A stretch of DNA of 46,717 bases, from positions 1 through 46,717 of the forward strand of contig CALQRA010000008.1 of NCBI GenBank assembly GCA_943332855.1, in the 5' to 3' direction. The notes below the pieces were generated by a model. The model ran no database searches. It had not been told where the DNA came from and saw only the letters and a list, made by a program, of their open reading frames with translations. This DNA is from Candidatus Kuenenia stuttgartensis. GTDB taxonomy: Bacteria > Planctomycetota > Planctomycetia > Pirellulales > UBA1268. Shown here piece after piece: positions 1-46,717 of the stretch. Within the stretch, counting starts at the first letter, position 1. Each line of letters opens with the position of its first letter. Both the position numbers and the translations under genes were made by a program.

Positions 1-423
1 AAGGACGATGACGACTCCGATTCAGACGATGATTCAGACGATGATTCAGACGATGATTCAGACGATGATTCAGACGATGATTCAGACGATGATTCAGACG
101 AGGACGAGCCACCGGTGAAGAAGGGGGCGGGGGGCAAGAAGGCTGCCAAGCAGGCGGCGAAGAAAGTCGCCAAGGGGAAGAAGCCGTCCGACGAAGACGA
201 TGATTCAGACGATGACGCGGAATTGGCGGCGCTGCTCAAGAAGCTCGGCAGCGACGACGATGACGACGACAAGGATGACGACGACGACTCCGATTCAGCC
301 GACGAGCCGCCGGTGAAGAAGGGGGCGGGGGGCAACAAGGCTGCCAAAAAGGCGACGAAGAAAGTCGCCAAGAAGGCCGCCAAGAAGGGGGCCAAAAAGG
401 GAGCCCAGCGGAAGAAGCCTTGA
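1..423 (+). CDS. C-terminal part of an acidic/Lys-Ala-rich low-complexity protein (5' truncated by window)
   Basis: The frame is open from base 1 to the TGA at 421-423, so the start lies outside the window. The visible 140 residues alternate between acidic Asp/Ser runs (DSDD units) and basic Lys/Ala runs of the KKAAKKVAKKA kind. The basic block occurs twice, each time after a PPVKKGAGG sequence, so the tail is itself duplicated. Lys/Ala-rich tails like this are known from bacterial histone H1-like and other nucleic-acid-binding proteins. The acidic runs could neutralise or regulate such a tail. The N-terminal domain that would define the family is not visible, so DNA or RNA binding is inference from composition only. 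Confidence 0.7.
   Translation, partial: KDDDDSDSDDDSDDDSDDDSDDDSDDDSDDDSDEDEPPVKKGAGGKKAAKQAAKKVAKGKKPSDEDDDSDDDAELAALLKKLGSDDDDDDKDDDDDSDSADEPPVKKGAGGNKAAKKATKKVAKKAAKKGAKKGAQRKKP
19..102 (+). repeat. 12-bp tandem repeat, seven copies
   Basis: The unit GATTCAGACGAT is repeated head to tail six times exactly (19-90), and a seventh copy (91-102) differs at its last base. It is in frame with the open gene and encodes Asp-Ser-Asp-Asp each time. Exact identity at synonymous positions suggests recent expansion by slippage. Confidence 0.95.
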
Positions 424-430
424 GCCAATG

Positions 431-453
431 AGCGTGATGCTTTTGCTCACGCT
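431..453. terminator. stem-loop between convergent genes, possible bidirectional terminator
   Basis: AGCGTGA at 431-437 pairs exactly with TCACGCT at 447-453. The inner GC/GC pair and a TTTT loop tighten it, with one bulged T. It begins eight bases after one stop codon and lies about 35 bases before the other, between two converging genes. No U-tract follows on either strand, so intrinsic termination is not certain. Confidence 0.4.
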
Positions 454-487
454 GCGGCCGGATTGCCGCGCCGGGGGCTATCGCCGG

Positions 488-1456
488 CTACGGCGCTGGC
501 GCTGATGATGCGGTTTGGAGGGCCGGGTCGATGGTGAGATCGAGGTCGTGGCCGGCGGTGAGCGTGACGCGGCGGGTGATGGTCCACGGCCGGCCATGGA
601 TTTCGCTGACGACCGTGATGTCGTAGTCGTCCCATGATTCGCCATCGCGGAGGCTTTCGGTTTCAAACTCCCTGACCGTGCCGGCGGTGGTGGTCAATCG
701 GCCCTGCAGCCAAACCTTGGCGTTGGCCGGCACGCGCAGGGTAAGGTTTGTCGGTGTCGCGGCTGGCTTGATCTCCTCAAGCGGGGGCTTTGCTTCCGCC
801 GTAAACGACACCGTTTCCCGCTGCCCGACCGCGAGGGCGACGGTCTTGGTTTTTTCCGTCGGCTTGCCCTCCTTCTCGACCACCATCCGCACGACGTAGG
901 TGTGCTTTTTGTCGGTGGTCAAGCCGCGGGAGATGAAGTTTCGCACCGTGCCGGTTGTGGTCGTCTCCTTGCCGTTGATGAACACCTTTGCCTGCTCGGG
1001 CACCTCGACAACAAGCAGAGCCCCGTCGGCCGGTGCCGCGGCGGCGGCAGACGGGCCCCCAGCCGAGGCTGATGCCACGCCCGATCCTCCGGCCGACCCG
1101 TGCGATCCACCAGCCGAGCCGCCGGACGAACCACCGAAACTGCCCCCGCCAGACGATCCCCCAAAGCTGCCGCCCCCGGTAGATCCCCCAGCCGAACCGC
1201 CAGCCGAACCGCCAGCCGATCCGCCAGAGGAGCCTTGTCCGCTGGCCTGCTTCCCCCTCCTGCCACGGAGTGGCCCACCCCCGGCCTGGGGGCCTCCACA
1301 CGCACTGTCACTGCCGCCGGCGGAGCCTTGGGACGCCGCCGCGGGCGGGCCGCCTCGACCGGCATGCCAGCCTGCCTGTGCGGAGGAGGCTGCAAAGAAT
1401 GCGAGTGAGCCCATCAGGGCTGCAATCCGGAGCCATTGTCTCGGGCGATCCGTCAT
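488..1456 (-). CDS. secreted Gly/Ser-rich protein with two TIGR03000 domains
   Basis: The product has 322 residues. Residues 1-28 form a signal peptide (basic start, hydrophobic core at about 11-23, AQA-G cleavage site). Residues 70-130 are a flexible Gly/Ser linker made of GGS and GGSFGGSSGG units. Two similar beta-rich domains follow at about 147-219 and 237-310, each with the pattern VPxxAKVxxxGxxTTTxGTVRxF and ending in a VxLxxG strand. This matches the planctomycete-specific TIGR03000 domain, whose biochemical role is unknown. The protein is probably exported and may bind the cell surface. It is transcribed away from the T6SS genes, and functional linkage to them is not indicated. Confidence 0.85.
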   Translation of the reverse strand: MTDRPRQWLRIAALMGSLAFFAASSAQAGWHAGRGGPPAAASQGSAGGSDSACGGPQAGGGPLRGRRGKQASGQGSSGGSAGGSAGGSAGGSTGGGSFGGSSGGGSFGGSSGGSAGGSHGSAGGSGVASASAGGPSAAAAAPADGALLVVEVPEQAKVFINGKETTTTGTVRNFISRGLTTDKKHTYVVRMVVEKEGKPTEKTKTVALAVGQRETVSFTAEAKPPLEEIKPAATPTNLTLRVPANAKVWLQGRLTTTAGTVREFETESLRDGESWDDYDITVVSEIHGRPWTITRRVTLTAGHDLDLTIDPALQTASSAPAP

Positions 1457-1885
1457 CGGTCGATCCTCTCTTCCGTCATCATCTTCAAGGGGCCACGGAT
1501 GCCGCGTAAAAACCTCCCCATGAGCGTAGTTGCCGGGATCGGGAGATCAACCCGCCCTAGCCTGGGGTGGAAAGCCAGATCGCCCGCACCCGTTCCGAGG
1601 GCCCCATGCCGGCGTCGCGGCCACGCGGAATCCGCGGCATAAAGGCCATCTGCGGCGACTCACGCCCATTGGTTGCCCCAAGGGACGATTTTTGCTATCT
1701 AATTTGGATTGGGATAAGTGGCACGGGAACCAATGGCGCTGCGTGAGGGGACGCCCACGTGCTAGGCGGGACATCAGCGCTAGCGGGAGATCCCAGCCGA
1801 TGCGGAACGTGGCTGCCGTCAGGCATCTCCGCCCGGCCATCAAGCGATCGATCGACACAATCAATGAGAGGGGAGCGGTGAAACA
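1457..1885. promoter_or_regulatory. 429-bp divergent intergenic region upstream of the T6SS plus arm
   Basis: No gene is supported here. It must hold the promoters of the TIGR03000 gene (minus) and of the hcp-vgrG arm (plus). The most AT-rich stretch is at about 1688-1718, where TTGCTA (1692-1697) and GATAAG (1713-1718) are separated by 15 bases. That is a weak sigma70-like match with a short spacer. A GAGGGGAG ribosome site precedes the hcp start at 1886. Confidence 0.4.
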
Positions 1886-2377
1886 ATGGCTGGGTTTATG
1901 AAGATTGATAATTTGCCGGGCGATTCGCAAAATGAGACATTTAAGGACTACATCCGCATCGACAGCATGTCGTCGGAGATCACCCGGGAGATCCCTGAAT
2001 CGGCTCGCGGCAACCAGAGGGCAAAAGGACACACGATCCTGAATAACATCAGTGTCTCCAGGCAATTAGACAGGTCCTCGACGGGACTTCAGAAAAAGGT
2101 TGCCATCGGGGAAGTTATTCCTACGGTAATTATTGTTTTTGCAAATATGTACGGTAGTGGTGGCAAATACCAAGCGTACTTGACGTATACGCTCACAAAC
2201 GTCGTGCTGGCATCTTACAGCATCAGTTGCGACGCCGAAGGGGAGGATCTACCCAAGGAAGAGTTGACGCTTTCGTACACGAGAGCGGAATGGAAATACC
2301 AAGACTTCGATGAAAAGGGGAACACAGCATCGATTTATCCGGCTTCATACGACCTCACCACGGACACGGCGACGTGA
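1886..2377 (+). CDS. hcp: T6SS tube protein Hcp (TssD), paralogue 1
   Basis: This 163-residue protein should form the hexameric rings that stack into the inner T6SS tube and is ejected with the spike. It has the Hcp plan: an N-terminal FMKIDNLPGDS strand, a loop and then ISVSRQLDRSSTGL (about 55-68), a central VIPTVIIVF strand, a YQAYLTYTLTNVVLASYSIS hairpin, and a C-terminal LTLSYTRAEWKYQDFDEKG strand pair. The length is normal for Hcp. The ATG at 1886 is preceded by GAGGGGAG. It is the closest of the three paralogues to canonical Hcp, so it is the likely main tube subunit. GC content appears clearly lower than in the flanking genes. Confidence 0.85.
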   Translation: MAGFMKIDNLPGDSQNETFKDYIRIDSMSSEITREIPESARGNQRAKGHTILNNISVSRQLDRSSTGLQKKVAIGEVIPTVIIVFANMYGSGGKYQAYLTYTLTNVVLASYSISCDAEGEDLPKEELTLSYTRAEWKYQDFDEKGNTASIYPASYDLTTDTAT

Positions 2378-2434
2378 TCGAAGGTCGCCTCTTGATCCAC
2401 TTGAGTCTTCTAACCGGTTCTTCGGCACCGTATC

Positions 2435-2472
2435 GGGCGATTCCCGGGGCACGCTTGCCCCGGGAATCGCCC
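2435..2472. promoter_or_regulatory. perfect 16-bp inverted repeat between hcp1 and hcp2
   Basis: GGGCGATTCCCGGGGC (2435-2450) is followed by a 6-base loop and its exact reverse complement (2457-2472). In RNA this gives a 16-bp, very GC-rich hairpin. It lies in the 166-bp spacer between the first two Hcp genes. TTGG rather than a U-tract follows, so it is more likely an attenuator or an mRNA 3'-end stabiliser than a full terminator. Either role would let hcp1 be made in excess over the downstream genes. Confidence 0.75.
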
Positions 2473-2543
2473 TTGGCGATCGAGTCGTGAGTAAATGATC
2501 GCCATGGTCGGCCTGGTCGGCCCGGCTCGGAAGGTAGCGCACG

Positions 2544-3209
2544 ATGCTCTGCTTCGTGAAGTTTGACACATTCCAGGGGAGCTGCGACCACGACAAATAC
2601 GTGGGTTGGTCGACTGTGCACTCGTTTGACTTCTCCGTCGACTACGGATTCGATTCCGACCATGCTAAGGCTAAAACCAAGCTTCTCCGTGAGGCCGCCA
2701 AAACCGCACAGGAGGAGGACTCAAGGGAGGTAACGAATAAGCGCCCCGGCAACAGCGAGTCTTCGGACTCTCAACAAAAACATAAGAAACTGAAAAAACA
2801 ACCAAAATATGACAAGAATCAGGCGCGCGATTTCGCCCATCTGGTGCTGAAGCAACTCAAGCAACCGGAAGGGAAAGAGAGAGCGCAGTCTGTCTCCGTC
2901 GGGCTCAGCAAGGCGCTCGATGCGGTCACGGTCCAATTGCTCAGGCGAGCCTGGAGCCGGAGTGAGCTGTTTAAGACCGTAACACTCGATGTCTGTGGGG
3001 TTGGTGAGAAAGGGCTCGTGAAGGTCGTCACGATCGTGATGAAGGGCGTGAGTGTGCAATCCTGTTCGGTTGACGCCATAGCCTCGTTGGAGAGCGTCAA
3101 CCTGCAATTTCAGTCGATTGTCTTTTCTTATTACCCGGTCGATGCGCAGGGCAAAACGGTATATTCCAGCACCTGCCAAGTGGGTGTGACCAAGTCAAAG
3201 TCAACCTGA
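2544..3209 (+). CDS. Hcp-like protein (TssD paralogue 2) with charged insertion
   Basis: The product has 221 residues. The N-terminus (MLCFVKFDTFQGS...VHSFDFSVDYG) and C-terminal half (about 116-221, with VKVVTIVMKGVSVQSCSVD and VNLQFQSIVFSYYPVDAQGK) fit the Hcp barrel strands. Residues about 41-115 are a Lys/Glu/Ser/Gln-rich insertion predicted to be helical or disordered, where canonical Hcp has a short loop. The start has a GGAAGGT ribosome site. It may cap the tube, form a specialised ring or carry cargo by its insertion. The family assignment rests on strand pattern and neighbourhood. Confidence 0.65.
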   Translation: MLCFVKFDTFQGSCDHDKYVGWSTVHSFDFSVDYGFDSDHAKAKTKLLREAAKTAQEEDSREVTNKRPGNSESSDSQQKHKKLKKQPKYDKNQARDFAHLVLKQLKQPEGKERAQSVSVGLSKALDAVTVQLLRRAWSRSELFKTVTLDVCGVGEKGLVKVVTIVMKGVSVQSCSVDAIASLESVNLQFQSIVFSYYPVDAQGKTVYSSTCQVGVTKSKST

Positions 3210-3237
3210 TGCCGCGGCAGAGTTCGCGGGGGCCATC

Positions 3238-3807
3238 ATGCTCGCCTTCATGCAGATCAACGACAGTAGCAACAGACACATTCCCGGGGAGGCGACTGCC
3301 ACGGGGTACAACGGTTGGTGCGTCGTCGACAGTGTCAGCTATGCTGTGAGCGGAGATGACGGCGATAAGCTCAGCGGCGACGACGAAGTCTTCACGCTCA
3401 GCGTCGAAAAACAAGTCGACAGTGCCACGCATCGCATCATGGAATACGCCCTGACGAAGGCTGACAGCACCGTTGCTCACTTCAAGAGCGTTACCGTGGA
3501 GGTCGTGGGGGTCAATCAGAAGACTTCTGCGGGCAGTAACACCGTGGCGCAGCTCAGGACGGTTATCAAGATCGTGATGACCGATGTGTGGGTGACCAAA
3601 TGGGAGATTGCGGGGGAATCATCGTGGTCGGATGTGGACGATCAAGGGGTGCCCACGGAGTCGATGGATTTTCGTTTTTCCAAGGTCAGTGTTGTGTACA
3701 GTGACATGGTTTACGACCCTTCCGGAGCGGCGCAGTCGAAGGGGGCGTACGTCTTTGAGGCCAATGCCAGCGATCTTTCGGCAAAGTCGTCGTTGTTTAA
3801 GGCATAA
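3238..3807 (+). CDS. Hcp-like protein (TssD paralogue 3)
   Basis: This 189-residue protein shares its layout with the gene before it: MLAFMQINDS start, GWCVVDSVSYAVS strand, FTLSVEKQVDSATHRIMEYAL, SVTVEVVGVNQ, LRTVIKIVMTDVWVTKWEI, and a final MDFRFSKVSVVYSDMVYDPSG hairpin. It contains no large insertion. It lies 28 bp after hcp2 and 27 bp before vgrG, so it is translated in the same transcript. Its position next to VgrG suggests a ring adapted to meet the spike, which is inference. Confidence 0.65.
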   Translation: MLAFMQINDSSNRHIPGEATATGYNGWCVVDSVSYAVSGDDGDKLSGDDEVFTLSVEKQVDSATHRIMEYALTKADSTVAHFKSVTVEVVGVNQKTSAGSNTVAQLRTVIKIVMTDVWVTKWEIAGESSWSDVDDQGVPTESMDFRFSKVSVVYSDMVYDPSGAAQSKGAYVFEANASDLSAKSSLFKA

Positions 3808-3834
3808 GTGTGACAGGCTCCGGAGTCGTGGTCG

Positions 3835-5946
3835 ATGGGGCAGTACACACAGGATAACAAGCCTCTCGGCATCGAGACCCCGCTCGGCAAGGATATCCTG
3901 CTCCTCGAGGCGGTGCGGGGGACCGAAACACTCTCGCGCCCCTTCTCCTTCGAGCTCGACATGGTGTCGGAGGAGGCCTCCATCGACCCGTCGCGGATCG
4001 TGGGGAAGGAGGTGTCGTTTCGGATCAACAATGCCGACAACTCGCCGCGGTGGTTTCACGGCTGGGTGAAGCGACTGATTTTCCTTGGGGCAGGGGAGAA
4101 GCGATTCACCCGCTGGCGTGCGGAAATTGTCCCCGGGCTCTGGTTTCTCACGCTCACCAGCGACTGCCGGATCTGGCAGAGCCAGTCGTATGACCAGATC
4201 GTGGTGTCGCTCCTCCGGGATGACCACCAGAAATATGTCGCTGTCGAGAGTCGCCTCCAGGGGAGCTATGCCAAGCGTGATTACAGCGTGCAATATCGGG
4301 AGACAGACCTCGAGTTCGTCAGTCGCCTCCTCGAGCACGACGGCATCTTTTACTTCTTCAAGCACGCGCAGCAAACGTTGAAGATGACGATTGCCGATTC
4401 CCCTTCGGCTGTCGTTGATTGCGCCGATGCCACGATCGGGCCGGTGGAAGATTCCGACGACGCCCAACATGGCGGATTCTGGCTCACCTGGCACGATGAA
4501 TGGCAGACCCTCTCCGGCAAGGCCACGCAGAGAGATTGGAAGTTCCAGGAGCCTTCCACCGACCTGACTGCCAGCGTGAAGGGGGCCTCCTCCAACGGCT
4601 GGAAGACCGATCTCGAGGTGTTTGACTATCCCGGTGGCTACGAGACCAAGGATCAGGGAGGGGACGCGACCCGACGGTGGATGGAGCGCGAGGAAGTGGC
4701 CGCGCGCACCATCCGCGGGAGCAGCGCCTGCCGGAGTTTCTCTCCCGGCTACACCTTCACGAAAAAGGGGGAGGGCAAATACCTCCTCACGTCGGTGACC
4801 CATGCCGTCGACATCCGCGGGATCTACGAACGCGGTTCGCTCCGAGACGGGGCCAGCTACCGCAACACGTTTACCTGCATCCCGGCGGCTGTTCCCTTTC
4901 ATCCCCCCCGGGCGACACCGAAGCCGGCGCTCCACGGCCCGCAGACCGCGATCGTCGTCGGGACATCGGGCGAGGAGATCGACACTGATCAATATGGCCG
5001 GGTGAAGGTGCAGTTTCCCTGGGATCGGCGCGGGGAGAAGAACGAGAAGAGCTCCTGCTGGGTGCGCGTGGCGCAGCCTGTCGCCGGCAATGGCTGGGGG
5101 GGGCAGTTCATCCCCCGGATCGGGCAGGAGGTGGTGGTTTCTTTTTTGGAAGGGGATCCCGACCAGCCGCTGATCACCGGGGTGGTCTACAACGGGACCA
5201 ACAAGCTCCCCTTCCCTCTCCCCGACAACAAGACGCAAAGTGGCCTGCGGACGCGGAGCAGCAAGGCGGGGGGGGAGACGACCTTCCACGAGCTGCGCTT
5301 CGAGGACAAGAAGGATGCTGAGGAGATCTATTTCCATTCCGAGCGCGATTTCAAGCGGGTGGTCGAAAACAACGACAGCCTCGAGGTCGGGTTTACCAAG
5401 AAGGAAGACGGCAACCGCGACGTGAAAGTGTTTAATGATGCGACCGAGACGATCGGCTGCAGCGACGCCAAGGCGGGAAGCCGGACGGTGACGGTGTGGA
5501 AAAACGACATCACGACGGTGAAGACGGGCGATCAGTCGGTGACCATCGAGAAGGGCAATCAGACGGTGACGGTTGAAAAGGGGGACCAGACGATCTCTGT
5601 CGACACTGGCAACCAGACGGTGAAGATCGGAAAAGGGGATCAGATGATCACGATCTCCTCCGGCAAGCAGGCGGTGACGCTCGGCGGCGGCGATGCTTCG
5701 CTGCGGGTGAAGATGGGGGATCGGACGGTGAATGTCGATCTCGGCAAGTACGATGTCACCGCGATGAAGGAGATTGCCTTCAAAGTGGGGGCAAGCTCGA
5801 TCACGCTCGACCAGACGGGGGTGACCATCAAAGGGATGAACATCAGCATCGAGGGACAGATGAAGACCTCCGTGAAGGGATTGATGACGGAAGTAAAGGC
5901 CTCGGCGACGCTCCAAGCCGGCGGGGCGATCACGATGATCGGATGA
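3835..5946 (+). CDS. vgrG: T6SS spike protein VgrG (TssI)
   Basis: This 703-residue trimeric spike caps the Hcp tube. The N-terminal gp27-like region covers about 1-350. A gp5-type OB fold follows near 380-465, recognisable by DTDQYGRVKVQFPWDRRGE, SSCWVRVAQPVAGNGWGG and IPRIGQEVVVSFLEGDPDQPLITG. Residues about 563-643 are nine nonapeptide repeats with a G-D/N-Q core, expected to form the triple beta-helix needle. The protein ends soon afterwards (QAGGAITMIG) with no effector extension, so it is a structural VgrG. The PAAR gene downstream provides the tip. Confidence 0.95.
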   Translation: MGQYTQDNKPLGIETPLGKDILLLEAVRGTETLSRPFSFELDMVSEEASIDPSRIVGKEVSFRINNADNSPRWFHGWVKRLIFLGAGEKRFTRWRAEIVPGLWFLTLTSDCRIWQSQSYDQIVVSLLRDDHQKYVAVESRLQGSYAKRDYSVQYRETDLEFVSRLLEHDGIFYFFKHAQQTLKMTIADSPSAVVDCADATIGPVEDSDDAQHGGFWLTWHDEWQTLSGKATQRDWKFQEPSTDLTASVKGASSNGWKTDLEVFDYPGGYETKDQGGDATRRWMEREEVAARTIRGSSACRSFSPGYTFTKKGEGKYLLTSVTHAVDIRGIYERGSLRDGASYRNTFTCIPAAVPFHPPRATPKPALHGPQTAIVVGTSGEEIDTDQYGRVKVQFPWDRRGEKNEKSSCWVRVAQPVAGNGWGGQFIPRIGQEVVVSFLEGDPDQPLITGVVYNGTNKLPFPLPDNKTQSGLRTRSSKAGGETTFHELRFEDKKDAEEIYFHSERDFKRVVENNDSLEVGFTKKEDGNRDVKVFNDATETIGCSDAKAGSRTVTVWKNDITTVKTGDQSVTIEKGNQTVTVEKGDQTISVDTGNQTVKIGKGDQMITISSGKQAVTLGGGDASLRVKMGDRTVNVDLGKYDVTAMKEIAFKVGASSITLDQTGVTIKGMNISIEGQMKTSVKGLMTEVKASATLQAGGAITMIG
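5521..5763 (+). repeat. 27-nt coding repeats for the VgrG needle nonapeptides
   Basis: Nine successive units of nine residues occur (KTGDQSVTI, EKGNQTVTV, EKGDQTISV, DTGNQTVKI, GKGDQMITI and so on), with Gly at position 3 of each. The first five are most alike and the last four have diverged. This is the expected signature of a beta-helical spike. Confidence 0.85.
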
Positions 5947-5950
5947 GCCC

Positions 5951-6595
5951 ATGACTTTCCCCAAGCAACCATCCCCGTCGCAGTCGCCACTGCCGATCAA
6001 CCTCTTTGCCTCGGAGAGGGAGATCCGGGAGCGGTTAACGCTTGCTGATCTCGACGACGCTGCGATCGATGCGGTCGCCGCTGGCGGCACCGATCTTGTC
6101 GCTGCGGCGCGGGCCCTGACAGAGGCCGGCAACGGCGAGGCTGCGGTGACCGTCCTGGCCCAGGGGCTCAAGCGCCGGGCGGCGGTGTGGTGGGCCTGTG
6201 CCGTCGTTCGCCGGGAGCCCGCTCCCGAGGTGCCGCCAGCCGATTCCCCCCGCCTCGGGGCGGCGCGAGCGCGGGAGCAGCGGGCGCTTGAGGCCGCCGA
6301 GGCATGGGTCTTGAACCCGGGCGAGGCGGCGGCGCAGGCGGCCCATGACGCCTCCAGGGAGGCCTCCGGAACGCCGGCCGGCCTCGCGGCCCTAGCGGCC
6401 TTCCTCGGCGGAGAGAGCCTCGCTCCCCCGGGGGCGATGCCCGTCCCCCCCGCCGACCACCTCGCCGGCATCGCCGTCAGTGGCGCGATCCGGATCGCGG
6501 CGGTCCGTCATCGGCCGGAGAAGTCCGCGGCCACCCTTCGCGATTTTCTCGAGATTGGGCAGCGGATCGCAGACGGCACGGAGTCGTGGGAATGA
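5951..6595 (+). CDS. small Ala-rich protein between VgrG and PAAR, possible DUF6931-type
   Basis: The product has 214 residues and starts four bases after the vgrG stop. No signal peptide or membrane segment is visible. It is Ala-rich and helical, with a conserved-looking core AAVWWACAVVRR (about 76-87), an EAAEAWVLNPGEAAAQAA helix (about 113-130), and a C-terminal SGAIRIAAVRHRPEKSAATLRDFLEIGQRIA segment. The WWACA and HRPEKSAATLRDFLxxG features recall the DUF6931 family, which I associate with T6SS neighbourhoods. That match is from memory and not certain. Its place between spike and tip genes suggests an adaptor or chaperone loading the tip or cargo. Confidence 0.6.
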   Translation: MTFPKQPSPSQSPLPINLFASEREIRERLTLADLDDAAIDAVAAGGTDLVAAARALTEAGNGEAAVTVLAQGLKRRAAVWWACAVVRREPAPEVPPADSPRLGAARAREQRALEAAEAWVLNPGEAAAQAAHDASREASGTPAGLAALAAFLGGESLAPPGAMPVPPADHLAGIAVSGAIRIAAVRHRPEKSAATLRDFLEIGQRIADGTESWE

Positions 6596-6675
6596 TCACG
6601 CCGGCGCCCGGCCGTGCCCGAAAAAAATGGTAGCGTGATCTCGATGTCGAGCCCCGTCGGAAAAGGATTGCAGCC

Positions 6676-6963
6676 ATGGGACAACCCGCCGCCAGAGTCA
6701 GTGACATCCACGTCTGCCCGATGCTTACCGGGCCTGTGCCCCACGTCGGCGGGCCGATCGTGGTGGGGGCCTTCACCGTCCTCATCGGCGGTCTGCCGGC
6801 CGCGCGGCTCGGCGACATGTGTGTTTGCGTCGGGCCGCCGGCCACGGTGATCATGGGGTCGCCGAAAGTCTTGATCGGCGGGAAACCGGCGGCGCGGATG
6901 GGGGATCACACCGCCCATGGCGGCACGATCGCGATGGGCTGTTTCACCGTTCTCATCGGCTGA
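6676..6963 (+). CDS. PAAR-domain T6SS spike tip protein
   Basis: This 95-residue protein is a free-standing PAAR domain that sharpens the VgrG needle. Typical features are the start PAARVSDIHVCP, the repeated GGxxVLIGGxPAARxGDxxxC pattern (about 31-50 and 60-82) and DHTAHGGTIAMGC near the end, whose His and Cys residues would bind a metal ion. There is no N- or C-terminal extension, so no effector domain is attached. The start is preceded by AAAAGGA. It is the last gene of the plus arm. Confidence 0.93.
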   Translation: MGQPAARVSDIHVCPMLTGPVPHVGGPIVVGAFTVLIGGLPAARLGDMCVCVGPPATVIMGSPKVLIGGKPAARMGDHTAHGGTIAMGCFTVLIG

Positions 6964-7045
6964 CGATCAGCGGACTATTTTTGGGCAGGTTTCGGACAGG
7001 CGAATCGGCCTCGGGCGCTGTGCGGTCGCCGCGGATCGGCGCCGG
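6964..7045. other. 82-bp spacer between the two converging T6SS arms
   Basis: The plus arm ends at 6963 and the minus arm at 7046. No clear terminator hairpin with a T-run was found. A TATTTTTGGG stretch at about 6975 is the only AT-rich part. Confidence 0.5.
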
Positions 7046-7690
7046 TCAACCGCTCGTTGATGTCCCGCAGGCGTTGCAGAATTTTGCGCCAGGAGCGGTT
7101 TCGGCACCGCAGTCGCGACAGACCAGCGACTGGGCCACCGCCGAGCCGCAACCGGGGCAGAATTTCCCCGTGAACGCCGTGCTGCACTTCGGGCAGACAT
7201 GGCGGGCCGTGGGCGTGGCGCCGTTGTGGGTGATATCGACGCCGGGAAGCATGTCGGTCGACATTGCCTTGCGCTGCATCCACGTGGCCCGTGCCTTGTC
7301 TTGGATGCTCGCCAGCTCCTCGTCGAGGATCGGGCTGCAGGTCTTGCAGAGGCTGCGGGGCCCGTTCCAGCAGGCGACCTCGCAGACCCATTTGCCGCAG
7401 CGACCGCAGAGCTTGAACTGTTGCTTGGCCTCCTCGACCGCCAGGCGGAGAGCCTCGTCACGCTCGTGACCACGGAGAAAATCTTTTCCGGCATTGAGGG
7501 CCCCGCTGGCCGCCGCCCCGCCACCGAACAAACTCCCCGTGGCGCGGAGGACACCGCTGGCGATCCCCATCTTGCTCGGCTTGAACGACGACATGCACCC
7601 GGTGTTGCAGCGATCGCACTTGAACTCAAACTGGAATCCAGCTTCCGTGGAGCGGTCGTTGATGTTGTTGGTGAACTGGATCATGGTCAT
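7046..7690 (-). CDS. multi-zinc-ribbon protein of the T6SS minus arm
   Basis: The product has 214 residues and carries seven paired-cysteine sites: CDRCNTGC near 25-32, CGRC...CEVAC near 94-106, CKTC near 116, CPKC...CPGC near 167-183, and CRDC...CNAC near 193-209. The last two pairs are classical zinc ribbons. A short Gly/Ala-rich segment (about 44-64, GVLRATGSLFGGGAAASGAL) separates the first ribbon and is only marginally hydrophobic. No catalytic domain is seen. It is the distal gene of the minus arm, 31 bp after the hydrophobic repeat protein, so the two may work together. GGAG lies eight bases before the ATG. Function is unknown; a scaffold or nucleic-acid-binding role is possible. Confidence 0.75.
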   Translation of the reverse strand: MTMIQFTNNINDRSTEAGFQFEFKCDRCNTGCMSSFKPSKMGIASGVLRATGSLFGGGAAASGALNAGKDFLRGHERDEALRLAVEEAKQQFKLCGRCGKWVCEVACWNGPRSLCKTCSPILDEELASIQDKARATWMQRKAMSTDMLPGVDITHNGATPTARHVCPKCSTAFTGKFCPGCGSAVAQSLVCRDCGAETAPGAKFCNACGTSTSG

Positions 7691-7721
7691 GAGCAGACTC
7701 CGAGTATGGGAAGAAGCTCGA

Positions 7722-8753
7722 TCAGATGGTGATGGCCATCGGGCAACTTGCAGAGCAGGGGCTCGTCGAGGTCATGGGGAAGCCGAGGCCGGAAGCGGTC
7801 GCCGCCATCGCCGCCACCATCGCGATCGGTGCCAGGACCGGCATCGGCAGGCCGGCGCTGACTTTCATACTGGCCATCGCTGCCAGACTCGCTCCCACCA
7901 TCGGCCCGGCGAGAGCCATCTGTGACGAGATCGAGGATGGCACGCCGAGCGCAGCGGGGGAAGCGATGGTCGCCAGCGGCACGAGCGCGGCGATGGCGTT
8001 GGTGAGTTGCTGCAGGACGTCGGGGGCGGCGAGATTGACGGCGAACGCTGTCTGGATGCTCCCCACGGCGGTGATCGCCGCCAGTGGCGGCAGGAGCCCG
8101 GCCAGGGAGAGCGGAGGCAACGCCAGGGCCGCCAACACCGACATCTTGGCCTGGAGCTTCAGCATGGCACCGGGAGCGGCGAGATTGACCCCCATCGCGG
8201 CGGCGGCGTTGAGGGCGGTGAGGTAGGAGGCGATCTGTGCCGGCGGCGTGGTGAACTGCACGGCCGCCAGCGGGGGGACGGCCAGCGCCGCCTTGATGCC
8301 CACGATGGAGCCGGGGACGAGCGGATTGATACCGAGGGACATGCGGATCGTCTGCGTCGAGGAGGCCAGCGAGGCGAGGCTTGCCAATCCCGCCGGAACG
8401 GCAAACGGTCCGATGCGCGCCAGATTCGCCTGCAGTGTGGTGATGGCCATCGCCATGCTGGCAGCTGCGTCGGCGGCGAAGGGATTGATCCCCAGACCGC
8501 TCTGGATCGCCGTGACGGCCGCTGCGGTGGCGGCGAGATTGGCAAGCACCAAGGGGGGGAGCGGCAGCGGGGGGAGATTCAGTTTGGCCACCACCGAGAG
8601 CATGCTCCCCATGCTCATCTGGGCGGAGAAATTGGCCTGCGATGCCATCGCCGCCACCGGGGCGATATTGGGCAGTGGCGGAAGAGGAGGGACCGCCATC
8701 AGGGCGAGGGCCTTGGCGAGATTTTGCAGCCCCATCAGGCAGATACAGCTCAT
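7722..8753 (-). CDS. hydrophobic Ala/Leu/Pro/Met-rich repeat protein in T6SS operon
   Basis: The product has 343 residues, almost free of charged residues (a few Lys, Arg and Asp). It starts with MSCICLMGL and ends with a Cys-containing tail (SPCSASCPMAITI). Four repeats of about 50 residues carry G/A-[IV]-N-[LP] followed by A/V-P (88-90, 141-143, 188-190, 238-240), each preceded by an amphipathic helix and followed by AxLxxLAxPPL. A weaker copy may occur near 46-70. An overlapping 377-codon frame exists but has shadow-like composition. The gene lies between clpV and the zinc-ribbon gene. It could be a membrane-inserting T6SS cargo or a membrane scaffold. No family name is certain. Confidence 0.7.
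   Translation of the reverse strand: MSCICLMGLQNLAKALALMAVPPLPPLPNIAPVAAMASQANFSAQMSMGSMLSVVAKLNLPPLPLPPLVLANLAATAAAVTAIQSGLGINPFAADAAASMAMAITTLQANLARIGPFAVPAGLASLASLASSTQTIRMSLGINPLVPGSIVGIKAALAVPPLAAVQFTTPPAQIASYLTALNAAAAMGVNLAAPGAMLKLQAKMSVLAALALPPLSLAGLLPPLAAITAVGSIQTAFAVNLAAPDVLQQLTNAIAALVPLATIASPAALGVPSSISSQMALAGPMVGASLAAMASMKVSAGLPMPVLAPIAMVAAMAATASGLGFPMTSTSPCSASCPMAITI
8004..8516 (-). repeat. about 50-residue protein repeats in the hydrophobic T6SS-linked protein
   Basis: Four diverged coding repeats share the core motifs SGLGINPFAAD, MSLGINPLVPG, AAMGVNLAAPG and TAFAVNLAAPD, spaced 53, 47 and 50 residues apart. The spacing is regular but sequence identity outside the core is moderate, which indicates old duplication under constraint. 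Confidence 0.75.
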
Positions 8754-8816
8754 CGGGCATCACCCTCGACATCCCGCCGCGGGGCGAACTCCGGAGAGCT
8801 GCGGTGGCGCCCGTGT

Positions 8817-11492
8817 TCAAGTGATCTCATAACCGATCCCCCCGTTTTCGATCACGATCTTTACGTCCGTCACCGGCACTCCCTCTGCCATCCGGGCAAG
8901 GAGCCGGGAGGAGAGCTCTGGAAGCATCGAACCGGTGAGGATGTGGTCGATGTTGCGGGCGCCGCTGTCGACCTCGTGGCAGCGGGATACGACCGTCGCC
9001 ACCACCTCCGGAGTATACGAAAAACGGGCCTTGTAGTTCGCCTCGACGCGCCGGCGGATGGCTGCCAGTTTGAGCTCGCAGATGCCCCGGAGGACGTCAT
9101 CGGCAAGGGGGAAATAGGGGATCACCGTCACCCGTCCGAGGAACGCCGGCTTGAACACCTTGAGCAGTTCGGGGCGGATCGCCTCGCCGAGTTTGTCGGC
9201 ATCCGGACGGGTTTCTGGATCGGCGCAGAGCTTCATCACCATGTCGGTGCCGGCGTTGCTGGTCATGATGATGACGGTGTTTTTGAAATCGATGTCGCGC
9301 CCCTCGCCATCCTTCATCGCCCCCTTGTCGAACACCTGGTAGAAGATGTCTTGAACGCCGGGATGGGCCTTCTCCATCTCGTCGAGGAGGATCACGCTGT
9401 AGGGGCGACGTCGCACTGCTTCGGTGAGCACGCCCCCCTCACCGTAGCCCACGTAGCCCGGCGGCGCGCCCATGAGGAGCGAGACTTTGTGCTCCTCCTT
9501 GAACTCGCTCATGTTGATCACGGTCATGTTCTGTTCGCCGCCGTAGAGTAGGTCGGCGAGGGCCAAGGCCGTCTCCGTCTTCCCCACGCCGCTGCTGCCG
9601 GCGAGCATGAACACGCCGATGGGACGCTTCGGGTCGGTGAGCCCGGCCCGGCTGGTGCGGATGCGCTGCGCGATCCGATCGAGGGCATGCGACTGCCCCA
9701 CGACACGCTCCTCCAGGCGCTGCTGCAGATCGAGGATCCCCCGGATCTCGTTGGTGAGCATTTTTCCCACCGGGATGCCGGTCCAACTCGAGACCACCGC
9801 CGCTACGGCCTGGCCGTCGACGCAGGGGTGGAGCAGCGGCTCCTCTCCCTGAATCGTCGCCAGCTCGGCCTCGAGCGTCTTCATCCGTTCACGGAGCCGG
9901 TCCCGCTCCTCGGGCGTCGGGGGGGAAATCAGTTCACCGGCCGGCGCAGCAGGGGGTGTCTCCGGCGTGAGGCGGCGCCTCGTCTCGCGGATTTCCTCAA
10001 CGAGCTTCGATTCGGCTTTCCAACGGGTATCGAGGGCCTCGCGCCGGGCCGAGAGCGTCTCGGCCTGGCGCTGGAGCTCGCCGATTCGCTCGGCATGGTC
10101 GGCACCGGTTTCCACCTCGCGCTGGAGAATCCGCAGGGCGGTGGCGATGGCGTCGAGCTGCCGCTGGCAGTCCTCGAGCGCCGCCGGCGTGGCCGCCTGG
10201 CTGACGGCGACGCGCGCCGCGGCCGTGTCGATGAGGCTCACCGCCTTGTCGGGGAGTTGGCGGCCGGGGATGTAGCGGTGCGACAGCCGCACGCTCTCCA
10301 CCACCGCCTCGTCGAGAATCGGCACTCCATGGTGGGATTCGAGGGTGGCAACGAGCCCGCGGATCATCCGCACAGCGATCTCCTCGGCCGGCTCCTCCAC
10401 CTTGACCACCTGGAAGCGCCGCGTGAGCGCTGCGTCCTTCTCGAAGTATTTTTTGTATTCGGCCCAGGTCGTGGCAGCGATCGTGCGCAGCTCTCCGCGG
10501 GCCAGGGCGGGCTTGAGGAGGTTGGCCGCATCCCCCTGCCCGGCCTGTCCGCCGGCACCGATGAGGGTGTGGGCTTCGTCGATGAAGAGAATGATCGGCA
10601 CCGGCGACTTCTTCACCTCGTCAATCACCGACTTGAGCCGGTTTTCGAACTCTCCCTTCACCCCGGCACCGGCCTGGAGGAGACCGAGATCGAGGGTCCG
10701 GAGGACAACAGCCTTGAGCGACTCAGGCACGTCCCCCTGCGCGATCCGTTGCGCAAACCCCTCGACCACCGCGGTCTTTCCGACGCCTGCCTCGCCGGTC
10801 AGGATCGGGTTGTTCTGACGGCGACGGGTGAGGATGTCGATCAACTGACGGATCTCGGCGTCGCGGCCCAGAACGGGGTCGATCTTTCCAGCCCGTGCCC
10901 GGGCGGTGAGGTCGATCGTGAATTGGTCGAGGCTTGGCGTGCCCGTGGAACCGCCGGCCGCTGCGGGCGCCGCTTGTCCATCGGCAGGCTCGCCGTCTGG
11001 AGCCGTCATCGCGGTTTCGATCGAGCGGTCGAGGATCGTCGCGGCATCGCGCGCCAGCTGCTCCGGGGAGATTCGCCGAAACTCATCGGAGATCGACAGC
11101 GTCCTCCGGGCGAGCGATTCCTCCCCCACCAGCGCTGCCAGGAGCCAGGCACTGCGGACCTTGGACAACCCCTGATCGACCGAGGAAAGCAACCACGCTT
11201 CTTTGGTCAGCAGGCAGACTTCGGGGGAGAGCAGGGGGGAGCGCGAGTTCCCGGTCTTCAGCCGGTCGACTGCCTTGCTCAGGTCAGCGAGTAGACGGCC
11301 CTCGTCGACGCCGAAGTGGCGGAGGAGGAGGTGGAGGTCGTTGCCCGGCTGTTCGAGGAGCTTGATGAGCCAGTGCTCGATTTCGACGTTGTAGTTCGTC
11401 CGCGACAGGCAGAGCCCGGCGGCCCCTTCGAGCGCCCGTTGGCACTGCGGATTGAGCTTACCGATGAGATTCTTGAGATCGAGGCCGGCCAC
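8817..11492 (-). CDS. clpV: T6SS sheath-disassembly ATPase ClpV (TssH)
   Basis: This 891-residue AAA+ unfoldase extracts contracted TssB/TssC sheath for reuse. The order is: N-terminal Clp repeat domain (about 1-155), AAA1 with Walker A GEAGVGKT (233-240) and Walker B ILFIDEAH (301-308), a coiled-coil M domain (about 430-550), the VVSSWTGIPVGK linker (566-577), AAA2 with Walker A GSSGVGKT (632-639) and Walker B VILLDEMEKAHP (700-711), and a C-terminal ClpB-type domain. Both ATPase sites are intact. The length is typical of ClpV. It follows tssG with a 116-bp gap in the same direction. Confidence 0.95.
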   Translation of the reverse strand: MAGLDLKNLIGKLNPQCQRALEGAAGLCLSRTNYNVEIEHWLIKLLEQPGNDLHLLLRHFGVDEGRLLADLSKAVDRLKTGNSRSPLLSPEVCLLTKEAWLLSSVDQGLSKVRSAWLLAALVGEESLARRTLSISDEFRRISPEQLARDAATILDRSIETAMTAPDGEPADGQAAPAAAGGSTGTPSLDQFTIDLTARARAGKIDPVLGRDAEIRQLIDILTRRRQNNPILTGEAGVGKTAVVEGFAQRIAQGDVPESLKAVVLRTLDLGLLQAGAGVKGEFENRLKSVIDEVKKSPVPIILFIDEAHTLIGAGGQAGQGDAANLLKPALARGELRTIAATTWAEYKKYFEKDAALTRRFQVVKVEEPAEEIAVRMIRGLVATLESHHGVPILDEAVVESVRLSHRYIPGRQLPDKAVSLIDTAAARVAVSQAATPAALEDCQRQLDAIATALRILQREVETGADHAERIGELQRQAETLSARREALDTRWKAESKLVEEIRETRRRLTPETPPAAPAGELISPPTPEERDRLRERMKTLEAELATIQGEEPLLHPCVDGQAVAAVVSSWTGIPVGKMLTNEIRGILDLQQRLEERVVGQSHALDRIAQRIRTSRAGLTDPKRPIGVFMLAGSSGVGKTETALALADLLYGGEQNMTVINMSEFKEEHKVSLLMGAPPGYVGYGEGGVLTEAVRRRPYSVILLDEMEKAHPGVQDIFYQVFDKGAMKDGEGRDIDFKNTVIIMTSNAGTDMVMKLCADPETRPDADKLGEAIRPELLKVFKPAFLGRVTVIPYFPLADDVLRGICELKLAAIRRRVEANYKARFSYTPEVVATVVSRCHEVDSGARNIDHILTGSMLPELSSRLLARMAEGVPVTDVKIVIENGGIGYEIT

Positions 11493-11608
11493 TGGAGTGT
11501 CTCCGTACTTGGGAAATCGATGATTCGGTTGGTTCGTCGGACTTGGGGCGCCTGGTCTGACAGGACATGGGGTTTTTTTGTGCGGCTTGGCCCCCTACAG
11601 GCGGTCGA

Positions 11609-12775
11609 TCAGGGATCAACCTTGAATTCGGCGTCGGTCGCGTCGTTGCGTGGTGGGTGGCTGATGAGCCATGTTGTCCAGCCGAGACGACTTCCCTGCG
11701 GGCTTCCATCCCCGTTGTGCTCCATCCGGGCGAGCCTCAAGGCGGGTACCTCACCGGCTGCAAGCACGGGTCGCACCGTGACGTCGAATTGCTGCCCGGC
11801 ATAGAGCCGGACCAGATCGGAGAGCGCCGCCAGCCGTGCTCCACCGGGGAGCCAGCAGACAAACTCCGTCCACGACAGGGGGCCGAGATCGATGCGGAAG
11901 GCCGAGTCGATCGACCAGACCCGCGTGCCGGCAATGGCATCAACTCCCAGGCGGGTGTGTTGGCCGAGCGGGCACGAGGCATCCGGCAGCCTCGTCTGAT
12001 CAGCCGGTTCGAGATTGAGCCATCGGCCCACGAATTGCTCCACGCGGGCAGGGATCCCCCAGGCATCGGAAAGGATCGCTTCCAGGCCGACCGCCGAGCG
12101 GGGGAAATGGGAGAGATGCCCCGCATAATAGGTGAGCAGTTCGTCGCGGACGCGCAAGCGGCCAGACTGGTGGCGGGCGCCTAGGCCGACGAGAGAGGCG
12201 AGCACGGCGCTGAAGCCATCGCGTCCCGGCATCTCCCCATGATCCCACGACGCCGAGGCGCCGCGTTGCCTGACCCGCTCCCGCTCGGCCGGCAAGCGGT
12301 ACTTCCCCCAGGCCCTGTGGAGGAGCGACGTGGCCCGGTGGGTGAAGATGTCGAGGAAGTCACGCAGGGTCGCATCGTGAAAGGTGCGCAGACGCCGTGC
12401 AACGAGTGCGGTGTAGTGTCTGGGAAGGACTCCCGACGGACCGATGAGGCCGAAGGTTGCCACCTCCAACTCGAACGCGACACAATCGTCATCATCGCCA
12501 TCCGAGGCCGTTTCCACACCGATTCGTCGGGCTCGCGTGATCGCACCCCCCGGAAAACCGAGGGTTGTGGCGGAGCAGAAACGGACGGTGTCCCCGGTGC
12601 CTGCCCCTGTGTCCTGGCTCCCCAACTCCGGAGGCAGGGGGCGCCGTTTCCGGATGGCGTCGCGCAGGGCCTCCGCCTCGAGCAGCCTGACAGCCTGAAA
12701 CAGCTCGAAAGCCTCTGGGCGGTCGAGGAGCCGCTGCGTCAGGCGAGAACCCGATTGCCTGATCTCGGCGGCCAT
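11609..12775 (-). CDS. tssG: T6SS baseplate protein TssG
   Basis: This 388-residue baseplate wedge protein has the typical start (MAAEIRQSG...FELFQAVRLLE), VRFCSATTLGFPGGAI, EVATFGLIGPSGVLPRHYTALV, the FLDIFTHRATSLLHRAWGKYR signature of the family, and a C-terminal LGWTTWL. The longer open frame upstream is read-through inside tssF. The ATG at 12775 is preferred because GGGAGGA lies six bases before it; a second ATG at 12781 directly abuts that site. The gene overlaps the end of tssF by 37 bp, indicating coupled translation. It forms the wedge with TssF, TssE and TssK. Confidence 0.92.
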   Translation of the reverse strand: MAAEIRQSGSRLTQRLLDRPEAFELFQAVRLLEAEALRDAIRKRRPLPPELGSQDTGAGTGDTVRFCSATTLGFPGGAITRARRIGVETASDGDDDDCVAFELEVATFGLIGPSGVLPRHYTALVARRLRTFHDATLRDFLDIFTHRATSLLHRAWGKYRLPAERERVRQRGASASWDHGEMPGRDGFSAVLASLVGLGARHQSGRLRVRDELLTYYAGHLSHFPRSAVGLEAILSDAWGIPARVEQFVGRWLNLEPADQTRLPDASCPLGQHTRLGVDAIAGTRVWSIDSAFRIDLGPLSWTEFVCWLPGGARLAALSDLVRLYAGQQFDVTVRPVLAAGEVPALRLARMEHNGDGSPQGSRLGWTTWLISHPPRNDATDAEFKVDP

Positions 12776-14622
12776 CGCCATTCCTCCCGACGGCTCTCTC
12801 TCTGCTTCGACGCGGCGACGAGTCGCGTGAACGAGTTGAGCGTGACCCATGAACCGAGGAATCGCTCGATGACGCTGGCGAAGAGGTAGGCCGCACCGTC
12901 GGCAAACCGTTCCTCGTCGAGCAGCAATCGCACCTCCAGGCCCCGACAGATGCCCCCTTCGGGCCCCGGCACCCGCCCTGCCACGCGCCGACTCGACGTC
13001 CCGATCAGCCCCTGGACCCACTGCGACTTCTGATGGAAGTCCTGTGTCCCCTCGAGGAGATAGAGCTGGAGGATCTCGCGGAGCACTTCGGCGGCGGCAA
13101 GCTCGTCGGCATCGACGAGCGAGAGATGATTGAGGGAGAGGTGGGAGAGAAGCCGCCATGCAGCGCCCCCGCTGATGTCGGGGCGCACCGTCGCGGTGGG
13201 GGCGTGGAGGCAGAGGACCTGCCCGACCACGCCGTGCCCTTCACGGAAGGTCATCCGCGGACGTCCCACGGTGAATGGGAGTCTTGAAGGCAGATTCCGG
13301 TTGACGCACTCCGCCTCGACGATGAGTGTGCCGTCGGTGAGTGGAGCGGGGCCACCATCCTCGTCCACGAGGCTCATCCACAGATCGGTGCCGAGATCGA
13401 TCGTCCCGTCTGGCCGCGGAGAACGGCGCGGGCGCCGGGCCGCCGTCCACCACATCCGCTTGCCGTTGTCTTCCGATCCCCCTGGCATTCTCAGCCGGTG
13501 GGTCGGCTCGTGGAAGGCACCGACCGGCGATGACCGTCCTCCGACCTCGACGAACCGGACCTGCTTGATCGAATGGACCTCGAGCGCGAGGGGGCGCCGG
13601 GCGTCGGGGATGACCGAGATCTCCGTGGCACGCCCATCCAGCCGGACAGGATCAAGCCGCTGGTGGAAGAGGTTGACCACGGGGGTGCAGCCGAGTCTCA
13701 CGGTGTCGGCGGTCACCCCTTTCTCCAGTTCGTCGTTGGTCGTGGAGAGTTGGATCGCGATCTGCATCCGGCGACCGAAGCGGCTCGTCGAGGCCCGATC
13801 GAGCCCCGCGAGATCGACAAAGAGGAACTTCCTCGGCAGGGCGAAGAGCTCCGTCAGCAGCCGGTAGCCGGGGAACGAACGGGAATCGCAGGGGATCGTC
13901 GCCTCGTCGGGCTCGAATCCCGCCGGGCGCAGCCTCTCCGGCGGAAGGAACACCGCGTCTCTGTCTCGCGGCCCTTCCGAGACGACAATCCCCAGGCATT
14001 TGGAAAGCAGGAGCTCGTAGAGCTCGTAGGGAACCCTGCCGGAACCGGAATGGAGGTGGAAGCGGAGCGTGCCCAGATCGAGTTGACCGATCGTGATCGC
14101 GTCGGAGAGCGTCTCGATCTCGATCGTGAGGATCGCCGCCGTTCCCTGCTGCGGGAGGATCGGAAGTTGGAACGGCGGCCCCTCGAGCTTCACCGAGGTG
14201 ATGCGCACAGGCTGCAGCGGGACGTCGAAGCAGGTGCGGAACTGGCAGTTTTCGTCGTCGACAGGCTCGGTTTCCAGCAGCGTGCCGCGCGGCACGATGT
14301 GCGGCACGGTCACGGCCGCCTGCTTCGGGTCGAACGCCATGCCGACGACCGTCATCGAGGGCACCGGCTGCACGTAATGCGGATAGAGCATCTCCAGCAG
14401 CGTCTGGCACAACTCGGGATAGTCGTCGTCGAGGCGTTTGTGGACGCGGGCGGTGAGGAAGGCGAAGCCCTGCAGCAACCGTTCGACGTGGGGATCCTGG
14501 GAGTCGTCTCGTCCGATCGAGAGCCGGGCGGCGATCTTGGGGTGACGGGAGGCGAACTCTGCGGCGAGATCGCGCATGATCGCCAACTCACGCTCGTAGT
14601 AGGGGAGAAGCTCATTGCTCAT
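12739..14622 (-). CDS. tssF: T6SS baseplate protein TssF
   Basis: This 627-residue baseplate wedge protein begins with MSNELLPYYERELAIMRDLA, followed by EFASRHPKIAARL and VERLLQGFAFLTARVHKRLDDDYPEL, the standard TssF opening. The central part has YPHYVQPVPSMTVV and PRGTLLET. Start at 14622 is chosen because GGAGGGGGACAC precedes it and it overlaps the tssE stop as ATGA (14619-14622). The frame open further upstream belongs to the tssE region. The length is close to the family norm. Confidence 0.95.
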   Translation of the reverse strand: MSNELLPYYERELAIMRDLAAEFASRHPKIAARLSIGRDDSQDPHVERLLQGFAFLTARVHKRLDDDYPELCQTLLEMLYPHYVQPVPSMTVVGMAFDPKQAAVTVPHIVPRGTLLETEPVDDENCQFRTCFDVPLQPVRITSVKLEGPPFQLPILPQQGTAAILTIEIETLSDAITIGQLDLGTLRFHLHSGSGRVPYELYELLLSKCLGIVVSEGPRDRDAVFLPPERLRPAGFEPDEATIPCDSRSFPGYRLLTELFALPRKFLFVDLAGLDRASTSRFGRRMQIAIQLSTTNDELEKGVTADTVRLGCTPVVNLFHQRLDPVRLDGRATEISVIPDARRPLALEVHSIKQVRFVEVGGRSSPVGAFHEPTHRLRMPGGSEDNGKRMWWTAARRPRRSPRPDGTIDLGTDLWMSLVDEDGGPAPLTDGTLIVEAECVNRNLPSRLPFTVGRPRMTFREGHGVVGQVLCLHAPTATVRPDISGGAAWRLLSHLSLNHLSLVDADELAAAEVLREILQLYLLEGTQDFHQKSQWVQGLIGTSSRRVAGRVPGPEGGICRGLEVRLLLDEERFADGAAYLFASVIERFLGSWVTLNSFTRLVAASKQRESRREEWRWPPRSGNRVLA

Positions 14623-15119
14623 GTGTCCCCCTCCACGTTGATCGTTCCGCTGGCAGCATCGACGTGCGAAAGATACTGCACCGGCTCGCGGAGAGCGTCT
14701 GTCACGAAGACCGCCTCGATGGAGAATTGGAACCGCCGGGAGATCAGCAGGTCGCTGTGGTTCGCGTCGAGCGGCGAGACGCGCACATCCCGGAGGCGCG
14801 GCTCGAAGCGGTCGATGCACTCCTCGATGAGCCGGCAGAGGCGGAGGACGTTGTGATCCTCCCGGATCTCGCTGCTCTGAAGGTCGGGGAGCCCATAGTT
14901 GGCCAGCGACGAAGGCAGGTGGGGACAGCCCGGGGGCAACGCCGGCAACGGTCGCCTCGCATTGAGGAGATCGGTGAGGTCGCGACGGAGGCTTTCCCTC
15001 GTCTCCCGGATCACTTGTCCTTCGCGCGACGGCGCCTCGACCTTTGTGCGCGGATCATCATCGAGCAGCCTATCGAGCAGGCTGGAGACGACACGGTGTT
15101 CGGTGAACTGATGGGCCAT
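14619..15119 (-). CDS. tssE: T6SS baseplate protein TssE (gp25-like)
   Basis: This 166-residue protein links the baseplate to the first sheath ring. It shows SLLDRLLDDDP near the N-terminus, RESLRRDLTDLLNARRPLP, the SSLANYGLPDL motif of gp25/TssE proteins, an IRLCRLIEECI-like helix (LRLCRLIEECIDRFEPRLRDVRV), and a beta-rich C-terminus. It couples to tssF by a 4-bp overlap and lies 36 bp after tagJ. Confidence 0.93.
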   Translation of the reverse strand: MAHQFTEHRVVSSLLDRLLDDDPRTKVEAPSREGQVIRETRESLRRDLTDLLNARRPLPALPPGCPHLPSSLANYGLPDLQSSEIREDHNVLRLCRLIEECIDRFEPRLRDVRVSPLDANHSDLLISRRFQFSIEAVFVTDALREPVQYLSHVDAASGTINVEGDT

Positions 15120-15155
15120 GCGCGGTACAGGAAGATGGGAGAGAGCGGGAATGGT

Positions 15156-15980
15156 TCAACCAACCTCGAACGTGACCGCAGATAACTCCATCACGCCGAT
15201 CTCTTGGTCGCCGTCGAGCACGAACAGCCGCTGCCCCACCCCCCGGACCGGCGCCGGTGGATCACCGATCCAGGTCGTGCTCCGTCCGAGCTTCGCGGCA
15301 TCGTCGCTGCCGTCGATCTCGCCCTCGATCGTGCCGTAGATCGCCGGCATGTGCACCTGTGCGTCAAACCCGTCTCGGACCACCATGTGGACAGGACGCC
15401 AGACGAGATCGAGGGGCGTGGCCGGAGGGGTGAACTCGAGGAGCTCCACCCGCTCGGCCGGGATCCAATAATACTTGCCGGTGTGGGTGAGAACCTCGAA
15501 CACCCCGGCGACGACATCGTCGAGGTCACGGAGGTCAGAAAACGGGCGGTCGCCGATGGTTCCGGGCAGCATCGCTCGGGCGTCCTCCGCGGCTTCGGCC
15601 AGTTCGCCGGCACGGGCGGTGTCGCCGGCCCGCAGTTGGACAAACGACTCCAGGCGGAGCGCCATCGTCTTGGTGGGACCCTCGGCGAGGAAGTCGGGGA
15701 GGCTTGCCGAGCGGAAGAACTCACGCCGCGCTGTCTCCGCCCGGACAAGATGACGAAGCGGGATAACGTTCACGGCGGCGCGGGCATCGAGCGACATCAG
15801 CGTGTCGAGTTGTTTGTCGGCCCGCTCGAGATCGCCGCCAACGATGAGCAGCTCAGCCAACAGCCAGCGTGCGGCCAGATCGCTCGGCGAATCCTTGACG
15901 GCGCGCGTCGCCGCATCGATCGCTGCGGCGAGTCGCCCTTCCTTGTAGAGACTGCTGGCCTGTTCGACGGGAGAAGTCAT
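15156..15980 (-). CDS. tagJ: T6SS accessory protein TagJ/ImpE
   Basis: This 274-residue protein has TPR-like helices in the first 130 residues (ASSLYKEGRLAAAIDAATRAVKDSPSD, WLLAELLIVGGDLERADKQLDTL). The ImpE family C-terminus follows, with FSDLRDLDDVVAGVFEVLTHTGKYYWIPAERVELLEF, RPVHMVV and RLFVLDGDQEIGVMELSAV. TagJ proteins bind TssB and ClpV and help tune sheath recycling in imp-type systems. It lies between the second tssC and tssE, as in the imp gene order. Confidence 0.92.
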   Translation of the reverse strand: MTSPVEQASSLYKEGRLAAAIDAATRAVKDSPSDLAARWLLAELLIVGGDLERADKQLDTLMSLDARAAVNVIPLRHLVRAETARREFFRSASLPDFLAEGPTKTMALRLESFVQLRAGDTARAGELAEAAEDARAMLPGTIGDRPFSDLRDLDDVVAGVFEVLTHTGKYYWIPAERVELLEFTPPATPLDLVWRPVHMVVRDGFDAQVHMPAIYGTIEGEIDGSDDAAKLGRSTTWIGDPPAPVRGVGQRLFVLDGDQEIGVMELSAVTFEVG

Positions 15981-16019
15981 GGCGGGAAGTCCAATTCCTG
16001 GTCGTGGGGGAGGAAGAGG

Positions 16020-17636
16020 TCAGGAGGGAGCGGTCGGTCGCACGACCGTGGTGAGTCGGATCAGCGAGGTGAGATCATCGAGTTGGAAGTGCGGCTGGAT
16101 GTGCATCACGATCCGGTAGGCACCGGGCGAACCGGGCGTGTCCCGGACCTCCACCTGGGCTGCACGGAGCGGGCGGCGAGCCTTCGTTTCCGGGCTGGCG
16201 CGATCGTCCGGCGTGACATACTGGAGAATCCAGTCCTCGAGAATCGACTGGAGTTGATCGGGCTGGGTGACCGACCCGATCTTGGTGCGGGCGATGACCT
16301 TGAGATAATGAGCGAAACGCGACACACAGAGCATGTACTGCAACATCGCCGAGATCGTCGCGTTGGCCGAAGCCCGTGGCGAATCGTACTTTTTGGGGCG
16401 GTGGAGCGACTGATTGGAATGAAACACGGCCTGGCCGGTCGAGCTTGTCGAGCACAACGGGATGAAGCCGGCTTCCGCGATGAAACGCTCCGCCGACTCG
16501 CCGATCACCACCTCGGCAGGGCCCCGGAAGACGAGCCCCTCGCTCGCGGCAAAATGATCGACGGGCAACCCACTGACGAGCCCTCCCCCCTCGGCGTCTC
16601 TGGAAGCTCCACGGATGTCGGCAAACCAGCCTGAACGAGCAAACTCCGCGATCACGACACTGGCAAAAGCCCAACCGGCGTTGATCCAAAGCCGGCGCTC
16701 CCCCCGGGCGCTCTCCGCGTCTTCCTGATAGCGAAACGACCGGGCCCGCCACGAGTGTTCGGCCTGCACCGACCGAGTCCCCGCGATCTCCCAGCCCTCA
16801 TAGGGCAGCCGGCCGAGGATCCTGGGGAAGGCGAGGCCGAGGAATCTCGTTTCCTCGAGCGCTTTCATCGATCTCCAGGCGGTGAATTGCGGCGTGTTGT
16901 AGAGCATCTCGAGCCCCGGGCCGGCATTGAGATCCGCGAAGGAATCAACGCCGAACAGATCGGGGGCCGGTGCCGCCACGAGAGGGGCGAAGCTCGCTGC
17001 CGCCACCTCGGCCAACCCTGTGAGAAGATCGATGTCGTCGGGATGAGCGCCGAACATATGGTCGACGACCAGCAGCCCGAATGGGGCGCCGCCAGCGGTC
17101 CCGAATTCATCCTCGTAGATCTTCCGCCACACCACCGAACGATCAAACTCCACGGCCTGGGTGTGGTCGCGCTGGAGCTCGCGCTTGGAGCAATTGAGCA
17201 ATCGCACCCGGACGGCCTTGGCGGATTTGGAGTGGGCATCGGAGCCGATCGCCTCATCGGCCCGGCCAACGAGCCACTCCAGCCCGCGCCAGGACGATTC
17301 AATCGCCTGGAACTGGGGGTGATGGAGGATGGCGTCGAGCTGCCGCCCAATCACGTCGTCGAGTCTGGCCACGTCGGCCGCCAAGCGATCGGCGAGCTCA
17401 GACCTGGTCAGCCTCTCCCCCGGGCTGACCCGGTACGCGGCCCAATGGCGGAGAAACGCCCCGTCGCTCTCATGCTCCTCCGGGAGCGCGGCGGAGGCCA
17501 CATCGAGTCGGCCCTCGACGCCGTCGGCAAGCATGGCAAAAACAGCGGGCCACACCGCAACAGCCGACGGTTCGTGCTCGACAGTCGACGCTGCGAAAGT
17601 CTCCAGTCTTCTCCCTGGGGAATCGTGGGTCGACAC
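16020..17636 (-). CDS. second TssC-like sheath protein (ImpD/TssC2 type)
   Basis: This 538-residue paralogue of TssC has a longer N-terminus (about 75 extra residues before LADRLAADVARLDDVIGRQLDAILHHPQFQAIESSWRGLEWLV). The TssC signatures are present: FDRSVVWRKIYEDEFGTAGGAPFGLLVVDH, DLLTGLAEVAAASFAPLVAA, AGWAFASVVIAEFARSGWFADIRG, ISAMLQYMLCVSRFAHYLKVIARTKIGS and PGSPGAYRIVMHI. It uses a GTG start at 17636. Dual TssC proteins are known in Agrobacterium, where one copy builds the functional sheath. This copy may be a minor or regulatory sheath subunit. Confidence 0.88.
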   Translation of the reverse strand: MSTHDSPGRRLETFAASTVEHEPSAVAVWPAVFAMLADGVEGRLDVASAALPEEHESDGAFLRHWAAYRVSPGERLTRSELADRLAADVARLDDVIGRQLDAILHHPQFQAIESSWRGLEWLVGRADEAIGSDAHSKSAKAVRVRLLNCSKRELQRDHTQAVEFDRSVVWRKIYEDEFGTAGGAPFGLLVVDHMFGAHPDDIDLLTGLAEVAAASFAPLVAAPAPDLFGVDSFADLNAGPGLEMLYNTPQFTAWRSMKALEETRFLGLAFPRILGRLPYEGWEIAGTRSVQAEHSWRARSFRYQEDAESARGERRLWINAGWAFASVVIAEFARSGWFADIRGASRDAEGGGLVSGLPVDHFAASEGLVFRGPAEVVIGESAERFIAEAGFIPLCSTSSTGQAVFHSNQSLHRPKKYDSPRASANATISAMLQYMLCVSRFAHYLKVIARTKIGSVTQPDQLQSILEDWILQYVTPDDRASPETKARRPLRAAQVEVRDTPGSPGAYRIVMHIQPHFQLDDLTSLIRLTTVVRPTAPS

Positions 17637-17693
17637 AGAATACCCCGTCGGAAGAGCCTCTGGATCATCACGCCGGTCAATGCCCAGACCGCC

Positions 17694-19202
17694 TTACTTA
17701 CCGGCAGCGGCAGGAATCTTCGCCACCAGACGCATCGACGACGTCAGTTCCTCCATCTGCAACCAAGGCCGCAGCCAAGCGACGGCGTTGTAGCTGCCGG
17801 GCGATCCAGGGATCTCCTCGACCTTCACCTTCCCCTCGGCCAAGGGGTAGCGCGCCTTGATCTCGGCGGATGGGTTCGGGCTGCTGACGACGTAGTTGGT
17901 CAGCCAGCCCTGCAGCCACGTCTCGCAATCAGCACGCTGCATGAAAGAGCCGATCTTGTCGCGGGCGATGCACTTGAGATAGTGCGCGATCCGCGCGGTG
18001 GCCATCACGTAGGCCAGCCTCGTCGAGATCGCGGCATTGGCGGTGGCCTCGGGGCGGTCGTATTTCTTTGCCTTTTGGGCCGTTTGGGATCCGAAGAAAA
18101 CGGCGTAGTCGGTATTCTTGAAGTGGCACAGCGGGAGAAAACCGAGCTTCGAAAGCTCCGCCTCGCGACGGTCGGTGATGGCGATCTCCGTCGGGCACTT
18201 CAGATCCTGATCACCGTCGTCGCCGGTGAACACATGCGCCGGCAACCCCTCGACCTTCCCGCCGTTCTCCACGCCACGAATCGACGTGCACCAGCCAGTC
18301 TGGGCGAAGGAGTCGGTGAGCCGCGAGCCGAAGACGTAGGCTGTATTCATCCAGCAATAATTGGAGTGATCGACTTTGATCGATTCCCCGTGCTGTCCGA
18401 GGGCCACTTCCTCGTACTGGAACTCTTCCACCGGCTTTGTCGATTGTCCGTAGGGAAGACGGGCCAGGGTGCGGGGCATGGTGAGAACGACGAACCGGGA
18501 GTCTTCCGAATCGCGGAAACTGCGCCATTTGGCGTAGCTCGTGTCGAGGAAGATCTTCTCGAGGTCGCGGGGCTTGGAAAGCTCATCGAAGCTGTCCATG
18601 CCGAGCAGTTCGGGGCCGGCGGCGGTGACAAAAGGGCAGAAGCCAGCGGCACTGACCTGCGACATCTTTGTGAGGAGGTCGATGTCTTCCGGGTGGTTGG
18701 TGAACTGGTAGTCGCCGATGAGGGCACCGTAGGGCTCGCCACCGGGGGAGCCAAACTCGGCCTCGTAAACCTTCTTGAAGAGCTGGCTCTGGTCAAACTC
18801 GACCGCCTTGTCGAGATCCTTGAAGACCTCTCGCTTCGTGGCGTTCATGACGCGGATCTTGAGGGACGCGCCGGTCTCGCTGCTCATCACGAGATGCTGG
18901 AGCCCACGCCACGACCCTTCCAAAGCCTGAAAGCTCGGGTGGTGCATGATCGCGGCGAGTTGCTGCGACATCGCCGCATCGATCTGGGCGATGGCCGCGG
19001 TGACGGTCTTGGTGACGTTCTTGTCGAACTTCATCGTCCCCTGAACGGCATGCTCCACCAAGGCGTGGATCAGCTCGTCACGGCGCGGCTTTTCCACCGC
19101 GCGGGGCATCTGGCTGGTGATCTGGTCGAGGAGGCTGCCCTTCGAAGCCTCGGCATGGCTCGCAACATCCGCAGAAGCGTGGTCTTTCTTGGCAGGTGAC
19201 AT
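17694..19202 (-). CDS. tssC: T6SS contractile sheath large subunit TssC (VipB/EvpB)
   Basis: This 502-residue sheath protein has canonical motifs: [136 protein letters not shown] and [30 protein letters not shown]. Length and motifs fit the major TssC. Its ATG lies three bases after the tssB stop, and its ribosome site AAGGAGTG is inside the end of tssB, giving tight coupling of the two sheath subunits. Confidence 0.96.
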
Positions 19203-19205
19203 AGG

Positions 19206-19730
19206 TCACTCCTTCGGTTTGTTGTTCGCTTCGCCGCCCACACCGATCTCGTCCGCCAGTTTCTTGAGCTGGTCACTGTTCTGGAGAATCTTTTCCAGTT
19301 CGCCCTCGAGCCCTTCGGCCCGATCAACGGCCGAGAGCAGATCGCGGAGCCGGTTGCGGGTATCGAGGAGCTTCTTCAGAGGCTCGACATGCTCGACAAT
19401 CTGGGCCGGCTCGAAATCCTGCATCGAGTTGAACTGCAGCTTGACCGCCATCTCCGAGCCATCGTCGGCGAGGGTGTTGGTGGTACGGAACTCGAGGCCG
19501 GGTCCCATCCTCGCGATCACATCGTTGAAATTGTCACGATCGATGTTGATGAACTTGCGGTCCTTGAGGGGCTTGAGAGCCTGGGTTGGATTGCCGGTGA
19601 AATCACCGAGCACGCCGACCACGAACGGCAGGTCTTTGACGACCGTTGCCCCTTCGGTTTCAACCTCATACGTGATGTGGACACGCGGCTTACGAACGCG
19701 ATTGAGTTTGCCGTGGATTGATTCAGCCAT
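19206..19730 (-). CDS. tssB: T6SS contractile sheath small subunit TssB (VipA)
   Basis: This 174-residue partner of TssC begins [28 protein letters not shown], followed by [17 protein letters not shown], the [22 protein letters not shown] signature and a helical C-terminus ([15 protein letters not shown]) that ClpV or TagJ may bind. The ATG at 19730 is preferred over upstream ones because AGGGGGC lies at ribosome-site distance and family members begin here. A 229-bp gap precedes it. Confidence 0.95.
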
Positions 19731-19879
19731 GAATTGCCCCCTGTTTCCGACGCCGGAGTTCCGGTGGTACCGATTCCTGAGAGTTTGGATTTCCTGCTGG
19801 GCTGCCCGGATGGAACAGACCGCTGGATGACAGTGAACCCCCCCCGCCCCGTCGATGAAGACGATTCGCATAGGAATGC

Positions 19880-19913
19880 TGTTCCCAGATGGGAAAGGGA
19901 TCCCACGGGAACA
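19880..19913. promoter_or_regulatory. nested inverted repeats upstream of tssB
   Basis: TGTTCCC (19880-19886) and GGGAACA (19907-19913) form exact arms. Between or overlapping them are the 14-bp palindrome TTCCCAGATGGGAA (19882-19895) and GGGATCCC (19897-19904). The array sits about 150 bp before tssB in the tssA-tssB spacer. It could be an operator or an RNA structure separating expression of the sheath genes from tssA. Confidence 0.4.
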
Positions 19914-19959
19914 TCACTCGCTCTCGAATCGCTCGTCGCCCCCGGATGAACCGGTTTGC

Positions 19960-21123
19960 TCAGGTCGGCTCCTCGAACGAGAGCCCCACGAATTTCCCGA
20001 CCGAGGTCAGGACAGCAGGATCGCCGATCAGTTCCCTGTAGTACTGGTCGCGTGGCAAGGCAGCCATGCGAACAATGTTGCGGATCTGAACGGCAACAAG
20101 GCTGTGGGGATCACTCTTTTCGAAGAACTCCGCCACCCGGGCAAGAGCTTGAAGAGCATCTTCTCTGGTGATAACGGCGGATGCAAGGGGGGGGCTTCCC
20201 GTTGGGGCAACTTGATGGAGATGGTCGTCTTCCGGGAGTAGCGCATCGGTCGCCGGAGGGGGCGGGGTGGACTCGCTCTCAATCGCCGCGATTCTCGCCG
20301 GGGCGGCCGATTTGAGGACGTCCCGGCACTCGGCGAAGAGGCTGGTGAAGGGACCGGTCGGGAGGACGGCCATCCCGGCGGAGGCCGTGGCGACGGCTTC
20401 CGAGAGGGCGATCCAAGCGGTCGCGGCCCGGTTGAGATCGCCGTAGACGTCGGCCAGGAAACCCTTTTGAGATTCCAGGACCGCTGTTTTGAACTGTTCC
20501 GGCGTGACGACCCTCCCCCGATCAGCCTCCGGGGACCTGCTGTCAGCGGCTCCTTGGAGGGACGCGCTGATGCGGTGGTGACCGAGGCCGAGCGGATCAC
20601 AGCTATGGCCATCGGTCAGTGGCGCGTTGAGAATCGCCGCGATCAGGAGTCCGTCGGTGTCGATGCCGATGAGCCGGGTCAGCGGGAGGATCCGCTCGTT
20701 CGCCACGGTCTCGTCGTCTGCCGGCCCGTCCTCGGGATCAGGCGCGGGAAAGAGCGAATCCCACTGCGATTGGATCATCGTCCGGGCGATGTCGAAGCCG
20801 GCTGCCAATCCCGCAAAGCCGTCGGTGCGGAGCAGGGCCTCGGTGAGGACGGCGGCCACTGCCAGGTCGTGGGTCTTGTCGCGCAGCAATCCGAGCGACA
20901 GGTCGCGGGCCTTGGCCCAGGTCGGGACTGCGCTCCGCCAGGAAGAGTCATCGCCGCCGTCGTCGGCCCGGCGCTCGGTGCGTCGCGCCTCGTCGCGGAA
21001 ATCGCGGATGGTTGACCAAGTCGCAGCGGCGGTGGGATCGTCGCGGAGATTGACCCCTGAGGGGGCCCCGAGCGAGATCGGCCGCGCGTAATCTTCGAGG
21101 TTGATCGGGATGCTGACAGGCAT
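19960..21123 (-). CDS. tssA: T6SS assembly protein TssA (ImpA)
   Basis: This 387-residue protein belongs to the ImpA family that primes and coordinates tube and sheath growth. The N-terminal domain shows the ImpA pattern: ISLGAPSGVNLRDDPT, ARDLSLGLLRDKTHDLAVAAVLTEALLRTDGFAGLAAGF and QWDSLFPAPDPEDG. The C-terminus has TREDALQALARVAEFFEKSDPHSLV and AVQIRNIVRMA, close to the VasJ-type DALxxLxxVxxYFxxxEPxSPxPxLxxRA motif. The ATG at 21123 has GGAGGG upstream. Confidence 0.93.
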   Translation of the reverse strand: MPVSIPINLEDYARPISLGAPSGVNLRDDPTAAATWSTIRDFRDEARRTERRADDGGDDSSWRSAVPTWAKARDLSLGLLRDKTHDLAVAAVLTEALLRTDGFAGLAAGFDIARTMIQSQWDSLFPAPDPEDGPADDETVANERILPLTRLIGIDTDGLLIAAILNAPLTDGHSCDPLGLGHHRISASLQGAADSRSPEADRGRVVTPEQFKTAVLESQKGFLADVYGDLNRAATAWIALSEAVATASAGMAVLPTGPFTSLFAECRDVLKSAAPARIAAIESESTPPPPATDALLPEDDHLHQVAPTGSPPLASAVITREDALQALARVAEFFEKSDPHSLVAVQIRNIVRMAALPRDQYYRELIGDPAVLTSVGKFVGLSFEEPT

Positions 21124-21423
21124 GATGCCCTCCACGGAAAAGCAGCCGCCGTGCCGCCGGATGGTTGAGCGATCACACGATCGAGTCGTCCGGATCGGCA
21201 CGCCCACGGCGGACGTTATCCAGTCGTCGGGAAAGGATCTCCCCCTAGGAGGCTAGTTCACGGGGGCGGAGAGTCAATCAATCGGAAGCGGCAGGGCCTG
21301 CGAGGAACCGGCCCGCGATCGGGAGAATCGGCACGACCCCGCCGAGCCCAAACCCTTGGGCGGGCGGCACGCCCCGTTTCCCGAAAAGCCGTTTTCAGGC
21401 TCAAAAACCGGAAAACATTGAAG
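21124..21423. other. 300-bp spacer between the shortened tssM and tssA
   Basis: No coding region is supported. One small hairpin, GCCCAA (21346-21351) with TTGGGC (21356-21361) and a four-base loop, lies about 65-80 bp downstream of the tssM-like stop on the minus strand, without a following U-tract. A CCTAGG palindrome occurs near 21246. The gap may separate a membrane-complex transcript from the tssA-ClpV transcript. Confidence 0.4.
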
Positions 21424-22929
21424 CTAGCCCCCCCACAGCATCCGCCGGGAGATGAACGTGGCGAAGGCGATGGCCGCAGCGGCGCTGATCCCCCACAGCA
21501 GTCTGGCAATCCGCAACGCCTGGATGTCGCTTGACTCGACACCGGGGGCCCATTCGAGGTCGCCCTGTGAATCGAGGAGTTTCTCCAAGGCACCCCCGAT
21601 GAAGGCCTGTTGATCGCGCCCCTCACCACAGGACGCCAGATAGCACCCGGAAATGAACGGCGGGAGGGCGGTCGTGTCACCTTCGGCCACGACGAAAGCC
21701 CGCTGCAGAATCCACGCCAGCCGCGCCGAGAGGTCGCAGCGGACGCGCGACAGCAGGGCCACAAGCGCCGCGTTGTTCGGTTGAACAAGCACATCGGGGG
21801 CGCGCAGCAATCGTCCCTGGATGAGGTCCTCGACAGCACCGCAGGCCCTGAACGCCAGGGCGCCGAGCTGTTCGGACGTGGCTATCAGGCCTGTGGGAAA
21901 GCGTTGGCCGATTCTCGACTGCCGCTCGGCGGGAGGAGTGCGGAGGATCAATTCGGCCACGCCTTGATCTGGTGTCGTGCACAGCAGCAGTGCGACCACG
22001 GGAGCCCGGACACCCATGCCGCGACCGAGTGAAGCGAGGTCCTCGCCGAGCGCCCGGCCGACCGCCATGGTCTCGGCCTCGCCCCGCTCGATCATGTTCC
22101 AGGGCAGGATGGCGAGCGTGCCGTTGATCGGCGCCAGCCCACCGCGCTCGCGGCGCAGCAGTTCGCAGACATAACGCAGGCGCATCCTCATCTCCTCGTG
22201 GAGACGCAACGCCCCGGGGCTAGCGGGGGCGGAGTCTTCGCCCTGGTGGCGCGGAGCCGACGCGGCGCCTCCGCCCGTCTCCGCCGCCGACGTCGCGTCC
22301 CCAATCACGGTGCCGCGGTGATCGGTTACCAGCGTGCGGGGCTCCTCCCGCGAGACGGTCTGGGTGTCTTCCGACCCTCGCCTCGACAGGTCGGAGAGCT
22401 GGCTGCTCCGCGAGAGGCTGACATAGACCGCATCGGCGCCTCCCCACACATGGAGCCCAGCGGCTCCGGCCGGCGACGCGAGGACGGTGAGTACGCTGGG
22501 AGAATCGGCAAAAATCCGTTTCTCCTCCTCGTCGGACGAACCTCCGAGCACGATGAACAGGGGCACATCCTTGATCGCGATCCTCTGGTGATTCAATTCG
22601 AGCAGCGCGGCGTTCCAGGCGGCGAGGATGTCGGGCCAGCGGCTTGTCTCGCGCTCCAGCCAGAGCCGGGCCGCCTGATACACGAACACCGGTCCGAGGA
22701 TCAGCAGTGCTCCCAGCAGGGCCAGCTTGTAGGGGTGCCACCACGCCTGGATCACATGACGCTCGTTGCCGATCACGAGCACGCCAATCGCCAGCGCGAC
22801 GGTGAGCAGTTGGAAGAGTGCGACGAGGGCCGCGATTTTTCCCGCCGTCGAGAGCCCCACCACGGTCCGTGGCAGGTTGATCAGTGGCAGGAACGGTGTG
22901 AGGAGCCAGCGCAGCCATGCCATCGTCAT
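21424..22929 (-). CDS. shortened TssM/IcmF-like T6SS inner-membrane protein (cytosolic half only)
   Basis: This 501-residue protein has two N-terminal membrane segments (about 32-54 and 69-86), a cytosolic region, and one C-terminal membrane segment (about 475-493) followed by only eight residues. IcmF-type landmarks are present: PLFIVLGG (123-130) in the P-loop position, PINGTLAILPWNMI (267-280) where TssM has its NGV-LTL strand, RAPVVALLLCTTPDQGVAEL (308-327), and FISGCYLAS (425-433) for the FxRGxYFTS motif. The P-loop reads GGSSDEEEKR, so the GKT is lost. The periplasmic half that binds TssJ is absent; full TssM has about 1100 residues. The ATG at 22929 is preferred over a TTG further upstream. 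Confidence 0.85.
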   Translation of the reverse strand: MTMAWLRWLLTPFLPLINLPRTVVGLSTAGKIAALVALFQLLTVALAIGVLVIGNERHVIQAWWHPYKLALLGALLILGPVFVYQAARLWLERETSRWPDILAAWNAALLELNHQRIAIKDVPLFIVLGGSSDEEEKRIFADSPSVLTVLASPAGAAGLHVWGGADAVYVSLSRSSQLSDLSRRGSEDTQTVSREEPRTLVTDHRGTVIGDATSAAETGGGAASAPRHQGEDSAPASPGALRLHEEMRMRLRYVCELLRRERGGLAPINGTLAILPWNMIERGEAETMAVGRALGEDLASLGRGMGVRAPVVALLLCTTPDQGVAELILRTPPAERQSRIGQRFPTGLIATSEQLGALAFRACGAVEDLIQGRLLRAPDVLVQPNNAALVALLSRVRCDLSARLAWILQRAFVVAEGDTTALPPFISGCYLASCGEGRDQQAFIGGALEKLLDSQGDLEWAPGVESSDIQALRIARLLWGISAAAAIAFATFISRRMLWGG

Positions 22930-22987
22930 GTTCCCCGCCCGGAGGAGTCGATTCCAACGCAACCGATCTGATTTCCGATCCCCGCCA

Positions 22988-23602
22988 TCACCGCATCACG
23001 ATCCGCCACGCGGCAACGAAGACGCATGCGGTCACCATGGTCGCTACGAGGCTCGCCCACAGGAGTCGAGATCCTCCTGAGAGAGGGGGTGCGCCGGACA
23101 GCTCCGGCGCCGTGTCGGGCAGCGGTGGCCGCCCATCACCCACGCGCACGAGCTGTTCCTGGGTTCGCAGCCATTGCCGCAGGGATGGCAGTTGGTCCCT
23201 GAAGATACCGCGGAATCCCAGCACGACAGCCAGGATGAAGACTTCGAGCGCGTCGCGGCTGGCCAGGCCGACCGCCTGCTCTGCCCGGCCGTAGAACTCC
23301 GTGGCCCGGTCGCGGGTGCGGCACATCTCGACCTCGAGGGCGTTGTTCTCCCACCAAGCCTGCCCCTTCCAGGGGATGTCGACGATCAAAAGTTCGTCGA
23401 TCAGCGAGATCAGGGCGTAGGAGGCCAACTCCCAATCGCGCATCCTCGTCCCGGGAACGAGGGCCGCGCCCTGCTCGAGCACACCACGGATGTGGGCGTG
23501 TTCCTCCACGGGGCGGCCAGCCCGCCCAGACCGAGCACGCTCCACCAGTGCCAGGATTTCCAGCATCACCGGATCGATGGCTGCGGCGAACTCAGGGGAC
23601 AT
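22988..23602 (-). CDS. tssL: T6SS inner-membrane protein TssL (DotU/IcmH)
   Basis: This 204-residue DotU-type protein has a helical cytosolic domain with ASYALISLIDELLI (about 60-73), the PWKGQAWWENNALEVEMCRTRDRATEFYGRAEQA segment (about 77-110, compare W...LL...FF.....GEEFF in the family) and EVFILAVVLGFRGIFRD (about 119-135). A single C-terminal membrane helix follows at about 182-201. It is the usual partner of TssM and TssK at the inner membrane. No peptidoglycan-binding OmpA domain is attached. It lies between tssK and tssM. Confidence 0.93.
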   Translation of the reverse strand: MSPEFAAAIDPVMLEILALVERARSGRAGRPVEEHAHIRGVLEQGAALVPGTRMRDWELASYALISLIDELLIVDIPWKGQAWWENNALEVEMCRTRDRATEFYGRAEQAVGLASRDALEVFILAVVLGFRGIFRDQLPSLRQWLRTQEQLVRVGDGRPPLPDTAPELSGAPPLSGGSRLLWASLVATMVTACVFVAAWRIVMR

Positions 23603-23668
23603 CGTGGGGGGTCGCAGGCAGGTGCACGCTCTCCGGGGATGACCGGAGGCATGGTGGTAGGGGGACGA

Positions 23669-25141
23669 TCACGCAGTGCGAGGGACGGCAAACAGGGCAA
23701 ATTCCAGGGAGATCGGCTGGCCTTCGCGCGAGACTTGGATGCGGCGATTTCCCGGGAGTGAGGCGCTGTTGAGGAGCAGCGTCTCCCGCAGCCGGATGGA
23801 GAGCGATTGCGAGTCACGGACATCATTCCAGGCGACATTTTCACGCCCGATCTGGTAATAGAGCCACCCTCCCTTGTCGGGCAGGGCCCGCGGCGGTCGA
23901 TCGACCGGGAGCAGCTGCAGTCCGGGGACTCCCATCCGGAAGAGATGGTCGACCTGCCTGGCGCTCCCCAATTTCCAGTCGAGTTGGGTGTTTCCATTGA
24001 GAAGCCGGCGGCACTCCTCCTCCGGCATCTCTCCCCGGAGGACACCGACGTACCAGCGCCAGTCTGCCTGGAGCCACTTCGCCTCGAGTGCCACCCCCAG
24101 CGAGGCGGGTCCGGTTCCGAGGAAGTAGCGCTGCTCGAACTCGTGCGCGACGACGCGGGAGAGGAGCCGCTCGATCCGGTCCTTGACGTGGTGGAAGATC
24201 CTCGCCAGATCTTCATGATCGTAGATGGGAAGATCCGCCAGCCGCCGATTCGGCTCGAAAACCGAGAGTTGCCCGACGACTCGGCACAACTCCTGATAGG
24301 CCTGACGGGGGTGGATCCCGCTGGCGAAGGCCACGGTGCGCAGTGCCGCCTGCGACTCGAGCAACTTGGAGAGCATGATCAGCCTGTCGAGATCTCCCGG
24401 CTCCGATGAGGAGAATCCGATGTCGCGACTGACAGCCTGCTCCGCCAGCACCTCGGTCTTGCGTCCGAGCATGTCGTAGACCGCGCGCACGACATCGCGA
24501 CCGAGGCCATCCCAGGCGTCGATCGTGAGCATCGGCGGAAAAAAATCGGGGTCGATCTCCGGTGCCGTCTCGCGGCTGCCGGTGCGCCGCAACTGCGCGA
24601 TCGGCAGCAGCTCATACCCGGCGAGATCCTCGTTGGAGACCAGCAGCTTGACGTTCAGACGACGGAAATCGACCTCCTGATCGTTGCCCCCGCCGGTCTC
24701 GTCTTGCGTCGTATGGCTCACGGAGCTGAATCGGCTCCGGTCGGCGGGGCCGGGAGGGGTGACGTTGGCCCCGGCTGGATCGAGTCTGGGCACCGCCAGA
24801 TAGACGCGCACCGTATCGTCCGAGGCGAGGGCCTCGCTCAGCGCTGCGCCGAGCGCCGGTTCCTGCTGGCCGGCCTGCTCGATGCCGATCCGCCCCGGTT
24901 CCTCCCCTGGCTCGAGCCACACGAGCGTTCCGTCACGGAGAACCGCCCGGCAGGCCCGCAGCTCAAACTGGCGGTTGGCAAGCGCGATCGGATCGATCTC
25001 CAGTTTGACAATGCCGTATCCGCAGGGATCGCGTCCGGCCAGCTGCAGCGACAAGTACTCGCCCCAGTGTCGATCGGAAGCCTGGAAATGATGGGGACGG
25101 AGAAACATCCCCTCCGACCAATGAACCGGCAGATGTCGCAT
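23669..25141 (-). CDS. tssK: T6SS baseplate-membrane connector TssK
   Basis: This 490-residue protein shows the family start VHWSEGMFLRPHHFQASDRHWGEYL, then YGIVKLEIDPIALANRQFEL, LPIAQL and the HPRQAYQELCRVVGQLSVFEPNRRLADLPIYDHEDLARIFHHVKDRIERLL segment, with a beta-rich C-terminal domain that recalls phage receptor-binding proteins. It trimerises and joins the baseplate to TssL/TssM. It is slightly longer than the usual 440-450 residues. No strong ribosome site is seen before the ATG. Confidence 0.94.
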   Translation of the reverse strand: MRHLPVHWSEGMFLRPHHFQASDRHWGEYLSLQLAGRDPCGYGIVKLEIDPIALANRQFELRACRAVLRDGTLVWLEPGEEPGRIGIEQAGQQEPALGAALSEALASDDTVRVYLAVPRLDPAGANVTPPGPADRSRFSSVSHTTQDETGGGNDQEVDFRRLNVKLLVSNEDLAGYELLPIAQLRRTGSRETAPEIDPDFFPPMLTIDAWDGLGRDVVRAVYDMLGRKTEVLAEQAVSRDIGFSSSEPGDLDRLIMLSKLLESQAALRTVAFASGIHPRQAYQELCRVVGQLSVFEPNRRLADLPIYDHEDLARIFHHVKDRIERLLSRVVAHEFEQRYFLGTGPASLGVALEAKWLQADWRWYVGVLRGEMPEEECRRLLNGNTQLDWKLGSARQVDHLFRMGVPGLQLLPVDRPPRALPDKGGWLYYQIGRENVAWNDVRDSQSLSIRLRETLLLNSASLPGNRRIQVSREGQPISLEFALFAVPRTA

Positions 25142-25428
25142 GGAAGACTTCCGAAGGGGCGACGAGGCTCGTCAGCCCGGCAAAAGGGGCAGTCTGCTGG
25201 AGGCAGCCAAGGAATCAAACTCCGCTGAGCAGTCGAGAACCGTCCGAATCGGGGACGGTTTTGGAAATCCCCATCCACCCAGGCCCAATCCGCAACTTCC
25301 GACCATTGACCCATGATGGTCCCTGATGAAGGCGGGTCAACCCCATCGGGTAGCGAGTGGCGAAACAGCGTCACCACCGATGAAACAATGCCGTTTCAAT
25401 TCGGCAACTCGGCTCCGCCCAGCGTGGG
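25142..25428. promoter_or_regulatory. 287-bp leader before tssK with a stem-loop
   Basis: AACCGTCC (25238-25245) pairs exactly with GGACGGTT (25253-25260) around a seven-base loop, about 100 bp upstream of the tssK ATG. On the plus strand TTTT overlaps and follows the stem; on the minus strand, the coding one, no U-tract follows. A second small repeat, CCATGATGG, is near 25311. The region probably holds the tssK promoter or an attenuator after the vWA gene. Confidence 0.4.
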
Positions 25429-28400
25429 CTACTCCTCCGGAACGGCGATCCGCAGGGGCTCCGGGGCCACGGCCCGCTGGCGGAGTTGCCCCACTTCGAG
25501 CAGCGTGAGTTTCGTGCCGGGGGGGACGACTCCTTGCTGCAGCGGGAACTCAAACTCGTGGGTCACCGTGCCGGTAGTGGGATCGACGGGATCATGAACG
25601 GCACGAAGGCACTCTGGCTCCAGCCTGACGCGGAGCACGGGGAGCCCGTCCGAGGTGTCGGGGGGGTGCCGTTCGGTCACCCGCAGCAGAGCCCGACCTT
25701 CGCCCGAGTTCTCGAGCAGGCACTCGATCGAGACACCGGGGAGCAGGGGGATGGGGAAAGCGCGGCGGGCATCGAGGGGAAGATCGGCGACATCGATGGA
25801 GATCGTCGGCTCGACCGGAACCGTGGTGAACCACAGGCGGATCTCCGCCTCCGCGGCGTCCTGCGGCCAGTCGGGCACGAGCAGATCGATGACGGGAACC
25901 GGCCGATGGGGTTGATACTCCGCGTCTACAAACACCCTGGGCTGTGCACCGGCCCGACCAAGCGGGATCACTTCCGCCCACAGCTCGAAGGGATGTGGTG
26001 AAAAAAGCTTGTCATCGCCGTTTTGAATGGAGACGGGGAACCGCACCGCATTCCCTTCACGGCGGGGCAAATGCACCGCGACAAACCAACGAGCTTGGGG
26101 GTTGGTCGGATCGGGCAAGTCATCGTGGCTGTCCCTGATCCGCTGTTCGGTGCCGCCGTCATACCGGCTGTGTTCCAGCCCACGTCCCTCCGGTGCGACA
26201 AACAATTCCAGACCTTCGCCGCCGGAGACCGTGATCGTTGACGACACCGGGGCAGCGGTGCTGTCGAGGATGACGTCGTACGTCCGACGCGACGGAGGAG
26301 CCTCGGCCGGGAGTTCTACGGCCTGCCCCAGTTCGGCGACGCGGGGTATCCCATCGGCGCCCTGCACCTTCCAACGGGTGAGCTTCAAAGCCTCGCGGAG
26401 TGCTGCCATGAGGCGGTCGCCGTCCGCGGCGTGGATCAGGCTTCCCCGGCTCTTCTCGGCGACCATGGCAAGCTCGTCGAGGCTCGCCTTCTCCTGATTG
26501 CCGAGACGGAAGTCAAAGGCGACGACATCGATGGGGACGGGGGACGCCCGGCCACGATCAATCTTAGCGAGGGCATCGAGGACATCGCTGGTGGTCGTCG
26601 GTGGCTGCACGTCGGTCTGCGCATTGACGCCGTCGGTGATCACCACGATCCGCGACGGGGTCGCAGGATCACTGGCAGACACATCGCTCTTCAAGGCACT
26701 GGCGATCGCCAGATAGAGGGGAGTCTCGCCGGCTGGAGCGAGACGGTCGATGAGTTGTTCGGCGGCATGGGCCCGGCCCGGGCCGAGTTGCTGCATCGGC
26801 AACACTTGCTGCACGTCATTCCCGGGCTTGGCATCGAACACGATTCCTTCCCGGGCGGCCGTGTCGCGTTCGCGTTCACCGACCTCGGACAAAGCGGCCG
26901 CGTAGCTCCCGTCGGCCTGCTTGGTCCACCGCGTCCGGTGCCCGTAGACCCACAGCGAAGCATCCCAATCGCCGCTCACGGCCATCTGCCGGAGCACCTC
27001 AACGAGCGCTCGTTTTGCCACATCGAACCGTCGTCCTCCCCCGGGGACCTGTTCCCCCATGCTGCCAGAGCAGTCGAAGATGAACGACACCGATTCGCGA
27101 CGTAGACGGTGCCCTTTGAGCGTGACGCGCGGAGCCACCGGGGGCCGGGCAGTCCAGACGATTGGTGGACGGCTGTCCGGGGGCCTCACCGGCACGTTCA
27201 CGGCGATGCGGTGACCGCGGAAGATCGCGTTGAAGGCGACGCTCCCCTCCTGGCTCGCAGCGAGGGCCGATGCCGAACGGCGGTCGATCTGGATCGTTCG
27301 CCTGTCCACCGAGGTGCGCTCGTCATCAGCATGCACCGGCACGCCGATTCGCTGGGCAGCGTCGCCGTCGGTCGGCGGACGAAGCCCCACCGGTCCCCCG
27401 CCGGATGGGTCGTCGAGCCACACCGCAGCGTCACCATCGGGGACCCCGGCTTCGGGATGGAGCGTGAAGAACACCTCCGCGGCATCGCCGTTCATCGGCA
27501 TGACGGTCAAGGGTGAGGCGTTGATCTCACCCCAATTCCGGGCCAGCGTTTCCAGACGCGCGAGTCTGGTGCTGGTGGTGGCCGATGCACCGTTGTCGTC
27601 GGCGGCGACGGAGGCTTGCTTAACGCAGATGCCCGCCGCGGCGGCAAACCACGGGGGCGCCTCCGGGGTGCTGTCGGCGAAGAAGTCGTCCATCAGATCT
27701 TCGGCGGTCCTCAGGAGGCGGTCATGCCAAGCCCGCCGCTGCTGCGCTGCAGCCGCCGACACACGATCTGCCGGCAGCGACGCCCGCGCCGTCAACGAGG
27801 CGGCAATCGGTGCCAGCCTCCGGTATGCCGCCGCATCGGCATCTTCGGGCTGGGCGGCAGACCGTTCGAAATCCGAGACGGCAAGCCTGACTGTTTGCCC
27901 CCACGTTCCCACGGTCGTGGCCAATCCTGCTGCCGTCGTCGTGCTCGTGGCCGTCGCCCGCAGCGACAATGCCGGCAAGAGCGGATCGACGCGGGTCCCC
28001 TGCCAGGCGACCCAGCCGGCACCAATGGCGGAGATGTCGGGGGTTGCCGGCTTCGGGCGCTCCCTCTCGCCGTGCGTCTGTTGTGAGGACAGGCTCTGCG
28101 ACAGCGTCGATTGACGCTCCAGCAGTTGGATCCTGCGGATCCCATCGACAAGCGGGATCCGCAGGGCGGCGCGGATGGCGGCCAGCGTCGGCGGGGAGTC
28201 GGGGGCGCTGGTCGCGAGCGTCGCGCAGGTCGTGTCGTAGGCTTCGCGCAGCGTCATGTGGGCGGCACGCACCTCCTCAGCACCGAGTTTGAATGTCTCG
28301 GTGGCCGCGGCGGCCGAATCACCCCCGGAGGGGGCACGCGACAGCAGGTCCTCGAGCGCCGCGGTCGCCGTGGCCAATCGTTCCCAATCGATGTCGACCG

Positions 28401-30450
28401 ACACCTTGGCGGGATGGGCCTGCGGATCGCTGGCGCCCGAGGAGGTGTCGGCGCGCCTCGCCGCCGCTGACCAGATCGCCAGCCAGGGGAGCTCTGCACG
28501 CACTTGATCGAGGGTTGTCCACGCGTCAGACACGACCTTCCCGGTCAGAGCGGTGTGGGCATAGGCCGCCTCCGCCCGCCCTGCCTGGTGGGCAGCCAGG
28601 GACAGCGACGTATCGTCGCCGATGAGCGCCAGATCGAACGCCATCCGCCGCGCTGCGTCCCCTTCGGCACGGGGGGCGAGAGCCGCAAGAGGGGCATCAG
28701 CGCGCGCGTCGTCGGGGAATGCTGCTTCCGCGGCCGACTGGGAGAGCATTGCGATCCTTGTGAGCAGCGTTGATTGCCGTTGGGCACCGGAAGGAACGCA
28801 GTGCCGCAGCAGGGTCGCTGCGTGCATTTCGAACGGGACGATCGTGCCCGGCGGCGGCGGTCCCACGATCTCCAGCCAGCGATCCCACGCGGCCCGATCG
28901 ATCAGGGCGCCCGCTCTCACCACCATCACCATCCGCTGCCAAGCCTCATCGGCCCGCCCGCGCCATTCGATGGGATCGCTGCAGGGTGCCGCCGCTGGGC
29001 TCCCGGCGACCGCTTTCCCGGCCGGATCGGAAGCCCAGGCATCCAGCTGCCCGAGCCAACCCGCGTTGATCTCCCTGGTCTCCCCGGAGGCGAGGCGGGC
29101 GAGTCTGAAGCCGGGCAGATGGGCCAATTCGCTGGTCATTCTGGAGAGTTGCCTCTCGGTCGTCTCGACAGCAATTTTCTGGTCGTTCAGGTCATCGTGA
29201 TCGACGTTTCCTGCGAAGCAGAGGCGCTCCGCTCGCAGCAGCGCATGCTCGTGTTCCGCCCACACCAGGGGATGCTCCCGGACGCCCCGCTCGCGGAGTG
29301 TCGCGCACGCCATCCAGCGGGCACGTAACCAGTCGATCTGGCCGTTGGCCTGCCGCGGGCCGGTGGGTGGAGTCTGGCTTTGCGGCGCCCGTCGCACCGC
29401 CCAGGCGACACCGACGTCGTTCCGGGCATCGGGAACAGGCAGGATGAAGGGAGTCTGGTGCAACCCGTGTTGGAGGAGGGAGCGCCGATTGACCTCGTCG
29501 GCGAGATACGTCGCCAGTTCAGGCAGCGAGACCTGGCCGTTCCCGTTTCCCCACGGCTTGGTGTCCGCGGCACCTTCAATCGCGTTGGCGAACGAGGTGG
29601 CGAAGGCCGATGTGCCATCCGCTGCCCCGACATCGGCGATTTCACCCGGTCCTGCCGACGTCAGCACCCACATCCGATCCGTCGGCGAGGCCTGCATGTC
29701 CGCGGTCAAGGCCACCGGAAAAGTACCGTCGGTGATACCGATCGCCTCGGCCTGGGCCGGCCGGGCGACATCGAGCACGAGGAGGATATTTGCGTTGGGG
29801 GGCCGCTTCGATGCCAGCGCGGCGAGAAGCGAATCGACGCGGAGCCAAGCCGCGTCGACGGAGCCGACATCCCGGGGCGATGCCCGCGGTGGCACAAGAC
29901 AGGCGTGACCATCCCGATCGACCGCCCCGATCGCCACGAGATAGACGATCAAGGTCTGTCCGCCGGGGCCACCGGGCCGGACTTCCGACACCCTCTTGGC
30001 GACCTCCTCAAGCCACTGCTTGGCATCGGACTCGCGAAGCGCTTCCGAGATGTCGATCACCTTGGTGGTGCCCGGATCGTAGGTTGATCGCGGCCGCATC
30101 AACTCCCGGAACAATTCCCGGTCTTCGGTCGCCATCGGCACCGGCCCGAGTGGCGATCGGTAGGAGGAGACGACGCCGAGGATCAACGGAACCTGACGCT
30201 TGAGCACCAGCAACTGCCACAGAAAAAGGCCCAACAGGCAGATCGCGGCGAGGCTGTAGCCGGTCGGTGTGGCAAAGGCCCACCACCAGGCATGCTGATG
30301 GTGCACCGTGCCGGTAGCGGCAGGACGCCAGCGGCCGGATCGCCCTGGGGCGATGGCTTCCCCTGCGGGAGCCGGCTTTGCGTTCCTCGCGCCGCGGCTC
30401 CGCCAGGTTTGATTTCTCCGCTGCTGTTCAGGATCGAGCGGTTGTTCCAT
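25429..30450 (-). CDS. giant membrane protein with degenerate caspase-like domain and vWA domain, T6SS-linked
   Basis: The product has 1673 residues. After a basic, Pro/Ala-rich N-terminus there is one membrane segment (65-84). Residues about 90-340 look like a peptidase C14 (caspase) fold: VYLVAIGAVDRDGHACLVP (169-187), NILLVLDVARPAQ (221-233) and FATSFANAIEG...SLPELATYLADEV (283-320). The catalytic His position is Ile174 and the Cys position is Ala229, so it should be inactive. A helical middle region follows. A vWA domain (about 1118-1340) has an intact MIDAS: Asp1126-x-Ser-x-Ser1130, a Thr in GETPLYLA, and Asp in VVITDGVNAQTD. The C-terminus is beta-rich. An alternative start lies at 30567. 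It may serve as scaffold or envelope anchor for the T6SS. Confidence 0.8.
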   Translation of the reverse strand: MEQPLDPEQQRRNQTWRSRGARNAKPAPAGEAIAPGRSGRWRPAATGTVHHQHAWWWAFATPTGYSLAAICLLGLFLWQLLVLKRQVPLILGVVSSYRSPLGPVPMATEDRELFRELMRPRSTYDPGTTKVIDISEALRESDAKQWLEEVAKRVSEVRPGGPGGQTLIVYLVAIGAVDRDGHACLVPPRASPRDVGSVDAAWLRVDSLLAALASKRPPNANILLVLDVARPAQAEAIGITDGTFPVALTADMQASPTDRMWVLTSAGPGEIADVGAADGTSAFATSFANAIEGAADTKPWGNGNGQVSLPELATYLADEVNRRSLLQHGLHQTPFILPVPDARNDVGVAWAVRRAPQSQTPPTGPRQANGQIDWLRARWMACATLRERGVREHPLVWAEHEHALLRAERLCFAGNVDHDDLNDQKIAVETTERQLSRMTSELAHLPGFRLARLASGETREINAGWLGQLDAWASDPAGKAVAGSPAAAPCSDPIEWRGRADEAWQRMVMVVRAGALIDRAAWDRWLEIVGPPPPGTIVPFEMHAATLLRHCVPSGAQRQSTLLTRIAMLSQSAAEAAFPDDARADAPLAALAPRAEGDAARRMAFDLALIGDDTSLSLAAHQAGRAEAAYAHTALTGKVVSDAWTTLDQVRAELPWLAIWSAAARRADTSSGASDPQAHPAKVSVDIDWERLATATAALEDLLSRAPSGGDSAAAATETFKLGAEEVRAAHMTLREAYDTTCATLATSAPDSPPTLAAIRAALRIPLVDGIRRIQLLERQSTLSQSLSSQQTHGERERPKPATPDISAIGAGWVAWQGTRVDPLLPALSLRATATSTTTAAGLATTVGTWGQTVRLAVSDFERSAAQPEDADAAAYRRLAPIAASLTARASLPADRVSAAAAQQRRAWHDRLLRTAEDLMDDFFADSTPEAPPWFAAAAGICVKQASVAADDNGASATTSTRLARLETLARNWGEINASPLTVMPMNGDAAEVFFTLHPEAGVPDGDAAVWLDDPSGGGPVGLRPPTDGDAAQRIGVPVHADDERTSVDRRTIQIDRRSASALAASQEGSVAFNAIFRGHRIAVNVPVRPPDSRPPIVWTARPPVAPRVTLKGHRLRRESVSFIFDCSGSMGEQVPGGGRRFDVAKRALVEVLRQMAVSGDWDASLWVYGHRTRWTKQADGSYAAALSEVGERERDTAAREGIVFDAKPGNDVQQVLPMQQLGPGRAHAAEQLIDRLAPAGETPLYLAIASALKSDVSASDPATPSRIVVITDGVNAQTDVQPPTTTSDVLDALAKIDRGRASPVPIDVVAFDFRLGNQEKASLDELAMVAEKSRGSLIHAADGDRLMAALREALKLTRWKVQGADGIPRVAELGQAVELPAEAPPSRRTYDVILDSTAAPVSSTITVSGGEGLELFVAPEGRGLEHSRYDGGTEQRIRDSHDDLPDPTNPQARWFVAVHLPRREGNAVRFPVSIQNGDDKLFSPHPFELWAEVIPLGRAGAQPRVFVDAEYQPHRPVPVIDLLVPDWPQDAAEAEIRLWFTTVPVEPTISIDVADLPLDARRAFPIPLLPGVSIECLLENSGEGRALLRVTERHPPDTSDGLPVLRVRLEPECLRAVHDPVDPTTGTVTHEFEFPLQQGVVPPGTKLTLLEVGQLRQRAVAPEPLRIAVPEE

Positions 30451-30606
30451 CGGTATGGGAAGGCACCATGGGGCGACGGCAGTGGACGTCGTGGGGGGAT
30501 GACCGCGGTTTCCCTCGAGGAGAATACACCGCAGCCAGATCGGGTACCACCGATTTCCCCTGAGCATCAGCCCCGATGGGAAGCGGCTGGGGAGGGGTCG
30601 AGGGGG

Positions 30607-31788
30607 TCAACGGAGGTGTCCCCGCACCGTCGCTGACGGATCGCGGAAGGGATTCCGAATGGACGTCGCTGACGGATCGCGGAAGGGATTCCGAATGGAC
30701 GTCGCTGACGAACTTCGGAGTGGGGAGATGACCGATGTCGTCGGCGTTCTCTCCAGAACCGACTCCTCCCTCGATGTCTCGCTCGTGGGCAACGGCTCCT
30801 TGGGCGGGAGCGATTCCTTGCGGGGAGATCGCAACGCATCCGGTGCGGTTTCCTTCCCGGTTTCCGGCGCGGTTTCTTTCGCGTCGACGGGGCCTGCCGG
30901 GATCTCTTCCATCACCGGGCCCGCAGGCACTTCCTCGGGGCCTGCAGGGCGGGGGTTGGGATTGCATGCCCGCATCGCCTCCAGCGCCATGGCCCGCACG
31001 CGTGCGCTCGGCTCCTTGTAGCAGCCGCGGTCATCGCGCTCGTAGACGATCGAGGAAAGTTTGTTGAGGGTGTCGCTGTTGCAGCATCCATGCTCTCCAC
31101 ACCCGCACGCATTCCGGTCGCAATCGGGAGGGAGGCAGTCATCGCCATAACCGCGGCGCTTCGACTTGGCCGTCTCTCCGCTCGGGGGAGCCTTTCCGTG
31201 GAGGCTTTTCTTGAACAGCGCAAACCGGTTCAGGTGCGCGGCCTTCGCATCCTCGAACGCCTCGTGGCAGGTTTTCAGAGAACGGACCCGGCGTTTTGCA
31301 CAGCGGTCGGCCTGACAACTGGCCGTCTTGAGGATCGCCTTGACGGCCTCGTAACGAACCGCTTCCGTGCAGTCATCGAGGGCTGCGAGGAGTGCCTCGG
31401 CAGCACCCTCGGCGCAGGGACCGCAGCCGACAGTCCCCAGATACTTGATGGCCTTGATCTTCTGCGCCGCCTTGTCGTTCTCCATCTTGATCTCGGCCGC
31501 CGCCTTGATCGCCGGGTTCTGCGACTTCAGGTTTTGGGGGTCCGTGATCGGGAGAAGTCGTGGCGTGGCCTCCGCGCCGGGATAATTACCGCTGCTGTTG
31601 AAGGAGTTGCCGAGCCGGCTCGAGGCGCTGTAGGCAGGATTTTGCGGGACGCCGAGCCAACTCCACAGTGTCGGCGGTGGGGCCACGGGGGCCATCGGCG
31701 CCGGGATCTGGGCGACGACGGCATCCACCTGCCATGCCAGGCAGAGGCTCATCAGGAGCGGAGTGATGCGTGGGATTGGGCGTCGCAT
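30607..31788 (-). CDS. secreted Cys-rich HEAT-repeat protein upstream of the T6SS operon
   Basis: The product has 393 residues from the ATG at 31788. Residues 1-27 form a signal peptide ending VVAQ. HEAT-like helices occur at about 104-155 (KIKAIKYLGTVGCGPCAEGAAEALLAALDDCTEAVRYEAVKAIL) and 260-275 (SARVRAMALEAMRACN). Between them is a cysteine cluster (DDCLPPDC...CGCGEHGCC, about 217-236) that could bind metal or form disulfides. The C-terminal 110 residues are Pro/Glu-rich, then Arg/Ser-rich with a duplicated ATSIRNPFRDPS unit. Secreted HEAT proteins like this are common in planctomycetes. It is co-directional with the vWA gene 156 bp downstream and may share its transcript. Confidence 0.75.
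   Translation of the reverse strand: MRRPIPRITPLLMSLCLAWQVDAVVAQIPAPMAPVAPPPTLWSWLGVPQNPAYSASSRLGNSFNSSGNYPGAEATPRLLPITDPQNLKSQNPAIKAAAEIKMENDKAAQKIKAIKYLGTVGCGPCAEGAAEALLAALDDCTEAVRYEAVKAILKTASCQADRCAKRRVRSLKTCHEAFEDAKAAHLNRFALFKKSLHGKAPPSGETAKSKRRGYGDDCLPPDCDRNACGCGEHGCCNSDTLNKLSSIVYERDDRGCYKEPSARVRAMALEAMRACNPNPRPAGPEEVPAGPVMEEIPAGPVDAKETAPETGKETAPDALRSPRKESLPPKEPLPTSETSREESVLERTPTTSVISPLRSSSATSIRNPFRDPSATSIRNPFRDPSATVRGHLR
30632..30703. repeat. exact 36-bp tandem duplication in the 3' end of the HEAT-protein gene
   Basis: Two identical 36-bp units (30632-30667 and 30668-30703) encode the repeated 12-residue unit SATSIRNPFRDP. The start of a third, diverged unit follows at 30704. Perfect identity suggests recent slippage or selection for copy number. 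Confidence 0.92.
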
Positions 31789-32136
31789 CGGAGCGGGGAG
31801 GTGCCGGAAGTGGGGAAGATTGGCTGAGGGCTCGCGACCATGTCGCTTCAAGTCGATCGCATCGTTGATTTCGGCGTTTTACGACCGAATCAACGCGCAA
31901 AATCGTCACGACCGGTACAGTGGGTACGCCCTTAAGAGGGGGGGGCGGTGCGAGCCTGACGATCAGGTGGGATGGGAAGGGTGCGGAGGGTAGCGGGCCG
32001 TGGATAAAGTGCCTGCCGCAGGATGAGGCAGCCGCCACTCCAGGCGGGGCATCAGCCAGGCAGTGATTCCCTCCCGGGGAACCCGGTTTGGAAGGAGTCT
32101 TTCTGCGCTGCAGACCGTTCCCGCGCGAGGTATTCC
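31789..32136. promoter_or_regulatory. 348-bp divergent spacer with a bulged inverted repeat
   Basis: This is the only divergent junction at the right end of the T6SS region, so it should hold the promoter for the HEAT/vWA genes (minus) and for the leucine-rich-repeat gene (plus). TTGATTTCGG (31865-31874) and CCGAATCAA (31884-31892) form nine pairs with one bulge around a loop that includes TTTT. GGTAC and GGGTAC occur just beyond. No gene is supported in it. Confidence 0.4.
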
Positions 32137-32883
32137 ATGTCCGACAGAATCGAGCCGCTGATCGCATCACACACCGACATCGTCCCCGGCACACACGGTG
32201 CAATCCTGGTGACCATGGTGTTGGCGTTGTTCGCCACTCTCCCGCTTGCCGCCGCCGAGCCCACGTTTGCCGAGCAGGTCGCGGCGGTCCGCGCCGGGAC
32301 GTCGTCGCGGATCCGGGTGACCGATCGGGAGCTCACCGCGGAGGAGTGGGAGGAGGTCGCAGGCCTCGAGGCGCTTTCGCACCTCGATCTCCAGGAGGGG
32401 GTGGCTGACGATGCAAAGGCCATCGTGCTCGCGCGCCTGCCGCGGCTCGAGCGCCTCGTGCTCCGGGAATCGCCCTTCGGCGACGAAGGCTTCAGGCACC
32501 TCGCCGCCTGCCACACCCTCCGCGACGTCAATATCCCGCAGGCGCGGTGCACGCTGGTGGGGCTCGCGGCGCTCGCCGAACTTCCCCGTCTCAAGAGCCT
32601 GCGGCTGGGGAGCCCTGAGCTGTGCCCTGACGGGAAGGGGGGCGCTGAACTGGGGATGACGCTCCTCCAGTTCCCCGCCCTCCGCTCGCTCCACCTCATC
32701 GATGTCCCTGTCGGCGACAACGGCCTCGAGGGAATCGCCCGTTACGACGGCCTCTGGAATCTCTACCTCGACGGCGCTGGGATCTCCGACGAGGCGTGGG
32801 AGCGATATTTCGCCCTCCACCCGGAGGTCCATGTCCACGTTGACCAGGCCCACCACGACCGCGACCCGAACCGGCACGAGTGA
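32137..32883 (+). CDS. leucine-rich-repeat protein with N-terminal membrane or signal segment
   Basis: The product has 248 residues. A hydrophobic segment lies at about 21-40 (GAILVTMVLALFATLPLAAAEP) and is probably an uncleaved anchor or late signal peptide. Leucine-rich repeats of the ribonuclease-inhibitor kind follow: LEALSHLDLQEGVAD, LPRLERLVLRESPFGDEGFRHL, CHTLRDVNIPQ, LPRLKSLRLGSPEL, FPALRSLHLIDVPVGDNGLEGIARY, YDGLWNLYLDGAGISDEAW. The repeats usually bind proteins. The C-terminus is His/Asp-rich. The ATG at 32137 has GCGAGG before it. It is unlinked to the T6SS except by the shared divergent spacer. Confidence 0.8.
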   Translation: MSDRIEPLIASHTDIVPGTHGAILVTMVLALFATLPLAAAEPTFAEQVAAVRAGTSSRIRVTDRELTAEEWEEVAGLEALSHLDLQEGVADDAKAIVLARLPRLERLVLRESPFGDEGFRHLAACHTLRDVNIPQARCTLVGLAALAELPRLKSLRLGSPELCPDGKGGAELGMTLLQFPALRSLHLIDVPVGDNGLEGIARYDGLWNLYLDGAGISDEAWERYFALHPEVHVHVDQAHHDRDPNRHE

Positions 32884-32958
32884 CGCCTTGGCAGGGCGGA
32901 CCAAGGGCGATGGCTCGGTGCGGTGGTAGAATGGACTGTCAGTCCCGAGGAGTGGGTC

Positions 32959-33288
32959 ATGCAAAACATCTCTTCAGTCAACGAGTTGCTCAACGAATTG
33001 AAAGAGCGGCTCGCCGCCACCTACGGCGACCGGCTCGACGCCGTGGTGCTCTTCGGCTCCGAGGTGCGGGGTGACGCTCGGGCCGATAGCGATATCGACC
33101 TGCTCGTGGTGCTCCGTGGCCCGATGGATGATTACGGCATTGAACTCGAACGCAGTCTTGCCGCGGTCTACCCGGTGGCGCTCCGTGTCGAGCGTCGTGT
33201 GAGTGTGAAGCTGCTTGGGCGTCGGGATTACGAACAGGGCGATTCCCCCCTCGTGCGCGAGGTTCGTCGGACGGGCGTGGCTGCATGA
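32959..33288 (+). CDS. MNT-type nucleotidyltransferase antitoxin of a HEPN/MNT pair
   Basis: This 109-residue minimal nucleotidyltransferase carries the canonical GSx10DxD motif: GSEVRGDARADSDID at 33-47, with Gly33, Ser34, Asp45 and Asp47 in place. In known HEPN/MNT systems the MNT partner transfers AMP to the HEPN toxin and silences it. GAGGAG lies eight bases before the ATG. The stop overlaps the next start as ATGA, the usual coupling for this module. Confidence 0.9.
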   Translation: MQNISSVNELLNELKERLAATYGDRLDAVVLFGSEVRGDARADSDIDLLVVLRGPMDDYGIELERSLAAVYPVALRVERRVSVKLLGRRDYEQGDSPLVREVRRTGVAA

Positions 33289-33692
33289 AGGAGTTCGTCC
33301 GCAGCCAGTGGAGGAGAGCGGAGCGGTCTCTGGCCTCCGCGGCGGCGCTCGTGGCCGTCGATCCCGATTCCGCCGCGTCGCGGGCGTACTATGCAGCATT
33401 TCACGGGGTGACGGCGGTGCTGGCTGTTCGCGGCGCGTCTTTCACAAAGCACACTGCCGTCCGTGCCGCCCTCCATCGCGATCTCATTCAAGCTGGGTTC
33501 CTCCCTGCCGAATCCGGCCGGGACTACGACTTTCTCCTCGATCTCAGGGAAACGGCTGATTACGGCGGCATCACCGAAGCGTCCCCAGCCAGTGCCGCTC
33601 GGGCGATCGAGAAGGCGTCGGCCATCCTGAAGTCGATTCGACCCCTCCTCTCCGATTTGGATGGCGAGAAGGACCGCGAGGTCGGCCCCTGA
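33285..33692 (+). CDS. HEPN-domain ribonuclease toxin of a HEPN/MNT pair
   Basis: This 135-residue four-helix HEPN protein has the catalytic R-x6-H motif as Arg33-AYYAAF-His40, matching the HepT/HEPN class that cleaves RNA when released. It starts inside the stop of the MNT gene. Helices around 5-24, 29-50, 57-70 and 100-120 fit the fold. It probably acts as the toxin, with the upstream gene as antitoxin. Confidence 0.88.
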   Translation: MKEFVRSQWRRAERSLASAAALVAVDPDSAASRAYYAAFHGVTAVLAVRGASFTKHTAVRAALHRDLIQAGFLPAESGRDYDFLLDLRETADYGGITEASPASAARAIEKASAILKSIRPLLSDLDGEKDREVGP

Positions 33693-33830
33693 CCTGATTC
33701 TCAGGCGCGCGGGGGTGTCGGCGGCCGGGGCGGGCGGGTATTTTTATGGTTCGGGACGGGGGCTCGTTCGAGCCGACCGCCGCGCCCGGCCTGTCCCACG
33801 CCGTTCCACGATACCGCCCCGGAGCCGTCG

Positions 33831-34904
33831 ATGACCTTCCGCCCCCTCCGCAGCCTTGCTGCCCCGCTCCTGGTTCTCCCGGTTTTCATGGCGATCGTCG
33901 CCGCCGGCCAGTCGTCGACCCCCGCCCACGCGGGTGTCCCCGCCGGTGGCGCTATGGTGCAGGCGGCCAACGTCTGGCTCACCACCCTCGCCCCCGAACA
34001 GAAAGCCCGCGTCCTCAAGCCCTACGAGGATCCCGGCCGGGTGGGCTGGCACTTCATTCCCAAGTTCGAGCGGAAGGGGCTCCCGCTCCGCGAGATGGTC
34101 CCTTCGCAGCAGCAGGGAGCGCTGGATCTCCTCCGTGCCGCCGTCTCCCAGGCCGGCTACGACAAGTCGCGGTCGATCATGCAGCTCGACGAGATGCTCC
34201 GCCTCCAGGAAGGCTCCAACGCCAAGAACATCCGCGACTCCGAACGCTACTTCTTCACGATCTTCGGAACGCCGGCCGAGAAGGGGACCTGGGGCCTGTC
34301 CGTCGAAGGGCACCACCTCTCGCTCAACTTCGTCGTCCGCGACGGGCAGGTCGTCGACAGCACGCCGCAGTTCTTCGGCGCCAATCCGGCCGAGGTCCGC
34401 GCCCGCTTCGCCGGTCTCCCCGAGCCCGGCTTTCGCGTCCTTGGCATGGAGGAACAGCTCGGCTTCGATCTCGTCCGCTCCCTCGATGCCACGCAAAAGG
34501 CGAAGGGGATCATTGCCCCCGAGTGCCCCAAGGACATCCGCGCCGCCGGCGAGACGCAGTCGCCGAAGGAAGCGGCCAAGGGGATCCCCGCCGCGGAGCT
34601 CAAGCCCGAACAGCAGGCCCTCCTGCGGCGGATCATCGAGACGTACTGCGCCGCGATGGCCGACGAAGTTGCCAAGGAACGGCTGATGCTGATCGAGAAG
34701 GCCGACGGCGGCTGGAGCGCGATCCACTTCGCCTGGGCCGGCGCCACCGAGCCGGGCATCGGCCATTACTACCTGGTCGAAGGCCCGTCTTTCGTGATCG
34801 AGTTTTGCAACGTCCAGCCCGACGCCGAGGGAAATCCCGCCAACCACATCCACTGCGTGTGGCGCGACCGGACCGGCGATTTCGATGTGCCGGCAAACCC
34901 CTGA
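33831..34904 (+). CDS. exported DUF3500 protein
   Basis: The product has 357 residues. A signal peptide covers about 1-36 (hydrophobic core 8-25, AHA-G site). The DUF3500 pattern follows: FLTTLAPEQKARVLKPYED-like opening, W-HFIP-ERKGLPLREM, QQQGALDLLRAAVSQAGYDKSRSIMQLDE, YFFTIFGTP...WGLSVEGHHLSLNFVV and PQFFGANPAEVR, ending with WAGATEPGIGHYYLVEGPSFVIEF and HIHCVWRD. The family's biochemical role is unknown. The conserved His-rich strands suggest a metal or ligand site. A 138-bp spacer precedes it. Confidence 0.85.
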   Translation: MTFRPLRSLAAPLLVLPVFMAIVAAGQSSTPAHAGVPAGGAMVQAANVWLTTLAPEQKARVLKPYEDPGRVGWHFIPKFERKGLPLREMVPSQQQGALDLLRAAVSQAGYDKSRSIMQLDEMLRLQEGSNAKNIRDSERYFFTIFGTPAEKGTWGLSVEGHHLSLNFVVRDGQVVDSTPQFFGANPAEVRARFAGLPEPGFRVLGMEEQLGFDLVRSLDATQKAKGIIAPECPKDIRAAGETQSPKEAAKGIPAAELKPEQQALLRRIIETYCAAMADEVAKERLMLIEKADGGWSAIHFAWAGATEPGIGHYYLVEGPSFVIEFCNVQPDAEGNPANHIHCVWRDRTGDFDVPANP

Positions 34905-35038
34905 CCGACAGGCAGGGCGTTGCCCCGCGGCAGCGCCGCCGGGGGTGTCGCAGGAGAGCGGCCTGACGGTACGATGATGCCCTTCATGGGTGGGGAAGGC
35001 CCCCTCTGGTGTGTGCCCCTCCAATCGTGAGGCTTGTC

Positions 35039-36400
35039 ATGCGTCTGGTGGCTGCGATCGCCGTCGCCCTCTTGGCCGTCATCTCGGCGCCCTCGGCTTC
35101 CGCCCAGGTGCCGGCGGTTGTCCGAGGCGGGCGCCCCAGGGCCCATGTCGTCGACGAAACCGGCACGCTCTCCGCTGCCGATCGGACGAAGCTCGAACGG
35201 CTCACCCAGTCGATCCGTGAGACGACGAAGGCCGACATGATGGTCGTCATCATTCCGACCACGGCCGGTGAGCCCCAGCGCCGTTTCGCGACCGCTCTCT
35301 TCAACCACTGGCGACTCGGCAACGGGGCCCGGAACGACGGCATCCTTCTCTTCGTCGCCCTCGCCGACCGGAAGAGCGAGATCATTCTCGGCGACGGCCT
35401 CGATTCCCCCGGCCAGCGCTCGGCCAGCCAGCGGATCATGGATCGGGTGATGGTGCCCCACTTCCGTGCCGGTCGCCCCGGTCGGGCGATCTTCGATGGA
35501 GCCACGGCCTGCGTCACGGACATCGTCGGTGTCTCGGCGGAGCAGCCCGACGTCGTCGACACGCCGTCGCGGCCGGCCACGACAGCCGGGGTGGTTGTCG
35601 AGCCGAAGCCGGCTCCCGTCATCGCGCCCCCTCCCAGCCAGCCCGCGGTCGTCGACACCGCGCCCCTGCCGGCCACGACCGTCGGGGAGATCGTCGAGCG
35701 GACACCGGCGCCGATCCCCGAGCCGCTCGCGGAGCAACCGGAGCTGGGGGGGCCGTTCGCGTCACGCTCCGACCCCCTCCCTGTTCCGGAGCCGATCCAA
35801 CCCGTCCGGCCGTGGACCCCACCCCCTCGCTTCCAGCGGGAGCCGGAGACGACGTCCGATCCGGTGGGGATGATGATGCTCCTCGGCGGGGGCGCTGCCG
35901 CCGGCGCGGGCGGCATCGCCGCAATCCGTTCGCTCTCTCGCTACCGGCGCCGCAATTGTTCCAAGTGCGGGACAGCGATGACGCTTCTGAACGAAGGGGC
36001 TGACGATGCCAGCCTGTCCCCCACGGAACAACTCGAGGAGCAGCTCGGCAGCGTCGACTACGACATCTGGACCTGCCCCACCTGCCCGTATGTCGAGAAG
36101 TCGCGATACGGCGCGTTCTTCACGAGCTACGCGAAATGTCCGCGTTGCCAGGCTGTCACGAAGTCGCAGACGGTCTCCCGCCTCCAGGCCCCCACGACCT
36201 TCAGCACGGGCCTTGAACGCGTCAACGAACGCTGTCAGGCGTGCGGTTGGGAAAAGGCCTTCGAGCGTGTCATCCCCCAGCTTCCCGACACATCGGACTC
36301 GTCGAGATCGTCCTTCGGTTCCTCGGGCAGTTCTTCCTTCAGTTCGAGTTCCGATTCCGGCGGCCACTCCTCCGGCGGCGGTGCCAGCGGTTCCTGGTGA
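35039..36400 (+). CDS. TPM-domain exported/membrane protein with four CxxC pairs
   Basis: The product has 453 residues. A signal peptide covers 1-22. The TPM (Psb32/CLP0082-type) domain covers about 34-165: VVDETGTLSAADRTKLERLTQSI, ADMMVVIIPTT, NHWRLGNGARNDGILLFVALADRKSEIILGDGL. A Pro-rich linker contains two similar units (about 172-195 and 204-226). A membrane segment lies at about 276-296. The Cys pairs 307/310, 346/349, 367/370 and 399/402 form zinc ribbons. The Ser-rich tail ends GGGASGSW, a common ending for TPM proteins. TPM domains are linked to envelope or photosystem repair; the role here is not known. Confidence 0.85.
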   Translation: MRLVAAIAVALLAVISAPSASAQVPAVVRGGRPRAHVVDETGTLSAADRTKLERLTQSIRETTKADMMVVIIPTTAGEPQRRFATALFNHWRLGNGARNDGILLFVALADRKSEIILGDGLDSPGQRSASQRIMDRVMVPHFRAGRPGRAIFDGATACVTDIVGVSAEQPDVVDTPSRPATTAGVVVEPKPAPVIAPPPSQPAVVDTAPLPATTVGEIVERTPAPIPEPLAEQPELGGPFASRSDPLPVPEPIQPVRPWTPPPRFQREPETTSDPVGMMMLLGGGAAAGAGGIAAIRSLSRYRRRNCSKCGTAMTLLNEGADDASLSPTEQLEEQLGSVDYDIWTCPTCPYVEKSRYGAFFTSYAKCPRCQAVTKSQTVSRLQAPTTFSTGLERVNERCQACGWEKAFERVIPQLPDTSDSSRSSFGSSGSSSFSSSSDSGGHSSGGGASGSW

Positions 36401-36595
36401 TTTTCAGTTGCCTGGGGTGGGCGGCGCGGAGCGAGTCGGTCCCGGTGCCGCCGCCGGCCGAAGGGCGGCTCGCGACATCGGGCTGTGAGACCGCCGCGCC
36501 GACGGTCCGGAACAGCCGTCCACGCTGGTACATTGACAGCGACAGGATCACGGGTCGACCGTGGTCCAAGAACGCTTCTCCGGGGATTCTCTCGC

Positions 36596-39500
36596 ATGGC
36601 GCTGCTCCGCAAGAGTCTGTTCGTCGTGATCACGGTGCTGACGGCCTCTGCCTCCGTGCGAGCCGCTGAATTCCGCGTCGACTCCGGGACGATCACCCTC
36701 CCCGACGGCTACACCGTCGAGGTCGCCGCGGCACCGCCGCTCGTCGAGCGCCCCGTCACGATCGACTTCGACGAGCGCGGCCGGCTCTATGTCACCGAGT
36801 CGAGCGGCACGAACATCGCCGTCGCCGAGCAGGTGAAAAACCCGACCCATCGCGTCTTCCGCCTCGAGGACTCCGACGGCGATGGCACGTTCGACCGCCG
36901 CACGGTCTATGCCGAGGGGCTGATGATGCCGGAGGGGTCGCTGTGGTACCGCGGCTCGCTCTATGTCACGGCGCCGCCGGAGATCTGGAAATTCACCGAT
37001 GCCGATGACGATGGCGTCGCCGAATCGCGCGAGGTGTGGTTTGACGCCAAGACCCTCACCGGCTGTGCCAATGATCTCCATGGCCCCTATCTCGGCCGCG
37101 ATGGCCGGATCTATTGGTGCAAGGGGGCCTTTGCCGAGCAAAGCTACGACCTCCCCGGCCGCCCCGGCTGGACGACCCGCGCCAGCCACATCTTCCGCGC
37201 CCGCGACGATACGAGCGAGCTCGAGCCGGTGCTGACCGGCGGCATGGACAACCCCGTTGACGTGGTCTTCACGCCGGAAGGGGAGCGGATCATGTCGTGC
37301 ACGTTCCTTGTCCATCCCGGTGGCGGTGAGCGTGACGGGCTGATTCATGCCCTCTACGGCGGCGTCTACGGAAAAGACCATGGCGTCCTCGACGGCCATG
37401 CCCGCACCGGCCCCCTCCTTCCGGCTCTTGCGCACCTCGGCCCCGCCGCTCCCTGCGGCCTTCATCGCCACTCCGGCTTCGGCCACGGGGAGGCGCTGAC
37501 CGGCGATTTGTTCACGACGTCATTCAACCTGCGGACGGTGTTTCGCACCGAGCTCGCCCCGGCCGGCGCCACGTTCACCACCGAGACGAATCCCTTCCTC
37601 CAGGCCGACTGGGTCGATTTTCACCCCACGGATGTGATTGAAGACGCCGACGGTTCGCTCCTCGTCGTCGACACCGGCGGCTGGTACAAGCTCTGCTGCC
37701 CGACGTCACAGCTCGAGAAGCCGGCGGTCCTCGGCGCGATCTATCGGGTTCGGCGCGATGGCTCGAAGCCAGTGGCCGATCCGCGTGGCCTCGCTCTCGA
37801 CTGGAGGGGAATGGCCCCCGCGGACCTCGCCGCGCTGCTGGCCGATGCGCGCCCCGCCGTCGTCGCCCGGGCCACCGATGCCCTCGCCCGGATCGGTGCC
37901 GCCGCGGTGCCTGCGGTCCGTGACCTGTTCGCGGCATCGCCTGCCCCTGCCGTCCGTCAGCAGGCTCTCTGGACACTGGCCCGGATCGACGGGGATGAAG
38001 CCCGCAGGGCCGCTGGCGCCGGCCTCGTCGATACCGACGCCGGCGTCCGCCAGACGGCCTGCCATGTCGTCGGCCTCCACCGCGACGCCGCGGCGCTTGA
38101 GCCGCTGGGAAACATCGTCGTCCACGACGCGGCGCCAGTGGCTCGGGCCGCCGCCGAAGCCCTCGGCCGTCTCGGCCTCTCAGAGGCATGTGCCCCGCTC
38201 CTGGCCGCGGCCGGGCGGGCGGACCGGGCCGACGATCGAGCCCTCGACCACTCGATCACCTACGCGCTGATCGAGACGGCCGCGCCCGCTCCACTCCGCA
38301 CAGCGCTTGCGGTGGGCACGGCGGCGGCGAAGCGCGCGGCGCTTGTGGCGCTCGACCAGATGGCCGACCGGCTGCCAGAGCCGGCGCTGTCGCAAGCGGA
38401 CGTCATTCCGCGGTGCGCTGACGATGACACGAGCGTCCGCGCGGCGGCCTGGTGGGTCGCGGGCCGTCATCCCGGCTGGTCCGCAGCCCTCGCCGACCAG
38501 GTCCCCGCGCTCCTCCGGCAGATGACGACGGCGGTCGCAAAAGACCGGGGGGCGATCGCTGCGCTTCTCGGGCCGCTGGCCGCCAATCAGGCCGTCGCCG
38601 GCGCCGTCGCCGCCGCGATCGATGACGACGAAGAGGCGATCCGTGCCGCGGCCCTCGAGGCGATGCGTGCGGCCCATCCGACGGCCACGCCGCCGTCGTG
38701 GGTCGGCGTCCTCGCCCATCTGGCGGCGAGCCCCTCCGAGCGCGAGTCCGCTGCTGCCGCCGAATCGGGGGAGGCGATCGCCGTCCTCGCCGGCCTGCCA
38801 CTTTCGAAAGTGGAGCGGGCCGTTTTTCGCCCCTTGGCACTCGAGATCGAGGCGGCAGGGACACTCGCGCCGCGGGCGATCCTCCAGGCCCTCGGTCTCC
38901 TCGGGGAGGCGACCGGAGAGCTGCCCGACGTCGTCGTCGGTCGCTTACTCCTCATCACCACACTCGGCGAATCGCCCGTCGACCGGAGTGCCGCCGCCAC
39001 GATCCTCGCATCGGCCACGCTGCCGGAGCGGGCTCGGCTCCGTGTCGGCGACGCGTTTTCAAAGCTCGGCGCCCAGGAAGCGACGCTCCTCCTCCCCGGG
39101 CTCGTCAAGGAAGGGGGCGAGCCGCTTGTCAGGGCGGTCGAGGGGCTCAGCCAGAGTGAGGCATCCGGCTTTGTGCGCCGCGATCTCCTCGAGGCGGCGG
39201 TGCAGGGGCTCCCTGAGGAATCGGCCGCGCTCGGTGCCGACTTGCTCGCCAAAACCGACGCGCTGGTCGCCTCCGAACGCGCGGCCTTTGAGAAGCTCCT
39301 CGCGAGCTTGCCGGAAGGGGATCCCGTCCGCGGCCACGCCGTCTTCGCCGGGAAGACCGGCTCGTGTACCTCCTGTCATGCGATGGCCTATGTCGGTGGC
39401 CGTATCGGCCCCGATCTCTCCCACATCGGCGCCATCCGCACCCCACGTGATCTCCTCGAGGCGATCGTGCGGCCGAGCGCGAGCTTTGTCCGCAGCTACG

Positions 39501-39733
39501 AGCCGGCGATCGTTGTCACCGACGACGGCCGGTCGTTCCAGGGGGTGGTGCGCGAGGAGGCCGGCGGGGCGCTCGCCGTGCAGACCAGCGCCACCGTCGT
39601 CGAACGGGTGCCGCGCGAGATCGTCGAATCGATCGAGCCGGGGCGGACGTCGATCATGCCGCAGGGCTACGACAAACTCCTCTCGGCGCAGGACCTCGCC
39701 GATCTCGTCGCCTTCCTCCATCGGGCGAAGTGA
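36596..39733 (+). CDS. PVC-type dehydrogenase-like/HEAT/c-type haem protein, copy 1
   Basis: The product has 1045 residues. A signal peptide covers about 1-24. A six-bladed-propeller, TIGR02604-like domain covers about 30-400 (TLPDGYTVEVAAAPPLVERPVTIDFDERGRLYVTE, DSDGDGTFDRRTVYAEGL, DNPVDVVFTPEGER, DVIEDADGSLLVVDTGGWY). HEAT repeats fill about 410-890. The C-terminal TIGR02603-type haem domain has Cys924-x-x-Cys927-His928 and GRIGPDLSHIG, then LEAIVRPSASFVRSYEP. It probably oxidises a periplasmic substrate and passes electrons through its haem. The ATG at 36596 is chosen because the signal peptide starts there. Confidence 0.9.
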   Translation: MALLRKSLFVVITVLTASASVRAAEFRVDSGTITLPDGYTVEVAAAPPLVERPVTIDFDERGRLYVTESSGTNIAVAEQVKNPTHRVFRLEDSDGDGTFDRRTVYAEGLMMPEGSLWYRGSLYVTAPPEIWKFTDADDDGVAESREVWFDAKTLTGCANDLHGPYLGRDGRIYWCKGAFAEQSYDLPGRPGWTTRASHIFRARDDTSELEPVLTGGMDNPVDVVFTPEGERIMSCTFLVHPGGGERDGLIHALYGGVYGKDHGVLDGHARTGPLLPALAHLGPAAPCGLHRHSGFGHGEALTGDLFTTSFNLRTVFRTELAPAGATFTTETNPFLQADWVDFHPTDVIEDADGSLLVVDTGGWYKLCCPTSQLEKPAVLGAIYRVRRDGSKPVADPRGLALDWRGMAPADLAALLADARPAVVARATDALARIGAAAVPAVRDLFAASPAPAVRQQALWTLARIDGDEARRAAGAGLVDTDAGVRQTACHVVGLHRDAAALEPLGNIVVHDAAPVARAAAEALGRLGLSEACAPLLAAAGRADRADDRALDHSITYALIETAAPAPLRTALAVGTAAAKRAALVALDQMADRLPEPALSQADVIPRCADDDTSVRAAAWWVAGRHPGWSAALADQVPALLRQMTTAVAKDRGAIAALLGPLAANQAVAGAVAAAIDDDEEAIRAAALEAMRAAHPTATPPSWVGVLAHLAASPSERESAAAAESGEAIAVLAGLPLSKVERAVFRPLALEIEAAGTLAPRAILQALGLLGEATGELPDVVVGRLLLITTLGESPVDRSAAATILASATLPERARLRVGDAFSKLGAQEATLLLPGLVKEGGEPLVRAVEGLSQSEASGFVRRDLLEAAVQGLPEESAALGADLLAKTDALVASERAAFEKLLASLPEGDPVRGHAVFAGKTGSCTSCHAMAYVGGRIGPDLSHIGAIRTPRDLLEAIVRPSASFVRSYEPAIVVTDDGRSFQGVVREEAGGALAVQTSATVVERVPREIVESIEPGRTSIMPQGYDKLLSAQDLADLVAFLHRAK

Positions 39734-39795
39734 TGCTCAAGTGGGCTGCTCGCACGCGGCCCCCCGTTTCCTTTTCCCTGCCCCGAGGAGCCACC

Positions 39796-41301
39796 ATGCA
39801 CGAAGCTCGTCACCGTCTCTCCCGCCGCGAGCTCGGCGGGGCACTCGCCGCCGGAGCGGGGCTCGCGGCGCTGTCGGGGGCGGCGCAGGGGGCCGCGGCT
39901 CCGCGCGACGCGGATCTCATTGGTGAGGAAAACGCCAAGCCTGGCACGCGTGATTGGATGCTCACGAAAGCCGAGATCGATCCGGCGACGCGCTACCGCA
40001 GCCCATGGATCGAGGGTTTTTGTTCCCACCTCTCGGCAAAGGCCGGCGAGGAGATCACGTTCTTCGTCAGCGCCAATCCCCCCAGCCCGGTGACGCTCTC
40101 GATCTACCGGCTCGGCTACTACGGCGGCGACGGCGGCCGGTTCGTCGCCGATCTCGGCGAGTTTCCGGGGCGAGTCCAGGCCGACCCGCCGATCGGGCCG
40201 AAGCGGGTGCGCGTGTGTGAGTGGGAGCCGTCGGCGCGGGTCACGGTGGGGAACGACTGGCCGAGCGGTGTCTATGTTGCCAAGCTCACGGCCACACGCT
40301 CCGGGCACCAGAGCTACGCCATTTTCGTCGTTCGTGATGATCGCCCTGCCGACTATCTCCTCCAAGCGAGCGACTTCACCTGGCAGGCCTACAACCGCTG
40401 GCCCGACCGCTTCGCGCTTTATAATAACGGCGAGAAGGAATGGTACTGGGGGCCGAACGTCCAGGTGTCGTGCCGCCGCCCCTACGGCAAATACTGCCAG
40501 ATCCTCGACCAGCCCCTCTCGATCGGCTCGGGGGAATGGTTTCTGTGGGAGTTTCCCTTCGCCTTTTGGATGGAGTCGCTCGGCCTCGATGTGACCTACA
40601 TCTCGAACCTCGACACGCACCGCGATCCGGCCGGGCTGACGAGGGCGAAGGGATTGCTGAGCTTGGGCCATGACGAATACTGGACGATCGAGATGTTCCG
40701 CAACGTGCAGGCGGCGGTGCAGGCGGGCGTGAGTGTCGGCTTCTTCTCGGGGAATGCCGTCTGCGGCCGCGTGCTCCTTGACGAGGCGGGGCCGGCATTC
40801 GAGCGCGTGGGGGTGTTCGGGCCGCCGGGGGGAACGATCGAGTTCGAGCAGATGAAGGCGCTCGCGCACGAGCGGCCGTATGCCAACGAGCTCGTTGGCG
40901 CCCATTCCACCGGCCCGGTGACCGGCGGGGCCGATTGGATCTGCACCACCCCCGATCACTGGCTTCACGCCGGCACCGGCATGAAGCAGGGGGATGCGAT
41001 TCCCGGTCTGATCGGCTGGGAGTGGCATGGGGATCCGGCGCCGATTCCCGGCCTCGAGGTCGTCGCCACCGGGCCGACGCAGTCGGCACCGGGGAAGCCC
41101 AACGGCGGTGTCTACACCGCGACGGTCTATCCCGGCCCGAAGGGAAACATCGTCTTCAATGCCGCCACCTGCTGGTGGGCCGACGGCCTCGCCGCGCCGC
41201 CGGGCTATGTCCGTCCGAGCGTGTACACGAGCCCCCAGGGGCCCGACCCCCGCCTCCAGCGGATCACGCGGAACGTCCTCGAGCGGATGGTGCGGGGGTG
41301 A
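39796..41301 (+). CDS. Tat-exported protein like the N,N-dimethylformamidase beta subunit
   Basis: The product has 501 residues. A Tat signal (SRRELGG at 9-15, then an Ala/Gly-rich core) starts it. GAGGAG precedes the ATG. The mature part resembles the large (beta) subunit of N,N-dimethylformamidase: RSPWIEGFCSHLSAKAGEEITFFVSA, IYRLGYYGGDGGRFVADLG, NDWPSGVYVAKLT, YNRWPDRFALYNN, LSLGHDEYWTIEMFRNVQAAVQAGVSVGFFSGNAV, and a C-terminal GGVYTATVYPGPKGNIVFNAATCWWADGL. It may cleave a C-N bond or bind glycans. The small amidase subunit is not present nearby. Confidence 0.8.
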   Translation: MHEARHRLSRRELGGALAAGAGLAALSGAAQGAAAPRDADLIGEENAKPGTRDWMLTKAEIDPATRYRSPWIEGFCSHLSAKAGEEITFFVSANPPSPVTLSIYRLGYYGGDGGRFVADLGEFPGRVQADPPIGPKRVRVCEWEPSARVTVGNDWPSGVYVAKLTATRSGHQSYAIFVVRDDRPADYLLQASDFTWQAYNRWPDRFALYNNGEKEWYWGPNVQVSCRRPYGKYCQILDQPLSIGSGEWFLWEFPFAFWMESLGLDVTYISNLDTHRDPAGLTRAKGLLSLGHDEYWTIEMFRNVQAAVQAGVSVGFFSGNAVCGRVLLDEAGPAFERVGVFGPPGGTIEFEQMKALAHERPYANELVGAHSTGPVTGGADWICTTPDHWLHAGTGMKQGDAIPGLIGWEWHGDPAPIPGLEVVATGPTQSAPGKPNGGVYTATVYPGPKGNIVFNAATCWWADGLAAPPGYVRPSVYTSPQGPDPRLQRITRNVLERMVRG

Positions 41302-41398
41302 GGAGTGGCGAGCACCTGCATCGGGTCCCCCTGCCGATGGCCTATCATGGTGGCGGATGTGGCGGTGGGGCTGCGTCCTGCTCCCTGGAGATGCTGAG

Positions 41399-42817
41399 AT
41401 GACCATGTCGCGCGCTCGTGGCCTGTCGGTGACGGCGGTGTTGATCCTCGTGATCCTCTTTCGGGCGGGGGAAGCGCGACCCGATGACGTTGGTGGTGGG
41501 ACGCCACCACTTCCTCAAGTCACCCTCGCCACGTTCGACGTCGACGCCACGCCGCCGGTCGGTGCGGCGATGGCCTACGGGCCGGCGGTGAAGGCCGCTG
41601 ATCTCCAGCTTCGTTGTCGCGGGGTCGTGATCCAGGGGGCAGGCGACGCCATCGTCCTCTGTGCGATCGATTGGATCGGCGTCGGGAATGCCGCGCACGA
41701 TGCCTTCCGCGCCGGGCTCGCTGAGGCCGCCGGGACGACGCCGGCAAGAGTTGCTGTTCACGCGCTCCACCAGCACGACGCCCCCCATGCCGACTTCACC
41801 GCCGAGAAGCTCCTGGCTGACATGGGGGTCAAGGATCATCCCCGCTTCGACGGCGATTTTCATCGCGCGGTGATCGCGAAAGCGGCGGCGGCGATCAAGG
41901 AGGCGCTTCCCACAGCGAAGTCGGTCACCCATGCCGGCTTCGGCCGGGCCGAGGTGGCGCAGATCGCAAGCAACCGCCGCCTCGTCGGCCCCGACGGGAC
42001 GTTCGTCGCCTGGCGCGGCAGTGCCACGAAGGACGTGACGATCAAGGGCTGGCCGGAGGGAACGATCGACGCCGACCTGGCCGCGCTGGTCTTTTACTCC
42101 GGTGACGACGCGCTCGCCGTGATCACGAGCTACGCCACTCATCCGATGAGCTACTACCGCACCGGCGTTCCCGGCCCCGATTTTCCCGGCATCGCCCGCT
42201 TCCTACGCTCACAGGATCTCCCCGGCGCCCTCCATCTCCACTTCACCGGCGCCGGCGGCAACATCGCCGCCGGCAAATACAACGACGCCTCCCCCTCCAA
42301 CCGGGTCGTTCTCGCCACCCGGCTCGCCGCCGGCATGCGGAGCGCCTTCGACGTGGCCGCGCGGAACAAGAAGCCGCTTACGGCTGTCGACATCGGCTGG
42401 GGGAGCGTGCCGGTTGTGCTGGCATCGCGGGAAGGCCTGGGAGTTGAAAAACTCTCCGAAGAGGTCCGCGGGAAGCCCGACCGGGGGACGTTCGCTCCGA
42501 TCGACGCGCTGGCGTTTGCCACCCGCGCCCAAGAGAAGCACGCCATCGACATCACCTGCCTCAAGGTGGGGAGCGCCCGGATGCTCCACCTCCCCGGCGA
42601 ACTGTTTGTGGAGTATCAACTCGCCGCCCGGCAGATGCGGCCCGATCTCGATGTCTTCATGGCCGCCTACGGCGACTACGGCCCCGGCTACATCGGCACC
42701 GCCGGCGCGTATGCGCAAGGGGGCTATGAGGTCCTTCCCACAAGCTCGTTCGTCGGCCCGGAGGCGGAGGTGTCGCTCCTGGAAGCGATTGGTGAATTGC
42801 TCGAGGTGGCGAAGTGA
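41399..42817 (+). CDS. neutral/alkaline ceramidase-like exported hydrolase
   Basis: The product has 472 residues with a signal peptide at about 1-26. The N-terminal domain is of neutral-ceramidase type: VTLATFDVDATPPVGAAMAYG, LRCRGVVIQGAGDAIVLCAIDWIGVGNAAHDAF, then HALHQHDAPHAD (121-132), which takes the place of the metal-binding THTHSGP segment, and TSYATHPMSYY. Typical ceramidases have about 650-700 residues, so this is the short planctomycete form without the C-terminal domain. The substrate may be another amide-linked compound. GGAG lies eight bases before the ATG. Confidence 0.82.
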   Translation: MTMSRARGLSVTAVLILVILFRAGEARPDDVGGGTPPLPQVTLATFDVDATPPVGAAMAYGPAVKAADLQLRCRGVVIQGAGDAIVLCAIDWIGVGNAAHDAFRAGLAEAAGTTPARVAVHALHQHDAPHADFTAEKLLADMGVKDHPRFDGDFHRAVIAKAAAAIKEALPTAKSVTHAGFGRAEVAQIASNRRLVGPDGTFVAWRGSATKDVTIKGWPEGTIDADLAALVFYSGDDALAVITSYATHPMSYYRTGVPGPDFPGIARFLRSQDLPGALHLHFTGAGGNIAAGKYNDASPSNRVVLATRLAAGMRSAFDVAARNKKPLTAVDIGWGSVPVVLASREGLGVEKLSEEVRGKPDRGTFAPIDALAFATRAQEKHAIDITCLKVGSARMLHLPGELFVEYQLAARQMRPDLDVFMAAYGDYGPGYIGTAGAYAQGGYEVLPTSSFVGPEAEVSLLEAIGELLEVAK

Positions 42818-45800
42818 ATGGGGCACGTTGTCCGGCGATGTGGTGGGCTGTCGTGGCGATCGCGATGACGGCGTGTCCAGTCGTGATCGCTGCCGACGAG
42901 GCACCCACAGGCGCCGTCGACTATGGCGACGAGCTCCCCCGCATCCCGCAGACGGCCCCCGCCGACGCTCCGGCGACGATGGTCGTGCGCCCCGGTTTCG
43001 CGGTCGATCTCGCCGTCGCCGAGCCGATGCTCGCGAGCCCTGTGGCGATCGCCTGGGACGAGGATGGCCGCCTGTTCGTCGCGGAGATGCGTGGCTACAG
43101 CGAGGATCAGGGAGAGCGATTGGGGCGGATCCGCCTCCTCCACGACGACGATGCCGATGGAACGTATGACCGGGCGACGGTCTATGCCGACGGCCTCGCC
43201 TGGCCGACGGCGCTGGTTGTCTTCAGCGGCGGACTGTTTGTCGGCGATGCCCCCGATATCGTCTGGTTGAAAGACACCGATGGCGACGGCGTTGCCGACG
43301 AACACCAAAAGATCTTCACGGGGTTTGGGACGGGGAATGTCCAAGGGCTGTTCAATTCGTTCGCGTTTGATATCGACGGCCGGATCCATGGCGCTGGCAG
43401 CTCGACCGGCGGAGAGATCCGGCGGGTCGGCGAAGACGGCGAGCCTGTCGGCGACGCGGTCTCGATCACTGGACGCGATTTTTCCTTCGATCCGCGCTCG
43501 TTTGATTTCCGCCCCGAGACCGGCGGCGCCCAGCATGGCCGCTCGACCGACGATCTCGGCCACGTCTACCTCTGCCATAACAGCGACCATGCGATTCGGG
43601 TGATGGTCGATGATCGTTTTCTTGCGCGCAATCCCTTCTTCCCGGCGCCGGCGGCGAAGGAGAGCATTGCCGTCGAGGGGCCGCAGGCCGCTGTCTATCG
43701 CTCGAGCCCCGTCGAACCGTGGCGCGTGTTGCGGACGAGACTCCGGGCCAGCGGGATCGTGCCAGGCATGGTCGAGGGGGGAGGGCGGCCGGCTGGCTAC
43801 TTCACCAGCGCCACCGGGATCACGGTTGTCCGTGGCGATGCCGTCGGCGATCTGGCCGGGATGCTCGTCGTCGGCGACGTCGGCTCGAATCTTGTCCATC
43901 GGAAAAAGCTCCTCCCTCACGGCGCCGGCGTTCGTGCCGAGCGGATCGACGAGGAATGTGAGCTTGTCGCCTCGACCGACGTTTGGTTCCGCCCGGTGCA
44001 GTTTGCCAACGGGCCCGACGGTGCCCTGTGGATCATCGACATGCAGCGCGAGGTGATCGAGCATCCGGCGAGCCTCGCCCCACCGATCAAGCAGCACCTC
44101 GATCTCACGAGTGGCCGCGACACCGGACGGCTGTGGCGGCTTGTCGCCGTGCCGGAGGGGGCACCGGATGGTGCCGCGGCAGCGACGCGGAAAGCCGCAC
44201 CCTGCCTCTCGCAGGCCTCGGTTGCGACCCTCATCCAGCTCCTCGGGGATCCCAACGGCTGGCACCGCGACACGGCCCGGCGGCTCCTCGTCGAGCGGAA
44301 CGATCCCGATGCGGTGCCGCCCCTCCACGAGGTGGCCCGGAAGGGGGCATCGCCGCTCGCGCAGGTGCATGCGGCGCACGTCCTCTCTGCGCTCGGCCTG
44401 CTCGAGGCCGCTGACCTTCTCCCCATGCTCGCAAGCCGGGAGACGATCGTCCGCGCCGCGGCAGCGGCGCTCGCCCATCGCGTCGTGCCCGCCGATGCGC
44501 CTCCCCCGGAGGAGCTTGTGAAGGTGCTGACCGAGCTTGCCGCGAGTGAACCGCAGGCCTCCGTCCGCCTACCGCTGGCGCTCGTTGCCGGGTCCCTTCC
44601 GGCCGAGCCCCGTCTCGCGATCCTCCGCACGCTCCTCGAACGCGACGGGGCCGATCCCTGGTGCCGCTATGCGGCGTTCACGTCGCTGCGCGGTGACGCG
44701 GTAGAGATCGTCGCGGCCTGGCTCGATTCCCCGCAGAGCCTCACGTCCAAAGGCGCCGCAGCGGCGCTGCCGGGGCTTGTGGCGCAGGTGGGGCGGAAGC
44801 ACGACGCGGCGGAGCTTTCGCGGATCGTCGCCGGGATCGACAGGCTTGCTGGAGCGCCTGCCGCGGGGGCCGCCGACACCCGCCCGACGGCCACAGTGCT
44901 TCTCGGTGAGCTGGCCTCGGCGCTTGCTGCCACCGGATCGGATGTTGCAAAGATTGAGCCAGCCGCCACGACCGAGGCGCTCGTCAAGCGCCTCGGCGAC
45001 TACAACCGCGCGGTCGCGCTTGATCGCAAGGCCGACGTGGCCAGGCGGATTCGGGCTGTGCGCGGGCTTCTTCATGCGGCCGATCTTGAAAAACTGCTCG
45101 TCGCCGAGGAGCCGACGGAGCTGGTCACGGCGGCGATCCAGGTTCTCGATCGCTCCCGCGATCCGGGCGTTGGGGGAATGCTCGTCGCGGCGCTGCCGCG
45201 GCTCTCCGTCGAGGCCCGTGGGGCGGCGGCGGTGGCGCTCTCCCATGATGCCGCGCGGGCACTCGTATTCCTCGAGGCGATTCAAGCGGGGCGCTTCGCG
45301 GCGGCCGATCTCGACCGGCAGACGGCCGCGGCCCTGTGGGCCTTCCCCGAGAGGAGTGTGGCGGAGCGAGCTGCAGAAGTGCTCGGGAGCCCGCCGCCTG
45401 CTGACCGTGAATCACTCGTGGTCGCCTACCGGGCGAGCCTGCCTGCAAAGGGAAGCGTCGAGGCGGGGCGGGCGATCTTCCGGAAGCAATGTGTCGGCTG
45501 CCATCGCGTCGAAGGGGAGGGGCGCGAGACGGGGCCGGCGCTTGTGGCCGTGCAGGCCCGTGGCCCCGAGGCAATGCTGCTGGCCATTCTCGATCCCAAC
45601 CGCGAGGTTCTCCCCGCCTATCATGCCCACGCGGCGATCGACACCAACGGCCGTGTGGTCACCGGCGTCGTCACGGCGCAGTCGGGAGGGAGCGTCACGC
45701 TCCGCACCGCCGACGGCGTCGACATCACGCTTCCGCGCGACGATCTCGAGACGTTCACGAACACGAAGCGGTCGCTCATGCCCGAGGGGTTTGAGAAGAC

Positions 45801-45855
45801 GATCGACGCCCGCGGGATGGCTGATCTCCTCGCCTATCTCATGGAGGCGAAGTGA
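42814..45855 (+). CDS. PVC-type dehydrogenase-like/HEAT/c-type haem protein, copy 2
   Basis: The product has 1013 residues. It starts with GTG overlapping the preceding stop as GTGA, with GAGG upstream; an ATG at 42838 is an alternative. A signal peptide covers about 1-29. The propeller (TIGR02604-like) covers about 50-440: MVVRPGFAVDLAVAEPMLASPVAIAWDEDGRLFVAEMRGY, DADGTYDRATVYADGLAWPTAL, DTDGDGVADEHQKIFTGFG. HEAT repeats extend to about 860. The haem domain has Cys893-x-x-Cys896-His897. Translational coupling to the ceramidase-like gene suggests joint use, with this protein taking electrons from the product or a co-substrate. Confidence 0.9.
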   Translation: MNGARCPAMWWAVVAIAMTACPVVIAADEAPTGAVDYGDELPRIPQTAPADAPATMVVRPGFAVDLAVAEPMLASPVAIAWDEDGRLFVAEMRGYSEDQGERLGRIRLLHDDDADGTYDRATVYADGLAWPTALVVFSGGLFVGDAPDIVWLKDTDGDGVADEHQKIFTGFGTGNVQGLFNSFAFDIDGRIHGAGSSTGGEIRRVGEDGEPVGDAVSITGRDFSFDPRSFDFRPETGGAQHGRSTDDLGHVYLCHNSDHAIRVMVDDRFLARNPFFPAPAAKESIAVEGPQAAVYRSSPVEPWRVLRTRLRASGIVPGMVEGGGRPAGYFTSATGITVVRGDAVGDLAGMLVVGDVGSNLVHRKKLLPHGAGVRAERIDEECELVASTDVWFRPVQFANGPDGALWIIDMQREVIEHPASLAPPIKQHLDLTSGRDTGRLWRLVAVPEGAPDGAAAATRKAAPCLSQASVATLIQLLGDPNGWHRDTARRLLVERNDPDAVPPLHEVARKGASPLAQVHAAHVLSALGLLEAADLLPMLASRETIVRAAAAALAHRVVPADAPPPEELVKVLTELAASEPQASVRLPLALVAGSLPAEPRLAILRTLLERDGADPWCRYAAFTSLRGDAVEIVAAWLDSPQSLTSKGAAAALPGLVAQVGRKHDAAELSRIVAGIDRLAGAPAAGAADTRPTATVLLGELASALAATGSDVAKIEPAATTEALVKRLGDYNRAVALDRKADVARRIRAVRGLLHAADLEKLLVAEEPTELVTAAIQVLDRSRDPGVGGMLVAALPRLSVEARGAAAVALSHDAARALVFLEAIQAGRFAAADLDRQTAAALWAFPERSVAERAAEVLGSPPPADRESLVVAYRASLPAKGSVEAGRAIFRKQCVGCHRVEGEGRETGPALVAVQARGPEAMLLAILDPNREVLPAYHAHAAIDTNGRVVTGVVTAQSGGSVTLRTADGVDITLPRDDLETFTNTKRSLMPEGFEKTIDARGMADLLAYLMEAK

Positions 45856-45871
45856 TCTTCAGGTGACGCGA

Positions 45872-46717
45872 TCAAGGGGCGACCGCTGCCTTGAGCGGCA
45901 TCCGCAGGCCGATGTCGTCGCTGTCCGTGTCGCTCTCCACACCCTCTTGCCGTGGTCCTCCGTCATCCTTGCCATCGGGGCCGACCGACCAGACGAGAAG
46001 CTCCTCCGGCGTTGCCTTGAGATGGAGCGGCGCGTCGGTCGTGAAGGGATCGCGGGGCACCGACGGGAGCCTGGCCGGAACGAGGGCGTCGATCGATTCC
46101 GGCAGCGCGCCTGAGGCGAGACGTTCGCGCGTGGCCGCCATGAGCACCTCCGCGGCCCGATGGCGCGCCACGGCCATGCACTGCGAGCGGAGCACCGCGT
46201 CGGTGGCCGGGGCGATGAGCCGGGAGAGGAAACCATCCGACCCGGCCCGGCTGATTTCGGCCTCGATGCCGTCGATCTGTTTCTGGATCTGCGGCCAAGT
46301 TTGCGATTGATCGACGGCGCCCGTCACGAGCTGCCGATACCCCTCGAAGCGGCGCCGATAACCGACGATATCGGCTGGGAGGATGAACGCCCGCCACACG
46401 GCCGAGAGCGGCTCGATGAGGAGGGAAAAAGGTTTTTCCTGCGGGAGGATGGCGACGTTCGGGTCGCCCGCGAGCCGGCCTAGACAATCGATTCCGTCCC
46501 GGCCATCGGCGAAGTTTGCAAAAGTCGAAAGGCCGAAGGCCTCCTCGCCATTGATGGCCCGGACGAGCGATGGCGTTGAGGCGACGAGATCTCGAAGAGC
46601 GGGGTCATCGAGGAGCGGGGCATCGGCGGGGGTGAGCGTGGGGAGGATCTCGGCAACGACCGACAGCGCCATCGCGTCGAGCGCGATCCCCACGAGGTGG
46701 GAAATGAGGATCGGCTC
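45872..46717 (-). CDS. planctomycete protein with pseudopilin-like C-terminal motif (5' truncated by window)
   Basis: The frame stays open to the right edge of the window, so the N-terminus, probably with a membrane segment, is missing. About 281 residues are visible. The C-terminal third shows RERLASGALPESIDALVPARLPSVPRDPFT..PLHLKATPEELLVWSVGPDGKDDGG, the motif shared with G-type pseudopilins and many planctomycete membrane proteins of unknown role. It converges with the second haem protein across only 16 bp. It ends in an acidic stretch (SDTDSDDIG). Confidence 0.75.
   Translation of the reverse strand, partial: EPILISHLVGIALDAMALSVVAEILPTLTPADAPLLDDPALRDLVASTPSLVRAINGEEAFGLSTFANFADGRDGIDCLGRLAGDPNVAILPQEKPFSLLIEPLSAVWRAFILPADIVGYRRRFEGYRQLVTGAVDQSQTWPQIQKQIDGIEAEISRAGSDGFLSRLIAPATDAVLRSQCMAVARHRAAEVLMAATRERLASGALPESIDALVPARLPSVPRDPFTTDAPLHLKATPEELLVWSVGPDGKDDGGPRQEGVESDTDSDDIGLRMPLKAAVAP

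Follow-up and report, generated by a model that had tools for sequence, protein, structure and literature searches.

How can one operon supply a T6SS with far more Hcp than VgrG? The copy numbers of T6SS subunits are unequal, with Hcp present at hundreds of copies per tube. The question arises for the stretch of DNA analysed here, a 46.7-kb contig (G000:C8; hereafter the window) of a 4.9-Mb planctomycete assembly, where a hairpin divides a canonical hcp1 gene from the divergent hcp2 and hcp3 genes and vgrG. A hairpin that is fixed in place as its sequence drifts would be a simple answer to the need for excess Hcp. We give a probability of roughly 0.57 to the reading that this hairpin is a 3′-protective element, which would keep the hcp1 message stable as the downstream message decays faster.

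Gene organization and hairpin structure

On the + strand of the window, hcp1 (1886–2377) encodes a canonical Hcp tube protein of 163 aa (PF05638, E 3.6e-26). It matches Hcp proteins of solved structure over nearly its whole length, best of all 5xeu (E 3.4e-14). The next gene, hcp2 (2544–3209, +), encodes a divergent Hcp-family protein of 221 aa, which matches PF05638 over residues 106–196 (E 5.8e-12) and has no relative among solved structures at E up to 1. It is followed by hcp3 (3238–3807, +), for a third Hcp-family protein of 189 aa (PF05638, E 3e-12), and by vgrG (3835–5946, +), for a spike protein of 703 aa (PF05954, E 3.7e-78; PF04717; PF22178). The hcp2–hcp3 and hcp3–vgrG gaps are 28 and 27 nt, respectively. 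Together, hcp1 and the 2544–3807 region make up three tandem Hcp-family genes, of which only hcp1 is canonical, and the hcp2 product has a long charged insertion. Read from the sequence, GGAAGG at 2529–2534 (+) resembles a Shine-Dalgarno element and is the putative one of hcp2. Other T6SS genes lie on the − strand and encode a ClpV-like AAA protein, TssG, TssF, two TssC proteins, and TssB; further − strand genes encode an ImpA-like protein, DotU, TssK, and others. At the start of the window, positions 1–423 hold a short tandem repeat encoding Asp-Ser-Asp-Asp runs, and the protein encoded there, which also has Lys/Ala-rich stretches, seems to enter from before the window start.

The hcp1–hcp2 spacer (2378–2543, 166 nt) contains the hairpin at 2435–2472 (+). 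Its arms, 2435–2451 and 2456–2472 (GGGCGATTCCCGGGGCA/TGCCCCGGGAATCGCCC in genome G000), are 100% complementary and form a perfect 17-bp stem closed by the 4-nt loop CGCT, 57 nt from the hcp1 stop and 71 nt from the hcp2 ATG, with both genes on the same strand. The bases just 3′ of the stem are TTGGCGATCG, and the hairpin therefore lacks a U-tract. A terminator scan at the hairpin found no terminator-like site, and of the features of a Rho-independent terminator the GC-rich stem is present and the U-tract absent, so the hairpin is not classed as one. A preliminary description had correctly placed a perfect hairpin without a U-tract at 2435–2472 in this spacer, as the following bases and the scan agree, but its stem of 16 bp and loop of six bases become 17 bp and 4 nt.

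The spacer folds with an energy of −79.9 kcal/mol (z −4.0), whereas its dinucleotide shuffles average −63.8 and 0/200 of them fold as low; the 38-nt hairpin core folded alone gave −38.2. In the predicted fold, a second, weaker hairpin (2474–2504, +), with 9-bp arms at 2474–2482 and 2496–2504 and a long loop, adjoins the first at its 3′ side. A search of 1800–3900 with the Rfam covariance models, down to hits of E 1, found none. No strong hairpin was found after hcp2, hcp3, or vgrG, and none was found before hcp1, where a 5′ hairpin has been proposed in Yersinia. The main hairpin is real as a structure and its position is confirmed.

Rarity of the hairpin in its own genome

Perfect stems with loops of 3–10 nt were surveyed in 1,237,486 bases, comprising the window and 60 other stretches and amounting to 25% of the 4.91-Mb genome. 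The hairpin has the longest perfect stem in these 1.24 Mb, and no other perfect 17-bp stem was found in the surveyed 25%. Folding energy sets it apart less: of 4,659 same-strand windows, 30 are at least as stable as the hairpin, some of them in GC-rich genes, and three coding-region structures of the 46.7-kb contig fold more strongly. The same genome also has canonical terminator-like sites, such as a 16-bp stem followed by T7 on the − strand (L048, 3447–3483).

The preliminary description, which proposed that the hairpin blocks 3′ exonucleases or pauses polymerase, had named occurrence at many unrelated sites as an argument against itself. Sites resembling an arm, with up to 3 mismatches, number 88 genome-wide, compared to 20 for a reversed control pattern, an excess that probably reflects codon usage. 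The hairpin arms are the only inverted pair among these sites in the whole assembly. The arm is not dispersed, and the proposal stands on this point. A dispersed (REP-like) palindromic repeat was rejected as an identity for the hairpin, on the grounds of this single inverted pair and the lack of another perfect 17-bp stem in the surveyed 25%.

Place and pairing of the hairpin in relatives

Relatives of Hcp1 were gathered from 17/59 genomes of the order, 19/72 of the family, and 75/296 of the order. Eleven other members of the genus (12 genomes) had no match to the window at the hairpin; only three genus matches to the spacer were found, all weak and confined to 2500–2536. We therefore compared structure, not sequence. 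Twelve spacers of tandem hcp pairs, 11 from the window's family (its own, G000, among them) and one from another family, were inspected one by one, and a GC-rich stem-loop is present between hcp1 and hcp2 in all 12. The stem is CCGCGTTTCATC in G033 and G063, CCGCTGCTCCGAG in G019, CCGCCCCGGA in G094, and GGGCGGCCG in G042, and the stems of G060, G061, G034, G072, G068, and G009 are variants of GGCCGTCGCCCC. Between genera the arms differ in sequence and length and the loops in size, with perfect stems as short as about 9–13 bp. The shuffle z is −2.5 or lower in 11/12 of these spacers, −4.7 at the extreme, and −1.6 in G009. That differing sequences form a stem-loop in every spacer inspected argues that place and pairing are kept while sequence drifts.

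The sole clade with alignable spacers provides six sequences, in which 96% of cells pair, compared to 29–52% for slid partners. Columns are invariant at 26/34 stem positions and 25/68 of the rest (p 3e-4), and 3/17 pairs are broken in some member. Between G033 and G063, one stem position changes from A to G with a U-G pair kept. Compensatory changes in relatives, which the preliminary description had offered as a check, did not appear: the six sequences have no double (both-side) compensations and do not exceed the shuffle control. Alignment of spacers across genera leaves 4 invariant columns of 244 and is meaningless. The case for a conserved structure is therefore that unrelated sequences fold alike at the same position.

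Ranked hairpins after hcp genes

For each hcp gene, the strongest simple hairpin in the 130 nt that follow the stop was ranked against other windows of the same locus. From 131 hcp hits, 106 were used (25 that were fused, fragmentary, weak, or unfetched being omitted) and 105 were scored, as one lacked room. The window's own hcp1 is labelled 'single' in the ranking, family, and U-run counts because its hcp2 is absent from the hits.

Multiple counts bear on the association of the hairpin with hcp. First, within the window's family, a top-5% hairpin follows the first hcp in 15/15 other tandem pairs and the last hcp in 0/15 (Fisher p 1.3e-8, a value that overstates the contrast because the rows are related genomes). 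Two of these loci, G028 (L064) and G074 (L131), have identical hairpin stretches, which reduces the 15 to no more than 14 distinct cases; this identity, despite different genera, suggests recent transfer or a mis-binned contig. Second, by position among all scored hits, top-5% hairpins follow 17/22 first hcp genes (18/23 with the window), 1/1 middle genes, 3/22 last genes, and 43/60 lone genes (42/59 without the window). Third, among same-strand spacers of 40–300 nt in the order, a strong hairpin is present after 20/30 hcp genes and 6/84 other genes (Fisher 4e-10, which ignores kinship); G094 is scored as a miss here, owing to an upstream start picked in gene calling. Finally, a U-run follows 2/17 first-hcp hairpins, leaving 15/17 without one, compared to 26/43 lone-hcp hairpins, a split that is expected if lone hairpins end transcripts and tandem ones protect the upstream message within a longer transcript. 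In two members of the family, G012 and G059, the stem is followed by T5, as in a terminator.

Outside the window's family the first-hcp rule is weaker. Hairpins after the first hcp rank within the top 5% in 2/7 cases (G042 and G270), G196 and G050 narrowly miss that limit, and in the tandem pairs of G118, G102, and G048 the first hcp has no strong hairpin behind it; in G048 one stands after the middle hcp. Among 27 further planctomycete loci (30 less two repeats of earlier hits and one that was too short), hcp is followed by a top-5% hairpin in 16, two of them with a T-run. Of 34 named loci, 33 could be scored, one having a frame problem; hcp hairpins rank at or under 5% in 13/33, five with a T-run, and several are planctomycete. 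The same-strand test on named loci, many of them non-planctomycete, gave 2/7 vs 2/32, which is not significant, and this result and the 13/33 fall short of generality beyond Planctomycetota.

A candidate route to excess Hcp1 and its alternatives

The recurrence of the hairpin with differing sequences suggests that the hcp1 message may outlive the rest of the operon message. A long transcript would be cut, or would end, at some point beyond the hairpin; PNPase or another 3′ exonuclease would degrade back and halt at the 17-bp stem; a stable hcp1 message would be left as the downstream portion decays faster; and Hcp1 output would exceed that of Hcp2, Hcp3, and VgrG. We infer co-transcription, cleavage, exonuclease arrest, and the step in abundance from the layout of the locus and its relatives. 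PNPase, Rho, and RNase E/G are all encoded in the genome. The 28- and 27-nt gaps in the window, and the little space between hairpin and hcp2 in relatives, suggest a single polycistronic transcript: in several relatives only about 15–40 nt separate the hairpin end from the hcp2 start, a gap in which hcp2 could hardly have a promoter of its own, and hcp2 is therefore probably read through from hcp1. Of the two actions in the preliminary description, exonuclease blocking is well supported by the comparison, namely the 15/15 and 0/15 of the family, the usual lack of a U-run, and the precedent of Yersinia hcp4, and polymerase pausing has less support.

Pausing or partial stopping of polymerase would make the hairpin a U-less intrinsic terminator or attenuator, affecting synthesis of the message, not its decay. 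Position and strength fit this alternative equally, and it can point to the T5 behind the stems of G012 and G059 and to the many lone-hcp hairpins that are canonical U-tract terminators. We regard it as a possible but clearly less probable account, given that the U-run is absent in the window and in 15/17 first-hcp hairpins, that the terminator scan was blank, and that, in Yersinia, mutation of the hcp4 stem gave no rise in downstream transcripts (PMC12503267). Processing by RNase III, in which the 17-bp duplex would be cut and the transcript halves would decay at different rates, is unlikely, even though such a site might well look like this one, whose duplex is long and perfect, whose loop is small, and which has a weaker second hairpin behind it. 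The perfect stems of relatives go down to about 9–13 bp, which is short for RNase III, and a stem that had been cut would lose its 3′ protection. A role in DNA, as the operator of a dimeric regulator of hcp2–vgrG or as a recombination or cruciform site, would explain perfect dyad symmetry upstream of hcp2; this is improbable for an element whose arms and loop vary among genera, unlike those of an operator, which has no second genomic copy, and whose position follows that of the hcp1 stop. The least credible origin is chance or neutral drift into an inverted repeat, because, although some coding stretches of this GC-rich contig are equally stable by folding energy, three order-3 Markov copies of the 1.24 Mb contained no stem above 15 bp and all 15 family relatives with tandem hcp genes have a hairpin at the same place.

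Comparison with known systems

Protection of the hcp1 message by a 3′ hairpin would have counterparts elsewhere. In the puf operon of Rhodobacter capsulatus, an intercistronic hairpin with an abundantly expressed gene before it and a sparsely expressed one after it is reportedly an mRNA decay terminator, shown by experiment. The puf operon is a photosynthesis operon, and the likeness to the window lies in a hairpin between abundant and scarce genes. In Yersinia pseudotuberculosis T6SS4, a recent study reports that mutation of a stem downstream of hcp4 lowered hcp4 mRNA alone, which its authors read as 3′ protection, not termination (PMC12503267; PLoS Pathog 2025). Common to that case and the window is a GC-rich stem-loop directly 3′ of hcp within a T6SS operon, with 3′ protection as the proposed source of abundant hcp mRNA. 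In Yersinia, tssE4 comes next and a second loop is proposed upstream of hcp4 (PMC12503267), whereas in the planctomycete window, known from sequence alone, hcp2–hcp3–vgrG come next and no strong hairpin precedes hcp1.

The SRPS described in Clostridium offer a general frame for such hairpins (PMC4423207, PMC8219983). In C. cellulolyticum, 28/33 SRPS stem-loops lack a U-run (PMC4423207). The window resembles these cases in that a stem-loop, in most cases without a U-run, lies between genes and closes the message of an abundant subunit, in an operon for a protein complex of unequal stoichiometry. As in the SRPS type, a stable stem-loop without a U-run stands at the 3′ end of the upstream gene, the next gene is on the same strand, and, by Pfam assignment, hcp1–hcp2–hcp3–vgrG encode a complex of unequal subunit numbers. 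Processing sites and transcript ratios are mapped in Clostridium, whereas the planctomycete locus is read from its DNA and differs in complex and phylum. Hairpins between unequally expressed genes of ABC transporter operons in cellulolytic Clostridia are described as termination (PMC9045158).

A literature search found one tested account of RNA structure setting the Hcp:VgrG ratio and no work on T6SS gene expression in Planctomycetota. The titles and opening abstract lines of openly licensed papers mention no such hairpins in planctomycetes or behind tssC, which is weak evidence. The type of control is already known; the setting is new and the comparative signature unusually clean. Protection of the hcp1 message would also allow prediction from sequence of which hcp of a tandem pair encodes the bulk subunit.

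Hairpins after the sheath gene tssC

Strong hairpins were present in six control spacers, several of which follow genes of about 490–513 aa. In a dedicated search, a top-5% hairpin follows tssC, the sheath gene, in 13/30 loci and tssK in 4/30 (p 0.02), and 11/13 of the tssC hairpins lack a T-run. When spacers of at least 40 nt are compared, the contrast shrinks to 12/25 for tssC and 3/16 for tssK (p 0.10, counts by eye); part of the original difference comes from the frequent overlap of tssK with its neighbour. Such a hairpin is absent behind the window's own tssC; in relatives that have one, it is as if the sheath message were protected like that of hcp. A tentative extension, which we consider doubtful, is a lineage-wide RNA stoichiometry code for the T6SS of Planctomycetota, with hairpins lacking a U-run retained, their sequences drifting freely, behind the genes for the polymeric parts Hcp and TssC and not behind those for low-copy parts; if true, mRNA decay would set tube and sheath against spike and baseplate, and the loop at Yersinia hcp4 would show that a second phylum had reached this arrangement independently. 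Relatives of the order with a tssC hairpin include L317, L324, L328, L329, and L308. In the window, the two TssC-family genes adjoin one another at 16020–19202 (−) and both match PF05943, a pairing seen in many genomes of the order.

Follow-up and report, generated by a model that had tools for sequence, protein, structure and literature searches.

To our knowledge, experimentally studied T6SS envelope complexes are known in two forms, TssJLM and TssNQOPR. In the Bacteroidota T6SS-iii, TssJ, TssL and TssM are absent, TssN docks TssK, and TssO, TssP, TssQ and TssR are all essential (PMC10781749). TssO, TssP and TssQ each carry one N-terminal transmembrane helix followed by periplasmic domains, with PKD domains in TssP, and TssR is a lipoprotein of ∼790 residues that contains a vWA domain (D2) and for which no caspase fold has been reported (PMC10781749). 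Two papers on Planctomycetes (PMC6461901, PMC5394234) report the presence of T6SS genes alone, and the open-access literature, searched for a Planctomycetes T6SS together with TssJ/TssM or with caspase plus vWA, yielded no description.

The locus analyzed here lies in a window of 46,717 nucleotides (the whole stretch of DNA under study, contig CALQRA010000008.1) and encodes CASVWA, a giant pseudo-caspase/vWA membrane protein (25429..30450, minus strand). Together with its relatives, the locus resembles the TssNQOPR type in that TssJ and the TssM periplasmic domain are absent, and in that its periplasmic side is predicted to consist of proteins with a single N-terminal transmembrane helix and periplasmic bodies, here CASVWA and a second giant, its paralog. 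Domain types are also shared, with vWA in TssR (D2) and CASVWA, and PKD or Ig-like domains in TssP and the paralog, respectively; like the T6SS-iii parts, the giants are lineage-specific and confined, near-perfectly, to T6SS genomes. Unlike T6SS-iii, however, the window and its relatives keep TssL and a short form of TssM. Unlike TssR, CASVWA is a membrane-anchored protein of 1673 residues with a pseudo-caspase domain, and a Pfam search gave no TssR-family match in CASVWA or its homologs; the likeness to TssR is therefore one of analogy, not homology.

The T6SS locus and its missing canonical periplasmic half

The window contains a T6SS locus whose genes lie mainly on the minus strand. These encode the baseplate protein TssK (23669..25141, PF05936, E 9e-77), a TssL/DotU protein without a peptidoglycan-binding domain (22988..23602, PF09850, E 4e-21), a short TssM of 512 residues in which IcmF_N is present (21424..22962, PF14331, E 8e-9, and hydropathy), TssE (gp25, 14619..15119, PF04965, E 6e-16) and TssG (11609..13159, PF06996, E 1e-90), as well as TssA (19960..21207), TssB (19206..19871), TssC (17694..19202), a second TssC-like sheath protein (16020..17636), ImpE/TagJ (15156..15980), TssF (12739..14820) and ClpV (TssH, 8817..11492), all assigned by domain matches. 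Hcp (1886..2377) and VgrG (3835..5946), likewise recognized by domain match, are encoded on the plus strand, with two further Hcp-like ORFs (2544-3209 and 3238-3807) before VgrG. The minus strand also carries, upstream of TssK, the CASVWA gene and a gene for a HEAT-repeat protein with an N-terminal signal peptide (30607..31851; translation probably begins within this ORF, at about 31788). The two TssC-type genes are adjacent, and the second copy lies beside the first in relatives too. The Hcp-like ORF at 2544-3209 matches Hcp over its C-terminal half only and has a weak Host_attach/baeRF12 match.

The inner half of this locus is canonical: as in the TssJLM complex of T6SS-i, TssL and the N-terminal cytoplasmic domain of TssM are encoded beside TssK, TssF and TssG. 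Unlike in TssJLM, however, TssM is cut after its third membrane helix, TssJ is absent and giants are present. The window TssM ends ∼9 residues past the third helix and has no periplasmic domain. Across the class of Planctomycetes that includes this genome, TssM spans 450-680 residues and ends 0-14 residues after this helix in all 19 sequences measured; T6SS genomes from the other classes of this phylum encode a TssM of 1129-1516 residues. The TssM periplasmic domain (PF06761) was found in 0 of 41 T6SS-positive class genomes (G000 included) and in 15 of 24 from other classes; the corresponding figures for TssJ (PF12790) are 0 of 41 and 19 of 24. Both profiles can miss diverged versions: five genomes from other classes match neither, and TssM is long in the four of them that were examined. 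For the class itself, however, the sequences show directly that TssM is cut short. Taken with the 0/41 counts for both families, this truncation indicates that the periplasmic half is absent where giants are found.

The giants do not represent a split-off TssM periplasmic domain. An hhalign comparison of a long-TssM profile (A6) with both giants gave no similarity to that domain, and this origin was rejected. Any takeover of its place would thus be a replacement rather than a split gene, and any correspondence an analogy only.

A separate observation concerns four genomes from other classes (G391, G198, G350 and G414) in which TssM has 1444-1516 residues and neither PF06761 nor TssJ is matched. 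Their T6SS loci contain ORFs of ∼2300-3400 residues of unknown type (L179:1687-10770 in G391, the L182/L183 neighborhoods in G198 and G350, and L185 in G414), and are possibly yet another envelope variant.

Domain architecture and topology of CASVWA

CASVWA is a genuine, conserved gene product. Its minus-strand ORF spans 25429-30567, and the ATG at 30450, which gives the 1673-residue protein, matches the starts of homologs through a tryptophan (W16) conserved at their N-termini; the plus-strand frame over 25429-30450 contains many stops. Full length (∼1600-1800 residues) is kept in dozens of genomes, spread through the order and the class. The homologs found are planctomycete records, by which the window genome is assigned to Planctomycetes, and among the matches listed only two confirmed ones lie outside Planctomycetes, covering 57-71 residues of the vWA domain alone. 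Rhodopirellula europaea 6C (L120) and strain TBK1r (L119), as culturable relatives, are among the carriers of a CASVWA homolog. A dN/dS of 0.22 against two close relatives corresponds to purifying selection. This, together with the full-length conservation, rules out a chance ORF. The original prediction, made from the DNA alone, had placed a protein of this size at these coordinates without stating the strand, and its coordinates and residue numbers (Ile174, Ala229, Asp1126, Ser1128 and Ser1130) are exact.

Structurally, the protein begins with a single N-terminal membrane helix (residues ∼52-82, 30205..30297, minus strand), located at residues ∼59-77 by hydropathy and 52-82 in the AF2 model. 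Basic residues around it point to an orientation: in 49 homologs, the 30 residues before the helix contain on average 6.2 K/R and those after it 2.1, with the N flank exceeding the C flank in 47, and the paralog averages 7.9 before and 1.0 after. The window copy itself has equal flanks (3 and 3); the asymmetry is a property of the family. On this excess, and by the positive-inside rule only, both giants are predicted to be N-in/C-out with periplasmic bodies.

Residues ∼86-350 form the pseudo-caspase domain (29401..30195, minus strand), supported by profile, AF2 model, Foldseek and alignment. The window copy matches the NCBIfam EACC1-associated caspase family (NF047832) at E 2.9e-5 and 26.8 bits, against a curated cut-off of 140, and 30 of 47 homologs match it, with a best E of 1.4e-15. 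The AF2 model of the region (pLDDT 88.3) retrieves metacaspase 9 and caspase-11, -9 and -7 in Foldseek (E 1e-8 to 1e-7, TM-score by target 0.5-0.65 against caspases and metacaspases), so the caspase-like fold that had been proposed, and that an unrelated structure would have refuted, stands. The catalytic His and Cys positions are occupied by Ile174 and Ala229. Column 174 is His in 30 of 51 aligned rows and column 229 is Cys in 14, and the two coincide in one row only, which rules out CASVWA as an active protease. The exception, L100:9935-14860 from a Schlesneria MAG, has ‘HS’ in place of ‘HG’ and may still possess a caspase site or resemble one. Thus, CASVWA shares its fold with EACC1-associated caspases and peptidase C14 by sequence profile and by structure but, unlike them, has lost the His/Cys pair, carries a membrane helix as well as a C-terminal half with a vWA domain, and is predicted to be periplasmic.

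The vWA domain (residues ∼1117-1360, 26371..27102, minus strand) rests on Pfam, AF2, Foldseek and alignment. The Pfam match is sub-threshold in the window copy, and VWA_2 is matched by 42 of 43 homologs. Its MIDAS, D1126-x-S1128-x-S1130 with T1243 and D1273, is intact: none of the 51 rows departs from D1126, S1128, S1130 or D1273, and the T1243 column contains T in 37 and S in 14. The decay of the protease site beside this strictly kept metal site suggests, at the level of sequence, which activity selection maintains. A beta-rich C-terminal region follows (residues ∼1361-1673, 25432..26370, minus strand), seen in the AF2 model and as a conserved block in alignment A2. The vWA domain and this tail were modeled together at pLDDT 91.3 and retrieve vWA, integrin and ITIH structures (E 1e-10), as well as the pilus adhesins SpaC and PilB, in Foldseek. 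Searched against PDB sequences, the CASVWA profile returned weak vWA-type matches only. Residues ∼369-399 are helical in the AF2 model; they lie just before the middle region (residues ∼400-1050), which the original prediction took to be a long helical stretch. The membrane segment, the intact vWA domain and the beta-rich tail had all been anticipated in the original prediction, and each is borne out here.

Linkage to T6SS and companion proteins

Giants occur almost exclusively in genomes with a T6SS. They were counted with a C-terminal profile (A3) in frames of at least 1350 residues only, since A3 also matches unrelated vWA proteins in short frames. Among 249 class genomes, 69 contain both a giant and tssK, one a giant only, 35 tssK only and 144 neither (Fisher p 9e-34); among 117 genomes of relatives, the counts are 34, 8, 3 and 72 (p 2e-18). 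Neither p-value is corrected for phylogeny, and the presence and absence of the two genes vary together even inside one genus. Where giant and tssK share a contig (n = 46), they lie <60 kb apart in 41 genomes and <25 kb in 31. Gene dosage follows the same pattern: the four genomes in which two giants were counted (G497, G583, G590 and G640) each have two tssK loci. Homologs located mostly away from T6SS loci would have spoken against the proposed link; instead, 69 of 70 giant-bearing class genomes carry tssK, and the homologs lie mostly close to T6SS loci.

The association is not absolute. In several families of the order, giants are found on another contig or far from tssKLM (G076, G347 and G569, for example), and are thus not always in the T6SS operon. 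No giant was recognized in 35 of 104 tssK-positive class genomes, at least one of which (G510) has a diverged copy missed by the profile; in the others, the giant is possibly diverged or dispensable. ORFs of ∼3000 residues near T6SS genes in G501 and G512, one of them (G501) with beta-helix repeats, gave no CASVWA profile match and were rejected as CASVWA.

The usual companions of CASVWA are the second giant and the HEAT-repeat protein. The second giant shares the membrane helix and the pseudo-caspase domain with CASVWA (hhalign probability 99.9), and its tail consists of Ig-like/CarboxypepD_reg domains; a PDB sequence search with its profile gave two weak matches only, at the C-terminal end. 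The HEAT family has a signal sequence, with a plausible N-terminal lipobox in 8 of 23 members (a ninth regex match is internal). One member, L191:6643-8076 in G590, combines a lipobox with a PPIC-type peptidyl-prolyl isomerase domain (E 8e-8).

The order paralog-HEAT-CASVWA recurs across loci. In one G590 locus, it extends to paralog-HEAT-CASVWA-TssK-TssL-TssM-TssA-TssB-TssC, an order that the window reproduces minus the paralog, and in G395 and the second G590 locus the two giants flank TssM. The paralog was not found in the window genome (91%-complete). In the sister species G006, however, it is encoded on a different contig, and its absence from the window genome could reflect either an assembly gap or true loss.

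Possible roles of CASVWA

CASVWA is probably an inner-membrane part of a distinct T6SS membrane complex of this class of Planctomycetes, in which the periplasmic half has been replaced non-homologously, although no experiment supports this. Its membership in a rebuilt complex is inferred because the usual parts are absent and because of topology, linkage and dosage. A fuller version, only slightly more likely than not, is a hybrid complex with a canonical inner half and a periplasmic half built from the pseudo-caspase pair and the HEAT protein, in which the dead caspase fold serves as an oligomerization module. In such a complex, the retained TssL and N-terminal part of TssM would dock the baseplate via TssK. 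With TssJ, a lipoprotein, and the periplasmic domain of TssM both gone, their place would most likely be taken by CASVWA and its paralog, both single-span and large-bodied, and by the exported, sometimes lipidated HEAT protein. The caspase fold may then mediate oligomerization or packing close to the inner membrane, which is a guess, as oligomerization is only inferred. The middle region of CASVWA would span the periplasm, and the MIDAS may make a metal-dependent contact with the paralog, the HEAT protein, or the peptidoglycan or outer membrane, closing or gating a trans-envelope channel; the ligand, too, is inferred and no more than a guess. Replacement of the missing periplasmic anchor, raised as an option in the original prediction, is therefore the best reading but remains unproven, since no experiment shows function. 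Its support lies in the lack, across the class, of TssJ and of the periplasmic part of TssM, the positive-inside topology and the precedent of a vWA domain in TssR (PMC10781749).

The strict conservation of the MIDAS could also suit a T6SS regulator, whose periplasmic vWA domain would respond to a ligand, to contact or to damage of the envelope and signal via the cytoplasmic tail to TssK, TssL or TssM. The predicted tail does carry a conserved [ST]WR-type motif, some T6SS-positive genomes apparently lack a giant, and an extracellular vWA domain has been proposed as a sensor in the T6SS threonine kinase PpkA (PMC3224232), a membrane protein that is linked to the T6SS, as CASVWA is, and has a vWA domain outside the cytoplasm, as CASVWA is predicted to have. 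Unlike PpkA, however, CASVWA has no Ser/Thr kinase domain and a different architecture, and Pfam/NCBIfam domain searches detected in it neither a kinase or phosphatase domain nor an output domain of another kind. Moreover, 1600 residues is big for a sensor, and regulation accounts neither for the disappearance of TssJ and of the periplasmic part of TssM throughout the class nor for the paired paralog. A regulatory role is thus unlikely, although contact sensing is not excluded.

EACC1-type caspases occur in prokaryotic conflict systems, and as the EACC1-associated caspase is the best sequence family for CASVWA, the protein might instead be a cytoplasmic conflict or cell-death module merely co-located with the T6SS. 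This is very improbable and largely refuted by co-occurrence: the restriction to T6SS genomes is near-perfect and matched in copy number, the catalytic dyad is missing in 50 of 51 homologs, the NF047832 score is far below its cut-off, and the predicted location is periplasmic. Weakest of all is an adhesin, or an effector displayed or fired at a target and binding through its vWA, since the commonness of vWA and Ig-like domains in surface adhesins, the SpaC and PilB matches and the position of the gene beside vgrG and hcp in some loci (G101) are outweighed by the inner-membrane anchor, the lack of a PAAR/VgrG/Hcp fusion, the presence of conserved partners where an effector would have variable cargo and immunity genes, and full-length conservation across orders.

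If CASVWA does belong to a rebuilt membrane complex, it would represent a third envelope solution, shared by an entire class of Planctomycetes, and imply that separate evolution of the two halves, cytoplasmic and periplasmic, is possible. It would also indicate how T6SS-carrying Planctomycetes seemingly without anchor genes may still fire, and would mean that a caspase fold has been given a structural role in secretion. As the candidate genes are conserved and few in number, the question lends itself to direct testing, and the same genes would provide a marker set for T6SS annotation in the phylum.

Further genes of the window adjoin the T6SS locus. A DUF6931 protein directly after VgrG (5951-6595) and a 343-residue ORF after ClpV (7722-8753), the latter without a Pfam match, may each be T6SS accessory genes. 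The region 35009-45855 encodes TPM-domain, DUF7133/HEAT/cytochrome-c and N,N-dimethylformamidase-like proteins, and is apparently unrelated to the system.
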